Source: Solicoccozyma terricola
Lineage: Eukaryota; Basidiomycota; Tremellomycetes; Filobasidiales; Piskurozymaceae
Assembly (NCBI GenBank): GCA_001600875.1
Contig: BCLD01000023.1
Location: forward strand, 1,807-65,806
Length of the DNA: 64,000 nucleotides
Direction: 5' to 3'
The translations under genes and the position numbers were made by a program. The notes under the pieces were generated by a model, which ran no database searches, had not been told where the DNA came from, and saw only the letters and a list, made by a program, of their open reading frames with translations. This document shows, in pieces, positions 1 through 64,000 of this stretch; position 1 is the stretch's first letter; each line of letters opens with the position of its first letter.

Positions 1-51
1 GATGAAAATCTAAGGACTTTATTGAGACCTCATTTTTACCTAATCGCTATA
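1..51 (+). repeat. 3' end of the 5' LTR
   Basis: These 51 nt match positions 5005-5055 exactly and are nearly the same as the end of the second LTR at 5312-5362. The primer-binding site starts directly after them, so the LTR ends at 51 and most of it lies outside the window. Confidence 0.85.
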
Positions 52-64
52 GGTTATGGGCCCA
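52..64 (+). other. Primer-binding site complementary to the initiator tRNA-Met anticodon arm
   Basis: The sequence GGTTATGGGCCCA directly follows the LTR. It is complementary to the anticodon stem-loop of eukaryotic initiator tRNA-Met, not to its 3' acceptor end. This is the half-tRNA priming known from Drosophila copia and some fungal copia elements. The tRNA match is from memory of the conserved arm and was not computed. Confidence 0.7.
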
Positions 65-147
65 TATTTGCTCTAGTCCATTAATCAAATACGTCAAGAA
101 ACACCACGGCCATCTTCCCCTCTCCTATAGCTTTCTTTTAAGCTATC

Positions 148-3100
148 ATGGAAGGCGCTACCACCACGACAACGACGTCGAAGGTACCGAAACTTATCGG
201 ACTCGTAATTTTTTTCGAGTGGCAAATTGCAGTCGAAGATGCAGTTCTAGCGGTCGGAGCCGAGGAGGCCCTGACTGACGACCCTCCTATCGAGCCGCGG
301 GAGATAAAGGGTGTAAAGCCGTCGTACGACGATTCCAGGGAATGACGAGCCTGGAAGTTAATGGATCAAAAAGCTCGCGCGATAAGACTTCCAACTCTTT
401 CTCATGGAGGAAGACTGGGGGTCGTAGGCTGTAAGACAGCTAAGCAAGTATGGAATAAGCTGATTGTAGTTCACGAGATAGCTACGGACCAATTCAGGGC
501 AGATGTCACCAGAGACATCCTGACCCTTCGATTTGGTCCAAGCGACGATCCGGATGCGTTTATGGAACGTTTCCAATCGCTGTTGTTCAGAGGAATCACT
601 GCTGAGCTTCCTATGGAGGATGCTGACCAGTGTAAGTACTTCAATAATGCTCTTTCAGAGGAATCACTGCTGAGCTTCCTATGGAGGATGCTGACCAGTG
701 TAAGTACTTCAATAATGCTCTAAGCTCGTCGTTCGAGACGATGAAGTTGGAATGGAGAAGTCTTAAAGAAGGGGAGCGAACATTCATGTCGCTCCAAGCG
801 CTGTTTAATCAACACATCGTGGCAAGATCTAGGGATGCCGAAATTGATGGAATCAGCGCTATGTATGTAAAGGCTCGAAAGCCAGCCAATCATGGGGCGT
901 CCCATGGGGCAGCAAGGCCCACCAATCCAGTTCGGAGGACGATAAAGTGCTGGAACTGTGGCAAAGCGGGTCATGGATCGTACGAATGTAGGGGTCCAAA
1001 GATTGGGAATGGTGAGACTCACAAGNCTCCCATGACCCCAAGATTCGGTGGAGGTACGAAGGGATCCCATCACAACAAATCCCATCAAGCAACACAAGGC
1101 CAGGACGACCTGGCTGCATACCTTGGAGGGATGAATATGAACACGATGTTGACGACGATATCGAAAACTTCAACTTCCCAGTCACGTGAGGTGGCAAATT
1201 TTCCAATAGGAGAGAATTTAGGCGATAAAGGATTATGTGGTGATAATTCCTGGCCGACCCAGGTCCTTGCTGTAGAGACAGTGGGGCTAGCTAGGGAGGA
1301 GGGGACCAAAATCCCCTCCATTCCCGTACCTGTGAGTTTCACCACTCCTTTATCATACACAAGCTCCGAGAACTGTCGAGTTNCGGATTCCGCAGTTTTT
1401 CACGTCGCCCGTGGCAAATCGATAATCAAGTGGATTCTCGATCTNGGGGCNACCGAACANATCGTAAATGACCCCTCCATCCTATCAGCAACCACCTCTC
1501 TCGGNCGTCCGAATCCTTTCATCACGGCCGCTGGGCCTGTAGAGGCCGGAACCAAGGGAATTGTCAGGATGTTTGCAGGGAAGTCNCGAGAACACTTCCT
1601 AACTGTCGCGAACGTNTTCTGTCTTCCGAGTTCCCCTGCGAACCTCCTATCTCATGGTCTATTGCTGGATAGAGGTTGGGACGTTCAAGTCACCACCGAT
1701 GGTGGCTACATGGAAAAAGAAGGGGTACATATCAAGNTACNCCGATCCGGGAACGATGGACGTCTCCGNGAGATCGTCATGGAGCTGGCCCCGTTCAAAT
1801 CGTCAACTGGNGTTGCGCTTTTCACNGCCAAGCCAGTCGACACCGTGGCCCAATGGCATATCAGGCTGGGCCACATGGGTGTCAGTACGATCAAGAACAT
1901 CGAGAGGGATGGCTTGATTAGGACATCAGACAGCAAGACATCAACATTCAAGATGGAGGACTGCGATATCTGCGTGGTGGCTAAGGCGACTCATCTCACG
2001 TTTGGAGACCATCCCATTAAAGCGTCGCTGCCCCTAGAGATAGTACATTCAGACCTTGCAGGGCCGCTTAAGCCTAGCTTCGATGGCTGTGTGTACTACA
2101 TTACCTTTATCGATGACTTTACCGGCTACGTATGGATTCGAGGCCTCGTCGCGAAGAGCGCGATGGATGTGCTGAACGCATTCCATCTATATGAGCCATG
2201 GATAGAGCGAGCATTTGGACAACGTATCAAGTCACTGCGTACGGACGGCGGGACCGAGTACATGGGTCAAATGGCCGCTTTTCTCACCCGTAGGGGTATA
2301 ATCCATCAAGTCACAACCCCGTACACCCCCCAGTTAAACGGCGTCGCGGAACGATGGAATAGGACGTTGAAAGGGATGGCTGGCTCCATGCTGATGGAGG
2401 CCAAGATGGATATGGCGTTCTGGAGACTGGCTCTTGATTACTGCGTGTACATCCTCAATCTGTCGCTAGTGAAGGACGGAAAGTCAGTCCATGAGGTCAT
2501 GTTCAAGTGCCAACCTAACTTTGAAGACCTCCAACCATTTGGAGCTGTCTGCTGGGTCCGAATTCCTCCTGAAATGAGGCATAAAGACGACCTAACGAAT
2601 GCCAAGGCCCTCAAGTGTCGAATGCTAGGTCAAAACCCCACCGGAACGGGGTATTTACTGGTGGACGAGCGTAACAAATTTCATCGAAGCCGAGATGTGG
2701 TTTTCAAACGTATAGGAGAAAATTTGCCGATGACGTCATCAGCGACAGCTGAGATAGCTGAGTCGCCACCAATAGTGATTGAAGAAGTGTCAATCCCGAT
2801 CACTGACAACCCTGTCAGGACCGTCGTTACAGCCCCAGAGGCTTTACAGGATCCAGAGGGAGTCCATCGAGTTCTACCAGAGGAACCAATGGACCGGATC
2901 GCTCCAGTACTAGTGGAGAGCGAGCCTCTGGAAGAGGCCCCTCCAAACACCCCTATTGCGACAGTTGACGAAGCTCCTATACCTCAAACTGTCATCGAAA
3001 CTGCAGTAGAAGTCGCAGCTGCCCCGATAACCGCTCCTCGACGAGGTTCCCATGAGCGGCATGCACCCAGGTCATACCTGACATTCGGAAACGTCTTCAT

Positions 3101-4670
3101 GACGGGGAACAGCGACGCCATTATCGACCCCCTGACGTACAATCAAGCTGTAAATTCTCCGGAATCAGCATCATGGAAGCTCGCTATGGAAGCGGAGCTG
3201 GACTCTGTTGGTTCAACAGGGACTTGGACAGAGGTAAAGACACCTCCTGGTCGCAAGCTAATAGGTAGCAAGTGGGTGTATAAGACGAAGAGAGATGCTA
3301 GCGGTGAGATAGCCAAATTTAAGGCTCGAATCGTTGCTCAAGGATTTAGTCAAATCGAAGGTGTCGATTACGACGATACATTCTCTCCAGTAGCCAGACT
3401 GACATCGCTCAGGCTCCTATTGGCTATCACAGCANCATCGGATCTGCTTCTCCACCAGATGGACGCAGACACAGCGTTCCTGAATGGNACATTGGANGAG
3501 GAAATCTACATGGTCTTTCCTCCCGGATACACACCCTCGGACCCCTCGGCGACAGGATTACGGCTAATCAAATCGCTGTATGGGCTTAAGCAATCCCCCA
3601 GGGTGTGGTGGAAGCTTATCAGTGGATACCTACTATCCATGGGCTTCCAGAAAGTCGACTCAGACTGGGGTCTATATTACCGCGAGAAAGATGAGTGCTA
3701 CATTCTCCTATACGTCGACGATGTTCTAATCGCAGCCCCTCAGATGGGGCCTATCAATGGGGTCAAAGCTTCACTCAAGGATAAGTGGAAGTGGACAGAC
3801 ATGGGAGAGGCAGCCTATGTGCTAGGACTAAAGCTTGAACGGGATCGTCGCTCTAGGACTATACGACTGAGCCAGCAGGCTTACATTGAGCGAATTCTCG
3901 TACGATTCGGAATGGAGAATGCTACGACTATCGCTACGCCTCTGGAGGACACTAAGCTCGAACTGAACGCTGACCCCTTGGGCGTCGGACGCCAGAAGTG
4001 GTACCAATCCATTGTAGGGTCATTAATGTGGATTTCCCAGTCCTTACGGCCGGACATCGCGTTCGCAGTCGGATTACTCAGTAGATTCAGTCATAATCCG
4101 AGTGAAGACCACTTACGGGTTTCCAAGAGGGTGCTACGCTACCTGAAAGGAACCGCAGGAAGGTTCCTGACCTTAGGGAACTCACCATCGACGAGTTTGG
4201 ACACTCCTTTAGTCGGATATTGCGATGCCGATTACGCTGGCGATTTGGCCACGAGAAGGTCCACGACCGGCTTTACCTTTCAGTTCCTAGGGTCCACGAT
4301 ATCCTGGGGTTCCAATCGACAGAACACGGTTGCATTGTCGACTTGCGAAGCGGAATATATGGCAATGGCAGAAGCGATAAAGGAGGGAATTTGGTTGATT
4401 CGAGTCTTGAATGACCTCGGACAGCCACAGGAACGATTCACTGTCTTCTGTGATAATCAGGGTGCAATTGCACTTAGCGAGAACCCCGGTAAACACAGCC
4501 GGACCAAACACATCGATATACGATACCATTTCATCAAAGAACGAGTGGATCAAGGTGTGGTGGTAATTCTCCATGTAGGAACGTCAAATCAAGCCGCAGA
4601 CATGCTCACGAAGGGTCTGGTGAAAGCTAAACATGACCACAATTGCAAGCTTGTGGGTCTGGAGGACTAG
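148..4670 (+). pseudogene. Copia gag-pol polyprotein, interrupted
   Basis: Gag begins at ATG 148. A TGA at 343-345 stands where the flanking frame suggests a tryptophan codon, and the same frame resumes after it. A 68-bp tandem duplication at 586-721 then shifts the frame, so the remainder lies in a different frame from 681 to 4670. The long part shows a zinc knuckle (CWNCGKAGHGSYEC), an aspartic protease core with ambiguous bases (ILDxGxTE), a GAG-preintegrase motif (WHIRLGHMG), integrase (HSDLAGP, TDGGTEY), reverse transcriptase (FSPVARLTSLR, LYVDDVLI) and RNase H (YCDADYAGD, CEAEYMAM, TKHIDIRYHFI). Length and order are typical of copia Pol. The element is probably non-autonomous unless the breaks are assembly artefacts. 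Confidence 0.92.
586..721 (+). repeat. 68-bp direct tandem duplication in gag
   Basis: Positions 586-653 recur at 654-721 with no visible difference. Because 68 is not a multiple of three, the duplication breaks the gag frame. Identity of the two copies points to a recent event or an assembly artefact. Confidence 0.9.
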
Positions 4671-4743
4671 GAGGATTATTGAAGGAGAGAGAACGATATT
4701 AGACATATCGAGGAGAAAGGGATAGGAGAGTTTGAATCTCGCT

Positions 4744-4752
4744 GAGAGGGAG
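4744..4752 (+). other. Polypurine tract of the copia element
   Basis: The purine run GAGAGGGAG lies directly before the TGTTGAAT start of the 3' LTR, the expected place for plus-strand priming. Confidence 0.6.
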
Positions 4753-5055
4753 TGTTGAATTTACACGTGTCAAAGTTACACGTGATTGCAGCTCGACTCA
4801 ACTCGTACGAGATGGGGNGCTTTTNGCNAGTGGCATCTGGCAAATGTTAGGATGCCTCTTGAAGCTTAACTCCAGTCACCTAAGGGTGTTCCAAGGATAT
4901 CTATCGAGAGGTACAGGTGCTGCGCATCTTTCCTGATGCTTTCAGGTGTCTCTGCTCTGTTCTGTAATCCCTACATAGGTCGAAACTTTCTGTTCCGGCN
5001 TAANGATGAAAATCTAAGGACTTTATTGAGACCTCATTTTTACCTAATCGCTATA
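4753..5055 (+). repeat. 3' LTR of the copia element (303 bp)
   Basis: It starts TGTTGAATTT after the polypurine tract and ends with the same tail as the 5' LTR remnant. It contains several ambiguous bases. The LTR does not end in the usual CA, so the exact right edge may be off by a base or two. Confidence 0.8.
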
Positions 5056-5059
5056 AACT

Positions 5060-5362
5060 TGTTGAATTTACACGTGTGAATCTGCACGTGATTGCAGCTC
5101 AACTCAACTCGTACGAGATGGGGCGCTTTTAGCGAGTGGCATCTGGCAAATGTTAGGATGCCTCTTGAAGCTTAACTCCAGTCACTCAAGGGTGTTCCAA
5201 GGACATCCATCGAGAGGTACAGGTGCTGGGCACCTTTCCTGATGTTTTCAGGTGTCTCTGCTCTGTTCTGTAATCCCAACATAGGTCGAAACTTTCAGTT
5301 CCGGCCTAACAATGAAAAATCCAAGGACTTTATTGAGACCTCATTTTTACCTAATCGCTATA
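5060..5362 (+). repeat. Second, adjoining copia LTR (303 bp)
   Basis: This is a slightly diverged full-length copy of the LTR at 4753-5055, starting only 4 nt after it. The spacer AACT (5056-5059) recurs right after the copy (5364-5367), which fits a short target-site duplication around a solo LTR. An unequal LTR recombination product is an alternative. Confidence 0.8.
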
Positions 5363-5367
5363 CAACT

Positions 5368-5745
5368 GTTCTTGTGTCTTTCCAAAAATATTCGAACCAT
5401 AGGTGGTCACAAGACCCTTCTAGATGGTCACAGGATCCGCCAGGATCCGCTAGAAGGTAGTGTTAGGGTTAGGAGGTAGTGGTGGACTGGAGGGGGTATT
5501 AGAATCGAAGACAGCACTCGAATTTGTCCCAGAGACTTGTATTGAGCAATAATATGATACCTTAGTATATCCATACTATACTAAGAACTCTGAGCCGATA
5601 GTTGCAGCTGCTATTGGTCTCTAAAGTCAAACGCTGCATTGATAGTGTGTATCCACGGCCTATTTATTACCCTTAGACCAGAGCCGGGTCCCTAGTAGCG
5701 GCCACTTGGGCGACGATGGCGTCTTGACATATGCGTTCAAATTAA
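5368..5745. other. Gene-free stretch with short repeats, possibly another LTR relic
   Basis: No coding frame was recognised. Near 5403-5456 there are short imperfect repeats (GGTCACA, GGATCCGC). From about 5460 the sequence starts TG and has an AT-rich, LTR-like composition, but no partner copy is present in the window to confirm this. Confidence 0.3.
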
Positions 5746-7232
5746 TTAGGTAGCAAGCTGCCGACCCGGTTTGGCACGTATTATTGGAAGCCGGATGGCA
5801 GTGGTCATTTCATCCGACAGCAATGGAGAAGTTGCCATATCCAATACTTTCACCTGCCTACAACCTTGGTCGAACAACATTCCCTGCTTACTGCAGCAGC
5901 GCCAAAAGCCACTAAATCCCCTTGGCCCCTTATACCAACTGTGCATGGAACATACTTAGTACTTACCACTAACCGCATCATTATATCATTCCAGCACCGT
6001 CTCTCCTGCATACCGCCAATAGCCGTATGTATTTGCGTCATTCGGTTATCGATCGCGAGTTGTACCAATTTTCCGTGTAGTGTGACGGCTCGTTTAATTG
6101 TTTCCCTGTCCGATTGCTTCACGTCGTGGCCGAGTGTCTCTATCACACGCACAGCTTCCCATACTTCACGCGCTAGCCAATGGAGCAAGCCTTTCTTCCC
6201 GCTCAGGGCTTTCAACAGCCGCTCTGGAGACATACCTTCGCCAAACCAACCGTCTTTCTTTTCGCCCGTGTGGAAGGCATTGAGTGCCTCGAGTTCTCCC
6301 CATTGTGGTCGAGCAACATGCCGTTCCCCATTGTCCCCTTCCTGTGGAGGAGGGCCAACCTCGGGGATATGTGCAGGTAGTGCCCTAATCTTGAACAGCT
6401 CCTCGATGCAACTGTTTAGTCGCAGTGCGGCGTCACGTGTCTCCAGCAGTTTGGTGACCCATCTAGCACGCATGAGTTTCCAGACATCTTCAGTTGCAAT
6501 GCCCTCTCCTTGCTGTGTGTACCGGGATTCTATTTCTGCGAGCAGAGGTGCGCGCGCCTCCTCTGCACTACAGGTCCCTGTGACAAATTCGAGTTCCTTG
6601 GCAGAGGCCAGCATCGAGTGCCCAAATCGTATAAACTCGTCCACACCCCCTCTACCTGTTTGCGGTAGCTGTCTGTGATCTCTCAAGTAGTCTATGTGCC
6701 CCTGCCATTTCTGGATGTGATTCCCGCGTGTTATGCGTATATCGAACGACTTCCCATACATTGATAGAGCTTCTCTCCCATCACTATCCCGGAAATAATT
6801 GATTGTCGCTCCTTCCTGCCATGCCGCGAGTATTAAAGGCCAAGGGCTCATGTCTGCTGTAGGTTTGGAATGAAACATCCCAACATATTCCAATGCGTGC
6901 CTAGCTGGCCTAAGCAAGCCCTCCCCGCCTGTCCTCTGTACCATCGCCTGATATATTGGCACCCAGCATGCCAGGCGTGGGTTGAGCGCTGCTGCACGGA
7001 ATGATGTGCCAGCAGTTTTGATAGCGCGTACGGCCTCGCTCAACTCTGCTTCCTCTAATACAAAAACCTCCTTCAGTCTCCGCCCAAGTCGCAAATGACG
7101 CGCAGTAAAAGTATGTTTCAAACTTCCAAACCATGCATCAGCAGTGTCGCCTGCCTCCATCATCTTATCTATCTGTTTAATGGCAGCCCCGCCAAATAGG
7201 TATACTGCGTTTGCCACGTCCACGACTGCCAT
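5746..7232 (-). CDS. Hypothetical protein, about 450-470 aa
   Basis: One long open frame covers most of 5850-7232 on the minus strand, starting at an ATG (complement of 7230-7232). The frame is open a little upstream, so an earlier exon is possible. A good intron donor (GTAAGT, complement of 5961-5966) lies near the end. Using it would join the frame to a last short exon that ends near 5746. The protein is hydrophilic with an alanine/glycine-rich start and many charged helical stretches, and shows no signal peptide or obvious membrane segment. I do not recognise a family. It sits between the retrotransposon and a long gene-free stretch, so it could be a lineage-specific or element-associated gene. 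Confidence 0.5.
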
Positions 7233-7280
7233 GATCCCCCAATTGCCAATGTCAGAACCCGCTGTTGTTATTATGTGCAC

Positions 7281-8994
7281 GATTGTCTGTCTTCTCCCTG
7301 CAGCGGCTTGCTTCCCCTAATCAGTTCGTGTATCACCTGTTCATCGTGGCGTAAACTTGCCTGCAACCAGGCCCCGCGTCCCCCCTTATTTTGCGGGTGG
7401 CTCTTGAATAATGTGAGCCTACTGGTAATTGTGTAGCAGCTATAGGTCCGACGTATATCTTCTTGCAGACGGTAGATGTGGACTATGTGCCGTTAGGAAC
7501 CTTCGATTTGACCTCAGTCGATGAAGCCCCTGCCCTTCCCCTGCTTCGTGACAGGCTATTGACAGTATCTTGGACCAATGCCTTGCCCTAGAAGAAGTCC
7601 CTTGTCGTTACTCGTTCTATGTGTTGTGTTTAATCGGATATCGTTTACGACTCTTAATCTGTTACGAATAAAGTGGTGGCAAAACTGGGAATGATAATTT
7701 GGTGAAGTCTTCTTCTACATCTCTAGCTCGATAACCTAGGTATTATGTAGTCCCAGACGAGTTCTTCCCCTCCATACTGATGCATCCTAGACGGATCCAG
7801 ACTTGCTGACAGTGGTACAGAGAAGCGTCCGTAAAAGCCCTATCCTAACAAGTAGCAGCCACCTGATCATGGAAATCCGGAACAAGGAAGCCCAGGACAT
7901 GCAAGTCACCTGGTTTGTGCATGAACCAAACCTCAAGCCCAGGCATGGGTTGTCAGTAGCAGCCACCTGATCAGGGGAGTCCGGAACATGGAAGAGGAAA
8001 CCAAATTTTCACCTCGACGATGCTGTTCACGGGGATTGTAACAACACCAGCCAGGAACGGTCGAATGTCATCTGAATCCGTTGAAAGCTTTGTTCGTCGC
8101 CTCCGTCCGTCTTGGGATCTGAATTTGACTAGGCTTGGGGCCCCCGCAGTATAATGTTCAAAAAGAATATGGCTTGGAGATAACTTTTGCATCCCAGCTG
8201 CCATTCCTGGCACCGAAGACTGCTATATATATACACAATATGCACCAGAAACAGACAAATGAACTGGGCTTTTTTTTTTTTGCAAAAGCACACCACTGAT
8301 TTATGGATCTTTGTAGTCAAACATACGGCTAGAGGACGATGCTTAATGTATCCTCCCATTGTTCCTCAGGGCAATTGTTCGATTGTCGGGAGGATTTGTC
8401 CTACTGTCCGCGGAGTGATAGAGCGCTCTAAAGACACGTTTATTTGAACAGAAACGTCCTGCAAAACAATGTTCAAACCCAAAAACAATCCCAACACGTC
8501 TTTGTCATCCACTGATAGGGGTCCAGACGGCAAATTCCGCAACCCTTGTTGGGAACATCGTGCGCATCATCCCTGTTGTAGGACTGAAGGGACTGCACCC
8601 GTGTACTCATGATCTACATGGCGCACAGCCTGGCAGGGATCGATGGACCCTCGGTTGATTGTCTTGCCATATTAGACGCCGGGCATGCAGTGTGTGTTTG
8701 TCGTTATCTCCCTTCTGGGGACCGTCCAACAAGTTTGCGTCCTTTAAAGTTACAACATAGAAGGAACAACCCCCTTCCTTACCCTCCCCGAAACAAGATC
8801 CAACATTTCCACCCGACCACCTGAGCCGCCGGAGTTCCTCGACGTTGGAACTCGTTAATATACACGTCATTACTCCATTACGTCATACGTCTGCTATGGA
8901 GCCCCGCGGATCGCCCCCAAGGGCTCATCTCTTTGAACCTATTCCTATACAGTATACTTGTGCTTGTGTGTCTCTGAGGCACACCCTGTTAATC
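7281..8994. other. Intergenic, 1.7 kb, with one direct repeat
   Basis: No convincing gene was seen on either strand. A roughly 40-bp imperfect direct repeat starts at 7851 and again at 7955 (AGTAGCAGCCACCTGATCA shared exactly). An AT dinucleotide run lies at about 8223-8236 and a T run near 8271-8281. The right end is the upstream region of the regulator that starts at 8995. Confidence 0.5.
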
Positions 8995-11900
8995 ATGCCA
9001 CCAGAGCACTCCAGCCGCCGTCAAGGGAAGATCCCAAGTGAGTGATGATTTTGGCAGCAGAGGTGGCGGTCGACGCAGCCCAGATACCGATTGCCCTTTT
9101 CGCGATATTCAGGCTGCGACGCTTGTCGGGCGAGAAAGGTCAAATGCGAACGGCCGCCCATCCCAGAGGTTGACAATCCGTCCTCGCAAGACCATGATGC
9201 GCTGCCTGGATGCTATGTCAGTCAGAACCTACTTTGCTGCCAATACGGATGAGCAACTCATCGCATCACCTGCGCTTTCCTCTTGCTAGCAATGCAAAGG
9301 GCTCAGCGTGGACTGCGCGACACATTATCAGCGTAAGCGGGTACGTCAATTGTCACCACACATGCATTACATTCCGGTCCATTTACATGGTCGCTACCTC
9401 CATCCAAGCAGCGTGGTCCACCTAGTGTTTACCTACAGTAAGCGTTGCCCGTCAGATGAAATGCTCCCTTGTCATCATATGCTAACGTTCCCACCGCTTG
9501 AATAGAAACTACCGGCGCAGGGCGGTGGCTTCAGAGGGAACCGAAAATATCGCACCTCCAACCTCCCAAGACACTCCACCCTCGCCCGTACCCACGGATC
9601 CGGTCATCACAACAAGGTTTTCAACCCTTACCGACCCAAACTTCCGCGACCTGATCGCTTCATCCGTGCTGCTGCTTCAGGATCAGCAGAACGGCATCGA
9701 CAGCGTGTCTCCTTCGACCGTCATCGGAGGCCGAGCGGTCGCTACGGACAACGCATGGAGACCTCCGACAGGCATCTTGGATTCATCGGCTTGGGTATCN
9801 TCAGCGAGTCCTGCCGAGCCACATCCGCGCGTTAANACGATCGACAGCATCCTCCCACGAGATTCCGCNATCTACATCTTCTCGCTCTTTTTCGANTACG
9901 TGAGTACATCGGTGTTCATCTGAGTGCGCCAGCCGACTGATAGCTACGGTCCACCGTACCAGGTGTATCCCCTGATACCCTGCCTACATCGCCCTCATTT
10001 CCTCGCCCAACTGGCTGCTCGGCGTGAAGAACGCGAACCGATCTTTTTCGCTTTGGTGATGAGTGTTCTGGCCTCGTCGTTGGTGCAAGTGAGGGATCGG
10101 GGCTGTAGAGCGTTCAATTTTGGGTCCTCTCGAGCTGATTTATGGCCAACGTCTTAAGATCCCGAAAGCGCTGATACCAATAGCGGGCTCGCTTAGTATA
10201 CGAGAGTTGGCTGAACGATGTTATCAGGCATCTCGATGCATTTCGGTGGACACTTATGATCCTCCTTCCATTGAAATGGTCACGTTGAGGTATCTGGATG
10301 CCGTGTATCACTTGATCCTAGGCAAGGCTGGAGCACATGGTGAGCGGTCTGCGCGACGAATAGTGCGTCGCCGTTCGTCGTTGACGACGTCTGGAACGGT
10401 GAACAGCTGCGGCCCTCGGTGAATCTCAACAGCTCCTCATATCACTGGGGTTGCATCGGGAGTATAGCTATGTCCTTTTGGGTTACTCCCATCCGCTTGC
10501 TTCCCCTTGGAATGTCTCACATTGACCCATGCTTTCCTCGCAGACCCCATTCAGGGCGAGACCCGACGTCGCTTGTTCGGGTTGATCTTCTGCGCAGATA
10601 GAGCAGCGTAAGTGGAATGAGCTTGGGTTCCATAACCAGTCGGTGTGGCTGAATACCTGCAACAAGCAGCGCTTGCCTGCGTGGCCGGCCCCTAGGGCTG
10701 CGAGATGAAGATTGCGACGTTGCTATGCCCCGCGAACTGTCAGTGCGATTAGTGGCCACGAGTTGGCCCATCGACCCCTAACGCTCCCATTCCTACCACC
10801 CAGTGACGACGATTATATCACCCAGGAAGGATACCTAGAGCAACCCCCCGGGACCACATCGACTATCACTGGCTTCAAGTGAGTCCTGCCCCTGTGCTCT
10901 CAAGCCAGCCAGGATCTCACTCATGTGACCCCCATGACAGCATAGTGACCAGGATCTTCAGGTGGGTCCCAATGCAAATGCCTTAAAAGTGGGGGGGGGC
11001 GGGTCCAGGCAGCTCATTCTTGACCTTCTCAGTCTGCTTGGCGAAATTGTGCTCCTGCAACGGAGTACTTGTCGGGAATTCCCTTTGTCCCCTGACAGCG
11101 TCCTCACACGCCTCCGGACCATCGAGCGATTCACAGCTGAATTACAACACATCTTGACGACAATGCCCGACGCCCTTTGCTTGAAAGAGACACCGGAATC
11201 GGCCGCTGTATCGTGAGTGCGAATTCGAGGACGGGTGTCGGTGAAATGCGCCAGCTGATTGTCTGTTGCAGACCCGTTCGCGGTTGGGAATCACAAGCCC
11301 TGTCGAGCCTGGATCTACACCTCAATCATGCTACCTCCTCATGGACAAGCGCCAAAGACAGCATCCTCGTGCAACAAGGGAACATTTACGTGACGCACGC
11401 CGTCGCCAGAATCATTTTGATGTATGCACTATCGACGCTGGTCTGCTTTCAGGTTATGCACTGAAGGAAGTGTTCTTTTTTCATGCAGAGGATGCCGCGA
11501 AGCAGTGCTCGATCGAAGCGGGGAGCCTGGTAGCATCACAAGAACAGGTGAGCCCGCTCCACCGCTGTGATGAGCAGCTCCGATCTGACCCTAGCTCACA
11601 CAGCCACCCGGAGGGTGCTGTCATACTCGTACCAGACAATGGACAGGCCAGAGAACGTGGTCACGGATTTGCTTAAGACGCTGCGAAGGTGAGTTTTATC
11701 GATACACCATCGTCGAGAGGTGGCTGGTTGATGTCTGATCTTTCGCAGCATACCGATACACTCTGTGAGTCGCGTTGCAAGACAACTCAAGGCCATCTCA
11801 GTGACAGCTCCCGGCTGCAGCTTGCGATCAACGGGACCTCTCTCGTCAACAAGGTGAGGGTCGTAGCGGCCACCTTATTGGATTCGGCAACATCAACGGA

Positions 11901-12051
11901 GGTCCTAAGCGAAGGAGCCAAACGGCATTCTCATCTGCTGGACTTCTTGAACATACTGTCAGAGATAGAAAAGGTGAGGAAGACCTAAATTCCGCTGTTT
12001 CAGAGGGGGCTTGTTGACATAAGCCATCAACTTGATCAGAATCAAGTGTGA
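8995..12051 (+). CDS. Zn2Cys6 fungal transcription factor (fungal_trans domain)
   Basis: Splicing the first exons (8995-9037, 9113-9216, 9290-9340, 9412-9437, 9506-9899, 9963-10088, 10159-10339) yields a complete binuclear zinc cluster. It starts CDACRARKVKC and, after an extended loop of about 22 residues, finishes GCYQCKGLSVDC. A basic linker with RGPPSVYL follows, as in maltose/AmyR-type regulators. Exons from 9506 onward give the fungal-specific regulatory domain: FSLFF, YPLIPCLHRPHF, LGLHREYSY, ETRRRLFGLIFCADRA and GRPLGLRDEDCDVAMP. The end is placed at the TGA at 12049-12051 after a GTGAGG donor; without that splice it is 11988. It is nuclear by family. Position beside a sugar porter and two beta-glucosidases suggests control of beta-glucoside use, an inference from context. 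The unusually long loop between the third and fourth cysteines is notable. Confidence 0.85.
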
Positions 12052-12284
12052 CCGAGACCGATGTACAATCAGGGCATAGATGGCTCCTTGGGGGGTTTCC
12101 GACCGCATCCACCAGAACCTCACACGGTCAATCGCTCAATATCAACAAATATGGTACTAACAAGATGACGAATGCCTCTGTTAACGCCCTAGCCACTCAG
12201 TACACGCACACTTGGTAGAATCATCAATCGCTGTGAGCCAGGCTGCAGTCCCCTTCGCCAACCATGACATCCGCACAATCTCGA

Positions 12285-14525
12285 TCACGAAGACAGAACC
12301 ATCTCTTTCTGGGCCTTGACCATGGCTCGAGCGTCTCTAGCCAACTCGAAGCTCTTCTTCTTGGGATGTCTGTCAGCAAATACGGAGTCCATGTCCTCCA
12401 GAGACAGTTGCTTAGTCTCTACAGCCCAGTGATAGATGACTGCGATGCCCACCGCATTCCAGCAGGCAAAGATGATGTAGGCTGAACCATCAAGGGTCGC
12501 TCAGCAATCATTATGAAATCGCCTGGGTAGCGGTGTCAAAAAACTTACTCTTCCACTTTAACGCTGCCAAGGCAGATGGCATACCAAAGGTGTTGATGAG
12601 ACCGAAGACTTGCGCTGCGATGGTCTGCAGCGACAAGCCCTTGGCTCGATTCTCGAATGACAGCACTTCTGATGGGTAAAGTCCTTGAAGAGGAGTCCAG
12701 CCGAAACTGTAGAACACGGCAAAAAGGTCTACAGGCGCATGATGAGGGTCAATTCTTGGGAAATCCCCAGTTGCAAAACGAAGCGACTGACAGATAAAGG
12801 TGATCCCGGCATTCGCTCGAGTATTGCTTGCATGACCGGCAGGAGACAAGATCCCAGCGGCGATCGCCATACCCTAAGAAGCAGAAGCAGAATTTCAGTT
12901 GATCCGAACATCACGACAACTGCAGAGAGGGGCGGCTGCTTACCATCATGCACGAGATCGAGGCAGTCAACAACATCTTCCTTCTACCAACCCTGTCAAC
13001 GACAGCTGTACCGGTCAAGGCCCCCACCATCGACGTAACCGAGTTGACGAAATTCAAGACACGTTGGCGGTCGGGCGACTTGATCCCTGCTTGTTGCAAC
13101 AGCACAGGCAAGAAGTATGTGACCAAGGCATTGCCAGCTAGCTGTCCCCAACAGGCCACGATCAGACACAGTCCAAATCGGTATCTTGATGAAGCGGTTG
13201 CGAGCAGTGCCCTGAAGTCCCAGAATCGCTTGTCCGCTCCGGCCAGAGAGATGGATTCTTCGAATTCCTCAATCTCCAGCTGAACAAGAGGCGAATTGAC
13301 ATCATTGTCCCTGGTGTGGTAGCGGGCAAGAACGACAGCCGCCTCCTCTGTCCGACCGCGACTGTAGAGCCATCGTGGAGATTCGAATAGGTAAAGCACG
13401 AAGATCAGGTTGATCACGGCCATAATGCATTGGCAGAGAATTGGCGTCCTCCATGCCCAGTTGGACTTTCTGCGACCAAAGGGAATGGCGATTCCCGAGG
13501 CGAAGATTTGACCAACAAAGTAGAAGGACTGTAAGGGGGGAAGTGTTAGCTAGCCTATTCTGGACTTTGGCTTCGGATGAGAACCCGGTGTCTCACGTTG
13601 AGCAACCCAAGCCAGAATCCTCGAGTTTTGGGGGACGTGATCTCTGCCATATAAGTCTTGGACGCGATGGCAGCCATGGTACAGCCCAGACCAGTCAAGA
13701 AGCGACCTCCCAGGAACATCCCCATATTCTGAGCCAATCCAGTTAGGATGGCACCAATCACAAGGGAAGCGTTGCCAAGGAACATCGACCGACGACGACC
13801 GATGCGATCAGGCAGGTAACTTTGGAGGGACTGGAGTAAGATGTCTGGCGTTTGCTAGCTTGATTGCAATGAAACATACCTGGCTGGAAAGAAGGCCACG
13901 ATGCTTCCGCTGTCAGGTTTCAATCTTCCATTGTCAGCGGATCAACTGGTGAGCGATGAAATAGTAGGCGTACATCGTGTATATGCCGAAGCTATTGAAC
14001 AAGCACTCGTCAGCCTTGGGTCCAGCGAGGCGACCACCCTGTTTGTAAGTCTTACATAATACCAGTCTTGGCTGAGGCAGCCTCTAGGTGGAAGAATTGC
14101 TGGTATTGGGTCATTGAGTTGATTGAAGACTGTACCATCGCCGATCAGTCACTGTTCGAGTCTGCTGCACGTCATTTTAATTCACCATGACCGTCCCGTC
14201 AAAACCAGTATCTCCCTGGGCGGGGGATGAGGGAAGACTATCAGTGCGGGTCCTCGACGACAACCACCATAGCAATACTCACACCGCATAAACAAGTGCA
14301 AAGTGCCGTGAAGATGAAACAGATGTTCCGCCATTCTCCCCAGGCTGGTCCAGGGTCTGCTTGTTGAGCGAGGCGAAGCGCTGTGGCACGCTCTTCAGCT
14401 GTCCTATGACGGTCATAAGGAATCGTGGTGTGGGAGGCAAGTTGATCTGACGCCTTGTCATCGACATGGTCGATGTCGTCCATTTTGCCACTGGTGAGAT
14501 ACGGAGCTGGTTCCATGTTGTTCAT
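12285..14525 (-). CDS. MFS sugar transporter (lactose/cellodextrin permease-like)
   Basis: The start is the ATG complementary to 14523-14525 and the stop is the complement of 12285-12287. Exons in order give a hydrophilic N-terminus, GRFLTGLGCTMAAIASKTY with AEITSPKTRG, then ESPRWLYSRGRTEEA (the sugar-porter PESPR signature), DRVGRRKM, SFGWTPLQGLYPSEVL and finally VETKQLSLEDMD. This is the sugar porter family, twelve membrane helices, plasma membrane, proton symport by family knowledge. The WTPLQGLYP motif is typical of the fungal lactose/cellodextrin permease branch, not of hexose carriers. It is transcribed away from the adjacent GH3 gene, with which it probably shares a promoter region. 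The substrate is inferred, most likely a beta-linked disaccharide. Confidence 0.85.
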
Positions 14526-15078
14526 CTAACGCTATTCCGGAGAACTTGATGAGGACGGATGATATGGAATCCTCAACGAGACCACTGCCTGCAAGTACAT
14601 GTCCTTTTGTACTTGTGTATCGTGCGGTGACTTTTTTTTTCTTGCAACGGCTCGAACCTTGGTTTCCCGCAGATTCTTCGGAAAGCTGTGAATTAGGGCA
14701 TCCTGTCTGGGACTCCGGTGATACTCCGCGCCAGCGACCGGACCGCAGGTCACGCTCGATAGGCAACGTGCGAGCGCCAGCTTGGCCTGGGACATATGCC
14801 GCCGTATCCTTGTGGGGACTCCATCGCGAGTGGTGTTGTGCTTCTAGGTTGGAGGTTGGCCGATTCCCTCCACTTCCTGGTCGCAAAAACCCCGGAGCTC
14901 ATGATCGCCACTAGGGATGTTTGGCGCAGAAACCCCGGAGGAAGTCCGCCTCCGCGCTCGTCCGCCGCCTCCGAGAGGCCGATCGCCGACGATAAAGCAG
15001 CGTCCAAGAGATGTTCAAAGGGCACAACCCATGGCGTTGTCACTGCAACGGTTTGACAATCCATTCTGCGCCGTCAAG
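14526..15078. promoter_or_regulatory. Divergent intergenic region between sugar porter and beta-glucosidase
   Basis: These 553 bp separate two genes read outward, so they probably carry both promoters. A T run at about 14632-14641 is present. No clear TATA element or repeated operator was recognised. Confidence 0.4.
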
Positions 15079-18000
15079 ATGGTCAATCAAGTCATGAAGG
15101 GCGGGCACAAGGTGATGAACGCAGTGGATGGTTACGAGCAGGTTTCCCTCGATGTGAGCTTGAGTTGCCGCCGGCTGCAAGCCATGGATTTTTGATCTGA
15201 ACCGTCTGCCTCGACAATGCAGGTTGATGATGTGCTGTCCCAGCTTTCCACGGTAGAGAAGGTGGGCTTTAGAGGCGTCGAAGGTGAAAATCTGTTCGCA
15301 TGGCACAACACTCACCACCCCCCCCCCCCCCCACGTCCGAACCTCAGATCTCGCTGTTGTCGGGAAGCGATAATTGGCACACCATGCCATTACCGAAGCA
15401 TGGTATCCCAGCTGTCAGGGTGAGCTTCGCTGCGGGGCGGGGCCGTGTGCCGAGTTGCCTTGTGATGCTGAATGACCTACTCCTCCGTCACAGAGTAAGC
15501 GTGCTGCGATGGATTGCCGGACGATTCCCTAGTCTCGAGTGATTATTGACGTCCTTGGTCGCACTTTGTTCGCGATGTGCATACAGTGTCAGATGGTGAG
15601 CTGAAGATTGCGAATGTCTGGCGGTCTACTTGACTGACTCTTGATTGGCTTCAAAGGCCCTAATGGCGTTCGTGGGATCTATCGTGAGTCGCGCATTCGA
15701 AGCCTGTATGAGCTTTGGTATCTTGCTTCAGTAACGGCATGGTGCTTATTGATTCACGTCAACGTGATGTGACTGATGTGCTTCCAAACACAGAGTTCAA
15801 TGGTACCCTTGCCTCATGTTTCCCATGTGCCACCGGAGTGGCATCGAGCTGGGACTTGGCTTTGGTTGCCGAGATAGGACGGGCATTGGCGGCGGAGTGC
15901 AAAGTTAAAGGGTGCGCCCGTAGTCGTCTGCAGATGAGGGAGGCTATACTCACCTCCGCATTGCTGCAGAGCGCATGTACTACTAGCGCCCACCGTCAAC
16001 ACGCAACGAAGTCCTGTGGGAGGGCGAGGCTTTGAGTCGTTCAGCGAGGTGAGACCGGGGGAACCTTCAGGGTCCTGAGGGAAGAGCTGACGTTCTGCGC
16101 CGCCCAGGATCCGCATCTCAACGGCATGATGGCAGCTTCCTACATCAAAGCCGTCGAACAGGCCGGGGTCATAGCGACCATCAAGCACTTTGTCTGCAAT
16201 GACCAGGAGACGGACCGGTGCGTGCTTTGCTTGATTCACACCTTTCTCAAAGTCTGACCAGCCGTCATGATTCAGGAAATCCTATAACGCCGTCGTCCTT
16301 CCGCGGGTATTGAGAGAGATATACCTCAAGCCGTTCCAGATCGCCATCAAGGCCTCCAACCCCGGCGCTCTAATGACGGCGTGAGTAGATGAGTCATCTG
16401 CGAGGTGCCAGCAGCCCTCAACATTTCCGTTTCTTCAGCTACAACCGAGTCAACGGAGTACATGTCAGCGAGAGCGAGGAGCTGTTGCAGCGGGTTGTCC
16501 GAGATGTGAGGATGGGGTCGCTCTGCAGATTTGATGGCTGGTGCTTGGCTGACCCGGCGCTCTCCCAGGAATGGAAATATGACGGTTTGATCATGTCGGA
16601 CTGGTCTGGGACTTACTCTTGCTCGCGGGCGATCAAAGCTGGGCTCGATTTAGAGGTGCGTGATTGTGAAACGGCGAATGCTTCGGTCACCGGGAAGGCC
16701 GAATAGAAGCTGAGGGACGTATCTTGGCATAGATGCCTGGAACCACAACCGTTCGAGGAGCGGCTGTACAGAGGGCACTGGTTGCTGGCAAGCTGACCAT
16801 GAAGGATGTCGAGGTTTGCGCTCGGCGCGTCTTGCAACTGGTGAAGAAGGCTCAGTTGTCATCGATACCATTTGACGCTGCTCAAGATGGGGTGGATACG
16901 CCGGAATTGCGAGATGTGAGCACACAGCTCCCCATACAACCCCCGAATGCTTGCGTGATGACCACCTCCTTTGCAGCTCCTTCGAAAATCGGCAGGTAGC
17001 GCTGTCGTCCTGTTGAAGAACGACAGGAACCTTCTGCCGCTGGAGCCTAATAACCCAAACGCCCCTAAGGCGGTCAAGAGGATTGCCGTCCTTGGATTCA
17101 ACGCCGATGTTGCCATCACATCTGGCGGAGGTGCTGCTGACCTTCTGCCTTCATATACGGTCACGCCACTGGCTGGCATTCGATCCGCCGCCAGGGAAGT
17201 CTGGAACCTGGAGGATCAAGACGTGCCTTATGCAGTCGGAGCACCTACCTTCAGATATGTTCCACTGCTTAGCCGATACCTTTTCACCAAGTCTGGAGAA
17301 GTTGGTGGTCTCGTCCAGTTCTGGAACGGGCCATTCGATGCGACGGGTTTGCAGCAATCAGCACCGGTGTTCGAGACCACGACCACAAGCAGTCTGATGC
17401 TGTTCAACGACCACATCCGTGAGTAGTTAGGCATCGTGCTGTTAACTGGTCTTGCACTGACCTCTGCTCGAGCTGCAGCTTCAGCGGTCAACATGACCTG
17501 CTGGGTCCGCTATACCGCGACATTTGTCCCAGATTCCGATGGCGATTGGGAGTTTTCGCTTGTGAGTTGACCGGGCGCTCCGAATCTCGAAGTTGCAGCA
17601 GCTGATGTTTGCCTGTATAGATTGTTGCTGGGCAAGGAAACCTCTACATCGATGGACACCTGGTGATCGATAACACCACGAAGCAGACCCTTGGTACTTT
17701 TTTTTTGGGTCAAGGGACAGTCGAGGAGGTGAGAGAGGGACTCAGTGACGTTCCATAGGGGTCAAATGCTGAACACCGCTGCTGGATCAACATAGAGAGG
17801 TGTGGTGAAAGGCATGCAGCGTGGCTGCGAGTACTCCTTCGAAGTGCGTGCAACGAATGGTGAGTTTTCTCAAGTTAATCCCTGTTAAGGTGTGCACTAC
17901 TGAAACGCAAATGACGAAATTAGAGATCCAGCTGAATCACAACTCCGTATACAAGACACGGGGTGCTGTGCGTGTTGGGGCGTGGAAGCCGATATCCGCC

Positions 18001-19107
18001 ACCCAGGCAATACAAGAGGCAGTAGAACTGGCAGCTGCAAGTGATGGTGAGTTGATCAGCTGTCGGCAACCGCAATCTCTTGCTGACCCTTGTGCACCGA
18101 CCCAGTTGCCCTCGTCGTAGTGGGTCTGACGCAGGAATTCGAGCTCGAGGCGGTTGACAGACCGGACATGAAGTACGTCTACTGTGATATCCAGCTCGAA
18201 AGCGGTTCACCTGATTTCGTTTTCTGTCAGACTGCCCGGAGACACGGACAAGCTAGTGAAAGCTGTTCTTGAGGTCAACCCAAACACTGTTGTCGTCACA
18301 CAGTCTGGAATGCCGGTCGAATTGCCATGGCTAGATCAAGCTTCAACAGTGGTGCATGCCTTCTACGGTGGCAATGAGCTGGGAACAGGATTGGCAGACG
18401 TCTTGTTCGGAAAGCGATGTCCTTCAGCCAAGCTACCAATATCCTGGCCGTGAGTGCGATGTTGCTTGCTTTGCCCAGTGATGATGATACTGAAGCGCTA
18501 GCTGCACAGACGAAGGTCGCAAGATGTTCCAGCTCAATTGTCCTATGGGAGCGGGGAGCAGGGAAATGTCTCATATATGGAGGTGGGATTGACTGCCCGG
18601 AGATGCGGCTGTATCGCAGTGAGCTAATGCACCCAACGCCAGGGCATCTATGTGGGATACCGGCATCCCTTGGCGGTCACCTCTTTCCCCTTCGGTCACG
18701 GTCTTTCATATGCTACGTTCGAATACGGACCAATCACTTGTCCCACAAGCATCACCGTCTCGACACTCACTTCTCAGGCTGACCTTGCTGTCGGTGTCAA
18801 CATTACCAACACTGGCATGATGGCAGCAGCGGAGGTCGTTCAAATCTACGTCTCAGACCCCGCTTCCTCTGTGCAGAGACCCGAGGCCGAGCTCAAAGGG
18901 TTCGGGAAGGTCTGGCTGGAACCAGGAGAATCCGCGACCGTCACAATCCAGCTGGACCGAGATGCTTGGGCGTTTTGGGACGAAGGTATGCAATGCTGGG
19001 TGGCGGAAGCCGGGCAGTTCGTGATACGGGCTGCAGCGAGTTCAACGGATGTGCGATCCACCGCTATCGTGCAGCTGGAAGACACGGTGGTGTGGCGGGG
19101 CTTGTAA
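15079..19107 (+). CDS. GH3 beta-glucosidase with PA14 insert (intracellular)
   Basis: Exons can be followed across the gene. The N-terminus contains [13 protein letters not shown] joined to [10 protein letters not shown], then [32 protein letters not shown] and GLIMSDW, in which the Asp is the expected nucleophile, then AGLDLEMPG. The second GH3 domain follows with [20 protein letters not shown]14-like insert (about 17270-17850) is followed by [39 protein letters not shown] and a C-terminal fibronectin-III-like domain ending WRGL. No signal peptide is seen, so it likely acts inside the cell on imported beta-glucosides. ATG 15079 is chosen because its exon splices in frame (GTGAGC donor) to the conserved start; ATG 15217 is an alternative. 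The exon joins at about 15420-15660 are not fully resolved. An intron here contains a 15-nt C run. Confidence 0.88.
15318..15332. repeat. Poly-C tract (15 nt) in an intron
   Basis: A run of 15 C lies inside an intron of the GH3 gene. It belongs to a set of such tracts found throughout the window. Confidence 0.8.
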
Positions 19108-19230
19108 TTCGCAGTCATTCATGCATGAGGCTGGCACTTCAAATAACGGGTTCAGGGGGCTGAAACGCAAATCTTCAATCCTCACGCTTGGCAAGATTAC
19201 AACTCCCCCAGCCAAAAAAGAAATGTCACT

Positions 19231-21274
19231 TCAATTAGGGCTCCGGTGCGATACCCTCGAGCCTCGCTCCCTCACCCATCCCGTCTGCTGCATGATTATC
19301 CCGGCTGCGCGTTGAAACATGTCGCCGCCGAGCTTGCTGACGCCAGGAATGGCCTCGGTGTCTGAACCGGACTTGTGGGCGCCGATAAGGGAGCCGCAGG
19401 GTTGTTGGCCATACAATGTCGAGTAGTGAAGAAGCGCGCGGATTGCCTTGAGGACGTGGGAGTCTGCGGGAGGGGAGGGTGGCAGGGGATTCAGTAGTTG
19501 CCATCCATGGGAAGGGAATGACGGGCTAACCTTGCGCATACATGGCGTTTCTGACGACAGTGAGCCACGAGTTACCACCCTCGGGCACCGGTGAATCACC
19601 GACGATCTGAAGCTTGATATCGTCTGTTGCTTCCGATGTGGGCCGAGCAGAGAACGGGGTCTGCTCGAGCATCGTCTCTGGGAGGATATGAGGGCGTCCG
19701 CGGCAGAGGGAGATATGGAGGATGACGAGGAGGTAGGAGCGGAGGAGGGTAACGCGATCGGCCGGCGACAGTAGGTTGGCGAGTGATGGGAGGAAGATTG
19801 ATGAGGTAAGGCAGTGCAGCTGTAGGTGAGGTCAGCGTTGGTGGCGACGAAAGAGCTGACCGGTGCTCACCAGGAAAAAGTCCACACTGAGATCTCTACC
19901 AGGCTGACTCGTTGAGCATGCGAGTAACGTCGTAAGGACTGCAATCTCCTCGTAACAATCCTCCCACTGCGACTGTGTGAATCCCGCACTCAACACCCAC
20001 TGGGACCCAATCCGCCTCATCTCCTCGCTTCTCCCGTCTTGAAGCACAGCTTGCATGCGGGCGGTGATGAGAGTGTGGGGTCCAAAGGGTCCAGGATCGC
20101 ATAGAGGAGAGGAGCAGAGCTCGGCGTAAAGTTCGAGGAGGGAGGGTCCGCCCGTGGAGAGGTGTCGTGGACCCTGTGGGTTTACTTGGAAGAAGGGGAC
20201 GACTTGGACCGTGAGGTTCGCCAACGTATCCGTGACCGCAGACATGGCGGATTGAGAGAGGGAAGACTCGTCAGCGTTGGGCCAACCTGGTTCGAATAGC
20301 TGGGCAAGTATATCTGGGCTCTGCACAGCGGCTTGAGCGAGGCTGCGCCGGCGATATCAGTGCGGGTTGGTCATCAAGGGAAGCAGATTCTCACCCTTCA
20401 GCAAAGACCACTCGATCGTGGAACTGGAGGGACAGGGGTCAGGGACGGTTCTGCATGGTGATCAGCCGCCAGAACGCACCTCGACACCACACCCCGTTTG
20501 GATAAATGGGTGGAATGCACCAGTTAGGAATCTTATAAACATCCTTGGTGGTTTGGTTGCCGTGGGAGGGCCTGCGTTCTGTGGCAACGTTTGTACAATT
20601 AAGCTCGGTGGGTGCGGTCAGGCGGGAATGTAAAGACTCGCTGCCTCGGAATGTAAACACTCACTGCCTCGTCCGACAGAATGTAGTTTTCAAATGTCTT
20701 TTTGGGTCCGAGAGTGTTGACCGATTGGTGGAAGAATTGAAGGTAGGCAGCGTAGTATCTGTGAACAGCGTCAGGTTTGTCAACAGCGTCAGGTTTGTCT
20801 TGTGTTACTTTCCGCCACACTCACTTGGTATTTCCCAACATCTTTGCATCCCACCAATTCCCCTCATGCACTACTGGAGGATTCTTCAACACCGCATCGC
20901 CTCCCTCCACCATGCTCCTTTCCAGCGGTGCCATGTCTGGCACATCAGCATCAAAGATGGATTGGAGGTGGGACGGGGATGCACCGAGGGAGTAGGCGGC
21001 GAGGAGGTGGTGCGGGAGGTGGTTGTATTTGTCTGCCCGGCGGTTTTTAGCAGTGATTGGTACGAGACATCATCCGTCACTCACAGCTGATCGCCTGGTA
21101 GATATGGAATCGCCGATCGCTCTCCTCCAGCAACCGTCTGATGGCTTGCGTCGATTCGTTGCTTACTCCTGGGAACAGCAGGACATTGCCGCGCACGGCA
21201 GTCGACGTGGGAAAGCTTTTGGCGAGAAGAGGGATCGGGAAATCGGACAATGAAATGCTAGCGTTGGTGGACAT
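19231..21274 (-). CDS. Questin oxidase-like / AflY-family protein (DUF4243)
   Basis: The start is the ATG complementary to 21272-21274 and the stop is near 19231. Spliced exons read NHLPHHLLAAYSLGASP, then MVEAVLKNPPVVHEGNWWD, then YYAAYLQFFHQS. The middle exon contains SLLELYAELCSSPL, and the C-terminal part has LKAIRALLHYSTLYG. The His-rich NHxPHHLLAAYxLGAS start and overall layout match the questin oxidase/AflY family. In moulds, members act in polyketide tailoring (for example questin ring opening), but most basidiomycete members have no known role. It lies tail-to-tail with one GH3 gene and downstream of the start region of another. No polyketide synthase is present in the window. One intron (about 20763-20798) carries an 18-bp tandem duplication. 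Confidence 0.75.
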
Positions 21275-21615
21275 GGCACGAAGAACTGGATGAGTGCCAT
21301 TGATGGACAGGCAACGGGAGGACTCATGCCACGACAAGATGAAAATAGATGGATGCAGGGGTGGGAAGCAAAGAGTTCATGCGATCGGATAGATATTCGT
21401 CATTCTGAGTCATTTGGCAGACGCAAACGATGTAGTAGTCAAGATCACCTATATGATATCTGCTGGGATGGTCAGACCACCCAGAGACTCGAGATGTGTA
21501 TCAGTCGGTGTTGTCACTTGTCTTCCTGGCCGGCCTCTGGTACTGCCGTGCTCGACGGTTCGTTACACTCATTCCAAATTCACATATATAACTAACGATT
21601 ACATTGCTCTACCTA

Positions 21616-24600
21616 TCAGACCCCGATCCAAGTCCCGCCCTTCACCAGGTCGAACGACCCTTCCAACTCCGTCTTGGTGCTGGAGCTTGCAATAGCAATA
21701 TTGAAGGCACCGGATTCGCTTCTCCAATTGTGGGTGTCGTCGTCCCAGAAACTAACCGCTGACCTCTTGATAGTGACAGACACGTCTTTACTTTGTCCCG
21801 GTGCAAGGTAGACTTTCGAAAACGCGCAAAGCTCTTTCACTGGTCGAGTCAAGGTGCACTCGACGTCTGTAATGTAGACCTGGGAGGACTCTGCTCCAGA
21901 AATTGAGCCTGTATTGGTAATAGTGTAAGATATCGTCGCTTTGTCGTTCTCTCCACATAACGAGGTGACCTTGGCGTCGAGTTTCAAATTCGAGTAAGAG
22001 AACGATGTGTATGAAAGTCCGTGGCTTGAAAGGAAACGGGAAATTCCGTTAGTACGGTCTGACAAAAAACGATCGATAGAAGACAACTCACCCAAAGGGA
22101 TAAAGAGCCGCGATCTTCCTAGCATCATACCATCTATATCCAACAAACAAACCTTCAGAGTATCTCACGTTTCCATTCTCACTTCCAAAGTAACCGTAAG
22201 CGGGTACGTCTTGTTCTCGCATGGGGAAAGTCAACGGCAGTTTGCCAGATGGGTTGACTTTACCAAACAAGATGTCTGCGATGGCATTACCCTGTGAGGA
22301 ATCGAAGTTTGATCATCACGCAAACCGAGTGCAGACCGATTCCCCAAACTCACCATCTCATTCCCGGCAAACCAAGCTTGAACGATTGATGAGACTTGAT
22401 TAGCCCAAGGCATAAGCACTGCCGAACCACTTTGATTGACGACGATGACATTGGGATTAGATCGCGCCACCGCAAATATCAACTCGTCAATCCTTCCAGG
22501 TAAACTGAGAGTGGTTCTATCCGTTCCTTCAGTTTCCCAACTGACCAAAGAGCGTATCAATTAGATGCCTAGAAACTGCACACCGAAGGATTTCACTTAC
22601 TCCATGTTATTACCCACCACGATGATAGTGGCATCGGCTGCGGCAGCTGCTTGAGCGGCGTCTCTGATGGCTTGATCTGAATCAATCTTTTTGACAGCTC
22701 CAAAGCGGAAAGCGGCAAACTATGAGGTCCGATATACTTGGTCGGATAAGCATCTTTCCTCTTCGACAACACCCGGGACTGGCACTCACCATCAAAATGG
22801 GACCTGACGAAGAAACTCCTTCCGGTTTCTGACTATTGTATTCAACCACAACTTTTGCTGGGACTCCCGCTTTCAATTCAATGTCTTCGGATTCCTCTTG
22901 ACTTCCTCGCCCATAGAAAGCAGTCCCTCCGGGTTTTTGATGGTCCCAGAGATCGACAATCTGTACCAAGCCAGGTCGAGTGAGCATTGTCTACCAATGA
23001 TCATGGGAATAACTACGCACCAACTTGTCGTTGACATATAGTTTACCTCGACCGACAACGGCCAGTCCAAACTGGTAGACCCCATCTTCATCAGGTCGAT
23101 AATAAGCAGTGCTTGTCGCCGAGAAGTTGGCAATGTCCAAGTTTGCAGGAATCGTATCGTTAAACCGAACCTTTGTCGAATCGAGAACGTCGGTGTGTAC
23201 CACTGGTGAAACCGAAGCTTCCCCCTTGAGACCCTTGAAGAAATCAATCTTGAATCCAGGTTCGGATTTGGGGTCCTCCGATGTTGTCACCAGGCCATCC
23301 AATTGTGGAATAAGTCGAGTTGCTGATGAGATATATGGACGTAGGTAAGCGAGGTCAGTAATCTCCCGAATATACACGTCGAATTTCTTGGGTACATACA
23401 GTGACACCCGACTTGATAGTCGACTTTCACGTCTGCTGGTAGAGCGGCGGTGATTCCTTCGAAAGGCGTAATGACGTATTGAGCGTTCAAAGCGGCCGAA
23501 CCCCCACCAGAAATCACTCGAGCTTTGGCGTTGGGACCGATAATTGCAATGCGTTTGAGCTTTTTTGGGTCTATGCCACGAGATCACGATCAGCACCCAT
23601 AATTGACGCTGATGATTTGCACGCGGTGGCTCACCCAGGGGCAACACTTTATTCTCGTTCCTCAAAAGCACTACGCTCTCTGAAGCGAATTCGCGGTTGC
23701 GTTGCTTGTCTTGCAAGTCATACCTAGTTCCCTCCTTTGGCAGCTCCATAGCCTCAGGGTGAGCTTTGGCTGCGCGTTGTACGATTTGCAGGATCGCTCG
23801 TGCTCGTGCATCGAGGGTCCTTGGTAAGATCTTTCGAGCGATCAATGATTTCTTGACCAGACCGCCTCGCCATTCGGCTGGGCCAGGCATTTCCAAGTCT
23901 AGTCCCGCGTTGACTGCTTCACTCGTGCTGTAAGTACCGAACCTACAGAGTTTGAAATGGGTAAACTGTTAGATTCTGACGGGTAAAGGGTAAAGGGTAA
24001 AGTTGGACGTGGGCGTCATGTCTCATGTGTCCGTCAGGACACATGAGACACATAGATTTCAATTCCATATCACTGAGTTCTCACCAGTCACTCATCACTA
24101 AACCATCAAACTTCCATTCGTCTCTCAATATACCTTGGAGCAACTGCTTATTTTCGCTGCAGTGCAGATTGTCAATTCGACCATAGGAGGTCATGTAGCT
24201 CCAAGGCTTAGATAACCTTTGAGCGATTTGGAAAGGCTTCAAGTATATTTCTTCACCGAGGAATTTCCCCCACCGGGAATCTCGTCAGTGAAAATAGGTC
24301 GCCCGCCCGCCTTCTGTTGTCAAACCCAAACCGTAACTCACCTCTTAGTGTCCTTTCATCTACCTCTGAATTGACTGCCATCCTGTCATCTTCTTGATCG
24401 TTGGCCACAAAATGTTTGATCACTGCACCTACGCCTTCACCTTGCAGTCCGTTGACGTATGACGCTGCGAGGGTCCCACTTAGGAACGGATCCTCCGCGT
24501 AAGATTCGAAAGACCTTCCTCCTAATGGTGATCGCTGGATATTGACTAGAGACGACGACGACGACACTTGTGGATTAGTTGTTTTTTCATTTCCACCCCC

Positions 24601-25055
24601 CCCCCCCCCCGAGTTGTCTCCTACACTCACCTGTAGGAGCCAATAAAAGTGAAGATCCCTTGACGAGAGTCTCTGCAGCGAGAAAACTCCCAACTTTCTG
24701 CAAGGTGTCGACATTCCAGGTGGATCCCAGAGCGGTTGCACATGGGATGCATTGAGCAGGAATACTTTTGTAATGTGATTCACCACGAACTCCGTTGGGT
24801 CCGTCAGAGCATTTGAGGGTCTAGTTTGTTAAAGTGTTCGTTCATCTAAGTATTATTCGTGTACGCGTCCCGGTATGTTTTATGGGTGGGTAGGAAGGCA
24901 TCGCTCACAGGAACACCCAGTCTAGGGATACGGGATGTGGTCCACCAACTGGCACCAGCTATCAGATCTACCTTTTCATCTGTTGTGAGACGGCCTAGGA
25001 GCTCGTCCAAGTCAGCCTCGGCAAATGTCTGGTATTTCGTTGTTGAAGGAGACAT
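21616..25055 (-). CDS. GH3 beta-glucosidase with PA14 insert, second copy
   Basis: The start is the ATG complementary to 25053-25055; the N-terminus reads [17 protein letters not shown], then [13 protein letters not shown]. Further exons give [46 protein letters not shown] with the expected nucleophile Asp, and [16 protein letters not shown]. The second domain has [23 protein letters not shown]14-like insert follows ([13 protein letters not shown] to [15 protein letters not shown]), then [28 protein letters not shown] and a fibronectin-III-like end, GGTWIGV. No signal peptide is seen. It is diverged from the GH3 gene at 15079-19107 but has the same architecture, so the two probably handle related beta-glucosides. 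A 15-nt C run (24596-24610) lies within an intron. Confidence 0.87.
24596..24610. repeat. Poly-C tract (15 nt) in an intron of the second GH3 gene
   Basis: The run reads as poly-G on the coding strand and lies between a GTGAGT donor and a CTAG acceptor that join LLAPT to VNIQRSP. It therefore cannot be a sense polypyrimidine tract. Confidence 0.75.
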
Positions 25056-26191
25056 TTTTTCGTCAAGATCAGATCTTTATGCAGGATTCGTAATTTGGAG
25101 CTCGACAAGAAACACTAGATGCTCGGCTAGATGGGGGCTGAAGCTTCTTTATGCGGGGTTAGGAGCATTCGTGTGGCGCTGCTTATCTACGTAGCTGCTA
25201 TTTGTGGGAACCCTGCGTTAACGCCGCGGCGTTTATGTCGTCGTCGTGCATGCACCCAAACCGTTCATCCCCGAATGCCGGGTACCACCCACAACTCCGA
25301 GGCACCGTTCAGATCACGCCGCGATGAACGATTAGATACTATTATCGGACCGGGTTCACTGCCAAGGTTATCGGTTATCAAAAGTGCGCGTGACTCCCAC
25401 TCGGTGGTTTGGTTGAAATGGTCTGCAAGCAGCTCCTTTGGAGAGTCCCCGCGCCTTCCGGTAATATGATTTGCCGGACCTTGTCGCGAGGTATACTCTT
25501 GTCGCTTGGATTGGATTGGGAGACGACAGCCAGTCCCTGAATTTTCTTCTTGACCGAATGCCATCAAAAGGTGAGTGACACGCCGCCATGAAAAGGTAGA
25601 CGGCATCCCGTGTCATTGAACGAACCATACGCTAACAGGACGACTTGAGATGAAAAACAAGGTTGGGAAGCATGAATGGGCTCAGTGGACTAGTGGACTA
25701 GTGGACTAGTGTGAGACAGGGAAACAATGAGATCAAAAGTACGTTCCAGCCGGTCCCTATTGTTTGTCTTGGGCGGGCGGGCGCGGTGTCTCATCCGTCT
25801 ACTACCGCGTCGCCGCGTCGCCGCGTCGCGTGCCACCCACCCCACCCGCGTCTGCGGTCCGACCCGGCCCGATTCTTCCCCCGAGCTACCGCCGCTCAAA
25901 GTCACCGACCGTCAATCAAGCCCGTCGGATGGTGCGTGCCAAGCTCAAGTTCCCGCGGAAGTTGCCCCGCGGGAGTTCCGCCGCTCCGTCGCCCGTCGTC
26001 GTTGCCCTGTCGCTGTTGCCCTGTCGCCCTGTCGCCCTGTCGCCCCGTTGCCCCGTTGCCCCTTTTTGTTTTTTTATTTGTTTCCTCAACTCGCATCAAC
26101 GCCGACGACGATCGGCGTTCCTTGCTGCAGATCAACGGCGGGACCCCGCGGGGTATATAGATCAACCCAGGACGGGTCCCCTGTCTACACC

Positions 26192-26222
<31 letters not shown>

Positions 26223-26373
26223 ACCACGACTCCCCCCCCCCCCACGAACTTTCCTACCCTCTTCCTCCATCAACTGATCCATCAATTCACCCCCCCCCGC
26301 GCCAGACTTATCCATCGCCCCCCCCCCCCCCCCCCCCTCCCCCACCCCGTAGCAACCACGACTGCATCGCATC
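25056..26373. promoter_or_regulatory. Divergent intergenic region (1.3 kb) with repeats, TATA box and long poly-C tracts
   Basis: The region lies between the second GH3 gene (leftward) and an MFS porter (rightward). It holds a short tandem repeat of GGACTAGT at about 25686-25710, CG-rich CGCCGCGT repeats near 25805-25828, CCCTGTCGC-type repeats near 26000-26065, a palindrome CCCCGCGGGG at 26144-26153 and GTATATAG directly after it (26153-26160). C runs of 30, 12, 9 and 20 nt occupy 26193-26337, presumably in the 5' UTR or core promoter of the porter gene. Confidence 0.55.
26193..26337. repeat. Cluster of poly-C tracts (30, 12, 9 and 20 nt)
   Basis: Runs at 26193-26222, 26232-26243, 26290-26298 and 26318-26337 lie between the TATA-like element and the ATG at 26374. 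Their exact lengths are uncertain because homopolymers assemble poorly. Confidence 0.8.
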
Positions 26374-29340
26374 ATGTCCAAGGCAAACTACAACTACTCC
26401 AACGACTCGAAGCAGTTTGTTGACCATGTCGAGGATGCACACAAGGGAGGACAGTCCTCGTCGCCCGACCTCGACGTCGCCCGACTCCCACAGACCATGG
26501 AGGAAAGGCAGGCCATCTACGAGGCAGCACGTAAGATTGACCCGGGACTCGCTCCGTTCTCCGCGAGGGGCATCCAGTTCGGCCTCATGGTCCTCGTCAT
26601 TTGTCTGTGTGGAGGTGACAGCGGGCTGGACGCTACCACCATGTCGTGAGTTGGGCCCCAGATCGTACGCGAGCGCAGCAGGCGAACAGCCGCGCGGTGC
26701 GGTTCTCCGCGCGGTTCTTCTCCTCCCTGCCTACGGCAGCTGAACATGTCCCTCTCCCCCCCCCCCCCCCCCCCCTACAGCTCCATCAACGGAATGAAAC
26801 AATTCCAATCGTACTTTGGGCTCTCGGGCGCTGCGGTAAAGGTGAGGTGGAAGCATTGCGGCTGCGAGACGTCATTGCTAACGACCCGACGTAATCATGC
26901 GCAGACGGGTATAGTTTTCGGGATCTACAGTGAGTTTCCGACATTTTTCTGTTTTTCTTCCCCCTTGTCATGCCCTTTGCATAAAAAACAAAAAATGTGA
27001 CAGAGAGTGTTGACCCCGGGACTCTTCCCTTTCCAGCTCTTGGGTCCTTGGCAGCAGCGCTACCCTCTTCCTTCTTCCCTGACAAGTTCGGGAGACGTTG
27101 GACCATGTTTGGAGGAAACTTGGTCTTGATGTGAGTGTTAGACTGAAGGGTCGAGGGAAGGAGGGAAAGGGGGTTCGGAAGCTGACAATCGGGGTGAAAC
27201 TGCGTCGATCAGCATGGGAGTCTTGCTCTCTACGTTTGCCACGAAAATGGACATGTGAGTTTGTGATCGTCCTACCCATATGTACCTCCTTTTTGACTTC
27301 CCCCCCCCCCCTCCCCCCCTCCTCACCTTCCCTTTCAGGTTCCTCGCTGGACGTTTCTTTACTGGTTTCGGGTGTGTCACCGCCGCAATCGCAGCCAAGA
27401 TCTACGCCGTGAGTCGGGAACGTCCTTGGAAAAATGGTCAACATACCCCTCCATACTGACAGCTCTCTGGCTATCGCCAATGTTTATTCTGACGCCAATG
27501 TTTATTCTGACGCCAATGTTATTCTGCCAGGCCGAGATCACCAGTCCCTCGAGCAGGGGTAAGGTCATGGGACTGCTCAACAGTTTCTACTACGTCGGGC
27601 AAATCCTGGCATCCGGTCTCGCCGTTCCCCTCGGTAGAAAGGCAGGAAACGTGAGCTAGCGAACTTTGCCGCCCCGGCCCACCCCTCCCATCCAAGCTCA
27701 CGCCCAGCTCACCCATCGTGAAATGTTCCCCGCGTTTGGCTTGCAGATTGCCTGGAGAACCCCGCTTGGTATCCAACTGGGATTCCCCATCATCAACGCT
27801 GCCTGTATCATGTGTAAGTCGAGTGACTGCGAAAAAAAAAAAAGTGTCACTGCATCTTCCCTCTCGCGCGCTGGCTGACACCTTCCTTCATTGGTCCCGG
27901 TCCGCCCTGCAGTCCTACCAGAGAGCCCCAGATGGTTGTACGGACGAGGACAGGTCGAACAAGCCCGAGCGATCCTTGCCAAGTGGCACTCGGCAACCGG
28001 AGATCTAAACTCCCCAATGGTCGCTATTGAGATGGCGGAGATCGAGGAGGCGCACGAATTGTCAAAGGGCGCCGATAAGAACTGGGTATGTTGGTTCTCA
28101 GTTGTCTGATGTCTGTGAGAAGAATTCTCGATCGCTCATGCTCTCTCGGTGCTCAATAGTGGGACTACAGACAACTCTTCGCCAAGGGACAGAGGTACAG
28201 GTAAGTGTCAGGAGGAATCTAAGCCTTGGGGCTGCTTCACCAAGGCGTAAATCAACCGACACTGATATTTTGTGTGGACCTGCTACAGACTCAGCATGGC
28301 TGTGATGATCTCTTGGTTTGGACAGCTCTCCGGAAACGGTCTTATCACCTGTGAGCAAAACTGAGCTTTTTCCCGGGGGGGGGGGGGGGGGNCGCTTTCC
28401 CTTCAGCGTTTCCGAGAGTTGACCTTTCGATTCGTTAAAATCGCACAGACTTCCTTCCGACCCTCCTGAAACTTGCTGGGATCACCAACCAGAACAGAAT
28501 CCTCACCCTGAACTTTGTCAACAGTGTTACGAGTTTTGTAAGTTGACCGTCTTCATCAACGGCGATGCCCTCCCTGTCGTCCATCATGTAAGTCGCCACT
28601 GACATGACTTGATATTCTTCCCACAGATCGGCGCCTTGATTGGAACTGCAGCTGTGGACTACGTCGGGCGACGCAAACTGATGCTGTTCGGTTGCACAAG
28701 TTGTGCGATCGGAATGTTCCTCGTCGGTGGTCTGCTTTCCCCCGCCGGGCACCAATCAACTGAGCGTGCCAACGCAGCTATCAGTGAGTGCCAAGTCTTC
28801 CCTCCCCGACCTACCAGAAAGCTGACCCCCTACTTTCATTCATAGGCTTCATCTACCTGTTCATGGTCTTCTTTTCCGTTGGATGGACCCCTTTGCAAGG
28901 TCTCTACCCCGCCGAGGTCCTCAAGACAGAAAACAGATCCAAGGGAATGGCATTCCAATCGATCACCACCCAAGCCGTTTCGTGTATCAATACCTTTGGA
29001 TTGCCATCTGCCCTTGCAGCGCTCGGTTACAAAACGTATTTGATGTGAGTTGGAAGCTGAAGCAAAGGCAGGCGGCCCGCCCGCAATCTCGTTCGCTGCC
29101 AGTCACAACGTTTTCGCTGACCCTGACCAAACCCATCCTACCATCCCCAGCTTCGGAGCATGTGATTTCGTCGGGATCTTCGTTATCTACTTCTTCGCGG
29201 TCGAGACAAAGCGTCTGTCCTTGGAGGAAATTGATCAAGTCTTTTTGGAGCCCAACCCTCGAACTTACTCCATTGAACTTGCCGCCGCCAGGCGAAAGGA
29301 ACTGAAAGCCTTGAAGGCCAACGGTGGTGCTCGAGTCTGA
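26374..29340 (+). CDS. MFS sugar transporter (lactose/cellodextrin permease-like), second copy
   Basis: The gene starts at ATG 26374 and ends at TGA 29338-29340. Exons give a hydrophilic N-terminus, FGLMVLVICLCGG, ALPSSFFPDKFGRRWTMFGG, FLAGRFFTGFGCVTAAIA, AEITSPSSRGKVMGLLNSF, LPESPRWLYGRGQVEQA, GQLSGNGLITYFLPTLL, DYVGRRKLMLFG, SVGWTPLQGLYPAEVL and VETKRLSLEEIDQVF. These are the sugar-porter signatures, with twelve predicted helices. It is a clear paralogue of the porter at 12285-14525. About ten short introns interrupt it, three of which contain C or G runs of 12-20 nt. It is divergent from the second GH3 gene, so each beta-glucosidase has its own divergent porter; uptake of beta-glucosides is inferred from this pairing. 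Confidence 0.88.
26756..26775. repeat. Poly-C tract (20 nt) at a 3' splice site
   Basis: The run directly precedes TACAG, the acceptor of the first intron of the porter gene, so it may act as the polypyrimidine tract. Confidence 0.75.
28375..28391. repeat. Poly-G tract (17 nt or more) in an intron
   Basis: The run is followed by an ambiguous base at 28392. It lies in an intron of the sugar porter between GLITYFL-coding exons. Confidence 0.75.
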
Positions 29341-30709
29341 AAAAAGCAGGTGCGCGGTCATAGGGTAGCGAAGAATAGGGTGTTGAGGGGAGTAGTGAAG
29401 TTTCCTATACTCGTATCTTGGGTGTCATTTGGAAGAGTCCTGTGATGATTGGATCGGATCATATTCTAGGTGTAATTTTTGGGCCACTCAGCCATACAAC
29501 GAATCTCGAAATCTTTTACTTTTGCCAGGCAGGTGTGATGCCCGAGGAATCCTGTCTCATAGCGTCTGTAAAACGCATACCAAGGGGAAAGACGAACGCT
29601 TGCGAGGAGATGAAGGGTCTAACTATATCTTCCAAGCATTTGCTCCATTATGCTCGTTTGCAGCTCCCACGCCTAACTCTAGGAGGAAAGATGTCTTCGA
29701 CACTGCCAAAAGTGGCTGACTCACAGGGAATACTGATGGAAATGATGTTGCTAGGCTCTGCGTCGCGCAGAAAACGAAGCCTTACTGGCGTCACCGTATT
29801 GTACCCATCAGCCTGGTATGAATCGTTGGTCACTTTGAGTTGACACACTCGGTCCAGGGCTGGGTCTGGATCGAAGGCCGTTCAAAGGATTTAAGAGTTA
29901 ATGGGAGCGCACGGTGGTCAAGGAAGGGTATGCACGTAAGTAAGATTAATGAGTGCAATAGTGGGCTTGGCCAAAACAATGACTGCCAACAGTGCCGCCA
30001 ACATATTCCTGTTCCGTGATGTTGATCTTGAAATGAAGGAAACCGGAAGGCTGCTATATGTTCTTGCGGGGCCAGTTCGGCAAGTTGGTTGAGAGGAAAC
30101 TCCCACATCGGCTCCCTTCCTCTTTGACCTATGGACGCTGTTAGAATGTTCTGGGCTGTCAAGGCGTTAGCAATTCCAAAAGGTGTCATCTCTCGCATAA
30201 CTCTCCGGAAGCACGCTATTTCCGAGACCAACTCCACCGAAGCCTCGACCCGTTCTTCTTTTTAAAGGATCGGCTCCGGAACACACTTTCGTTAACAGCA
30301 AGGAATCTCGAAGATCAGCACAATCCCGGATGCTGTCAATATCCGACACTTGGCCGCCATTCGCTTGACCGCCGTCGCAAAGATGATCGTCCGAGCCAAT
30401 GCCAGCGGTCAAAGCCGCGAAGAGACATCCGTGTTCGCCTGCAAGAATGCTGCGCAAGGAGCATAGCTGTGAAACCACCCAGTTGAGGATTGGGCCTTTC
30501 ATCGTGTCCTGGAGGGCGAATTAAGCTGCCACCTTTGATGAGTGAAAAAGCAAACCCCGCCCCGGCCCCAAACTCCCCGATGTTTCATTCCTCTATATAG
30601 AAGGGCAATCCTGAAAAATAGCTACAGCCTTGTAATGATCCCCTAACGCCTAACCGCAGTAGATACAGGATAACACCGTCGTTTGTGGGCAACAGTTAGC
30701 GCCTCGGAA
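29341..30709. other. Intergenic, 1.4 kb, with a weak minus-strand reading frame
   Basis: No family was recognised. On the minus strand an ATG (complement of 30500-30502) opens a 111-residue frame ending at 30167. CTATATAG lies about 90 nt upstream of this ATG, at 30592-30599. The encoded peptide is Asp/Gly-rich with a mildly hydrophobic start. It could be a small gene with further exons to about 29830 or chance coding. Confidence 0.3.
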
Positions 30710-32311
30710 CTATTGTGCTGTCTTCCTCCTCGCTGCATTGCCCTCAGCCGGTGTAGCGAGAATGAAGTCTTTCAAAACCTGTTTGTGTGGTTTGTCGGAT
30801 GGAAATCCACGCCTTTGAGATGTATTCAGGTCATTCACATCCTTCATTTCCTGCCAATCGTGCCAATCAGCTCGGTTAGTATTCGGTTAGCCCACTTAAG
30901 ACAACTGTCAACTCACAACAACTAAAGATTGCTTGACACCGAAAACGGCATCGGACGTGAGGTAGGGGTCACCTGGGAAGTATAGAGCGGTGATCAAGGT
31001 CTCGAACCCTGGTGCCTGTCCGCGTAGACGGAAGGAAGGCCATTTCAGTGCACTCGTATTCCCCACCATAACTCCCATTGTCCAGCATACCTTGATCATG
31101 AAATGGAGATGGGCGGGCCGGAACACATGGCGACCCAAAGCCCGCACCATTGCGCCCACCGGTCCATCGCTCGGGATTGGATAAGGGACAGGCCTTTGGT
31201 GTGGGTGAATGGAGAACGTAAGCGCGAGCGCGGCGCCCATGCCGTAGTCAGCGTACCGCCAACACTCACACAACGGCTCTGAATCGGTATGAACCATCTG
31301 GTCCCGTGGTGATCCTGCCACGACAATCAGGGAGTTCTCTTTCAGAGTACTGAATTTATGAATGCAAAATCCCTGAACTCGGTGAGCCGCACGGCGCGCG
31401 GGAGGCGATGTGTAACAAGTAGCATACCTGCGTATCGTACAAACCATTCTCGTCCGTTTCCCATGTCTCAATGATGGCTCCCGAGATTGGATTGCCTGTC
31501 GTATCCACCACACGCCCTTCACACCAGAGATAATCACCCTTCCCTTCCGACGCTATCGATTGGCCTTGATCGACTGTAATCAAGTCCAGGCTTCATGAGC
31601 GGTACTGTATGCCTTGGATATGACGTAGGGGGGAGGGTGATGTCATACCATCAGGCGCATCCATCGTGAAAAATGGTCCCAGAACGGTCGCCTCTGTTGC
31701 TCCAGCCGGTTTGGCATTATTCAGGGTATCCACCAAAGCAGAGAGTCCCAGCGTATCGGACAGAAGGATAAATTCTGACAGTTGGACCCCACCGAATGAT
31801 ATGTACTTAGCACTGAAGCCGTTGCACTGATCCGCTCGCTCGCTCGCTCCAAGTCGTCTTCTGTCACTCACCCTGACGGATATCTGTACAAGTTTGTCCT
31901 GTGAGAGTCAAGAACTGTAAGGCCGTCCTGTTGGTTGTTTGGTTCATCAGCTTTGGGTGAATGAAAGCAGTCATTCAAGCTGCAAGCATACATCCATTCA
32001 TCGGTTGTGAGCGACGTCTCGCGTGTAAAGTCGTGGAGATGCTGAACCTAATCGATGTGCAGCGAGAGCTCAGCGAAACACCCGCCTTGATCAGAAATTC
32101 CGGCGCAAAAAACAACACTGACGAGATGTTGAAAGAGGAACTTCATTCTTGGGTTGTTGCACCCGCTGTTGATTGCCAGAACGTTTTCCGTAATGTTGTC
32201 GGGCGACAAATCCATCATCTTGGGCAAGGCGTCAAGATCAACGTTGTGATTCGCGGACAGCTTGGCCGCTTCAAGAGCAGCTTCGGTCTTCTCTTCTCGG
32301 GTGGTGGACAT
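30710..32311 (-). CDS. Hydroxyquinol 1,2-dioxygenase (intradiol ring cleavage)
   Basis: The enzyme opens hydroxyquinol (1,2,4-benzenetriol) between its two adjacent hydroxyls to maleylacetate, using non-haem Fe(III). The start is the ATG complementary to 32309-32311, reading [19 protein letters not shown] then [16 protein letters not shown]. Splicing gives [95 protein letters not shown] and RPAHLHF. The last motif holds the two His ligands and the GLYD region one Tyr ligand. A last exon after a GTGAGT intron ends at the complement of 30710-30712. [16 protein letters not shown] favours hydroxyquinol over catechol dioxygenase. It is divergent from maleylacetate reductase, the next enzyme in the pathway, across 277 bp. 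Confidence 0.9.
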
Positions 32312-32588
32312 GATGGGTGGTGGATGGGTGGATGGGTGGATGGGTGGATCGGCAGGGTGGTTGGGCGACTGTTGCGGACGTCGACCATATAACCTGCACG
32401 CCACTGAACAAGATTCGCCGCGCGGCGAAAAGATTATCCGCGCCCGGCGTATCTTTTTGCCGCGGGGCCCCGCAGCTCGCCACTCATATAACGACTCACT
32501 GGTGGTGTTGCAACAACAACAGCCACTGGTAACAACTTCCCATTGCTTGCCCTTTACATACGATTCCGACCTCAGTTGACCGGTTGCA
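32312..32588. promoter_or_regulatory. Shared divergent promoter of hydroxyquinol dioxygenase and maleylacetate reductase
   Basis: The 277-bp spacer holds four ATGGGTGG units (32313-32347) just before the dioxygenase ATG, a 16-bp perfect palindrome TTCGCCGCGCGGCGAA (32414-32429) and a 12-bp perfect palindrome GCGGGGCCCCGC (32462-32473). The GC palindromes are candidate sites for dimeric zinc-cluster regulators. That role is inferred. Confidence 0.6.
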
Positions 32589-33804
32589 ATGCGACCGTTC
32601 ACTTACAACGCCCTGCCGTCAAGAGTTGTCTTCGGCCACGGCACAATCTCCCAGATCAAGTCCGAACTGCAAGGTCTTGATTGTCGGAAAGCATTCGTTT
32701 TGACAACCCCTCAGCAGGCGGATTTGGGCCATCGAGTCCAGGCTGACCTGGGGGATTGGGCAGTAGGATTGTACACCAATGCGACAATGCACACGCCAAT
32801 CCACATCACAGAACAGGCCGTGGCTCTGGCTATCACTGCTCAAGCCGACTGTATAGTGGCCGCTGGAGGAGGTAGCACTACCGGCCTCGGCAAGGCAATG
32901 GCGTTACGGACAGGTCTTCCTCAAATCGTCTTGCCAACTACCTACGCTGGATCGGAGGTAAGCCCTGAACTTGACACGGATGACCAACGGCATATTCTAA
33001 CAGTTTCCTTTTTTTCTTTTTTTTCTTTTTAGGCGACCCCCATCATTGGTCAGACTGAGAACGGTATAAAGACGACCCAGATTACGCTCAAGGTGCTTCC
33101 GCAAGTCATCATCTACGACGTGGATCTAACACTCAGCCTACCCTTGTCGATGACCGTCACTTCGGGTTTTAATGCGATCGCTCACGCCGTCGAGGCACTT
33201 TACTCGGAGCAATGGAATCCCGTCACGGAATCCCTCGCTATTCAAGGTACACGATCGATCGTTACCGCTTTGCCGCGGATCCTGGAGAATCCCTCAGACA
33301 AGGAAGGACGTGCGCAGGCGCTATTTGGAGCTTGGGCATGCGGAACTTGTCTCGCTCAAGCCTCGATGGGATTACACCACAAGCTATGTCACTTGCTGGG
33401 TTAGTAGGCGGGGTGCTTACCATTTGCCATGTCGATTACAAGACTGGCTGACATCCGTTTCCTTCGGTCAACCAGGGGGAACGTTCAACCTGCCCCACGC
33501 CGAGACGCACACGGTGATCCTACCGCACGCTATCTCATACAACGAACACTATGCAAGCGAGGCCATCGGAAAATTAAAACCTTTACTCGGCGTCGAGAAC
33601 GTCGCTCAAGGGCTCTGGGAGCTGCAAAAGAAGCTCGGCGCACCCATGACCCTGCAGCAGCTGGGAATGCAGAAGACGGACTTGGAACGGGCAGCTGACT
33701 TGGCATGTCAGAAGCCGTATCCGAATCCAGCACCTTTAGAGAGAGCTCGATTGTTACAGCTGTTGAACAATGCGTTCCATGGGAACGCTCCCGGAAGCGT
33801 TTAA
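32589..33804 (+). CDS. Maleylacetate reductase (iron-type alcohol dehydrogenase family)
   Basis: The enzyme reduces maleylacetate to 3-oxoadipate with NAD(P)H. The start is ATG 32589 (MRPFTYNALPSRVVFGHGT), the typical opening of this family. The nucleotide-binding AAGGGSTTGLGKA is followed by PTTYAGSE, diagnostic of maleylacetate reductases within the Fe-ADH superfamily. A GTAAG intron (about 32959-33032) splits YAGSE from ATPIIGQTENG. Further motifs are TSGFNAIAHAVEALYS, GLHHKLCHLLGG across a second intron, FNLPHAETHTVILPH, and the end at 33804. Length is about 355 aa, normal for the family. Together with the divergent dioxygenase it forms a two-gene hydroxyquinol branch. Confidence 0.92.
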
Positions 33805-33902
33805 TAGATTTGTATGGAGTGCCATATTACAACGTTCGTCGTGATCGGAACATGGTGACCCGCCGATGCAAAAGGTGGATAGATTGAACCGCAGATCAAA
33901 GT

Positions 33903-34623
33903 TCAACATAGCATGCTGGTCGCCATCCGATGTTCATTCCGCAGTTCAGCACCGTAGTTGGAGCGCGGCATCATCCGTTTGTCTCTCGTTTGCCATCGTG
34001 GGTGGCAGCAGTTGAGGCGAAAATTCCGACATTGGAATGAGACGGACCCGCCAGTGGTTGCATTACGTTCGTTACACTTGGATACGTAGATGCTACCAGC
34101 TCTTACTTCACTCCCAGTAGCCCTGGCGTCTAATCTTGGAAAGATTTGAATTACCTTCTCTCCATTCTCTGCTATTCCGAAATCCAGATGTGGAACATCG
34201 ATACCAGTACAGTATGAGGAAGGACCCGCCTTCACTGAGCCTCACCTTCTTCGTGCAGTACGCTCTAAACAGGTTCGAGTTGACCCCGTTGTGATCATCT
34301 ACGATCATCACTCTCGGTGCTTTCGGTCTCCTCGTTACCTCGAGCAGCTCTGAGGCCACTCACAGCATCAAGCCTACATTGCTAAGAGAGGCAGTCGACA
34401 CGGTAGACGCCAGAGACCCAGGCATTGAGGGGATACCCATCTCTAAATGATTCATCCGCCTGCTGGAAAGCCTACGATGAGAACGCGGGTGATGCATTTC
34501 TTCCACCAGACCACGCAGTTGGCGTTCCGGCATGTCTGGTGGGAGGATAGTCGGTGGTTGGCAAAGTCCTACACATGGTCTGCTAGCCCATCGAAGAAGG
34601 GTCCTTCTCGTCTTCCGATCCAC
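33903..34623 (-). pseudogene. Fragment of a response-regulator receiver domain
   Basis: On the minus strand near 34108-34359 the frame reads APRVMIVDDHNGVNSNLFRA, the beta1-Asp-Asp and alpha1 start of a receiver domain. Across a GTGAGG intron it continues GIDVPHLDFGIAENGEKVIQ, matching the alpha2 region. No phospho-acceptor strand (D with MDxxMP) follows, and no histidine-kinase ATPase domain could be read upstream. The first codon of the frame is GTG, so an upstream exon would be needed. It is most likely the broken remnant of a fungal hybrid histidine kinase or regulator. Confidence 0.45.
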
Positions 34624-34740
34624 AACGCAAAATCACTCCGAGGATGCTTTCCAAATGCCTTGCGCTCTGCATGAGGGAATATTGTGGGATGTCGTCAGGA
34701 AGAGTGGGCAGCCATATTTGATTATGATGGCCAAAGTTTG

Positions 34741-35202
34741 AATGGGGGTTATGGAGGTGGTTGTGGAGATCTGATGATTGATCATGGACCAGTTCAACTC
34801 ATCCTGCTCTTGAGCGCCGGGAGATTTTCTCCCCGGGAGAATCTATAGGGTGGGGGAAAGAATTGGGAAAGGTTCCCTGGGAGAATAGCCATTTTCTCGC
34901 ATGGAGAATTGAAAGGTATTTGAAACGCCACGGAGGGATCAGCCACCCGCGGGGCTCCGCGTTTTGAGATTGGATTGCCGGCTTAAATCGTGTCTAGATC
35001 ATCTACACCATGGGACCGTGGGGAGTGAGTCGCTAACACGCACGACCGCCGTCCCTTATCGACTGCCGATACACTTCCAACCTCGCGGGTCGAGATCCCA
35101 ACATCTTTTAATCTACCCATTCACGTCCGGCATAAAGTAGGTCGACGCCGCCAACATCGACACACGTATCGGCGGCACATCTCCTCCGCACGCAAACCAT
35201 CA
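34741..35202. promoter_or_regulatory. Upstream region of the cluster Zn2Cys6 regulator
   Basis: No gene was seen. GGAGAAT occurs three times within about 85 bp (34836, 34885 and about 34904), the first within an imperfect palindrome at 34822-34844. CCGCGG occurs once (34947-34952). Confidence 0.35.
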
Positions 35203-38182
35203 ATGACCAGCGCGGCAGAGGACGAGAGCGACAGTGTTACGCAACCGCGGAACATAAAGACTACCACAGGTGAGAACTTGGTCTGATATCCGATCTCAAG
35301 TCGGCATGATACTTAGCTAGGCGGACCTCACTCAAGCTTGTGACAGGTGCAGAAACAAGAAGCGCAAAGTAAGCCCAAGAACCCTGCTTCGGCGGGAGGC
35401 GCCCCCNNNNNNNNNNNNNNNNNNNNNNNNNNNNNNNNNNNNNNNCCCCCCCCCCCTTCCCCCCCTCTTCTGATTGCCAGGGTTGCATGCTGAAACCGAC
35501 AACAACCCATTGTTGCAGTGTGACGGAAACCGGCCGACTTGCCGACATTGTCACGTCGCTGGACATGAATGTACCTATGCAGGCCGACAAAAGCCGCGGG
35601 GTCCAGTCGCAGGTCACCTTCGAACCTTGGAGCGTCGAGTAGTCTGGTTGGAATCATTCATCGCCTATCTGAGTGAGAATATTTGGGACGATGAAACTAC
35701 GAACGGTTCCACGGCGTTGAAGGGCCTGTTCCTCGAATACTTGGCCGAGAGTGATGCGAGGTCCGATGCAAAGTGGGAGGCATTGCAGGCCATTTTCGAC
35801 CGGGAATTCAGAGGCGTCACCGTTCCGTCACATTTCAGCCAGAATATTGGTCCAAGGACTTTGAGAATGAAGAGGAGGATGGTGGACAGGGAGGACGGCT
35901 CGTCGGGTATTGGAGGAGATATGGCCCGCGAAAGGCGTCGTGATTCTGCCAGTCCAGTACAAGAGGGATACTATCCCTCCAGCTCCGTTCCACCACACCG
36001 GCCCTCGAACCCTGTGGATGAAGGCATCCTCTGGGACAACTTCCACCAAGAACCACCTTTTGGAGTTGCTGATCATTCCATGGAAGACGAAGAAACACTT
36101 CCGATGGATGCCGCCTCTCTCACACAGTCGCTGGGGCTGCATGGTCGTGGTTCGATGGCAAATGTACCAGCCTTTCCAGCGTCGAGCATGACTGCCGACA
36201 ATGCGTCGTGGATGAATCAGTGCAACGAACACCCACAGGCCTTTGAGCTCATGAACTCGGCTTTACAGCAGCAGCCAGACTTGGAAACCTCTGGTGCCTC
36301 GGCCTCGGTTCAAGGTTTGCGTACTGACATTGAGGGCACGGAGCCTTCGTTTCGTGGGCTGAACGAGGGCTTCATGTCTACGTCAATATCACGGCAAGCA
36401 TTCGACTTGGATTATGACAGCTCGTTGAGGTGAGTTTTGGCGTTGGGTCCTATGGGCTACCCCTATATGGTTATCGCGTCTACTGAAACCAGTCTCAAAG
36501 GCAAATACTTGAAGTCGAGGATGTTACCCGGATGTTGTCGACCACGCTCGCCAATCCTCAAATCGAAACACCTCCCAAGGAGGTCCAAGATCACCTGATT
36601 CAGCTCCACCTTCTGCATGTTCACCCGCTCTTGCCATTTTTGGATCGCGATCAACTGGTGGCCTATGTGTCAGCGGAAACTACCGCTCAGAACACCGATC
36701 GATCGCCTCCGTCTCGGATTCTCATCCTCGCAATCTGTGCATACAGCGCTTGCTTATCGCCCACATTGGGAGGTCTGGCTCCAGACGTCGATAGTTTGAA
36801 CCAAGAAAGCAGCGCAGGGGGCAGTCTAGCTGAATTCTGGGCGGAGGAGGCGAGATCCACGCTGATGGCATCTACCTTGAAAAGAAGGTGCGGCATCGAT
36901 ACGCTTCAAACCATCATTTTGCTGGTCCTACGAGATCATGGCAAGGCTCAACACTTCCAGGCTTGGCTCTGGTTAGGTATGTGACGGTCTCTCGTTCTCC
37001 TTGTCGAAAGCATTCTTGTTGAGAAGGGAATGTTTGACTCCAGGCATAGCAATCCGCACTGCACAGGACATCGGGTTGCATCAGGCAGATCCAAATGCCT
37101 CGACAGGGCCTGAATCACATTTCACGTCGACTACTCAGCGGAAAAGGCTATGGACGACGCTGTGCTTCATGGATGTCATGCTGTCGCTTCAGCTGGGGCG
37201 ACCCTCCGCCATAGAATTTGACCTGGAGGTTCCAGATCGTGACCTTTTGGGGAGCGGCTACGGGGTCAGAGCCTTCGACCATCTTCCAGGGATTTGTCGT
37301 TTACTCCAAGAGATTCGCAGGAAACTCTACGGTGCTCGTTCGGTCACCGTTCCAGAGCTGGACACCATCAAAGAGCGTCTCCAGAACTGGAAGTCCTCTC
37401 TTCCTAACGACTTGCAGGGAATCTTGGGCGAGGATGTTCCTCCAGACGTAGCCTTGCTGCTCATGCTGTATCATACAGCCGTGCTGTTGGCCTGGAGGCC
37501 TTTGTAAGCTCGTGATCTGGCCAAGGTGGGAATTTTCTTCTGGCTGACCTTACCTCCTCCGCCATATAGAGAGCGTATAGAAGGGTTGGTTGCTATCAAA
37601 CCAACCTCTCTCGCCACGACCGCTTTCAAAGTGCTCCTGGATGGCGTCCAAACGATGTCGAACGGTCGATTCTCCGCCTTGCATTGCTGCCCACAGACGA
37701 TATACACGGTTTTCACGGTCGCCATCTCGCTCATTTCGGCCATCCGTCAGCTTCGCACGGTTGCAGACGTCAATCCGACATCGTTGTCCGCCATTCTGAC
37801 GGCCCGTGTCTCTCTCCTCTCTTGCACTGAGGCTCTGGGGGAGTTGGCCAAAACCTGGCCATTAGCACGGCGATGTCATGATATCCTGCAACGGCTGACG
37901 GAGGCAGAACAATTACAGACCCTACATACAAGCCATCTAGGACAGGTTACACCATCTGGAAACAGCTTTCCGCCAGCTACTCCAAACCGAGCGCAACGGC
38001 TGAACATGGCTGGTCCATCTGATATCCCTTCGGACCTCTCAGGGCAACTACAGCCGCGCACGATGCACGACAGCATATTTATCCATGACGCGGGGCTTCA
38101 ACTGCCGTTCCAAACGGCGGAATGGACATCCAATGAAGACCTGTATGCGATGTTGAATTTCGATTGTTCAAGTCTACTATAG
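35203..38182 (+). CDS. Zn2Cys6 fungal transcription factor inside the aromatic cluster
   Basis: ATG 35203 opens an exon that splices (GTGAGA donor, CTCAAG acceptor) to ACDRCRNKKRK and, over a second intron, to CDGNRPTCRHCHVAGHEC. Together these form a textbook zinc cluster (CX2CX6CX5CX2CX6C). A basic linker and short coiled coil follow (HLRTLERRVVWLESFIAYL). The fungal_trans region has HVHPLLPFLDRDQLVAYV, HGKAQHFQAWLWLGMAIRTA, QDIGLHQADPN and KRLWTTLCFMDVMLSLQLGR. The stop is at 38182. It does not resemble QutA/QA-1F, whose body derives from AROM, so it may replace that activator here. Position between maleylacetate reductase and the dehydratase genes suggests cluster-specific control. The 39-nt N gap (35407-35445) falls inside the second intron, so the protein is not affected. 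Confidence 0.87.
35407..35445. other. Assembly gap (39 N) in an intron
   Basis: The N run is flanked by C runs on both sides and lies in the second intron of the transcription factor. Confidence 0.95.
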
Positions 38183-39043
38183 TGGGCGGCATATAATGTA
38201 TATAACCATGTCTAGGTGGTCCTCGTTCGTGAAATTGTAACAATGACTTTCACATAACGACCTCAATGGTCACAACTTTCAAGTGGCCTGCCGTGGAACG
38301 CACTGAACAATAGCAGTAACATGTCCGACCCCCTATAAAGGGGCGTGGTCGGCTTCCAAGTCGGCCGCGAATGCGCAGCCCACTTCTTTTTGTAGCTGCC
38401 AGAACCCTTGAGTAATGTCCACGACCGTTTACTTGTAATCTGCCGTTCTCCTTCGGTGTGTAGGGTAGGGTTCGTTGGAGATGATAGCGTGTGGCACAAC
38501 GACCGTACTACGCGTGCAGGATATTGAACGTCCCCCTGTCAAACGAAGATACACCATGTCTGCCTGCCGCAGGTACTGGTGGAAACCTGGAGTACTGAGG
38601 TGTAGAAGTTGAAAAAGCTTGTGGCCATATCGAGGCTTGGCGAAACCTCGCTGTTTCCTTCCCCTGCTGAGGGCGAAGGCGACAAGACAGTGGGCGGCGC
38701 AGTCTGAAGCAATGAGTAGTCCCTGTGAAGACAGGAGTTGTATTTGGAGAGATGTCTTCGGCGATTGTGACTCTGAGGAGATGTACCATGCCTTGATGCG
38801 TTCTGATATGCGGCGGATAGTTAGCTCTCGAAACCGGACTGTAGTGACGATTCCACACTTTCGGCCTCTTCGTTGGAGAATCCTGAGCTTGAAAGGTTTG
38901 GTTTCAAACACTAAAGCGATCAGTTGAGCGACATTCGCAACCAGATGGAGCTTCCCTGTCAGGGACCAATATATAGATATGCGATATCGCTATACAATAT
39001 TCTGCATGCATCCGCTTTTGCTCCGAGTCTCATTCGGTAGTCA
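38183..39043. other. Intergenic, no gene recognised
   Basis: A 160-codon frame on the minus strand (38429-38911) lacks an ATG start and any recognisable motif. It overlaps another long frame in a second phase, so chance openness is likely. Confidence 0.4.
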
Positions 39044-39985
39044 TTAGATCTCCACATCGTCTCCCGCCAACCACCCCTTACACTGTTGTAGAAGCTTGTC
39101 GTGCTCTGGCCCTCGGTGGCCCGGCATATCCCTCTTGACTGTACAACCAGGCATGCAAGCTTCTTGGCAGTATGCAAGGTATCGGTAGCCTTCTGGGAAG
39201 AGTGCGAGGGCGTCATCCTTTAATGTCGGAACTCGGCGAGGGTCGACAGGAATAAGCTTGTCCTTCTCGTAGAAGTGGCGAACAAATCGGACTTTCCAAT
39301 CGTTGCCGAACTTTTGAAAGAACATGCAGAACCTGGGGAAGACGGCTATAGTGTCAGGATCGTAGCAGACTAGAGGATATTTGACTGATCACCACTTACC
39401 TGCAATCTGATTCTGCATCCACTTCGTAGCTATATGTCACATTTTTGTTATCGTCAAGTAACCCATGAGGACCGAGATGTGAAAGAACTCACCCTTCAGG
39501 TGGTAGTTGAAACCTTTGGGTGATCGTTGCCTTCATTTTCACAACAGCCCTGTCCCCAGCCAGATCGACGGACGATCCATGAATGCGATGCATGATGAAA
39601 GCACCGTTGTCCATGCCCCCCTGGCTGGCTGTGATGAAATCGGATATCGATGTGCGACCTGTCCAGCTGTGTCATCGCCGGAAAATCAGCTACGTCTTTC
39701 GATAACATGGTAGGGAAGATCGCTTACGTCGTGTATACATATGCTTCCTCGTGAAACAAGCTCCTGAAGTTATCCCATTCTCGAGCATCACTGAAGTCCC
39801 CAAGTTGGGGGTTAGCATTTGACGGTAAGGTGCATCCACGTTCACCTAGACCCTTACCGGTACATTGGCCAGCCTTCAGCTAACTCTCTGAGCTTGAACC
39901 GGGTTAGGGCAGATTCATCCGAACCGTTGTTGCGGACGGCATTTGTGGGTCGGGTGTCAGCGGGCAGTGAGTGAAGATCAGGCAT
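39044..39985 (-). CDS. SnoaL/NTF2-like fold protein
   Basis: The start is the ATG complementary to 39983-39985 ([20 protein letters not shown]), leading to [18 protein letters not shown], then [38 protein letters not shown] and [15 protein letters not shown]. The last exon ([20 protein letters not shown] and [11 protein letters not shown]) ends at 39044. The order helix, [16 protein letters not shown] segment, YVYTTW and [13 protein letters not shown] is the SnoaL_4 polyketide-cyclase/dehydratase-like fold, about 230 aa. Such proteins are cyclases, dehydratases or hydroxylase partners acting on small aromatic compounds. The specific reaction is unknown. It is head-to-head with a shikimate dehydrogenase gene (40239), so co-expression is plausible. 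Confidence 0.7.
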
Positions 39986-40238
39986 TGCTGAGGTCAAGAG
40001 TGTAGGTTGAATTTTGGGATAAGAGAGCGTCAACAGAATTTCCTAGCGCCGTTATATGCCACTCGAACGTCCAAAACCCGGCAACAAGTTAATCCGCCGG
40101 ATTAGCGTTTTCCCTGTCGCATATTCTCTTCGCCGCACGGCGACAAACTCGGATGTTGAAAAGAACGCAGCTGTCTCCCGTAGTCTCCATCGGAAGGTCT
40201 CGATAGCCCTCATTCAGCACATCGACCCAAGCAGTGAT

Positions 40239-41322
40239 ATGACTACCCCAGAATTCCCCAAGAAGCTCGCAATTGTTGGGACAGGCATTTCTCACTGTAG
40301 GTCACGATGATAATGGATCTTGGCTTTGCCACGCTGACGAGCGTCTCCGCCGACAGCCTTGGCCCCAGCGATCCACAATTTCATCAGTGAATCTTTAGGC
40401 TTGCCTTATCACTTCGGCCTTGCGGACACTCCGGACATTGCCTCCTTCGTAGATCAATTTCGATCTCCCGAGTGGGTTGGCGCGGTAGTCACCTTGCCTC
40501 ACAAATGCACGGTCATTCCTCTATTGGATATTGCCGATCAACACGTCCAGGCACTCCGTGCATGCAACGGGATTTGGAAGAAGCCGGATGGCAGCCTGGT
40601 TGGCACCAATACAGACTGGCGGGGGATCTACGGCTCCTTGCTCTCAGCTAGTGATGAAGGGATGCACAAGCCTGCAATGATTGTGAGTAAACTGATGTCG
40701 GCGTTGCGTGCGGGAGTCAATACTGATGCAACCCGTGGCCCTGTAGATTGGAGCAGGAGGAGCTAGTAGAGCAGCCGTGTATGCTTTATCGGTCCATCTC
40801 CACTGTCCGAAGATATACATTGTGAGTTCCTCCAGATCGCTGTGTAGTAAAGGCAGTGCTGAATATAATATCTTTCGGACATAGATTAATCGAGACCGAC
40901 AAGAGGTTGACAGCCTGCTGGACGACGTGACCGGAGGTTACACTGCCGCCGGACTAGGCGTCCCCGAACTCATCCATTTGGAAGACCCGGATCAATTGCG
41001 GTCCCTTGAGACCCCGTATTACATCGTCGGCACGGTTCCTGATTTCGAACCACATACAGAAAGCGAGCTTTTGGGCCGTAAACTTCTGGAGGATACCTTG
41101 AAGAGACCAGAGAAGGGCGTGCTCTTGGACATGTGCTACAAGCCGCGCTTTACTCGTCACCTCAAATTGGCTGAGGATTACAGTTGGCGGACTGTGGACG
41201 GAGTCAATATCATTGCATACCAGATCGAGGAGCAGTGGTCGTTGTGGGCAGGAAAGGAAAACGCGGATAAGATTCCCGTAGCAGAGGCAAGGACCGTACT
41301 TTATCGAGCTGCTCTGAAGTAA
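40239..41322 (+). CDS. Shikimate/quinate dehydrogenase-like protein (AroE family), copy 1
   Basis: Family members oxidise quinate or shikimate with NAD(P)+, reversibly. ATG 40239 gives MTTPEFPKKLAIVGTGISH, spliced to SLAPAIHNFI (substrate-binding S and N region). The catalytic Lys is in AVVTLPHKCTVIP and the catalytic Asp in GTNTDWRGIYG. Splicing joins KPAMI to IGAGGASRAAVYAL, the dinucleotide-binding loop, then INRDRQEVDSLL, VGTVPDF, GVLLDMCYKPRFT and the C-terminal QIEEQWSLWAGKE. The last motif corresponds to the family's Q-x3-Q-x2-lid region. Length is about 300 aa, normal. An in-frame upstream start would add a basic, Arg-rich leader that does not resemble the family. Quinate versus shikimate preference cannot be read safely from sequence. 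Confidence 0.87.
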
Positions 41323-41634
41323 CTTGTTTAGGCGTTCCATGTAGCGGAGGTTGCGTGTGTCTATATTCCGACAGAACCGGGGCGACAGATGCCAACGCAG
41401 CCATAGTATTATGTTTGCTCCTCGGTTTCCGGGTTTCCACGACCTGCCCTGCGGGATATGAAAATTCCGCATTATCTCTATTCCGCTTAGTTCTTCCGCT
41501 TGACGACAAACCCTTGCACTTGCCTCGCCCAGAATCTCCACTTGCTTACCCATATAATCTCCACGCATCTCTTTGCCAATCATCATCTTGATCCAACAAC
41601 GGATCCCTTGTCTGCCCTCGAACAATTTCGCATC

Positions 41635-43046
41635 ATGGGTATCATCATAACTCCAGAAACACCAGTTTCTTCCCTGCCAATTGCAACAGCGACGATGTCA
41701 TTGGGTAAGTCCCTTCTATTCTCTATTGAACTCTTGCGGATATTAATCAACCTTACTGTGGACTACCACAAATCAGGTCGTGCATGGGTACACGACCTCG
41801 ATGTCAAACTCGCCGCTGCAGGGAAGGCAGGATACCAAGGAATCGAGATATTCTGGGAAGATCTGGTTTATGCGGCGAAGCGGTTCGATCCCGATGCCAC
41901 TGAAGAGTCAGTCGAGCCGATTCTTCAAGCTGCGAAGTGGACGAAAGATCTTTGCAACGAGAACGGCCTAGAGGTCTTGGTTCTACAACCATTCATGAAT
42001 TATGATGGCGTGCTCGATCCTGCCATTCACGCGAAACACATCGCCAAACTTCACCTTTTCTTCAAGGTCGTCAAAATATTGGGAACAGATTCGATACAGG
42101 TTCCCACTCAGGTTGGTTTGGTCACGAGGGTCAACATACGTCGTGCGTGGGTTGACATGGTCTCCCCCGCCTCGTCATTTCTTGCAGATGGTCAAGGAGG
42201 GAACGACCGGAAACTTCGGGAAGATAGCGGCTGACATGCGGGAAATAGCGCTACTCGGGCTTAAGGAGGATCCACCTGTGCGGTTTGCTTATGAAGTCAT
42301 GGCCTGGGGCGCTCACATAGATACGTGAGCATTATATCACCCAGAGAAAGGAGCATCGACAAAACTGGGGTTGCCTTTCTGACATTCGACGTCATTCGCA
42401 GCTGGGAGGACTCTTGGAAGATTGTTCAAATGGTGGACCTACCCAACTTCGGCATAGGTAAGAGATAGTGGTGAATAAATCTCGGCGCTTATGAATCTGT
42501 TTTGCTCATGCTGCTGCATCTTCTACCACAGTGTTCGACACATACCAGGTGAGTCTCGCCGATGAGCGGGACACGAAGTATCCCACTTATATCACTGTTC
42601 CATACCAGATCGTGGGGCGAGTTTGGGGAGATCCGACTGCTCCAGATATGAAACAATCGAATGCTGATCAAGCGCTCAAGGACACTCTGAAGCGTATGAT
42701 CGATACTCCAGGACTAAAAGATAAGCTGTTTTACGTTCAGTTCAGCGATGCTGAACGATTGGAACCACCACTTTCTCCCTCACATCCCTACTGGGACGAC
42801 AACATGCTGCCACACATGCAATGGTCGCGGAATGCTCGCCTGTTCCCTTGCGAAACAGGCGGGGTCCTCCCTCTGGTGGAAATCGCACAAACATGGTTCG
42901 TCGAAATGGGATGGAGGGGATGGGTGTCGATGGAGCTCTTCTCGCGGACCATGGCCGACCCCGATCCCAGTGTGCCGAAGACTCATGCGGAACGAGGGAT
43001 AGGCTCCTGGCATCGGTTTCTGAAGGAGATAGGTCAGAGCAATTAG
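41635..43046 (+). CDS. qutC: 3-Dehydroshikimate dehydratase
   Basis: The enzyme converts 3-dehydroshikimate to protocatechuate, the step committing quinate carbon to ring catabolism. ATG 41635 and a first intron give SLGRAWVHDLDVKLAAAGKA, then GYQGIEIFWEDLVYAAKRF, ENGLEVLVLQPFMNYDG and DSIQVPTQMVKEG across a second intron. Later exons give RFAYEVMAWGAHIDTWEDSW, VDLPNFGIVFDTYQVSL, YVQFSDAERLEPPL, WSRNARLFPCETG and GWVSMELFSRTMADPDPSV. This is the xylose-isomerase-like TIM barrel of fungal QutC/Qa-4 enzymes, about 360 aa. The glutamate in SMELFSR is the likely last divalent metal ligand. The gene lies directly after and co-oriented with the first AroE-like gene. Confidence 0.9.
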
Positions 43047-43595
43047 GACATATTGCTTCGGTCAGGATGGCGGTTGTATGATACTGCGCCTATTCCATAG
43101 CAAGCTCAATTTTCCTTGTAAATCGGAGAAGATATGGATGGAATGCACGCGCCCTCAATAGAGACGAGAATGCAGCTGGTGTTATGCCTGTTTTCACGAC
43201 TCAAGACAGCCTGTGGATGATTGTAACGAAACGGAGCAAGTTCGTCTCGGAGAGGGTAGGCCACGGGAAGACTTTTCACAGTGTCGAGCTCCCAGATTGC
43301 TAGCGACTGGCATATTGCTTGTCACAACGGTTTAGAATGCCAAAGAGATCTGGCAACACAGCCTCCGTCATTGCAAAAAGCACGTCCGGCTTCTTTAATA
43401 ATAGTATACTGAGGGCATGTCGTGCGAGCAGAATTATGGGTGCTCATCGACCTGAGACGAATCTCCATTGCACAATCAGCACTACAGCTGGGGTCAGTTT
43501 GGCCAGTATGAAGTTCGATCGAGTGGTCGTTCAAAAGGGCAGAATGTGAGCCGGCGAAGACACTAACTGATCGAAATACAAGGTTTAAAAAGATG
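43047..43595. other. Convergent 3' intergenic region
   Basis: The 549 bp lie between two genes that end toward each other. No coding exon was recognised. Confidence 0.5.
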
Positions 43596-45600
43596 TCACG
43601 GAGCAACGGCGATGATTAATTTGCCCATTGTTCCGCGTCCTACCAGATCTCGATGCGCTTGTTGTACACCGTCCGTGGAAAATTCATAGCCTTCCTCCTG
43701 TTCTCAAATCATCAGGGAGTTTCACGTTACGTTAGTCAGTCAACTTGCTCAGAAAGGCGGTAGCATGCCCTTCCTTACCTTCCAAAGCGAAATTTTCAAT
43801 GCACCGGTCATCACCGCTTCGAAAAGTTTGTTGGCGTATTCCAAAAACTCCGGTAGAGTGGCAAGATCTGTTTCAAAGAAACAGAGGATCCATGCTTCAG
43901 CCCTCGAAGCCACGATCGGTTCAAAGATAAATGGGATCTAGGTTGGTTCCTTACAAGCTGGGCAACCTGGACGGATCACTGCTTAGGTCCATAACACAGC
44001 AGGAAGGTTCATACACATCAGCAAGTGCTCTCAAGAACGACATGGCCTGAAAATCCACAAGCCTAGAAGACAGTGAGACGCTCACGTTTTAGACTCTTCG
44101 CTGAGGGAGACAAGAGGCGTAAGGGGGGTTAAGAATGGCATGTTCTGTTCATCAATATCATTTCCATACACCGGGAGGGAACCAGTGAGTCGAATCCTCT
44201 CCCGACTCACGCATAAGCTTCAGAGGCTCGAACGCAGGTACTGGACCGGAGGCCGCCCCGAGGATAACGAGTGTTCCCTTCCTGTTGGTGTAAGGAAAGT
44301 GGAAGTCATGTCACTTGGTAACGCCGCCTTATTGTGGGTAGTACCAGCACCCGGGAGAAACACATGCATCACCCACCTCCGAACGACCTCAAAATCGCTG
44401 AGGAATGTGTCCTTGCCAACTCCATCGTAGACTGCATGAACTCCCTCCTGGTTTGGAGTCAGCGCCTTGATGTCCTTGACTACCTCGTCCATCGTTCGAT
44501 TGCCATAGAGGACAACGTGATCGGCTCCTGCCCTTTTCGCCACCTCGGCCTTCTCAATCGTTGACGTTGTCCCGATCACGAAAGCACCGAGGTGATGTGC
44601 ACTACTCAGATTGCATAGCCGATAGAGGCGAAAATGAGGACCCCTCCACGTCAGCGATCGCCGGGAAGCACGACCGAAATAATTCGAATCACAAAACTGA
44701 CAGCTGGACGATGAGTGACCCGACACCGCCTGCAGCGGCATGTACGAGGATATATTGTCCCTTCTCAATCTTGTGGGCTTCCATGACGTTTGTCAAGGCT
44801 GCACGACAACATCATTGCGCCATAATCGGCCAAGTTTCTCTTAGTAACTGTATAACCGGTGTGGCATGTTTCACGGACCTGTTATCCCTTGTAGAAAGCT
44901 ACTGGCAGCCATTTTGGTGGTCATACCGTTGGGCAATTTGGCCGTCATATCTGCATTCCCCACATAGAACTCGGCATAGCCTCCCGTCGATCCAAACGTC
45001 ACAGCTTTGTCGCCAACGGAGAGATGTTTAACATTGGAACCAATCGCCACGATCGTACCAGCGGGCTCGTTGCCGATGATTAGAGGTGTGGGGTGAGGAT
45101 ATATGCCCTGGATGGTATGCAATCCCCAAGAGACACGTTAATTGTCAGGGCAGATCAAATGTGGGCTATTCGCGTACGTTTCGGTTGTACAGATCCTAGG
45201 GTAGCATGGCAGAAAGAAGAGCGATTACAGAGGGATAAGGATACTTATGTGGTCAATTCAAACCGAGGTCGTCCACTCACGATGAAATTGACCCTAAGAC
45301 AGGTAGACGCGCAAGTTCGGGGATAGGGGGATACCATTGAACGCAATGACAATGAAAGGGTTGTAACATGGTATCAGCATCCCAGTCTGCCTTGCCGCCA
45401 AGGCTGGGACCAAGATTCGGGGCGCTGTATCGAAGTGTAACAACTCACCCAGAATATTCCACCTTCATCAATATCTGGTCAGGACCAGGGAGTGACACAT
45501 CGACTTCTTTGAGTTGCAGCACCTCGATATCGCCCTGAGAGTCGCAGACGATGGCCTTGGCGGTTTGAGGTATGATGAAAGTCGTAGTGTTTGACATCAT
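43596..45600 (-). CDS. NADPH:quinone oxidoreductase (zeta-crystallin-like, MDR family)
   Basis: The start is the ATG complementary to 45598-45600, with a second Met directly after it. The N-terminus reads SNTTTFIIPQTAKAIVCDSQ and LPGPDQILMKVEYSG. Further exons give HPTPLIIGNEPAGTIVAIG, SVGDKAVTFGSTGGYAEFYV, GITALTNVMEAHKIEKGQYI, LVHAAAGGVGSLIVQLS (the nucleotide-binding loop), KRAGADHVVLYGNRTMDEVV and DGVGKDTFLSDFEVVRR. The end reads EEGYEFSTDGVQQAHRDLVG and GTMGKLIIAVAP. No zinc-binding Cys cluster is seen, which fits quinone reductases. In this cluster it may reduce benzoquinones or hydroxyquinones that arise when hydroxyquinol auto-oxidises, an inference. It is divergent from the malate synthase fusion gene. 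Confidence 0.87.
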
Positions 45601-45860
45601 GGATGAGTATAGGTGTTCAGGGTATCGGTTGTTGTGTGTCGAGGAATGTAACCTACGTAGATGCAACTTGAAGTGCGGCTTGTTTTGCGATGCGGAGCAA
45701 GGTTTCGCCGGGTGGTATAACACTCTTCCGCACCGCGTAACTGGTCGTGGTGTCCCTCTCTCATAACCATCATCCTCTTCAATATCCTCACTCTCACCTC
45801 ACTCCGTAGCTCCCACTATCCATAGCCAGCCCAAATCAACGACGACGGCCAAGTTCCACC
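45601..45860. promoter_or_regulatory. Divergent promoter region of quinone reductase and malate synthase fusion
   Basis: Only 260 bp separate the two start codons, so the genes probably share control elements. No strong repeated motif or TATA box was identified. Confidence 0.45.
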
Positions 45861-48800
45861 ATGTCTGAATACAAATTAGCGCGTACGTTCATGTCATTCG
45901 CTTTCAAACACAGCTGCCCTGCTTACCGTCGATTCCCGCCACCGTTGTTGGAATTCGCAGATCCAATAACAGGCAAGTAGTGCTATCCCCTCTTTTTAGG
46001 TCCTCAACCAAGACTGAAAGACGAACGAATGGCTATGGGAACCTGACGGTCTTGGCATGTTGGTTAGACGAACAGACGGTCATTCTTCACCCCGACGCCC
46101 TGCAATTTATTCTCAATCTTCATGCTAGATTCGATCACAGACGACAAGCTGTAAGTTTATCACTGTCTCGTTCCTGCCGTCGATGCGATTCGCCATTCTT
46201 CTCATTTTCTTTCTCTCTCTTTCCGTCTCTCCCTCTTTCTCTCTTTCTCTCTCTCTCTCGCTGTGTCTCTGTGTCTCTTCTTTCTCTTTATTTTACAGCT
46301 TCTCCAAACCCGAAAGGATCTTCAAGCGGAATGGGATTCCGGTTCCCTTCCCGGAACGTCGGAAGAAACGAAATATATACGGGACGATCCAGATTGGAAG
46401 TGCGCCGATCCGAGTAAATCCCCGGCCCGTTGTCTCTACCCGACACGATGAATGGTAACCTCCCCCTTTCCCCTTGATCCAGCACCTAGACTATCGGACC
46501 GGCGTGTTGAGTTGACGGGAACATGCGACGCAAAAATGTTGATTGATGCGTCGAATAGGTGGGTGACAGACAGGGAATCATTCGCTTTCCGCGAGCTGAT
46601 GCCGATTTTCTTGTTATCTTGTGTCGCCCACTGGTCATCCTCCAGCGGTGCCAAAGGATATCTAGCGGATTTAGAAGGCAGGTCTTGCCATAAAGGTCAT
46701 CTTCTACTGCAGAACTAATGCGATACATTGCACCGGGTCAGACAATCATCCACCGCTTTGGCAGAAAACTATGGCGTCCCAGATCAGCCTTTATCAAGCT
46801 ACTAGGGGCAAGCTATCCTACAAGGATTCAAGTGGCAACATAATTTGTATCAACAATACGCCGACGGCGGCTGTTATTCATCTGAGGCCTCGGGGTCTGC
46901 ACATGGACGAACCTGGCATTCTGATATCGGGTATAGCGGTTTCCGCCTCCTTGCTAGATTTCGGCCTCTACTTCTACCATAATGCAAAGGAACTCATTAA
47001 CAATGGTGTCGGCCCTTACTTCTACCTGGCGAAGTTGGAGCACCATCTGGAAGCACGGTGGTGGAATGACGTCTTCTCCTATTCTGAACAGGCGCTACGG
47101 ATTCCACCTGGGAGCATCCGAGCTACGGTCATGATCGAGACCTTCCCAGCGATTTTCCATGTAGAGGAAATATTATATGAGCTCAAAGATCGTTGTGCGG
47201 GTCTGATCGCGAGCCGATGTATGTAACCGATGTGACTCTGATTTCCTCAGAAGGGGGCCATTGTACTGACATCTTCAATTCGCCCCACGTCAGGGGATTG
47301 TGAGTCGACCGCGACCTAATCTAATCACGGTGCATCGGCATCGATAACATTCTCGAGGGCTCCCACAGACGTCTTCTCTCTGATCAAGACGCTACGCAAG
47401 CATCCCGACTGGGTTATGCCGGACAAAGCCGCTCTCGCTACACGGCCAGGGACATTCTTGACCGCTCAAATGATGACCGTCTTGCGGGTCTGTCATAAGT
47501 GCGTTGACTTTTTCGCATGGACAACAAGTCAATGATAAAGGTGATGCGAGCCGCTGACATACGTGCCCGAAACGGCAACAGGAGGAATGTCATTGCCATG
47601 GGCAACATGTCTTCACAACTTCCCATCGGGCACGAAACCGAGCTCAACAGCATCAGGGAAGCGATCCATAGAGACAAGGTGTGGGATGCGCGACAGGGGT
47701 ATGATGGAACTTGGTTGGCCTCTCCGGCTTTTGTCTCAATAGCTTTGGAGGCTTACGCATCCATTGTAACTGGAGACAATCAGGTATGTTGGGGCCTAAG
47801 CTTTGTTTCTGAGCGGTTGTTCTCAAAGATTGCATACTGTCTGCCGCGATTTCAGAGATCCCGAATGCGCGACGATATTCGGTACACCGATTCGGATCTC
47901 CTTTGTAGAAGATTCCCTGGAGAAACTACGGAGCAAGGCGTAAGTCAGGCGGCGTTCTATGCGCTGAAGTACATCGCAAATTGGTTGGATGGTACGGCGC
48001 TTGTCTCTATCAAGGTGATTACTCATTCCGTAGCCTGCTAGATCGTGTAGCAGGATGGAATAGCTAATTTCCAACGAAACCGATGTAGGGTTGCACTGAA
48101 GATGCCGCCGCTGCGGAACTAGCTAGATCAATGCTGTGGCAATGGGTGTACGTGGAATTTTTCTGATTGGCTTGCAGAGTTTACGTTTAATATGGGTGCA
48201 ACCCCCCCCCCCCCCTCTACCTACCCTAGGCATTACGGCACAATCGCAACATCAGGTCGAAAGATTACCACAGAATATGTCGAAGGAGTACTGCAACAGG
48301 AAGCGCTTGCTGTCAAAGGACAACAACCTGAGCTTCAGGCCCAAACGGACGTCGCCGTTGCCTACGTGATGCGGGTCGTCTGCCAAGACCTGATCGACAG
48401 CCATCTGACTGCAAGTCTACAGCTTTACTCCTTTCTCCGTCCACATGCACTGACGGTCACCCAAACAAATCCGTAGATCGATCTGGTGCCTCAGCTGGAA
48501 TCTTTCGCAGCGGACAAGATTGCCAAGGCTTCCGCATTCAACTCGACACCGAAACAGTTCTGGGTCATTGGATACCCCATCGCCCAGTCAAAGTCACCGA
48601 TGATTCACAATACTGGCTACAGTGTAACGGGGTTGCCACACAGGTATTCGATTCACGAAATTCCACAGCTCAATGAAGACATTCCCGGCATGCTCAACGA
48701 CCCGTACGTCCCCNCCCCCCCNCCCNCCCNNNNCNCNCGAGTTCCTTGTCTGGCACCATGCGCGATACCAGCTTACCCGCCGGGATAATCGTACAGACAT

Positions 48801-49669
48801 TTCGGGGGAGCAGCTATTACCATGCCCTTCAAGGTACCGATAATGCATTATCTTCAAGATCTGACGCCTGCGGCTAAGGTTCTGGGGGCAGTAAACACAG
48901 TGATACCCACCACTAATGCTCATGGAAAACGAATCCTCTTAGGCGATAATACTGACTGGGTGAGTTTCTTGACGCCTGTCTAGTCAACGATCCCAATCAC
49001 AAACTTATTGTTTGAGTCTCAGCTCGGCATATACAATGTCCTCTTGAAGGATTTGAGGGCGGAACATAAGCTGGCGGCGGACTCCACGGGCATGGTCATT
49101 GGCGCTGGTGGAGCGGCACGCGGCGGGAGTGAGTCCGCATCCGACGATGCTCGAGGGAGGAGAGTCTCGTTGACCTTATCTTCTGGATCATTTCAGTATA
49201 CGCACTGAGACAGCTCGGCATCAAGCACGTCTACGTATTCAATCGAACCCGCTCCAAGGTAGACGATCTGATTGCCGACTTTCAAGACTACGACGTGACC
49301 ATCATTGAAGTTCACTCGCTTGATGCACTCGTTTTCACTCGAGGACCTCCTATCTTTGTGATCGGGACCGTTCCCGCGAAAGGAACAGCATTGCCTGGAA
49401 CCTTGGCAGAGGATGGGTCAGTCATACTTAGCCATGACATTTTCAGCCGACCGCAGGGCGGGGTGATGTTGGACATGGCGTATCTCCCTAAACGCACTCC
49501 GTTGATACAGATGGCCGAAGAGGCGCAAGGTTGGGGCGTCAATCCAGGCATCATGGTGCTTCTTCAACAAGCCTATGCTCAATTCAAACTATGGACGGGT
49601 GTGTCGCCACCTGAAGCCGCAATGGCAAAGGCTACACTCGAGCAATACGAAAAGGATGTCTCTGGTTAA
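45861..49669 (+). CDS. Malate synthase-shikimate dehydrogenase fusion protein
   Basis: The malate synthase part condenses glyoxylate and acetyl-CoA. It shows [58 protein letters not shown] with the catalytic Arg, [16 protein letters not shown] and [20 protein letters not shown]. After a 6-nt exon that restores SRWDYVFSLIK come [36 protein letters not shown] with the catalytic Asp, and [18 protein letters not shown]. Spliced across 48411-48476 the frame continues [15 protein letters not shown] into an AroE domain: [28 protein letters not shown] with the catalytic Lys, [32 protein letters not shown] and [11 protein letters not shown], ending at 49669. The AroE part has no ATG before its substrate-binding motif, so it depends on the fusion. 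Exons before about 46060 are uncertain (a frame disagreement near 46000-46070). I know of no described fusion of this kind. Confidence 0.8.
46189..46300. repeat. CT-rich low-complexity intron stretch
   Basis: TTTCTCTCTC-type repeats fill much of the intron between two malate synthase exons (HRRQA and [12 protein letters not shown]). Confidence 0.7.
47294..47299 (+). other. 6-nt microexon of the malate synthase region
   Basis: GGGATT lies between an acceptor (GTCAG) and a donor (GTGAGT). With the upstream exon ending at 47218 and the next starting at 47369 it yields SRWDYVFSLIK, exactly the conserved RWDYIFS segment of malate synthases. Without it the W-D pair is lost. Confidence 0.75.
48202..48215. 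repeat. Poly-C tract (14 nt) before a 3' splice site
   Basis: The run lies in the malate synthase intron that ends CCCTAG before HYGTIATSG. Confidence 0.7.
48411..48476 (+). other. GC-AG intron joining malate synthase to shikimate dehydrogenase
   Basis: The donor is GCAAGT, the consensus of rare GC-AG introns. A CTGAC branch-like sequence lies near 48450 and the acceptor is CCGTAG. The intron is 66 nt, phase 0, and both flanking exons are in one frame. Its last codon is an in-frame TAG, so retention ends the protein after malate synthase with a short extra tail. Confidence 0.7.
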
Positions 49670-50106
49670 AAATTGTCCCTCGTTGCAGTTGTAAAGAACA
49701 GGTTTTGAGATTTTGTGCATCCATAACAATCCTACTGAAGGGACAGTCTTTCCCACTTTGAGACGATGACAGACTCTCAGTTTGGTCGTTTGGTCGCTTG
49801 GTACGTTTGGCCTGGGTATTGGGACATTGATGTTGGACGATGTAGTTCATCCGCAGCAAAGTAATAATTGTTCAGGAGACTGCCTCGCATCTTCCTCATC
49901 GACACAATGGTTCGCACCTAGCAGGTGACTTCACTTTTTGTCTGAGTCTCACTGGCAACAAGTGAAGATCTGATTTGAGCTTGGAAGCGGCAACGTTTTG
50001 CTTGTTGCGGATCCCAAGTCAGTCATCAAACAAATGGTTTGAACCTTCCATGGTTTATTGCAATGCCCTGAGACAACTTTACAACGCTCTAGCAACAAGG
50101 CGTGCG

Positions 50107-51006
50107 CTACGTGCATGACGATGACTCGCCAGCTTCTTTCACTTCCTGAGCCCTCTTTACCGCCAAACGCAGGGCTAGTTCGTAACCCTGAGACAAGCGC
50201 AACGATGAAATACAATGTGACCAAAGTCAGAAAAATGCTTGCTCTTTTGCGTGAGATGAGGAAGGGAAAAAAAGAAACCCCCAAATCTCACAAAGATCCC
50301 TGCGCCCACGATTGTCCCTTTGCAAACCGGACCCACGCAACTATGTTGCCTCCACTCCTCACGGGTGTGCAGATTTGCGATGTGAATCTCGATGACTGGA
50401 GTGGGTGTGGCTGCGATAGCGTCGTGTAGAGCCCAGCTGTAGTGGGTGTATGCGCCTGGATTGAAAACAACGCCAGCCAGACAGCGGGAGTAGTGAATGT
50501 ATTCCACCAGCTCCCCCTCAATGTTGCTTTGGGCACATATCCTGCGAATGTCCGGTGGTGTAAGTGCGACCGATATGTATTCTCAGCAGCTATGGCTTAC
50601 ACTTTGACGCCGAGCTCCTTGCCCAGCTTGACGACCATCTCCTCCATCTCTTTCAACGTCGTCGTTCCATACCTGAAGAACCGTTCCAAGTGGTTAGGGG
50701 TTGACGGATGAATGAAGAAGCATAACAGGCGTGATCAGCCGGGGTTCATCAATCACAGTAGAGGGGAGAGATGTACTGCTTTGGATCCCGATGGCCAAAC
50801 AGGTTGTGATTCACGGAATGTAACAATAGAAACGTGTTGTGATCCTTGGGTTTACGGAATCCATCTTCAGGATCCACACGAGGTGGGAGTCGTTCATACT
50901 GTGTTTGTGGACGAATGTAGCGATTAGCAGAGAGACCGGAAAAGACGGCAGGTCTATTGCAGGGCATCATAGAACACAGTCGAACGTGCAAAGGACTCAC
51001 AGACAT
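50107..51006 (-). CDS. qutE: Type II (catabolic) 3-dehydroquinase
   Basis: The enzyme dehydrates 3-dehydroquinate to 3-dehydroshikimate in the catabolic quinate pathway. The start ATG (complement of 51004-51006) codes only two residues before a GTGAGT intron. The next exon reads DHNTFLLLHSVNHNLFGHRD, with the active-site Arg, then PKQYGTTTLKEMEEMV carrying the catalytic Tyr across a second intron. Further exons give QSNIEGELVEYIHYS, LAGVVFNPGAYTHYSWALHD and VIEIHIANLHTREEWRQHS, with the catalytic His and the lid residues. The last exon ends at the complement of 50107-50109 (GYELALRLAVKRAQEVKEAG). Length is about 155 aa, normal for QutE/Qa-2. The usual GPNLN near the start is altered to SVNHN. 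It is co-oriented with the AroE-like gene upstream. Confidence 0.87.
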
Positions 51007-51059
51007 GTCAAATAGCAACAGCGCTTACACAATGTAGTCAACCCGTTCAATTGCCAAGT

Positions 51060-51860
51060 ATATCAGCGTCGACCCGGTGCAGTGTTGCTCTGATATTCGC
51101 GGGCGGCACGACGAAACAAGGAACCCTGCCGGAAAATCGTTTCCCCGCAGCAGCAACGGGGAATAAACTGAGTGATGGATCGTTCGCCACAGCGCCGATG
51201 GCCACCGGTATCACTTGGGTGGTTGTCTCTGCCCATGCTTACGGAATACATGCGTTGCACGATCAAACCGACCATACCTCTAGCTGGCTGTGCTTCCCCC
51301 TTCAACTCTACAAATCCTGCTTTTGAAAGACGATTGGGCACCCTGCAGCGCCACCTCCTTTCTCGGTTTGGGACTAGTCGAGTAAATCCAATCCATCGTG
51401 TATAATAGTCACTGGGAAGGGTCTACAGTCCCGACCGTGATACCTAACACAGACCAATTCATATCGAAGCAGAACTGGTTGATCCGGTGGTAAGAAAGCC
51501 CCTGCAACAGCATAGAAAATAAGACCACAGGATTGGAGCCGAAAGTCACGACGAAAGGTCCCTCCAACCGAACTTTGATAGGTAACAATCTGCGTCTTTG
51601 CCCTGCTGCAAGTGCAACCTCTGCAGCGTTCCACACTGTCTTCCTCTCGATCCTTCACCCCGGTTCGATCCGCGCGTTCTTAGCACCATCGCTCACTGCT
51701 CAACTACTCCAGCATCGGCGCCCGAGCCCACATGCTTCGGTGGCACTTTGGCGATATGTGCAAGTGCAGTTCAGTGGGCGAGATGCACCGTGCTTGGCGA
51801 CGGCGTACGGGGTTACCGTTGAATGTATATCGCATCCGGTCATGAAACAATAGTCATCAG
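51060..51860 (-). other. Minus-strand stretch with coding character, unidentified
   Basis: Several exon-like peptides occur in one order. They include LPIKVRLEGPFVVTFGSNPV followed by LSYHRINQFCFDMNW, then ARGMVGLIVQRMYS. After a GTAAGC intron come LFPVAAAGKRFSGRVPCFVV and NIRATLHRVDADI, ending at a stop near 51050. I do not recognise the family and could not find a clean start, so this may be an unannotated gene or a decaying one between dehydroquinase and an AroE-like gene. Confidence 0.35.
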
Positions 51861-52039
51861 GACCTGGGTCAATAACACTATTTTAAGGTACAATCACCTA
51901 CGTTCAACCTTTGTCAAACAACAATGATTGCCTGGGGAGGTTTTCTAACAGGTGAATTCTCGGCGTAACACTCTATCCGTAATCCTTGGGAATATGCGAT
52001 CACGTCTACGTCATAACATCACCCTGCTTGGCAAGTTCT

Positions 52040-53520
52040 TTACATCTCTGGGGGTTCCATATTTGTCCTACTGTCCATCGCCACTTGGTTCCTCACGATC
52101 TCAAATACCTCCTTGACCGGTAAGTCTGACTCGTCGCATTCGAGCCACAATTTCTGTTGCTATTCGTCGAAAATAACAAAAAAAGCCCAAAAAAAAAAAA
52201 GAAAGAAATCAGTCACGGCTGCAATGTTAGAACGGGACGGATTGCTCACTTCGATTCCTTGCCATATCATAGCGACCTCTCCCGTCACCACGGTCCAACC
52301 TGCAGTTTGGGCTATCTCCGCTATGACAGTCCATGGATGTGGAAAGTAGCACATCTCGAGGATCACACCCTTCTCTGTCTTGTTTCTATTGTGGGTGGTG
52401 GAAGACATGTTAAGCAGCTCAGCCAACATCCTTCTTCTTTCCCTTTCGTACATCAGCTCACAATATGACCTCTAAGACCTGCCGAACTCTAATCTCCCCT
52501 TCGTTCTTGGGCGGGAATGACGGTACCGCGCTGACGATATAGCCTGCATCCAGGAGATTCTTGTCAATTATTGGGCTGCAAGGCCAATCTTGTCTGCCGA
52601 CCCACTGGGTGCCGGGATACTATGCGCCTGCTCAACTTCTCTTAGATGGATCAGGGTGGGATTGAATTTATGCGTCGTGGAGAAGTGTTGCTTGACGGAT
52701 GCCACTTCGTCGTCATCCCTGTTGACTATATAGATAGGGCTACAATGCAGCCATTTATGAAGACTGTTTCGGTTCAAAATCGAACCGCAATCAGCATAGC
52801 TCTCTTACGATTCGAATGTAGGTTTGCTCGCTTACGCATACACTGCAGCCCTGTGAACGATTTTGGAGAAGCGTCAATGTGACTTTGAGGTCTCCGCTTC
52901 TGCGGACGAACCTCGCCTACCTTGCTGCGCCGCCACCTCCAATGATCATTCCTGGTCGCACGCTGTCGCCAGTATGTCCAGGGGGTTTCACACCAAGAAG
53001 GGCATCTTTCACCCCAATGCAGCTGCGGAAATACTGATGAGTATTGCTTGTTGCCCTTACTTGAAACGAAAAAAGAAAACGGGAAAGGGAACGGACTCTG
53101 TGTTGTGCCCCATCAATTGACGCTTCCCGTCCGATGTCTCTTGCCAAAATACGGAATTGCAAGCCCCGATGGTTCGCCCCTCTTCAGTAGCACCATCGAG
53201 ATGATCCATGATAGCGACTTTGTACGGCCTATGGTAGTCGGGGAGAAGTGAATAGTCAGCCACGCCCACTGTTCAATGCTATATACCAAAAGAGGTTCTG
53301 ATTCTTACATGGTGACCGCAGCCCCACCAAAATCGTCAGCAGTCGTCAAGGCTAAAAACTGATCCATTCCCGAAAGGAGCTCCAGCTTGGAATACCTTCG
53401 TGGGATATTTGCCAGTTGAGTTAATTTGTTGTGAAGGAAAGGCGCGTAAGTACGTTTGAGAGGATAGCCGAAGAGGTAGGTCTGTCTCGGTTGGTTACGC
53501 TTTTCTTCTGAGATCGTCAT
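52040..53520 (-). CDS. Shikimate/quinate dehydrogenase-like protein (AroE family), copy 3
   Basis: The start is the ATG complementary to 53518-53520, and the first exon reads QTYLFGYPLKRTYAPFLHN, the substrate-binding motif. DDFGGAAVTM splices to PYKVAIMDHL, giving the catalytic Lys. An intron within GHNTD splits the catalytic Asp codon and continues CIGVKDALLGV. GMIIGGGGAARAAVYAL is the dinucleotide-binding loop, then IVNRDDDEVASVKQHF, IVSAVPSFP and VILEMCYFPHPWT. The C-terminus reads SDLPVKEVFEIVRNQVAMD and stops at the complement of 52040-52042. The family's usual Ser pair in GxSxSP is replaced by KRTYAP. NTDC, not the NTDW of the other three copies, suggests different substrate or cofactor preference. 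It is divergent from the quinate permease across about 690 bp. Confidence 0.83.
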
Positions 53521-54211
53521 TTTGCGCTTGGTAACCGAGTGGGATGTTGTGCAGCAGGCTTGTGCAAGGGGTTCCGGCGTGACACTGACACCGTATATGC
53601 ATTTCATGCTGAGCGCTTCAGACAGCTCAGTTGCGCGATATAGTTTTCCGCAACCATCCGTCCACAACCAAGGCAGCGTTGCACGAATACGCAAAATCAT
53701 ATTGCCGCAAACGATGTACCCGGACGCGGAAGCTCTAGCACCCCCAGCGAGAGATAGCAAGCTTAGTATGGATAATTCAAGCCTGGGGCCACGAAACTCA
53801 TATCAGATTTGAACCACTTACCAACGCTGCAAGTAACTGCCGCGAGGCTTGTCCGGAGTTTCCCGGCTAGACCGCTTGACCAAATGCGGACTATTGGGTT
53901 TCCGCAAGTCGGGACTCCTCACCCCTGCCTGCTGGGCCTCCGCAACCCCAGAAGTTACTGTGTGGCGGGGAGTGGGGTATAGTTTACCCACTAGACTGAT
54001 CGTCGAGTTTCAACGTCCGAGACGGGAGGCCTTCGTCCCCGCCTCATTGTCCAACAGTGGAGACTGGAATCTGCTATAATAGGGGATGTAAGCTAGGAAG
54101 TCGAGGTCCTCGAAGTATCATCACATCTTTGAACCCAAGATCCTCAAAGGGCATTCTTCCTCACTCGGAAATTTTGAGCCCGGTTACTGTTACTAATTCG
54201 TTTCGATTAAC
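53521..54211. promoter_or_regulatory. Divergent intergenic region of AroE-like gene and quinate permease
   Basis: The 691 bp contain several GCGGGACTCC/TTTCCG-like CG-rich patches near 53850-54010 but no clear repeated operator. The reading frames present look accidental. Confidence 0.4.
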
Positions 54212-56700
54212 ATGGTCGACATCGGCAAGAACGAGAGCAAGATGTTGGCTCCGCATGAAGTCTACAACTGGCGAGTATACTTCAGTGCGGCGGTGGCTGC
54301 GTTCGCAGCAGTGACGATTGGATACGATGTGCATAGCGTTAAGCCGCTGTTCCTCGTCGTCCTTCCCGTCGCTGAACTATTGTCTGCTCTTCTCACAGTC
54401 TGCATTCATCGGAGTAGGTGGCTGGTCGACGGCCTCATACTTGTTGACAATCGTTCAGACCGCTTCCTCGCAGACATCCCTCTCGCTTACCTCATTCAAG
54501 ACCGAGTTCGGGCTCCTCAAACACACTCAGGCCGAGTCCAATTTCTTGTCGGCCAACATCGTGTCGACCTTCCAAGCTGGGGCATTCTTTGGTGCATTTG
54601 CGGCGTACCCCCTGGGCTACTTCTTCGGTCGTAAATGGGGACTCTTTGTGACTGGTGTCATCTTTGTGGTAGGCAGCATCATTCAATGTTGTGCGAGCTC
54701 CAAGACCGGGCTGGGCACCATGTACGCTGGACGGATCATCGCTGGGTTTGCGATCGGAATAGCGTCGAACTTGACGGTGATTTTCCTGACCGCCTAGTCG
54801 TCCATCGAATCCGACATTGTATTGATATTGATTGCAATCAACAGCCTATGTTTGTTGCTGAAATCGCCCCACCTGCTATTCGTGGTCGGCTCATCGGTCT
54901 GTACGAGCTTTCCTGGCAGGTGAGTGCGCGGCGTTGAGCGTGCGTTCCGAGCAACTTTTCTTTACTTCCGCAATTACAACAGAGCGGGTCCGTGATTGGA
55001 TTCTGGATAAACTATGGAGGCGAGTTTTGAGGAAGCTTGATAGCCATTTTTACTGTGCTGATGTGTCTACTTGCGGTTTCAATTGCAGTGACCCAACACA
55101 TCCCCGCGTCAAATAAGGATCAATGGCTCATTGCCTTCATCGTGCAAGTTATCCCAGGGACGATCTTGACCATTGGTGCTGTGTTTATCACCGAGTCTCC
55201 CCGCTACCGTACGTCCCCATCCTCTCCATGTCCCGGCGTCCACTTGAGCTAATCCGTAGCCGCCAACGCCAATAGTCGCGTCGCGCAACCGCAACACCAA
55301 GGCTCTCCGGAACCTGTGTTACCTCCGAAATCTGCCTGTGGAGCACCCATACATCCAAGAAGAGTTTTCCGACATTTGTACGTCTCTTGAGCGGGACAGA
55401 GAGCGCGCTGGTGCGGGCTTCTGGGCACCGTTCAAGGGCGTATTCTTGCACAAGTCACTGGTCAAAAGAGTCGGCATTGCGGTGTCGCTCTTTGCTTGGC
55501 AGAACGGTACTGGTATCAATGCCATCAACTACTACTCGTGAGTCTGGCCCAGCTGTTTGTTGTTCTACTCTTCCGACCCGCCGGCCTGCGAACGGTGTGT
55601 GTGCTGAGATCCCCGGGGCGGCCCGGCCCATTCCAGACCGTCCATTTTCAAAAGCATTGGTGTTACCGGGACCAGTACGTCACTTCTCACGACTGGTGTG
55701 TTCGGTCTTATCAAGTTCATGGCCTCGCTCGTTTGGCTTCTTTACTTGGTTGACCGAGTTGGAAGGAGGAGTCTGCTCATGGCAGGGTCCCTCGGTGGCG
55801 CGATTTGCATGTACTACATTGGAGCCTACATCAAGATTGCCGACCCCGTGCATCATGTCACGGCCAAGCTTTCCAGCGCTGGAATATCGGCAATGGCGTT
55901 CTTCTACCTTTGGACGAGTGAGTGCCGCCGCAGCGCCCAATGGTCGTCTGCAAGGGCTACACATTCTCACAGCTTGTTCTGTTGCGATTCTACAGTCTGT
56001 TATGGACCGTCTTGGAACGGGACGCCTTGGGTGAGTTCAATTTTTTGATTGTTGCGTGAACCTTTTTTCTTGAAACGCGTGACTGAGCCCGCGGGCGGTG
56101 ACCTCTTGACCACCCGTTGCCAGGTATTTGGATCTGAATCATTTGAAAACGCCGTTCGTCCAGCAACGCAATGCGTTGTCTCTGCCTCGAACTGGCTCTT
56201 TGGGTTCATTATTGCACGTTTCACTCCTAACATGTTCGCCGTGAGTTAGTTTGCGACGAGCGGGGTGGGGGTTCCTACAAGTCCAAGATGCTGATGATAT
56301 AACGAACGCTGTGGACTCTAAAAGGCAATGGGATACGGGGTCTATATGCTTTTCGCTACTCTCATGATCTTGTCCATCTTCTACGTCTACGTAAGTGGTG
56401 CTGTTATGAGACGGACGGGCTCGTAACGGAAGCCAAACTGACTGACCCTGTTAATGACCTCGACAGTTCATCGTCCCGGAGACCAAGGGCATTCCTCTCG
56501 AGCGAATGAACGAGCTCTTTGGCCCGGGTATCAAACCATGGAAGGCATATGGCATCATTATGGAACGCCTGAGGGTCGAGCACGCAGAGACGCAGGCGCA
56601 GGTGCAGGTGCAGGTGCAGGCGCAACACGACGACAACGCGGCGCGCATCGGGAATTCATTGGACGGCAAGGCCGAAGAGGCTCAAATCGAGTCGGTGTAG
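54212..56700 (+). CDS. qutD: Quinate permease (MFS)
   Basis: A proton-coupled plasma-membrane importer of quinate. ATG 54212 gives EVYNWRVYFSAAVAAFAAVT then GYDSAFIGVSLSLTSFKTEF after splicing. Further motifs are FFGAFAAYPLGYFFGRKWGL, AGRIIAGFAIGIASNL, PMFVAEIAPPAIRGRLIGLY, FITESPRY, FAWQNGTGINAINYYSP, LVDRVGRRSLLMAGSLGG and GSESFENAVRPATQCVVSAS. The last is followed by NWLFGFIIARFTPNMFA and by VPETKGIPLERMNELFGPGI. These are the QutD/Qa-y signatures (PETKGIPLE, ASNWLFGFIIARFTP), with twelve helices. The C-terminus has a QVQVQVQAQ-rich tail. Many short introns interrupt the gene. It lies just upstream of, and in the same orientation as, the QutR-like gene. Confidence 0.88.
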
Positions 56701-56971
56701 GTAGGAACTAGTCATCGTATCGGGATGACTGCCGCCGAGTCAGTTGGACTTGGAGCGAGGATAGTAAAGGAGTCAGTTCGGTGGTCAGGAGGTCCAGGTT
56801 GTTCTAGTGTGAAATGGGAGATGTAATGAGAAATCTTTAGCGTTCTCGGTTGTCCTAGTTTGCCAGTTTTCCAACGAACATTGGACATCGTCCCCTGAAC
56901 GTAGCCTGAACCACTGAGCGAGCTGTTGTTTGTCGAACCAGGGACAGGGACCGCTGCCCGGGGGGGCGAAC

Positions 56972-57091
56972 CCGCGGTGTGGTTTACGTAATCATTTCTC
57001 CTTTTTGAGGGAACCGCGGTACGGAATTACGTAAGCAATATATTCCCTCAGCCCCACCGCGGTGCGGGACCGCGGTGACGGGGTTACGTAA
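56972..57091 (+). promoter_or_regulatory. Operator-like array: four CCGCGG and three TTACGTAA sites upstream of the QutR-like gene
   Basis: CCGCGG occurs at 56972, 57014, 57057 and 57070. TTACGTAA occurs at 56984, 57027 and 57084. Three composite units (CCGCGG, 6-8 nt, TTACGTAA) lie 77-190 bp before the ATG at 57168. CCGCGG joins CCG and CGG half-sites as for zinc-cluster dimers, and TTACGTAA is a bZIP (Yap/CREB-like) type site. Binding is inferred, but the spacing regularity is seen directly. Confidence 0.7.
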
Positions 57092-57167
57092 TCCCCCCCA
57101 ATCTCTCTCCGTGCAGCAAGCACTACTGCCGCAGCGACGCTGTCACCACCACCACCACTCCCACTCC

Positions 57168-59686
57168 ATGGCCAGCACCACCACCCTCCCACGTCCTAGC
57201 AGCAGGGTTGCCGCAGCCACATACTCCCGACCGTCGTCTCCCGTTGGCCAGAAGTATGACAAGAATGCGACGATCGTGTTTATCGGACAGCGTGGGGGTG
57301 AGTGAGAGTCGTCCTGCCGTGCTCGACCGACGGAATGGTGACTGACCCCGAGTATGTTGCATCTACTACGTCGTCGTAGTGGGAAAGTCCCTCGTCGCTT
57401 CGTTGGCTGGACGAGCGTTGCATCGCGCTGTCGTCGAGATGCAGGATGGCCACGGCGGCGGCGGCGGCGACGGCGCGGCCGAATACACCGCCGCCTTGAA
57501 GGATCTTCAGTCGGGTAAGATCCTGGTCATTGGAGACAGATACCTCCATGACCCGTCTTTGAAACACGCATTGGAGGATTACGGAAGACAACATGGACCG
57601 GTTATACAGGTCGTTCGTGAAATAGGTCACACTATCGACTACCTGAAGAAAAATGGGATGGGGGAACTGCAATTACAGGACATCGAGGCATGTTGGAGTG
57701 AACGTGAGCATGAACTACGAACCATGGCTACGTTCATCTTTGCTTCAGTGGAAAACTCGATCAGAGGTCACGGAGGCCAAGACTTGAATGCGTGGCGACC
57801 ACGGACGACCAACAACGAGCTTCCAGACGAGCCAACACCGACATCCGCGTCATTCGTCAACGAGGACCTCCTCCGTCTGCTCAGATTCATTCGCGGAACG
57901 TATACAAATCACATTCCTCATACCTCCGCGCGATCGTACTACCTCGCACTCACGTTCGATCACATCGAACTAGCACTCCCTCTTGTCGATGAACTATCCA
58001 TCGGGGTTGATTGTTGGGAAGTACGCGCGGATCTACTGGCGAATCCAGATCTCAACTCGATCATCCATCAAATCGCGTTACTACGTCGATTCTCCGACCT
58101 ACCCATCATCTTCAGCTTGCGTACGAAATCACACGCTGGATCTCTTCCAGAACCAACGGAAGACGAAGGTGTGATTGATTACATGTTTGAAGCGTCTTTG
58201 GCAGCTTTGAAAATGGGAGTAGAGTACGTCGACGTTAGCGATGTGCTTCCACGACGGATGAGATCAGCTCTTATCGAGTGTAAAGGGAATAGTAGGATCA
58301 TCGCTTCGTGTCAGGATTTCTCGGGTAGAACGACGTGGCAACAGGACGAGGTGAGGCTTCGGTCCTACTACGACGAGTCATGCAGCATGGGAGCGGATAT
58401 CGTTATGATAGTCAACCTTGCAAGGGATAATGAAGATAATCTTGCGGCGAGGAGGTTCGTTCAGTGTGTACAGAAGCAAGTTCCGTTGATTGCATTCAAC
58501 GTCGGGATGGCGGTGAGCGCGCGTGTGATGAAAAATATATATATGGGAATCTGCGTCAAAGGTCAGCTAACGAGTACTCGCCGTCGCACAGGGCAAGATC
58601 TCCCGGATATGGAATCACTTCCTCACACCGGTCTCACACGCCTTGCTACCCAAGATTTCCGCGCCGGGACAGTTGACGTATTTGGAAAGTCAGCAGGTGA
58701 GCGGACTAATGTTATCATGTGAATGAAATAATGCTCATCCCCCCCCCCCCCCCCACCCCCACCCCTCCCAGCTCCTTTACATAACTTCGGCGACGTTACC
58801 AAAGACCTTTTACGGCTTTGGCGTTGACCTTCGGGACTCACTCTCATCGTTGATACATACCGTAGCCTTCCAAAAGCTCGGTCTACCGTACAGCTATCGC
58901 GTGGTGGAGAGTGATCACGTCGAACTCTATTCGCAAATTATTGCCGACGAACACTTTGGAGGAGCCACCGTCAATCGACCTCACAAAGTCGACATAATAC
59001 CCTTTCTTCGACGGTTAACACCACACGCCGAAGCCTTGGGCGCTGTCGACACCATCATCGCCTCACCAGCAGGACCGGTAGGCGAGAATACCGACTGGCG
59101 TGCCATACACACCTGCATCCTCCGTTGCCGATTACGCAGCAACTCCACCGACAAAGAGCCTTCCGTTCTCGTCGTTGGTGCAGGAGGGGTCGCGAGAGCC
59201 GCCGTATATGCTTTGCTCCAACTTGGGATCAAAAAAGTCCAGATTGTCAACAGGTCGTTGGATCGAGCAACGGCATTGGCTTCTTTTCTTGGGCGGCTGG
59301 ACCCAAACTTCAACATCGCCGTCGTGGGCGATTTGAACACCCAACTAGGAGACGATTGGATACCCCCAGATATTGTCATCTCTACTATTCCTCAGCTGGA
59401 GAGCGTACAAGATCTCGCGCGCCTACTTCCGCCAGAGAAGGTGTTTGCGAAATCACAAGGCATCCTATTGGACATGGCTTATGCGCCACGCTTGGAGAGC
59501 CCTCTGAATCAACTACTGAGGTCAATGGGTAACAAGAACTGGGATAGCGTCCATGAGACGGACGCTTTGCTTGAACAGGCATACGAACAAATACGATTGT
59601 GGACGGGAAAGAGGGCACCACGAACGGCTATTCGAAATGCCGTAGCCAAACAGAGGGAAGCTTTGTCGTCACATTCGACGACGTGA
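57168..59686 (+). CDS. qutR: Quinate repressor homologue (QutR/QA-1S-like; shikimate kinase, dehydroquinase and shikimate dehydrogenase domains)
   Basis: The protein has the order of the last three AROM domains, as in QutR. ATG 57168 leads to IVFIGQRGGVGKSLVASLAG, a shikimate-kinase Walker A loop across an intron. The middle domain is type I dehydroquinase-like: YYLALTFDHIELALPLVDEL, LPIIFSLRTKSHAG, RIIASCQDFSG, ADIVMIVNLA, then GKISRIWNHFLTPVSHALLP after splicing. The catalytic His (expected in SYHDF) is Gln, and the Schiff-base Lys (expected in DIVKI) is Met, so this domain should be inactive. The C-terminal AroE part has FYGFGVDLRDSLSSLIHTVA, GGATVNRPHKVDII, GENTDWRAI, VVGAGGVARAAVYALL and ILLDMAYAPRLE, ending at 59686. 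QutR proteins sense quinate-pathway metabolites and repress the QutA activator; no QutA is in this window. A Gly/Asp-rich insert follows the Walker loop. Confidence 0.85.
58739..58754. repeat. Poly-C tract (16 nt) in an intron
   Basis: The run lies before the CCCAG acceptor that opens the AroE-like part of the QutR-like gene. Confidence 0.75.
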
Positions 59687-60321
59687 TCCAATCGTTCCGC
59701 CGATTGGACAATGACGTTGGTTTTGCGGTTCTTGGCCGTCCTAGGACTCCCTGGCAAGCGTCACCGGTCACAACACCCCGTCAGCGGATCGTCTTGGGCG
59801 TGTTCACGTTGAATACTGGTCGAGGGGTGCGGAAGGCCTCCCTACTCCTCGAGCACGCTGCGTTCTGGGCTACCATACGCCGTCCACGTCGTTCGGGCTT
59901 TAGTCAGGCAACTATGAACATTTCATAAATTTACACCGTCACAATCTCCCCCATCTTTGACGTTCAGGAGGCACTCTCTCGGCTCAGCTCAGAGGAAGCT
60001 ATGGCATTGGATGTGCAGGACTCGTCGGCGTGTGAAGGAAAGCGACTCACGGTGAGCCTCTCAAACGCCATTAATGCACCGCCGACGTTGGGGTCGAATA
60101 CTCGGAGAGATAGGAGAACCTCATTGGCATCGCCTAACCTCGGATTTTGCGTCTCAGTAGGGTTGATCAGGAACCGGTTGGTTTGGCTTCTGTTCTTTTC
60201 CGGTTGTACTACATCCATGTGTATATATTTATTTTATTGGGGTCATTCATTCTAGTTTCGCACAAGAGGGTCTGTTTTTTTTTGCTCCCCTCCATTCTTT
60301 GACTCATCCTTCTCTCCTGCC
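59687..60321. other. Convergent 3' intergenic region
   Basis: The 635 bp lie between the ends of the QutR-like gene and the GH5 gene. No exon was recognised. A T run lies near 60277-60284. Confidence 0.5.
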
Positions 60322-62870
60322 TCAGGCGTTGTCGATGGTTACAATGTTACTCCAAGGCCCATGCTTCAACAAACACAATGTCAATGTCGACCTGAACAGT
60401 TTGGGAATGAATGACTCACCTTAAGATCAACAGAAACACCTCGCATCACGTAGCTTCCGTTGGATGGGACTGTATATTTTGCCTGTCCGGCATCGACATT
60501 GTCTCGAATGAAGTTGATAACCTACCAATCAAAGTATCAGCAAAAGCTCATACTGGAATCGAAATGGGACTCACCTGACTCCAAGAGCTGGCTCCATCTG
60601 CCGCATAGAAAATCTCGTAGTGCTCAGCCCAAGATCCTCCTTGCCAAGGTAATTGAACGCCATTTGACGTAGTATTTGTAGAAAGGATGTAAGGGGCATT
60701 GGGAACAGGATAGTATTGGGGGATTCTCTCGTTAACGATATTGAAGCTGGGAGTCGTGCCCATTCATTAGTTTTTCAAAAACAGAACGACACACCGCCCG
60801 CTCACTCAAGGTGGACTCACGAAGCGTGAAATGTTGAACGATCAATGTACAACTCCAGAGGATCAAAGTCATCGATGACGTTGGGAGACCATCCGGGCAT
60901 GTGGTATGAGTAGATGCCTTAGAGATCGCCCGAGTCAATTGACCTATTTCGTATAATCAGATTACAGAGCTACTCACCCCCGCCCTCTCCATGAGTGACG
61001 AAACCACCAGATGAGGAATGAGGTCTCATCGACCAAGCCATAGCCCCTGCCACAGGGTATTTGTTCTGTAGACGATGCAAGTATAAGTATCTTGGTCTTC
61101 CGCTTGGATTCACCGTCCGGATTCACCAAAAGCTGATAAAAGTCATCCCACTGATTGGTCTCGGTGTAAAAGCCATGTTCTCCAATGACGAAACTGGATA
61201 AATAGAGATTTGAGCTCAGTTTTCATTCAGACCTTCGAACCACCCACGTCTTGCCATGCTTGCGAATCCAAGCCGAATCGTTGACGAGGTTATGATAATC
61301 GTATGCAGCCGGGGTAATGCCGTAGTAATGAGCTGATTGAAAGAGCTATTAGGACAATCTAGCTGACCAGGGAAAGCAGCGTTCTTGTTCACCTGAGAAA
61401 AGGTCAACAGCCGAGGACGCAAGTGCTTCAGGTGCCCATTTCTGATCGGTAAAGTTACTCCGGGATCTGAGGGGGTGCTTTAGGTCAGCGTCTGGCAAAC
61501 CTTAACGGAGGAATGTGCAACACTCACAAACTACCATCCATTACTAAGATATTGGGTGCCAAAGACTTGATGGTCGATGCAATAGCCACAGTCCACTATG
61601 AATATCACCAGAGGTCGTCAGTGTGAGAGGGAAACACGCCTGCAACTATCCAATACTGACGTTCCCGGGAGGAGGTCTGGTAGCATCAGCTCCTGGTGTC
61701 ATGTTGTAGCTGTAGTTGACACTCGACTGGGATCAGAACACATATCCCCAGAGAATGGATCTTGCTAATGCTCGTACTTACTTCATTTCATTTCCCTGTT
61801 TGGATCATTCAAGCTCTAATCAGGACTCCGCTTCGATGGGGCTTTTGATAAAGATGTGGCGACTCACGGTCTCCAATGCCAAAAAAGTGTTGTCTTGCCC
61901 ATAAATGACGCCGTTGACAGTGTTTTTCCGGGTAAGCAACTTGGTGACGATCTTTTGTGTGCTGTTTCCTCCTTCGTCAGTGGGAGCATTCAAAGCTGAA
62001 GAAAAGCAATGCAACCCCTTACGCCTCGATCATGTTAGGGTCAGTCCAGAAATTGATTACTTTCGTAGCATTGTACGAGGCTGTGCCGAAGGGATGTCAA
62101 TCGTGAGTTCATAATTCCGGTGTATCTATCTTTCGATCAATCGATCTACCTACAAATGTTGTATCGCATGCTAATCAAGTCGGCCCAGTTTCCCTGGGAA
62201 ATGCAAGCAGTTCAGCAACATTCACAGAGTCCAACCACACGGCTCACATTCCAATTACTGTCTTGCGATCCATAGTCTTGGTTGATGATCGGCAAGACGA
62301 TTTTGCATCCCCATCGCCTAGCTGAATCTAAAACGGCATCAAGCCGAACAAAGAGATCCTCATTATAGACAAAGTCGTCCATAGCATTATTCCAGGACAA
62401 GATGAAAGCTTGAGAGGCAGGAATATTTATGGACTGGACCCCCAGAGTATACGTGCGAGTGACTGGCGAACGACGAACGAAAATCCATTTCGGGGAAAAA
62501 TTAGGACGGAGCTCAGGTGGGTCGCGGAGGCCTGCTCACCAGGTCGACCAAACCCAACCAACGTTCGGAAGACGTCTTCGATCTGAGAACCTGGTATCCG
62601 CTCAGCTTGGTTCGACTTGTCAACTCATGGCTTGTGGAACCCCACCTCATAATCGTCACTCAAAATTAACTCGGGATTGTTAAACGTCGCAAACTTCCAA
62701 GGCTTGCCGGACAAATACAGTTGACCGTCTCTAACGGTGACGAAATCACTTGTTGCAGCAAATGGGACGAGTGTCGAGTTCCCGGTTGAGGGCAGTGGTG
62801 GTGTCGCGCGAGGAGAAGCTACAGCGAAAGCAAGGAAGCTGGAAGCTGTGATGAATGGAGCGAGGAGCAT
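60322..62870 (-). CDS. Secreted glycoside hydrolase family 5 enzyme (mannanase/glucanase-like)
   Basis: The start is the ATG complementary to 62868-62870, chosen because it opens a signal peptide (MLLAPFITASSFLAFAVASP). An ATG 60 nt upstream would spoil that. Exons give FVTVRDGQLYLSGKPWKFAT, INIPASQAFILSWNNAMDDF, LDAVLDSARRWGCKIVLPII and KIVTKLLTRKNTVNGVIYGQ. Then come FLALETGNEMK, in which the Glu is the expected acid/base after splicing, STIKSLAPNILVMDGSL, and FVIGEHGFYTETNQW with the expected nucleophile Glu. The C-terminal exons read YEIFYAADGASSWSQV, then YVMRGVSVDLK, ending near 60322. The ETGNE and GEHGFY pair and TIM-barrel layout indicate GH5-type endo-hydrolase. Substrate (mannan, glucan or other) is not certain. 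It is the only clearly secreted enzyme here and could release sugars for the two porters. Confidence 0.78.
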
Positions 62871-64000
62871 CTTTGAAGTGGCTCCAGGTCTGATGCGCTG
62901 TAGAAGGCTGAGGAGGGACTTACCATCCACAGAGAGTCATCATGTGCGCTGTTATAACTGTTGCGAGACTGACCGCAATGCCAACCAAACATCACTGGGC
63001 AGAGCTTTTAGTCCTACACTAGAATGGCCGCGATTCATCCGAAGTCTCGTTCCTGAGTATGGCATGTAGGCCAAGGGCACAAGACGGGAGTTTATCCGCA
63101 CTGGCGGGAGTGTGCTTCAGCCAGAGCACTTGAATGTTGAATTTTGGTGCCTTGTCATCCGGAAAAGGGTACAGTAGCTAGGGGTAGGGTAGAATTTCCG
63201 AAGGAGCTAGGAGGCGGCTGAAAGGTATTCCGTCTCTTGAGGGCAGACCGCATGGCAGCCCATTATCTTGTTAACCTCTAGCTAAAACCAACATGTGCAT
63301 CCAATGGCAATGCTACATGGGCCGGATGGCCGGTACGAACCCCGACGCTACTTGCAATCCTGCCCAGGATGCAAGCTTGGAGACCCTCTAGACGTGGGCA
63401 TTTGCTCATGGACCGTTAATACGGATGGTAGCCTTGGCTCGTGGCTATCCGGGGATACCCGAGCATAAGGACATCACATAGGGCCTCATTGGCACCATCG
63501 TGCTTGGCAACTTGTCGGAGGACCAGTTCCCCCCTGGCAGGCCTCGATGGTGGCGAGGCGGGCGAGGGAAGAAGGGCATTTACTCACGAATGCTCGGAAG
63601 ATAGAGGAGGAAAGTGAACCGCGCTTGTGACTGCTGGTGAACGTCCGGTGGGGGCGATATTTCATTCTTTTCTGAGATATGTTGCTGGAGGGGACATGGG
63701 GAGAATCTCCAATACATTACCACGTGGAACTGATGCAAGCCGCAGATGGATAAAAGACCTACATGAATAGGGTTATATCGGCCGTCGGTTACGATATTGA
63801 AATCCGGAAGTTCGAATTGGGGCCAATTCCCACCGACGGAAGCTGAAGTGGGTGATGTTCGTGGTGTACGTGGACGGAGTTACGGGAGGAGGTGCCGAGG
63901 AGCATTCCCGGTGGCGGAGCCTTGTTCGTGTGATAATGTACAGCCAGCCACCACTTCCCGCACCACTCACCTGATCATTAAAGGAGCTTTATGTAAATGG
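62871..64000. other. Intergenic to window end, no gene recognised
   Basis: The stretch upstream of the GH5 gene holds its promoter. A 65-codon minus-strand frame near 63773-63970 has no recognisable features. No repeats of note were seen. Confidence 0.45.

Follow-up and report, generated by a model that had tools for sequence, protein, structure and literature searches.

In the stretch of Solicoccozyma terricola DNA analysed here (64,000 nucleotides, the window), a gene that starts as a malate synthase (MS) runs on into a domain of the shikimate/quinate dehydrogenase (AroE) type. Does this locus encode one protein, and if so, what would that protein do? The initial annotation had proposed an in-frame fusion of the two enzymes, and the gene model bears this out: 15 introns, every junction in phase, separate 16 exons that give 866 codons plus a stop, with no internal stop and with full domain sets of both enzymes. 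The splice sites were placed by hand from splice signals, frame and the conservation of MS and AroE; as a later check, 120 MS homologues were aligned to the DNA by an automatic spliced-alignment method. The model comprises the following features.

45861..49669, plus strand: the whole MS-AroE fusion gene, 16 exons, 866 amino acids (phases, no stop, Pfam domains)
45861..48410, plus strand: exons 1-12, encoding MS_N, the TIM barrel and most of MS_C (model, Pfam, spliced alignment)
46678..46741, plus strand: GC-AG intron 5, whose removal restores the conserved LADLE/D (119 of 120 MS homologues)
47294..47299, plus strand: a 6-nt microexon within the conserved W-D-Y (W299, D300, Y301), both flanking introns picked by 120 of 120
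48477..49669, plus strand: exons 13-16, encoding AroE (Shikimate_dh_N, Shikimate_DH, SDH_C), with Lys632 and Asp673 kept

For nine MS introns, at least 119 of the 120 homologues agree with the hand model (six with 120, three with 119). The intron at 46414 was picked by 82 of 120, with 37 using a neighbouring donor, and the intron at 45973 by just 5 of 120, which leaves both the start codon and exon 1 in doubt. A GC donor opens three of the model's introns (45973, 46678 and 48411), as against 0 of 10 in the aligned span of the normal MS that the same genome carries on contig C17; intron 5 is a second GC-AG intron of the fusion gene, independent of the junction between the halves. Pfam places MS_N at residues 30-91 (52.4 bits), the MS TIM barrel at 186-427 (247.7 bits) and MS_C at 435-548 (64.1 bits), followed by Shikimate_dh_N at 574-655, Shikimate_DH at 693-754 (partial profile) and SDH_C at 830-855; all six exceed their cut-offs, which for the MS domains are the gathering scores. 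Judged from the sequence, the two halves are very probably encoded as a single polypeptide.

The quinate setting that had been proposed for the gene also stands, given that a type II dehydroquinase, part of a dioxygenase, a putative maleylacetate reductase, a transporter and a Zn-cluster regulator lie nearby. The neighbouring features are as follows.

30911..31552, minus strand: part of an intradiol dioxygenase, of the hydroxyquinol type by eye (PF00775)
32580..33801, plus strand: iron alcohol dehydrogenase, by eye a maleylacetate reductase (PF00465 and PF25137 on 32580-33401)
35474..38179, plus strand: Zn2Cys6 transcription factor (PF00172 at 22.1 bits, above 21; PF04082)
40263..41256 (aligned span), plus strand: a separate, divergent AroE-like gene
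41491..43043, plus strand: TIM-barrel gene, tentatively a 3-dehydroshikimate dehydratase (PF01261 on 41491-42231 at 25.5 bits, below 31.1)
50295..50552, minus strand: matched part of a type II 3-dehydroquinase (PF01220, 107 bits)
54197..56045, plus strand: MFS gene of the sugar-transporter family, possibly a quinate permease (PF00083 on 54315-54794 and 55608-56045)
57346..59683, plus strand: dehydroquinase I plus AroE protein (domain matches)

The span 42495-43043 of the TIM-barrel gene gave no match, and hmmscan of the pieces 50288-50596 and 50597-50734 in the type II dehydroquinase region gave no match. The order of domains in the protein at 57346..59683, dehydroquinase I before AroE, is what we take to be the order in the fungal quinate repressor. 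Ascomycete quinate clusters contain a dehydrogenase, a dehydroquinase, a dehydratase, an activator, a repressor and a permease according to the available part of PMC12610400, whose description does not include the dioxygenase and the reductase found beside the fusion gene.

Within this neighbourhood, the AroE half of the fusion keeps 47 of the 52 columns whose conservation across 116 homologues reaches 93% or more; the other AroE-like genes in the window keep 37, 36 and 44. It scores 222.6 bits against the shikimate/quinate dehydrogenase model TIGR01809 (cut-off 196), and the alignment finds S582-K-S584 present along with K632 and D673, presumably the SxS motif and the catalytic Lys and Asp of such dehydrogenases. 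We predict that the AroE half is probably an active dehydrogenase, with quinate or shikimate as its substrate, which would make it the enzyme that carries out the NAD(P)-dependent oxidation of quinate (or shikimate) in the cluster.

For the MS half, an open frame is poor proof of function, since the AroE half needs that frame open. Its branch measures 3.7 and 4.04 substitutions per site in two trees, versus end-branch medians of 0.12 and 0.1. In columns at least 95% invariant among the 120 MS homologues it keeps 110 of 143 and thus alters 33; none of the 143 is changed in the normal C17 copy, and a leave-one-out comparison puts the least conserved of the 120 homologues at 87%. At 99% or more invariance, 70 of 93 columns are kept. 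The changed, normally near-invariant positions include N295I, G297S, G352N, A355S, H391S, M467T and T472A, of which N295I and G297S adjoin a Mg ligand and M467T and T472A flank the catalytic Asp. The half also falls short of the MS-A equivalog model TIGR01344, with 516 bits against a cut-off of 594.5 (765 for the control P0001). The genome holds two MS genes that we found, only the fusion copy being diverged, and one isocitrate lyase gene on C11 with an extra partial match on C8. An MS activity that is altered or lost is therefore a serious rival to a working enzyme, and one that the initial annotation did not consider: with a normal MS and an isocitrate lyase elsewhere in the genome, the MS half may no longer make malate and may serve a working quinate dehydrogenase as a scaffold, or as a regulatory domain that senses acetyl-CoA or a 2-oxoacid. 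There is a parallel for such a regulatory role, as fungal quinate regulators are said to derive from AROM enzyme domains. We consider loss of activity possible, if on the unlikely side. Two observations oppose it. The first is the 44% identity between the MS half and the host MS, which, given that the branch is saturated, suggests that purifying selection has acted on the MS fold. The second is that Arg188/Arg190, Glu272, Asp300 and Asp469 are all kept. By alignment with the H. volcanii and E. coli enzymes, whose aldehyde-binding Arg, Mg ligands and catalytic base are described in PMC3112382, R188 or R190 (one of the two being the counterpart) would be the aldehyde-binding Arg, E272 and D300 the Mg ligands and D469 the catalytic base. 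Pro358 and Trp388, both kept, may correspond to the pocket Pro and Trp of that source, on a mapping by motif only in which the spacing is 30 versus 26.

The best explanation overall, to which we give about even credence, is one polypeptide in which the MS half is predicted still to condense acetyl-CoA with glyoxylate or a close analogue. The gene at 45861..49669 would yield a single chain that carries at its N-terminal end a fast-evolving duplicate of malate synthase A from the host's own lineage. The usual MS tail is missing, and a quinate/shikimate dehydrogenase of the stand-alone type would follow the last MS helix directly, as the C-terminal part of the chain. Fungal malate synthases are expected to carry a C-terminal peroxisomal signal of the xKL type, and five fungal proteins that we compared end in AKL (P0001, P0002 and P0031), SAL (P0007) and SNL (P0034). 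The fusion ends in VSG, without an xKL-like signal; the normal C17 protein ends in GRL, itself no textbook signal. The MS half would probably reside in the cytosol and not in the peroxisome, so that the fusion would occupy a compartment different from that of the usual malate synthase. It would bring an acetyl-CoA-condensing domain under the same promoter as the dehydrogenase, and this domain could there make malate from the acetyl-CoA that the 3-oxoadipate end of the pathway supplies. A coupling of quinate oxidation to acetyl-CoA use by the fusion, as the initial annotation had proposed, is a plausible hypothesis.

The retention of the catalytic residues beside altered, normally invariant positions also fits a changed substrate: the MS half might accept another acyl-CoA or 2-oxo acid, and catalyse a new condensation connected with the breakdown of quinate or hydroxyquinol. 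That only the fusion copy has diverged while the C17 copy keeps every conserved column would agree with this. The neighbouring genes, however, suggest no such substrate, and the pattern is also compatible with plain drift; we hold a changed substrate to be improbable. More broadly, that the MS half is now a condensing or sensing domain dependent on acetyl-CoA or a 2-oxoacid, and attached to the enzyme that opens quinate breakdown, is a tentative proposal that we hold to be somewhat doubtful. If true, a single protein would start the quinate pathway and respond to, or consume, the end product of that pathway. Fusions often unite enzymes that catalyse adjacent steps of a single pathway; here the step by which an aromatic-precursor pathway is entered would be linked to the use of its distant end product. 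The gene offers a direct test case of why a fusion partner is retained: for flux, for regulation or as a mere scaffold.

A single polypeptide depends on how the two halves meet, at the following features.

48411..48476, plus strand: junction intron 12, GC-AG, phase 0, 66 nt, holding an in-frame TAG (picked unaided by 4 of 120 MS homologues)
48477..48703, plus strand: exon 13, encoding IDLVPQLES (the last MS half-helix), a short linker and the first part of the substrate-binding domain of AroE
48600..48602, plus strand: earliest in-frame ATG within the AroE part, immediately after SKSP (48588-48599)

The MS exons reach ...DLIDSHLT and end at 48410. The initial annotation had placed a 66-nt intron after this SHLT, with the same frame continuing beyond it, and we can agree, as the IDLVPQLES that follows restores the conserved MS end. 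It had also noted a TAG inside the intron directly before the AroE domain; this is the codon at 48474-48476, the final 3 nt of the intron and directly 5' of exon 13. The intron carries a CTGAC 27 nt from its 3' splice site. In the basidiomycete proteins seen, MS ends with a helix starting ...FLT and then reading roughly SDL-x-(P or G)-x-L; the normal C17 protein, intronless there, reads FLTSDLMGHLD, which matches the IDLVPQLES region. To compare candidate tails, we scored up to 9 residues after the LT motif with BLOSUM62 for three tails, 117 of the 120 homologues being scoreable (3 lack the motif). The spliced tail was better than the read-through tail in 112 of 117 and worse in 5, with mean scores of +4.1 and -10.5. 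An alternative GT donor at 48415, out of frame, was rejected, its tail being unlike MS ends (mean -10.7). Profile matches cross the junction at residue 544, with MS_C extending to 548 (4 residues) and TIGR01344 to 547 (3 residues). On the AroE side, the AroE protein P0242 of Leucosporidium, taken by itself, aligns with three introns from 48537, which also lies in exon 13, to 49666. Since IDLVPQLES and this alignment both fall in exon 13, the MS end and the AroE start lie in one exon, and neither a stop nor a start separates them.

Only four of the 120 MS homologues found the junction intron in the unaided spliced alignment (by elimination P0001, P0002, P0004 and P0007); 87 stopped short, 18 entered the intron by a few residues and 11 used another intron. 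An earlier alignment with four proteins found it with two, the Tremellomycete P0031 and P0034 missing the junction. As merely about 10 residues lie beyond the junction, unaided alignment is a weak test of it. In that earlier work the AroE protein P0241 took a spurious first intron of 2099 nt.

The 18 homologues that enter the intron could be read as a sign of two adjacent genes, in which MS reads through to stop at the TAG at 48474-48476 and AroE is transcribed separately, beginning with an exon that we did not see. Microbotryomycetes do have separate AroE genes, and GC donors, such as the one at the junction, are generally weaker than GT donors. Yet the read-through tail is unlike MS ends, and the MS end sits in an AroE exon. 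The AroE part had been said to be unable to start alone, and without an extra exon this holds, since a start at the first ATG, 48600, would cut off the SKSP motif. An upstream start exon of its own can be drawn formally, with 91 ATG-GT-AG combinations (ATG from 48100, acceptors at 48477-48558, GT donors only), but none is convincing: the best donors score 3/4 and give a 6-nt exon, and the next score 2/4. We regard two genes as very improbable. That the fusion is an assembly or annotation artefact, as one genome only and nine N nearby (48714-48737) might suggest, is scarcely credible, given that the N positions fall in intron 13, inside AroE and away from the junction, and that the uninterrupted junction exon bears both protein ends. 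All readings without a fusion, taken together, are quite improbable.

How widespread is such a fusion? We searched 5.77 billion proteins with three queries and inspected the 120 best matches for each. Residues 200-866, with scoring limited to the 7994 candidates sharing most words, gave 614 matches, and the best 120 contained MS domains only (504-559 amino acids). The absence of an MS-AroE protein from these best 120 of 614 is informative, since such a protein should rank first. Residues 540-866, with candidates restricted to 0.55 to 1.75 times 866 amino acids, gave 1126 matches; in the best 120, AroE is joined to shikimate kinase, dehydroquinase or further dehydrogenase domains, AROM-type proteins included, and MS domains are absent. 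The AroE part alone gave 4013 matches, the best 120 being headed by stand-alone proteins of Meredithblackwellia (60%), Leucosporidium (58%) and Phenoliferia (46 and 44%). The search for other carriers that the initial annotation had called for thus returned none among the best 120 matches of each query, and we found no literature on an MS-AroE fusion, judged on titles and abstract openings; malate synthase goes without mention in the part of PMC9394408 that is available. Within these best matches and this literature, the statement that no such fusion is known holds, and the combination of MS with shikimate/quinate dehydrogenase, seen in one genome, appears to be new.

Each half has known counterparts. 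Like malate synthase A (TIGR01344; E. coli 3CUZ, B. anthracis 3CUX), the N-terminal half has the order MS_N, TIM barrel, MS_C and the active-site Arg, Glu, Asp and Asp, and differs in being fused, in its C-terminal end, and in the profile score and column conservation given above. AroE likewise occupies the C-terminal end of AROM, dehydroquinase-AroE and quinate-repressor proteins, but the proteins among the best 120 matches to residues 540-866 have shikimate-pathway domains upstream where the fusion has MS. Malate synthase is also joined to a second metabolic enzyme in the bifunctional isocitrate lyase-malate synthase of nematodes and Euglena, as set out in PMC1630690; the partner there is the other glyoxylate-cycle enzyme, whereas here it is a quinate/shikimate dehydrogenase.

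The two halves seem to differ in origin. The normal C17 MS is 76% identical to that of Kwoniella and groups with Kwoniella and Cryptococcus (92/62 and 80/75 in two trees, neither node starred), so that the host looks Tremellomycete. The MS half shares three intron positions with it (DFE/D, CHK/R and PNQ/) and falls with Agaricomycotina, at 98/88 in the tree with bacteria and 98/91 in that with fungi only. A bacterial origin is out, given the shared introns and a placement apart from bacteria and other fungi. Placing the MS half with two Rhodosporidiobolus (p-AU 0.0498) or with ascomycetes (p-AU 0.0416) is rejected, in both cases at the borderline; placement with Tremellomycetes (p-AU 0.212) or with the C17 group (p-AU 0.146) is not rejected. 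Its position inside Agaricomycotina is unsafe because of the branch of 4.04.

In a tree of 49 sequences, the AroE half groups with Leucosporidium and Meredithblackwellia (100/99) within a Microbotryomycetes group (100/99). The Microbotryomycetes proteins P0241 (Meredithblackwellia, 332 amino acids) and P0242 (Leucosporidium, 319 amino acids) have a similar N-terminal start, FN(S/T/A)(T/S), followed by the AroE fold, and are unfused, whereas the AroE of the fusion follows MS. From these placements, the fusion seems to unite an MS duplicate of host lineage with an AroE typical of a different subphylum, that of the nearest relatives found, an affinity that either transfer or differential loss could account for. 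The group that holds the AroE half joined weakly (83/72) to a mainly stand-alone ascomycete group.

The window holds three more AroE-type genes besides the fusion gene, all inside 20 kb, of which two are divergent when scored over the 52 columns conserved in at least 93% of 116 AroE homologues:

40263-41256, + strand: divergent AroE-type gene, 37 of the 52 conserved columns kept
52132-53487, - strand: divergent AroE-type gene, 36 of the 52 kept
57346-59683, + strand: third extra AroE-type gene

The product of the third gene starts with a region without a Pfam match, followed by a type I dehydroquinase and then AroE, the order of domains seen in fungal quinate repressors. In the AroE tree, its AroE domain groups with one on contig C28 of the host genome (95/96). 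The two divergent genes cluster with an AroE-type gene on contig C28, on long branches that possibly attract each other. Some of the three may be regulators, or enzymes acting on other substrates. Outside the quinate cluster lies a second type II dehydroquinase:

contig C15 of the host genome, 63159-63648: type II dehydroquinase

Within the fusion gene model, 3 of the 15 introns start with GC (45973, 46678 and 48411), compared to none of 10 in the normal malate synthase gene. The junction intron at 48411 is among them, so its retention could yield a malate synthase-only product. The model also includes a very short exon:

47294-47299: microexon of 6 nt, encoding part of the active-site W-D-Y motif

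Nine N are present at 48714-48737, away from the junction, within a C-rich tract of intron 13 that is a sequencing weak spot.

Two glycoside hydrolase family 3-like genes were assigned by eye:

16962-19104, + strand
21619-24828, - strand

Two frames were scanned, one giving a GH3_C match on 16962-17423 and the other a PA14 match on 22994-23968. The gene products might serve the release of plant glycosides near the quinate cluster. Finally, an open frame of 1340 codons (648-4667, + strand) looks, by eye, like a retrotransposon polyprotein.
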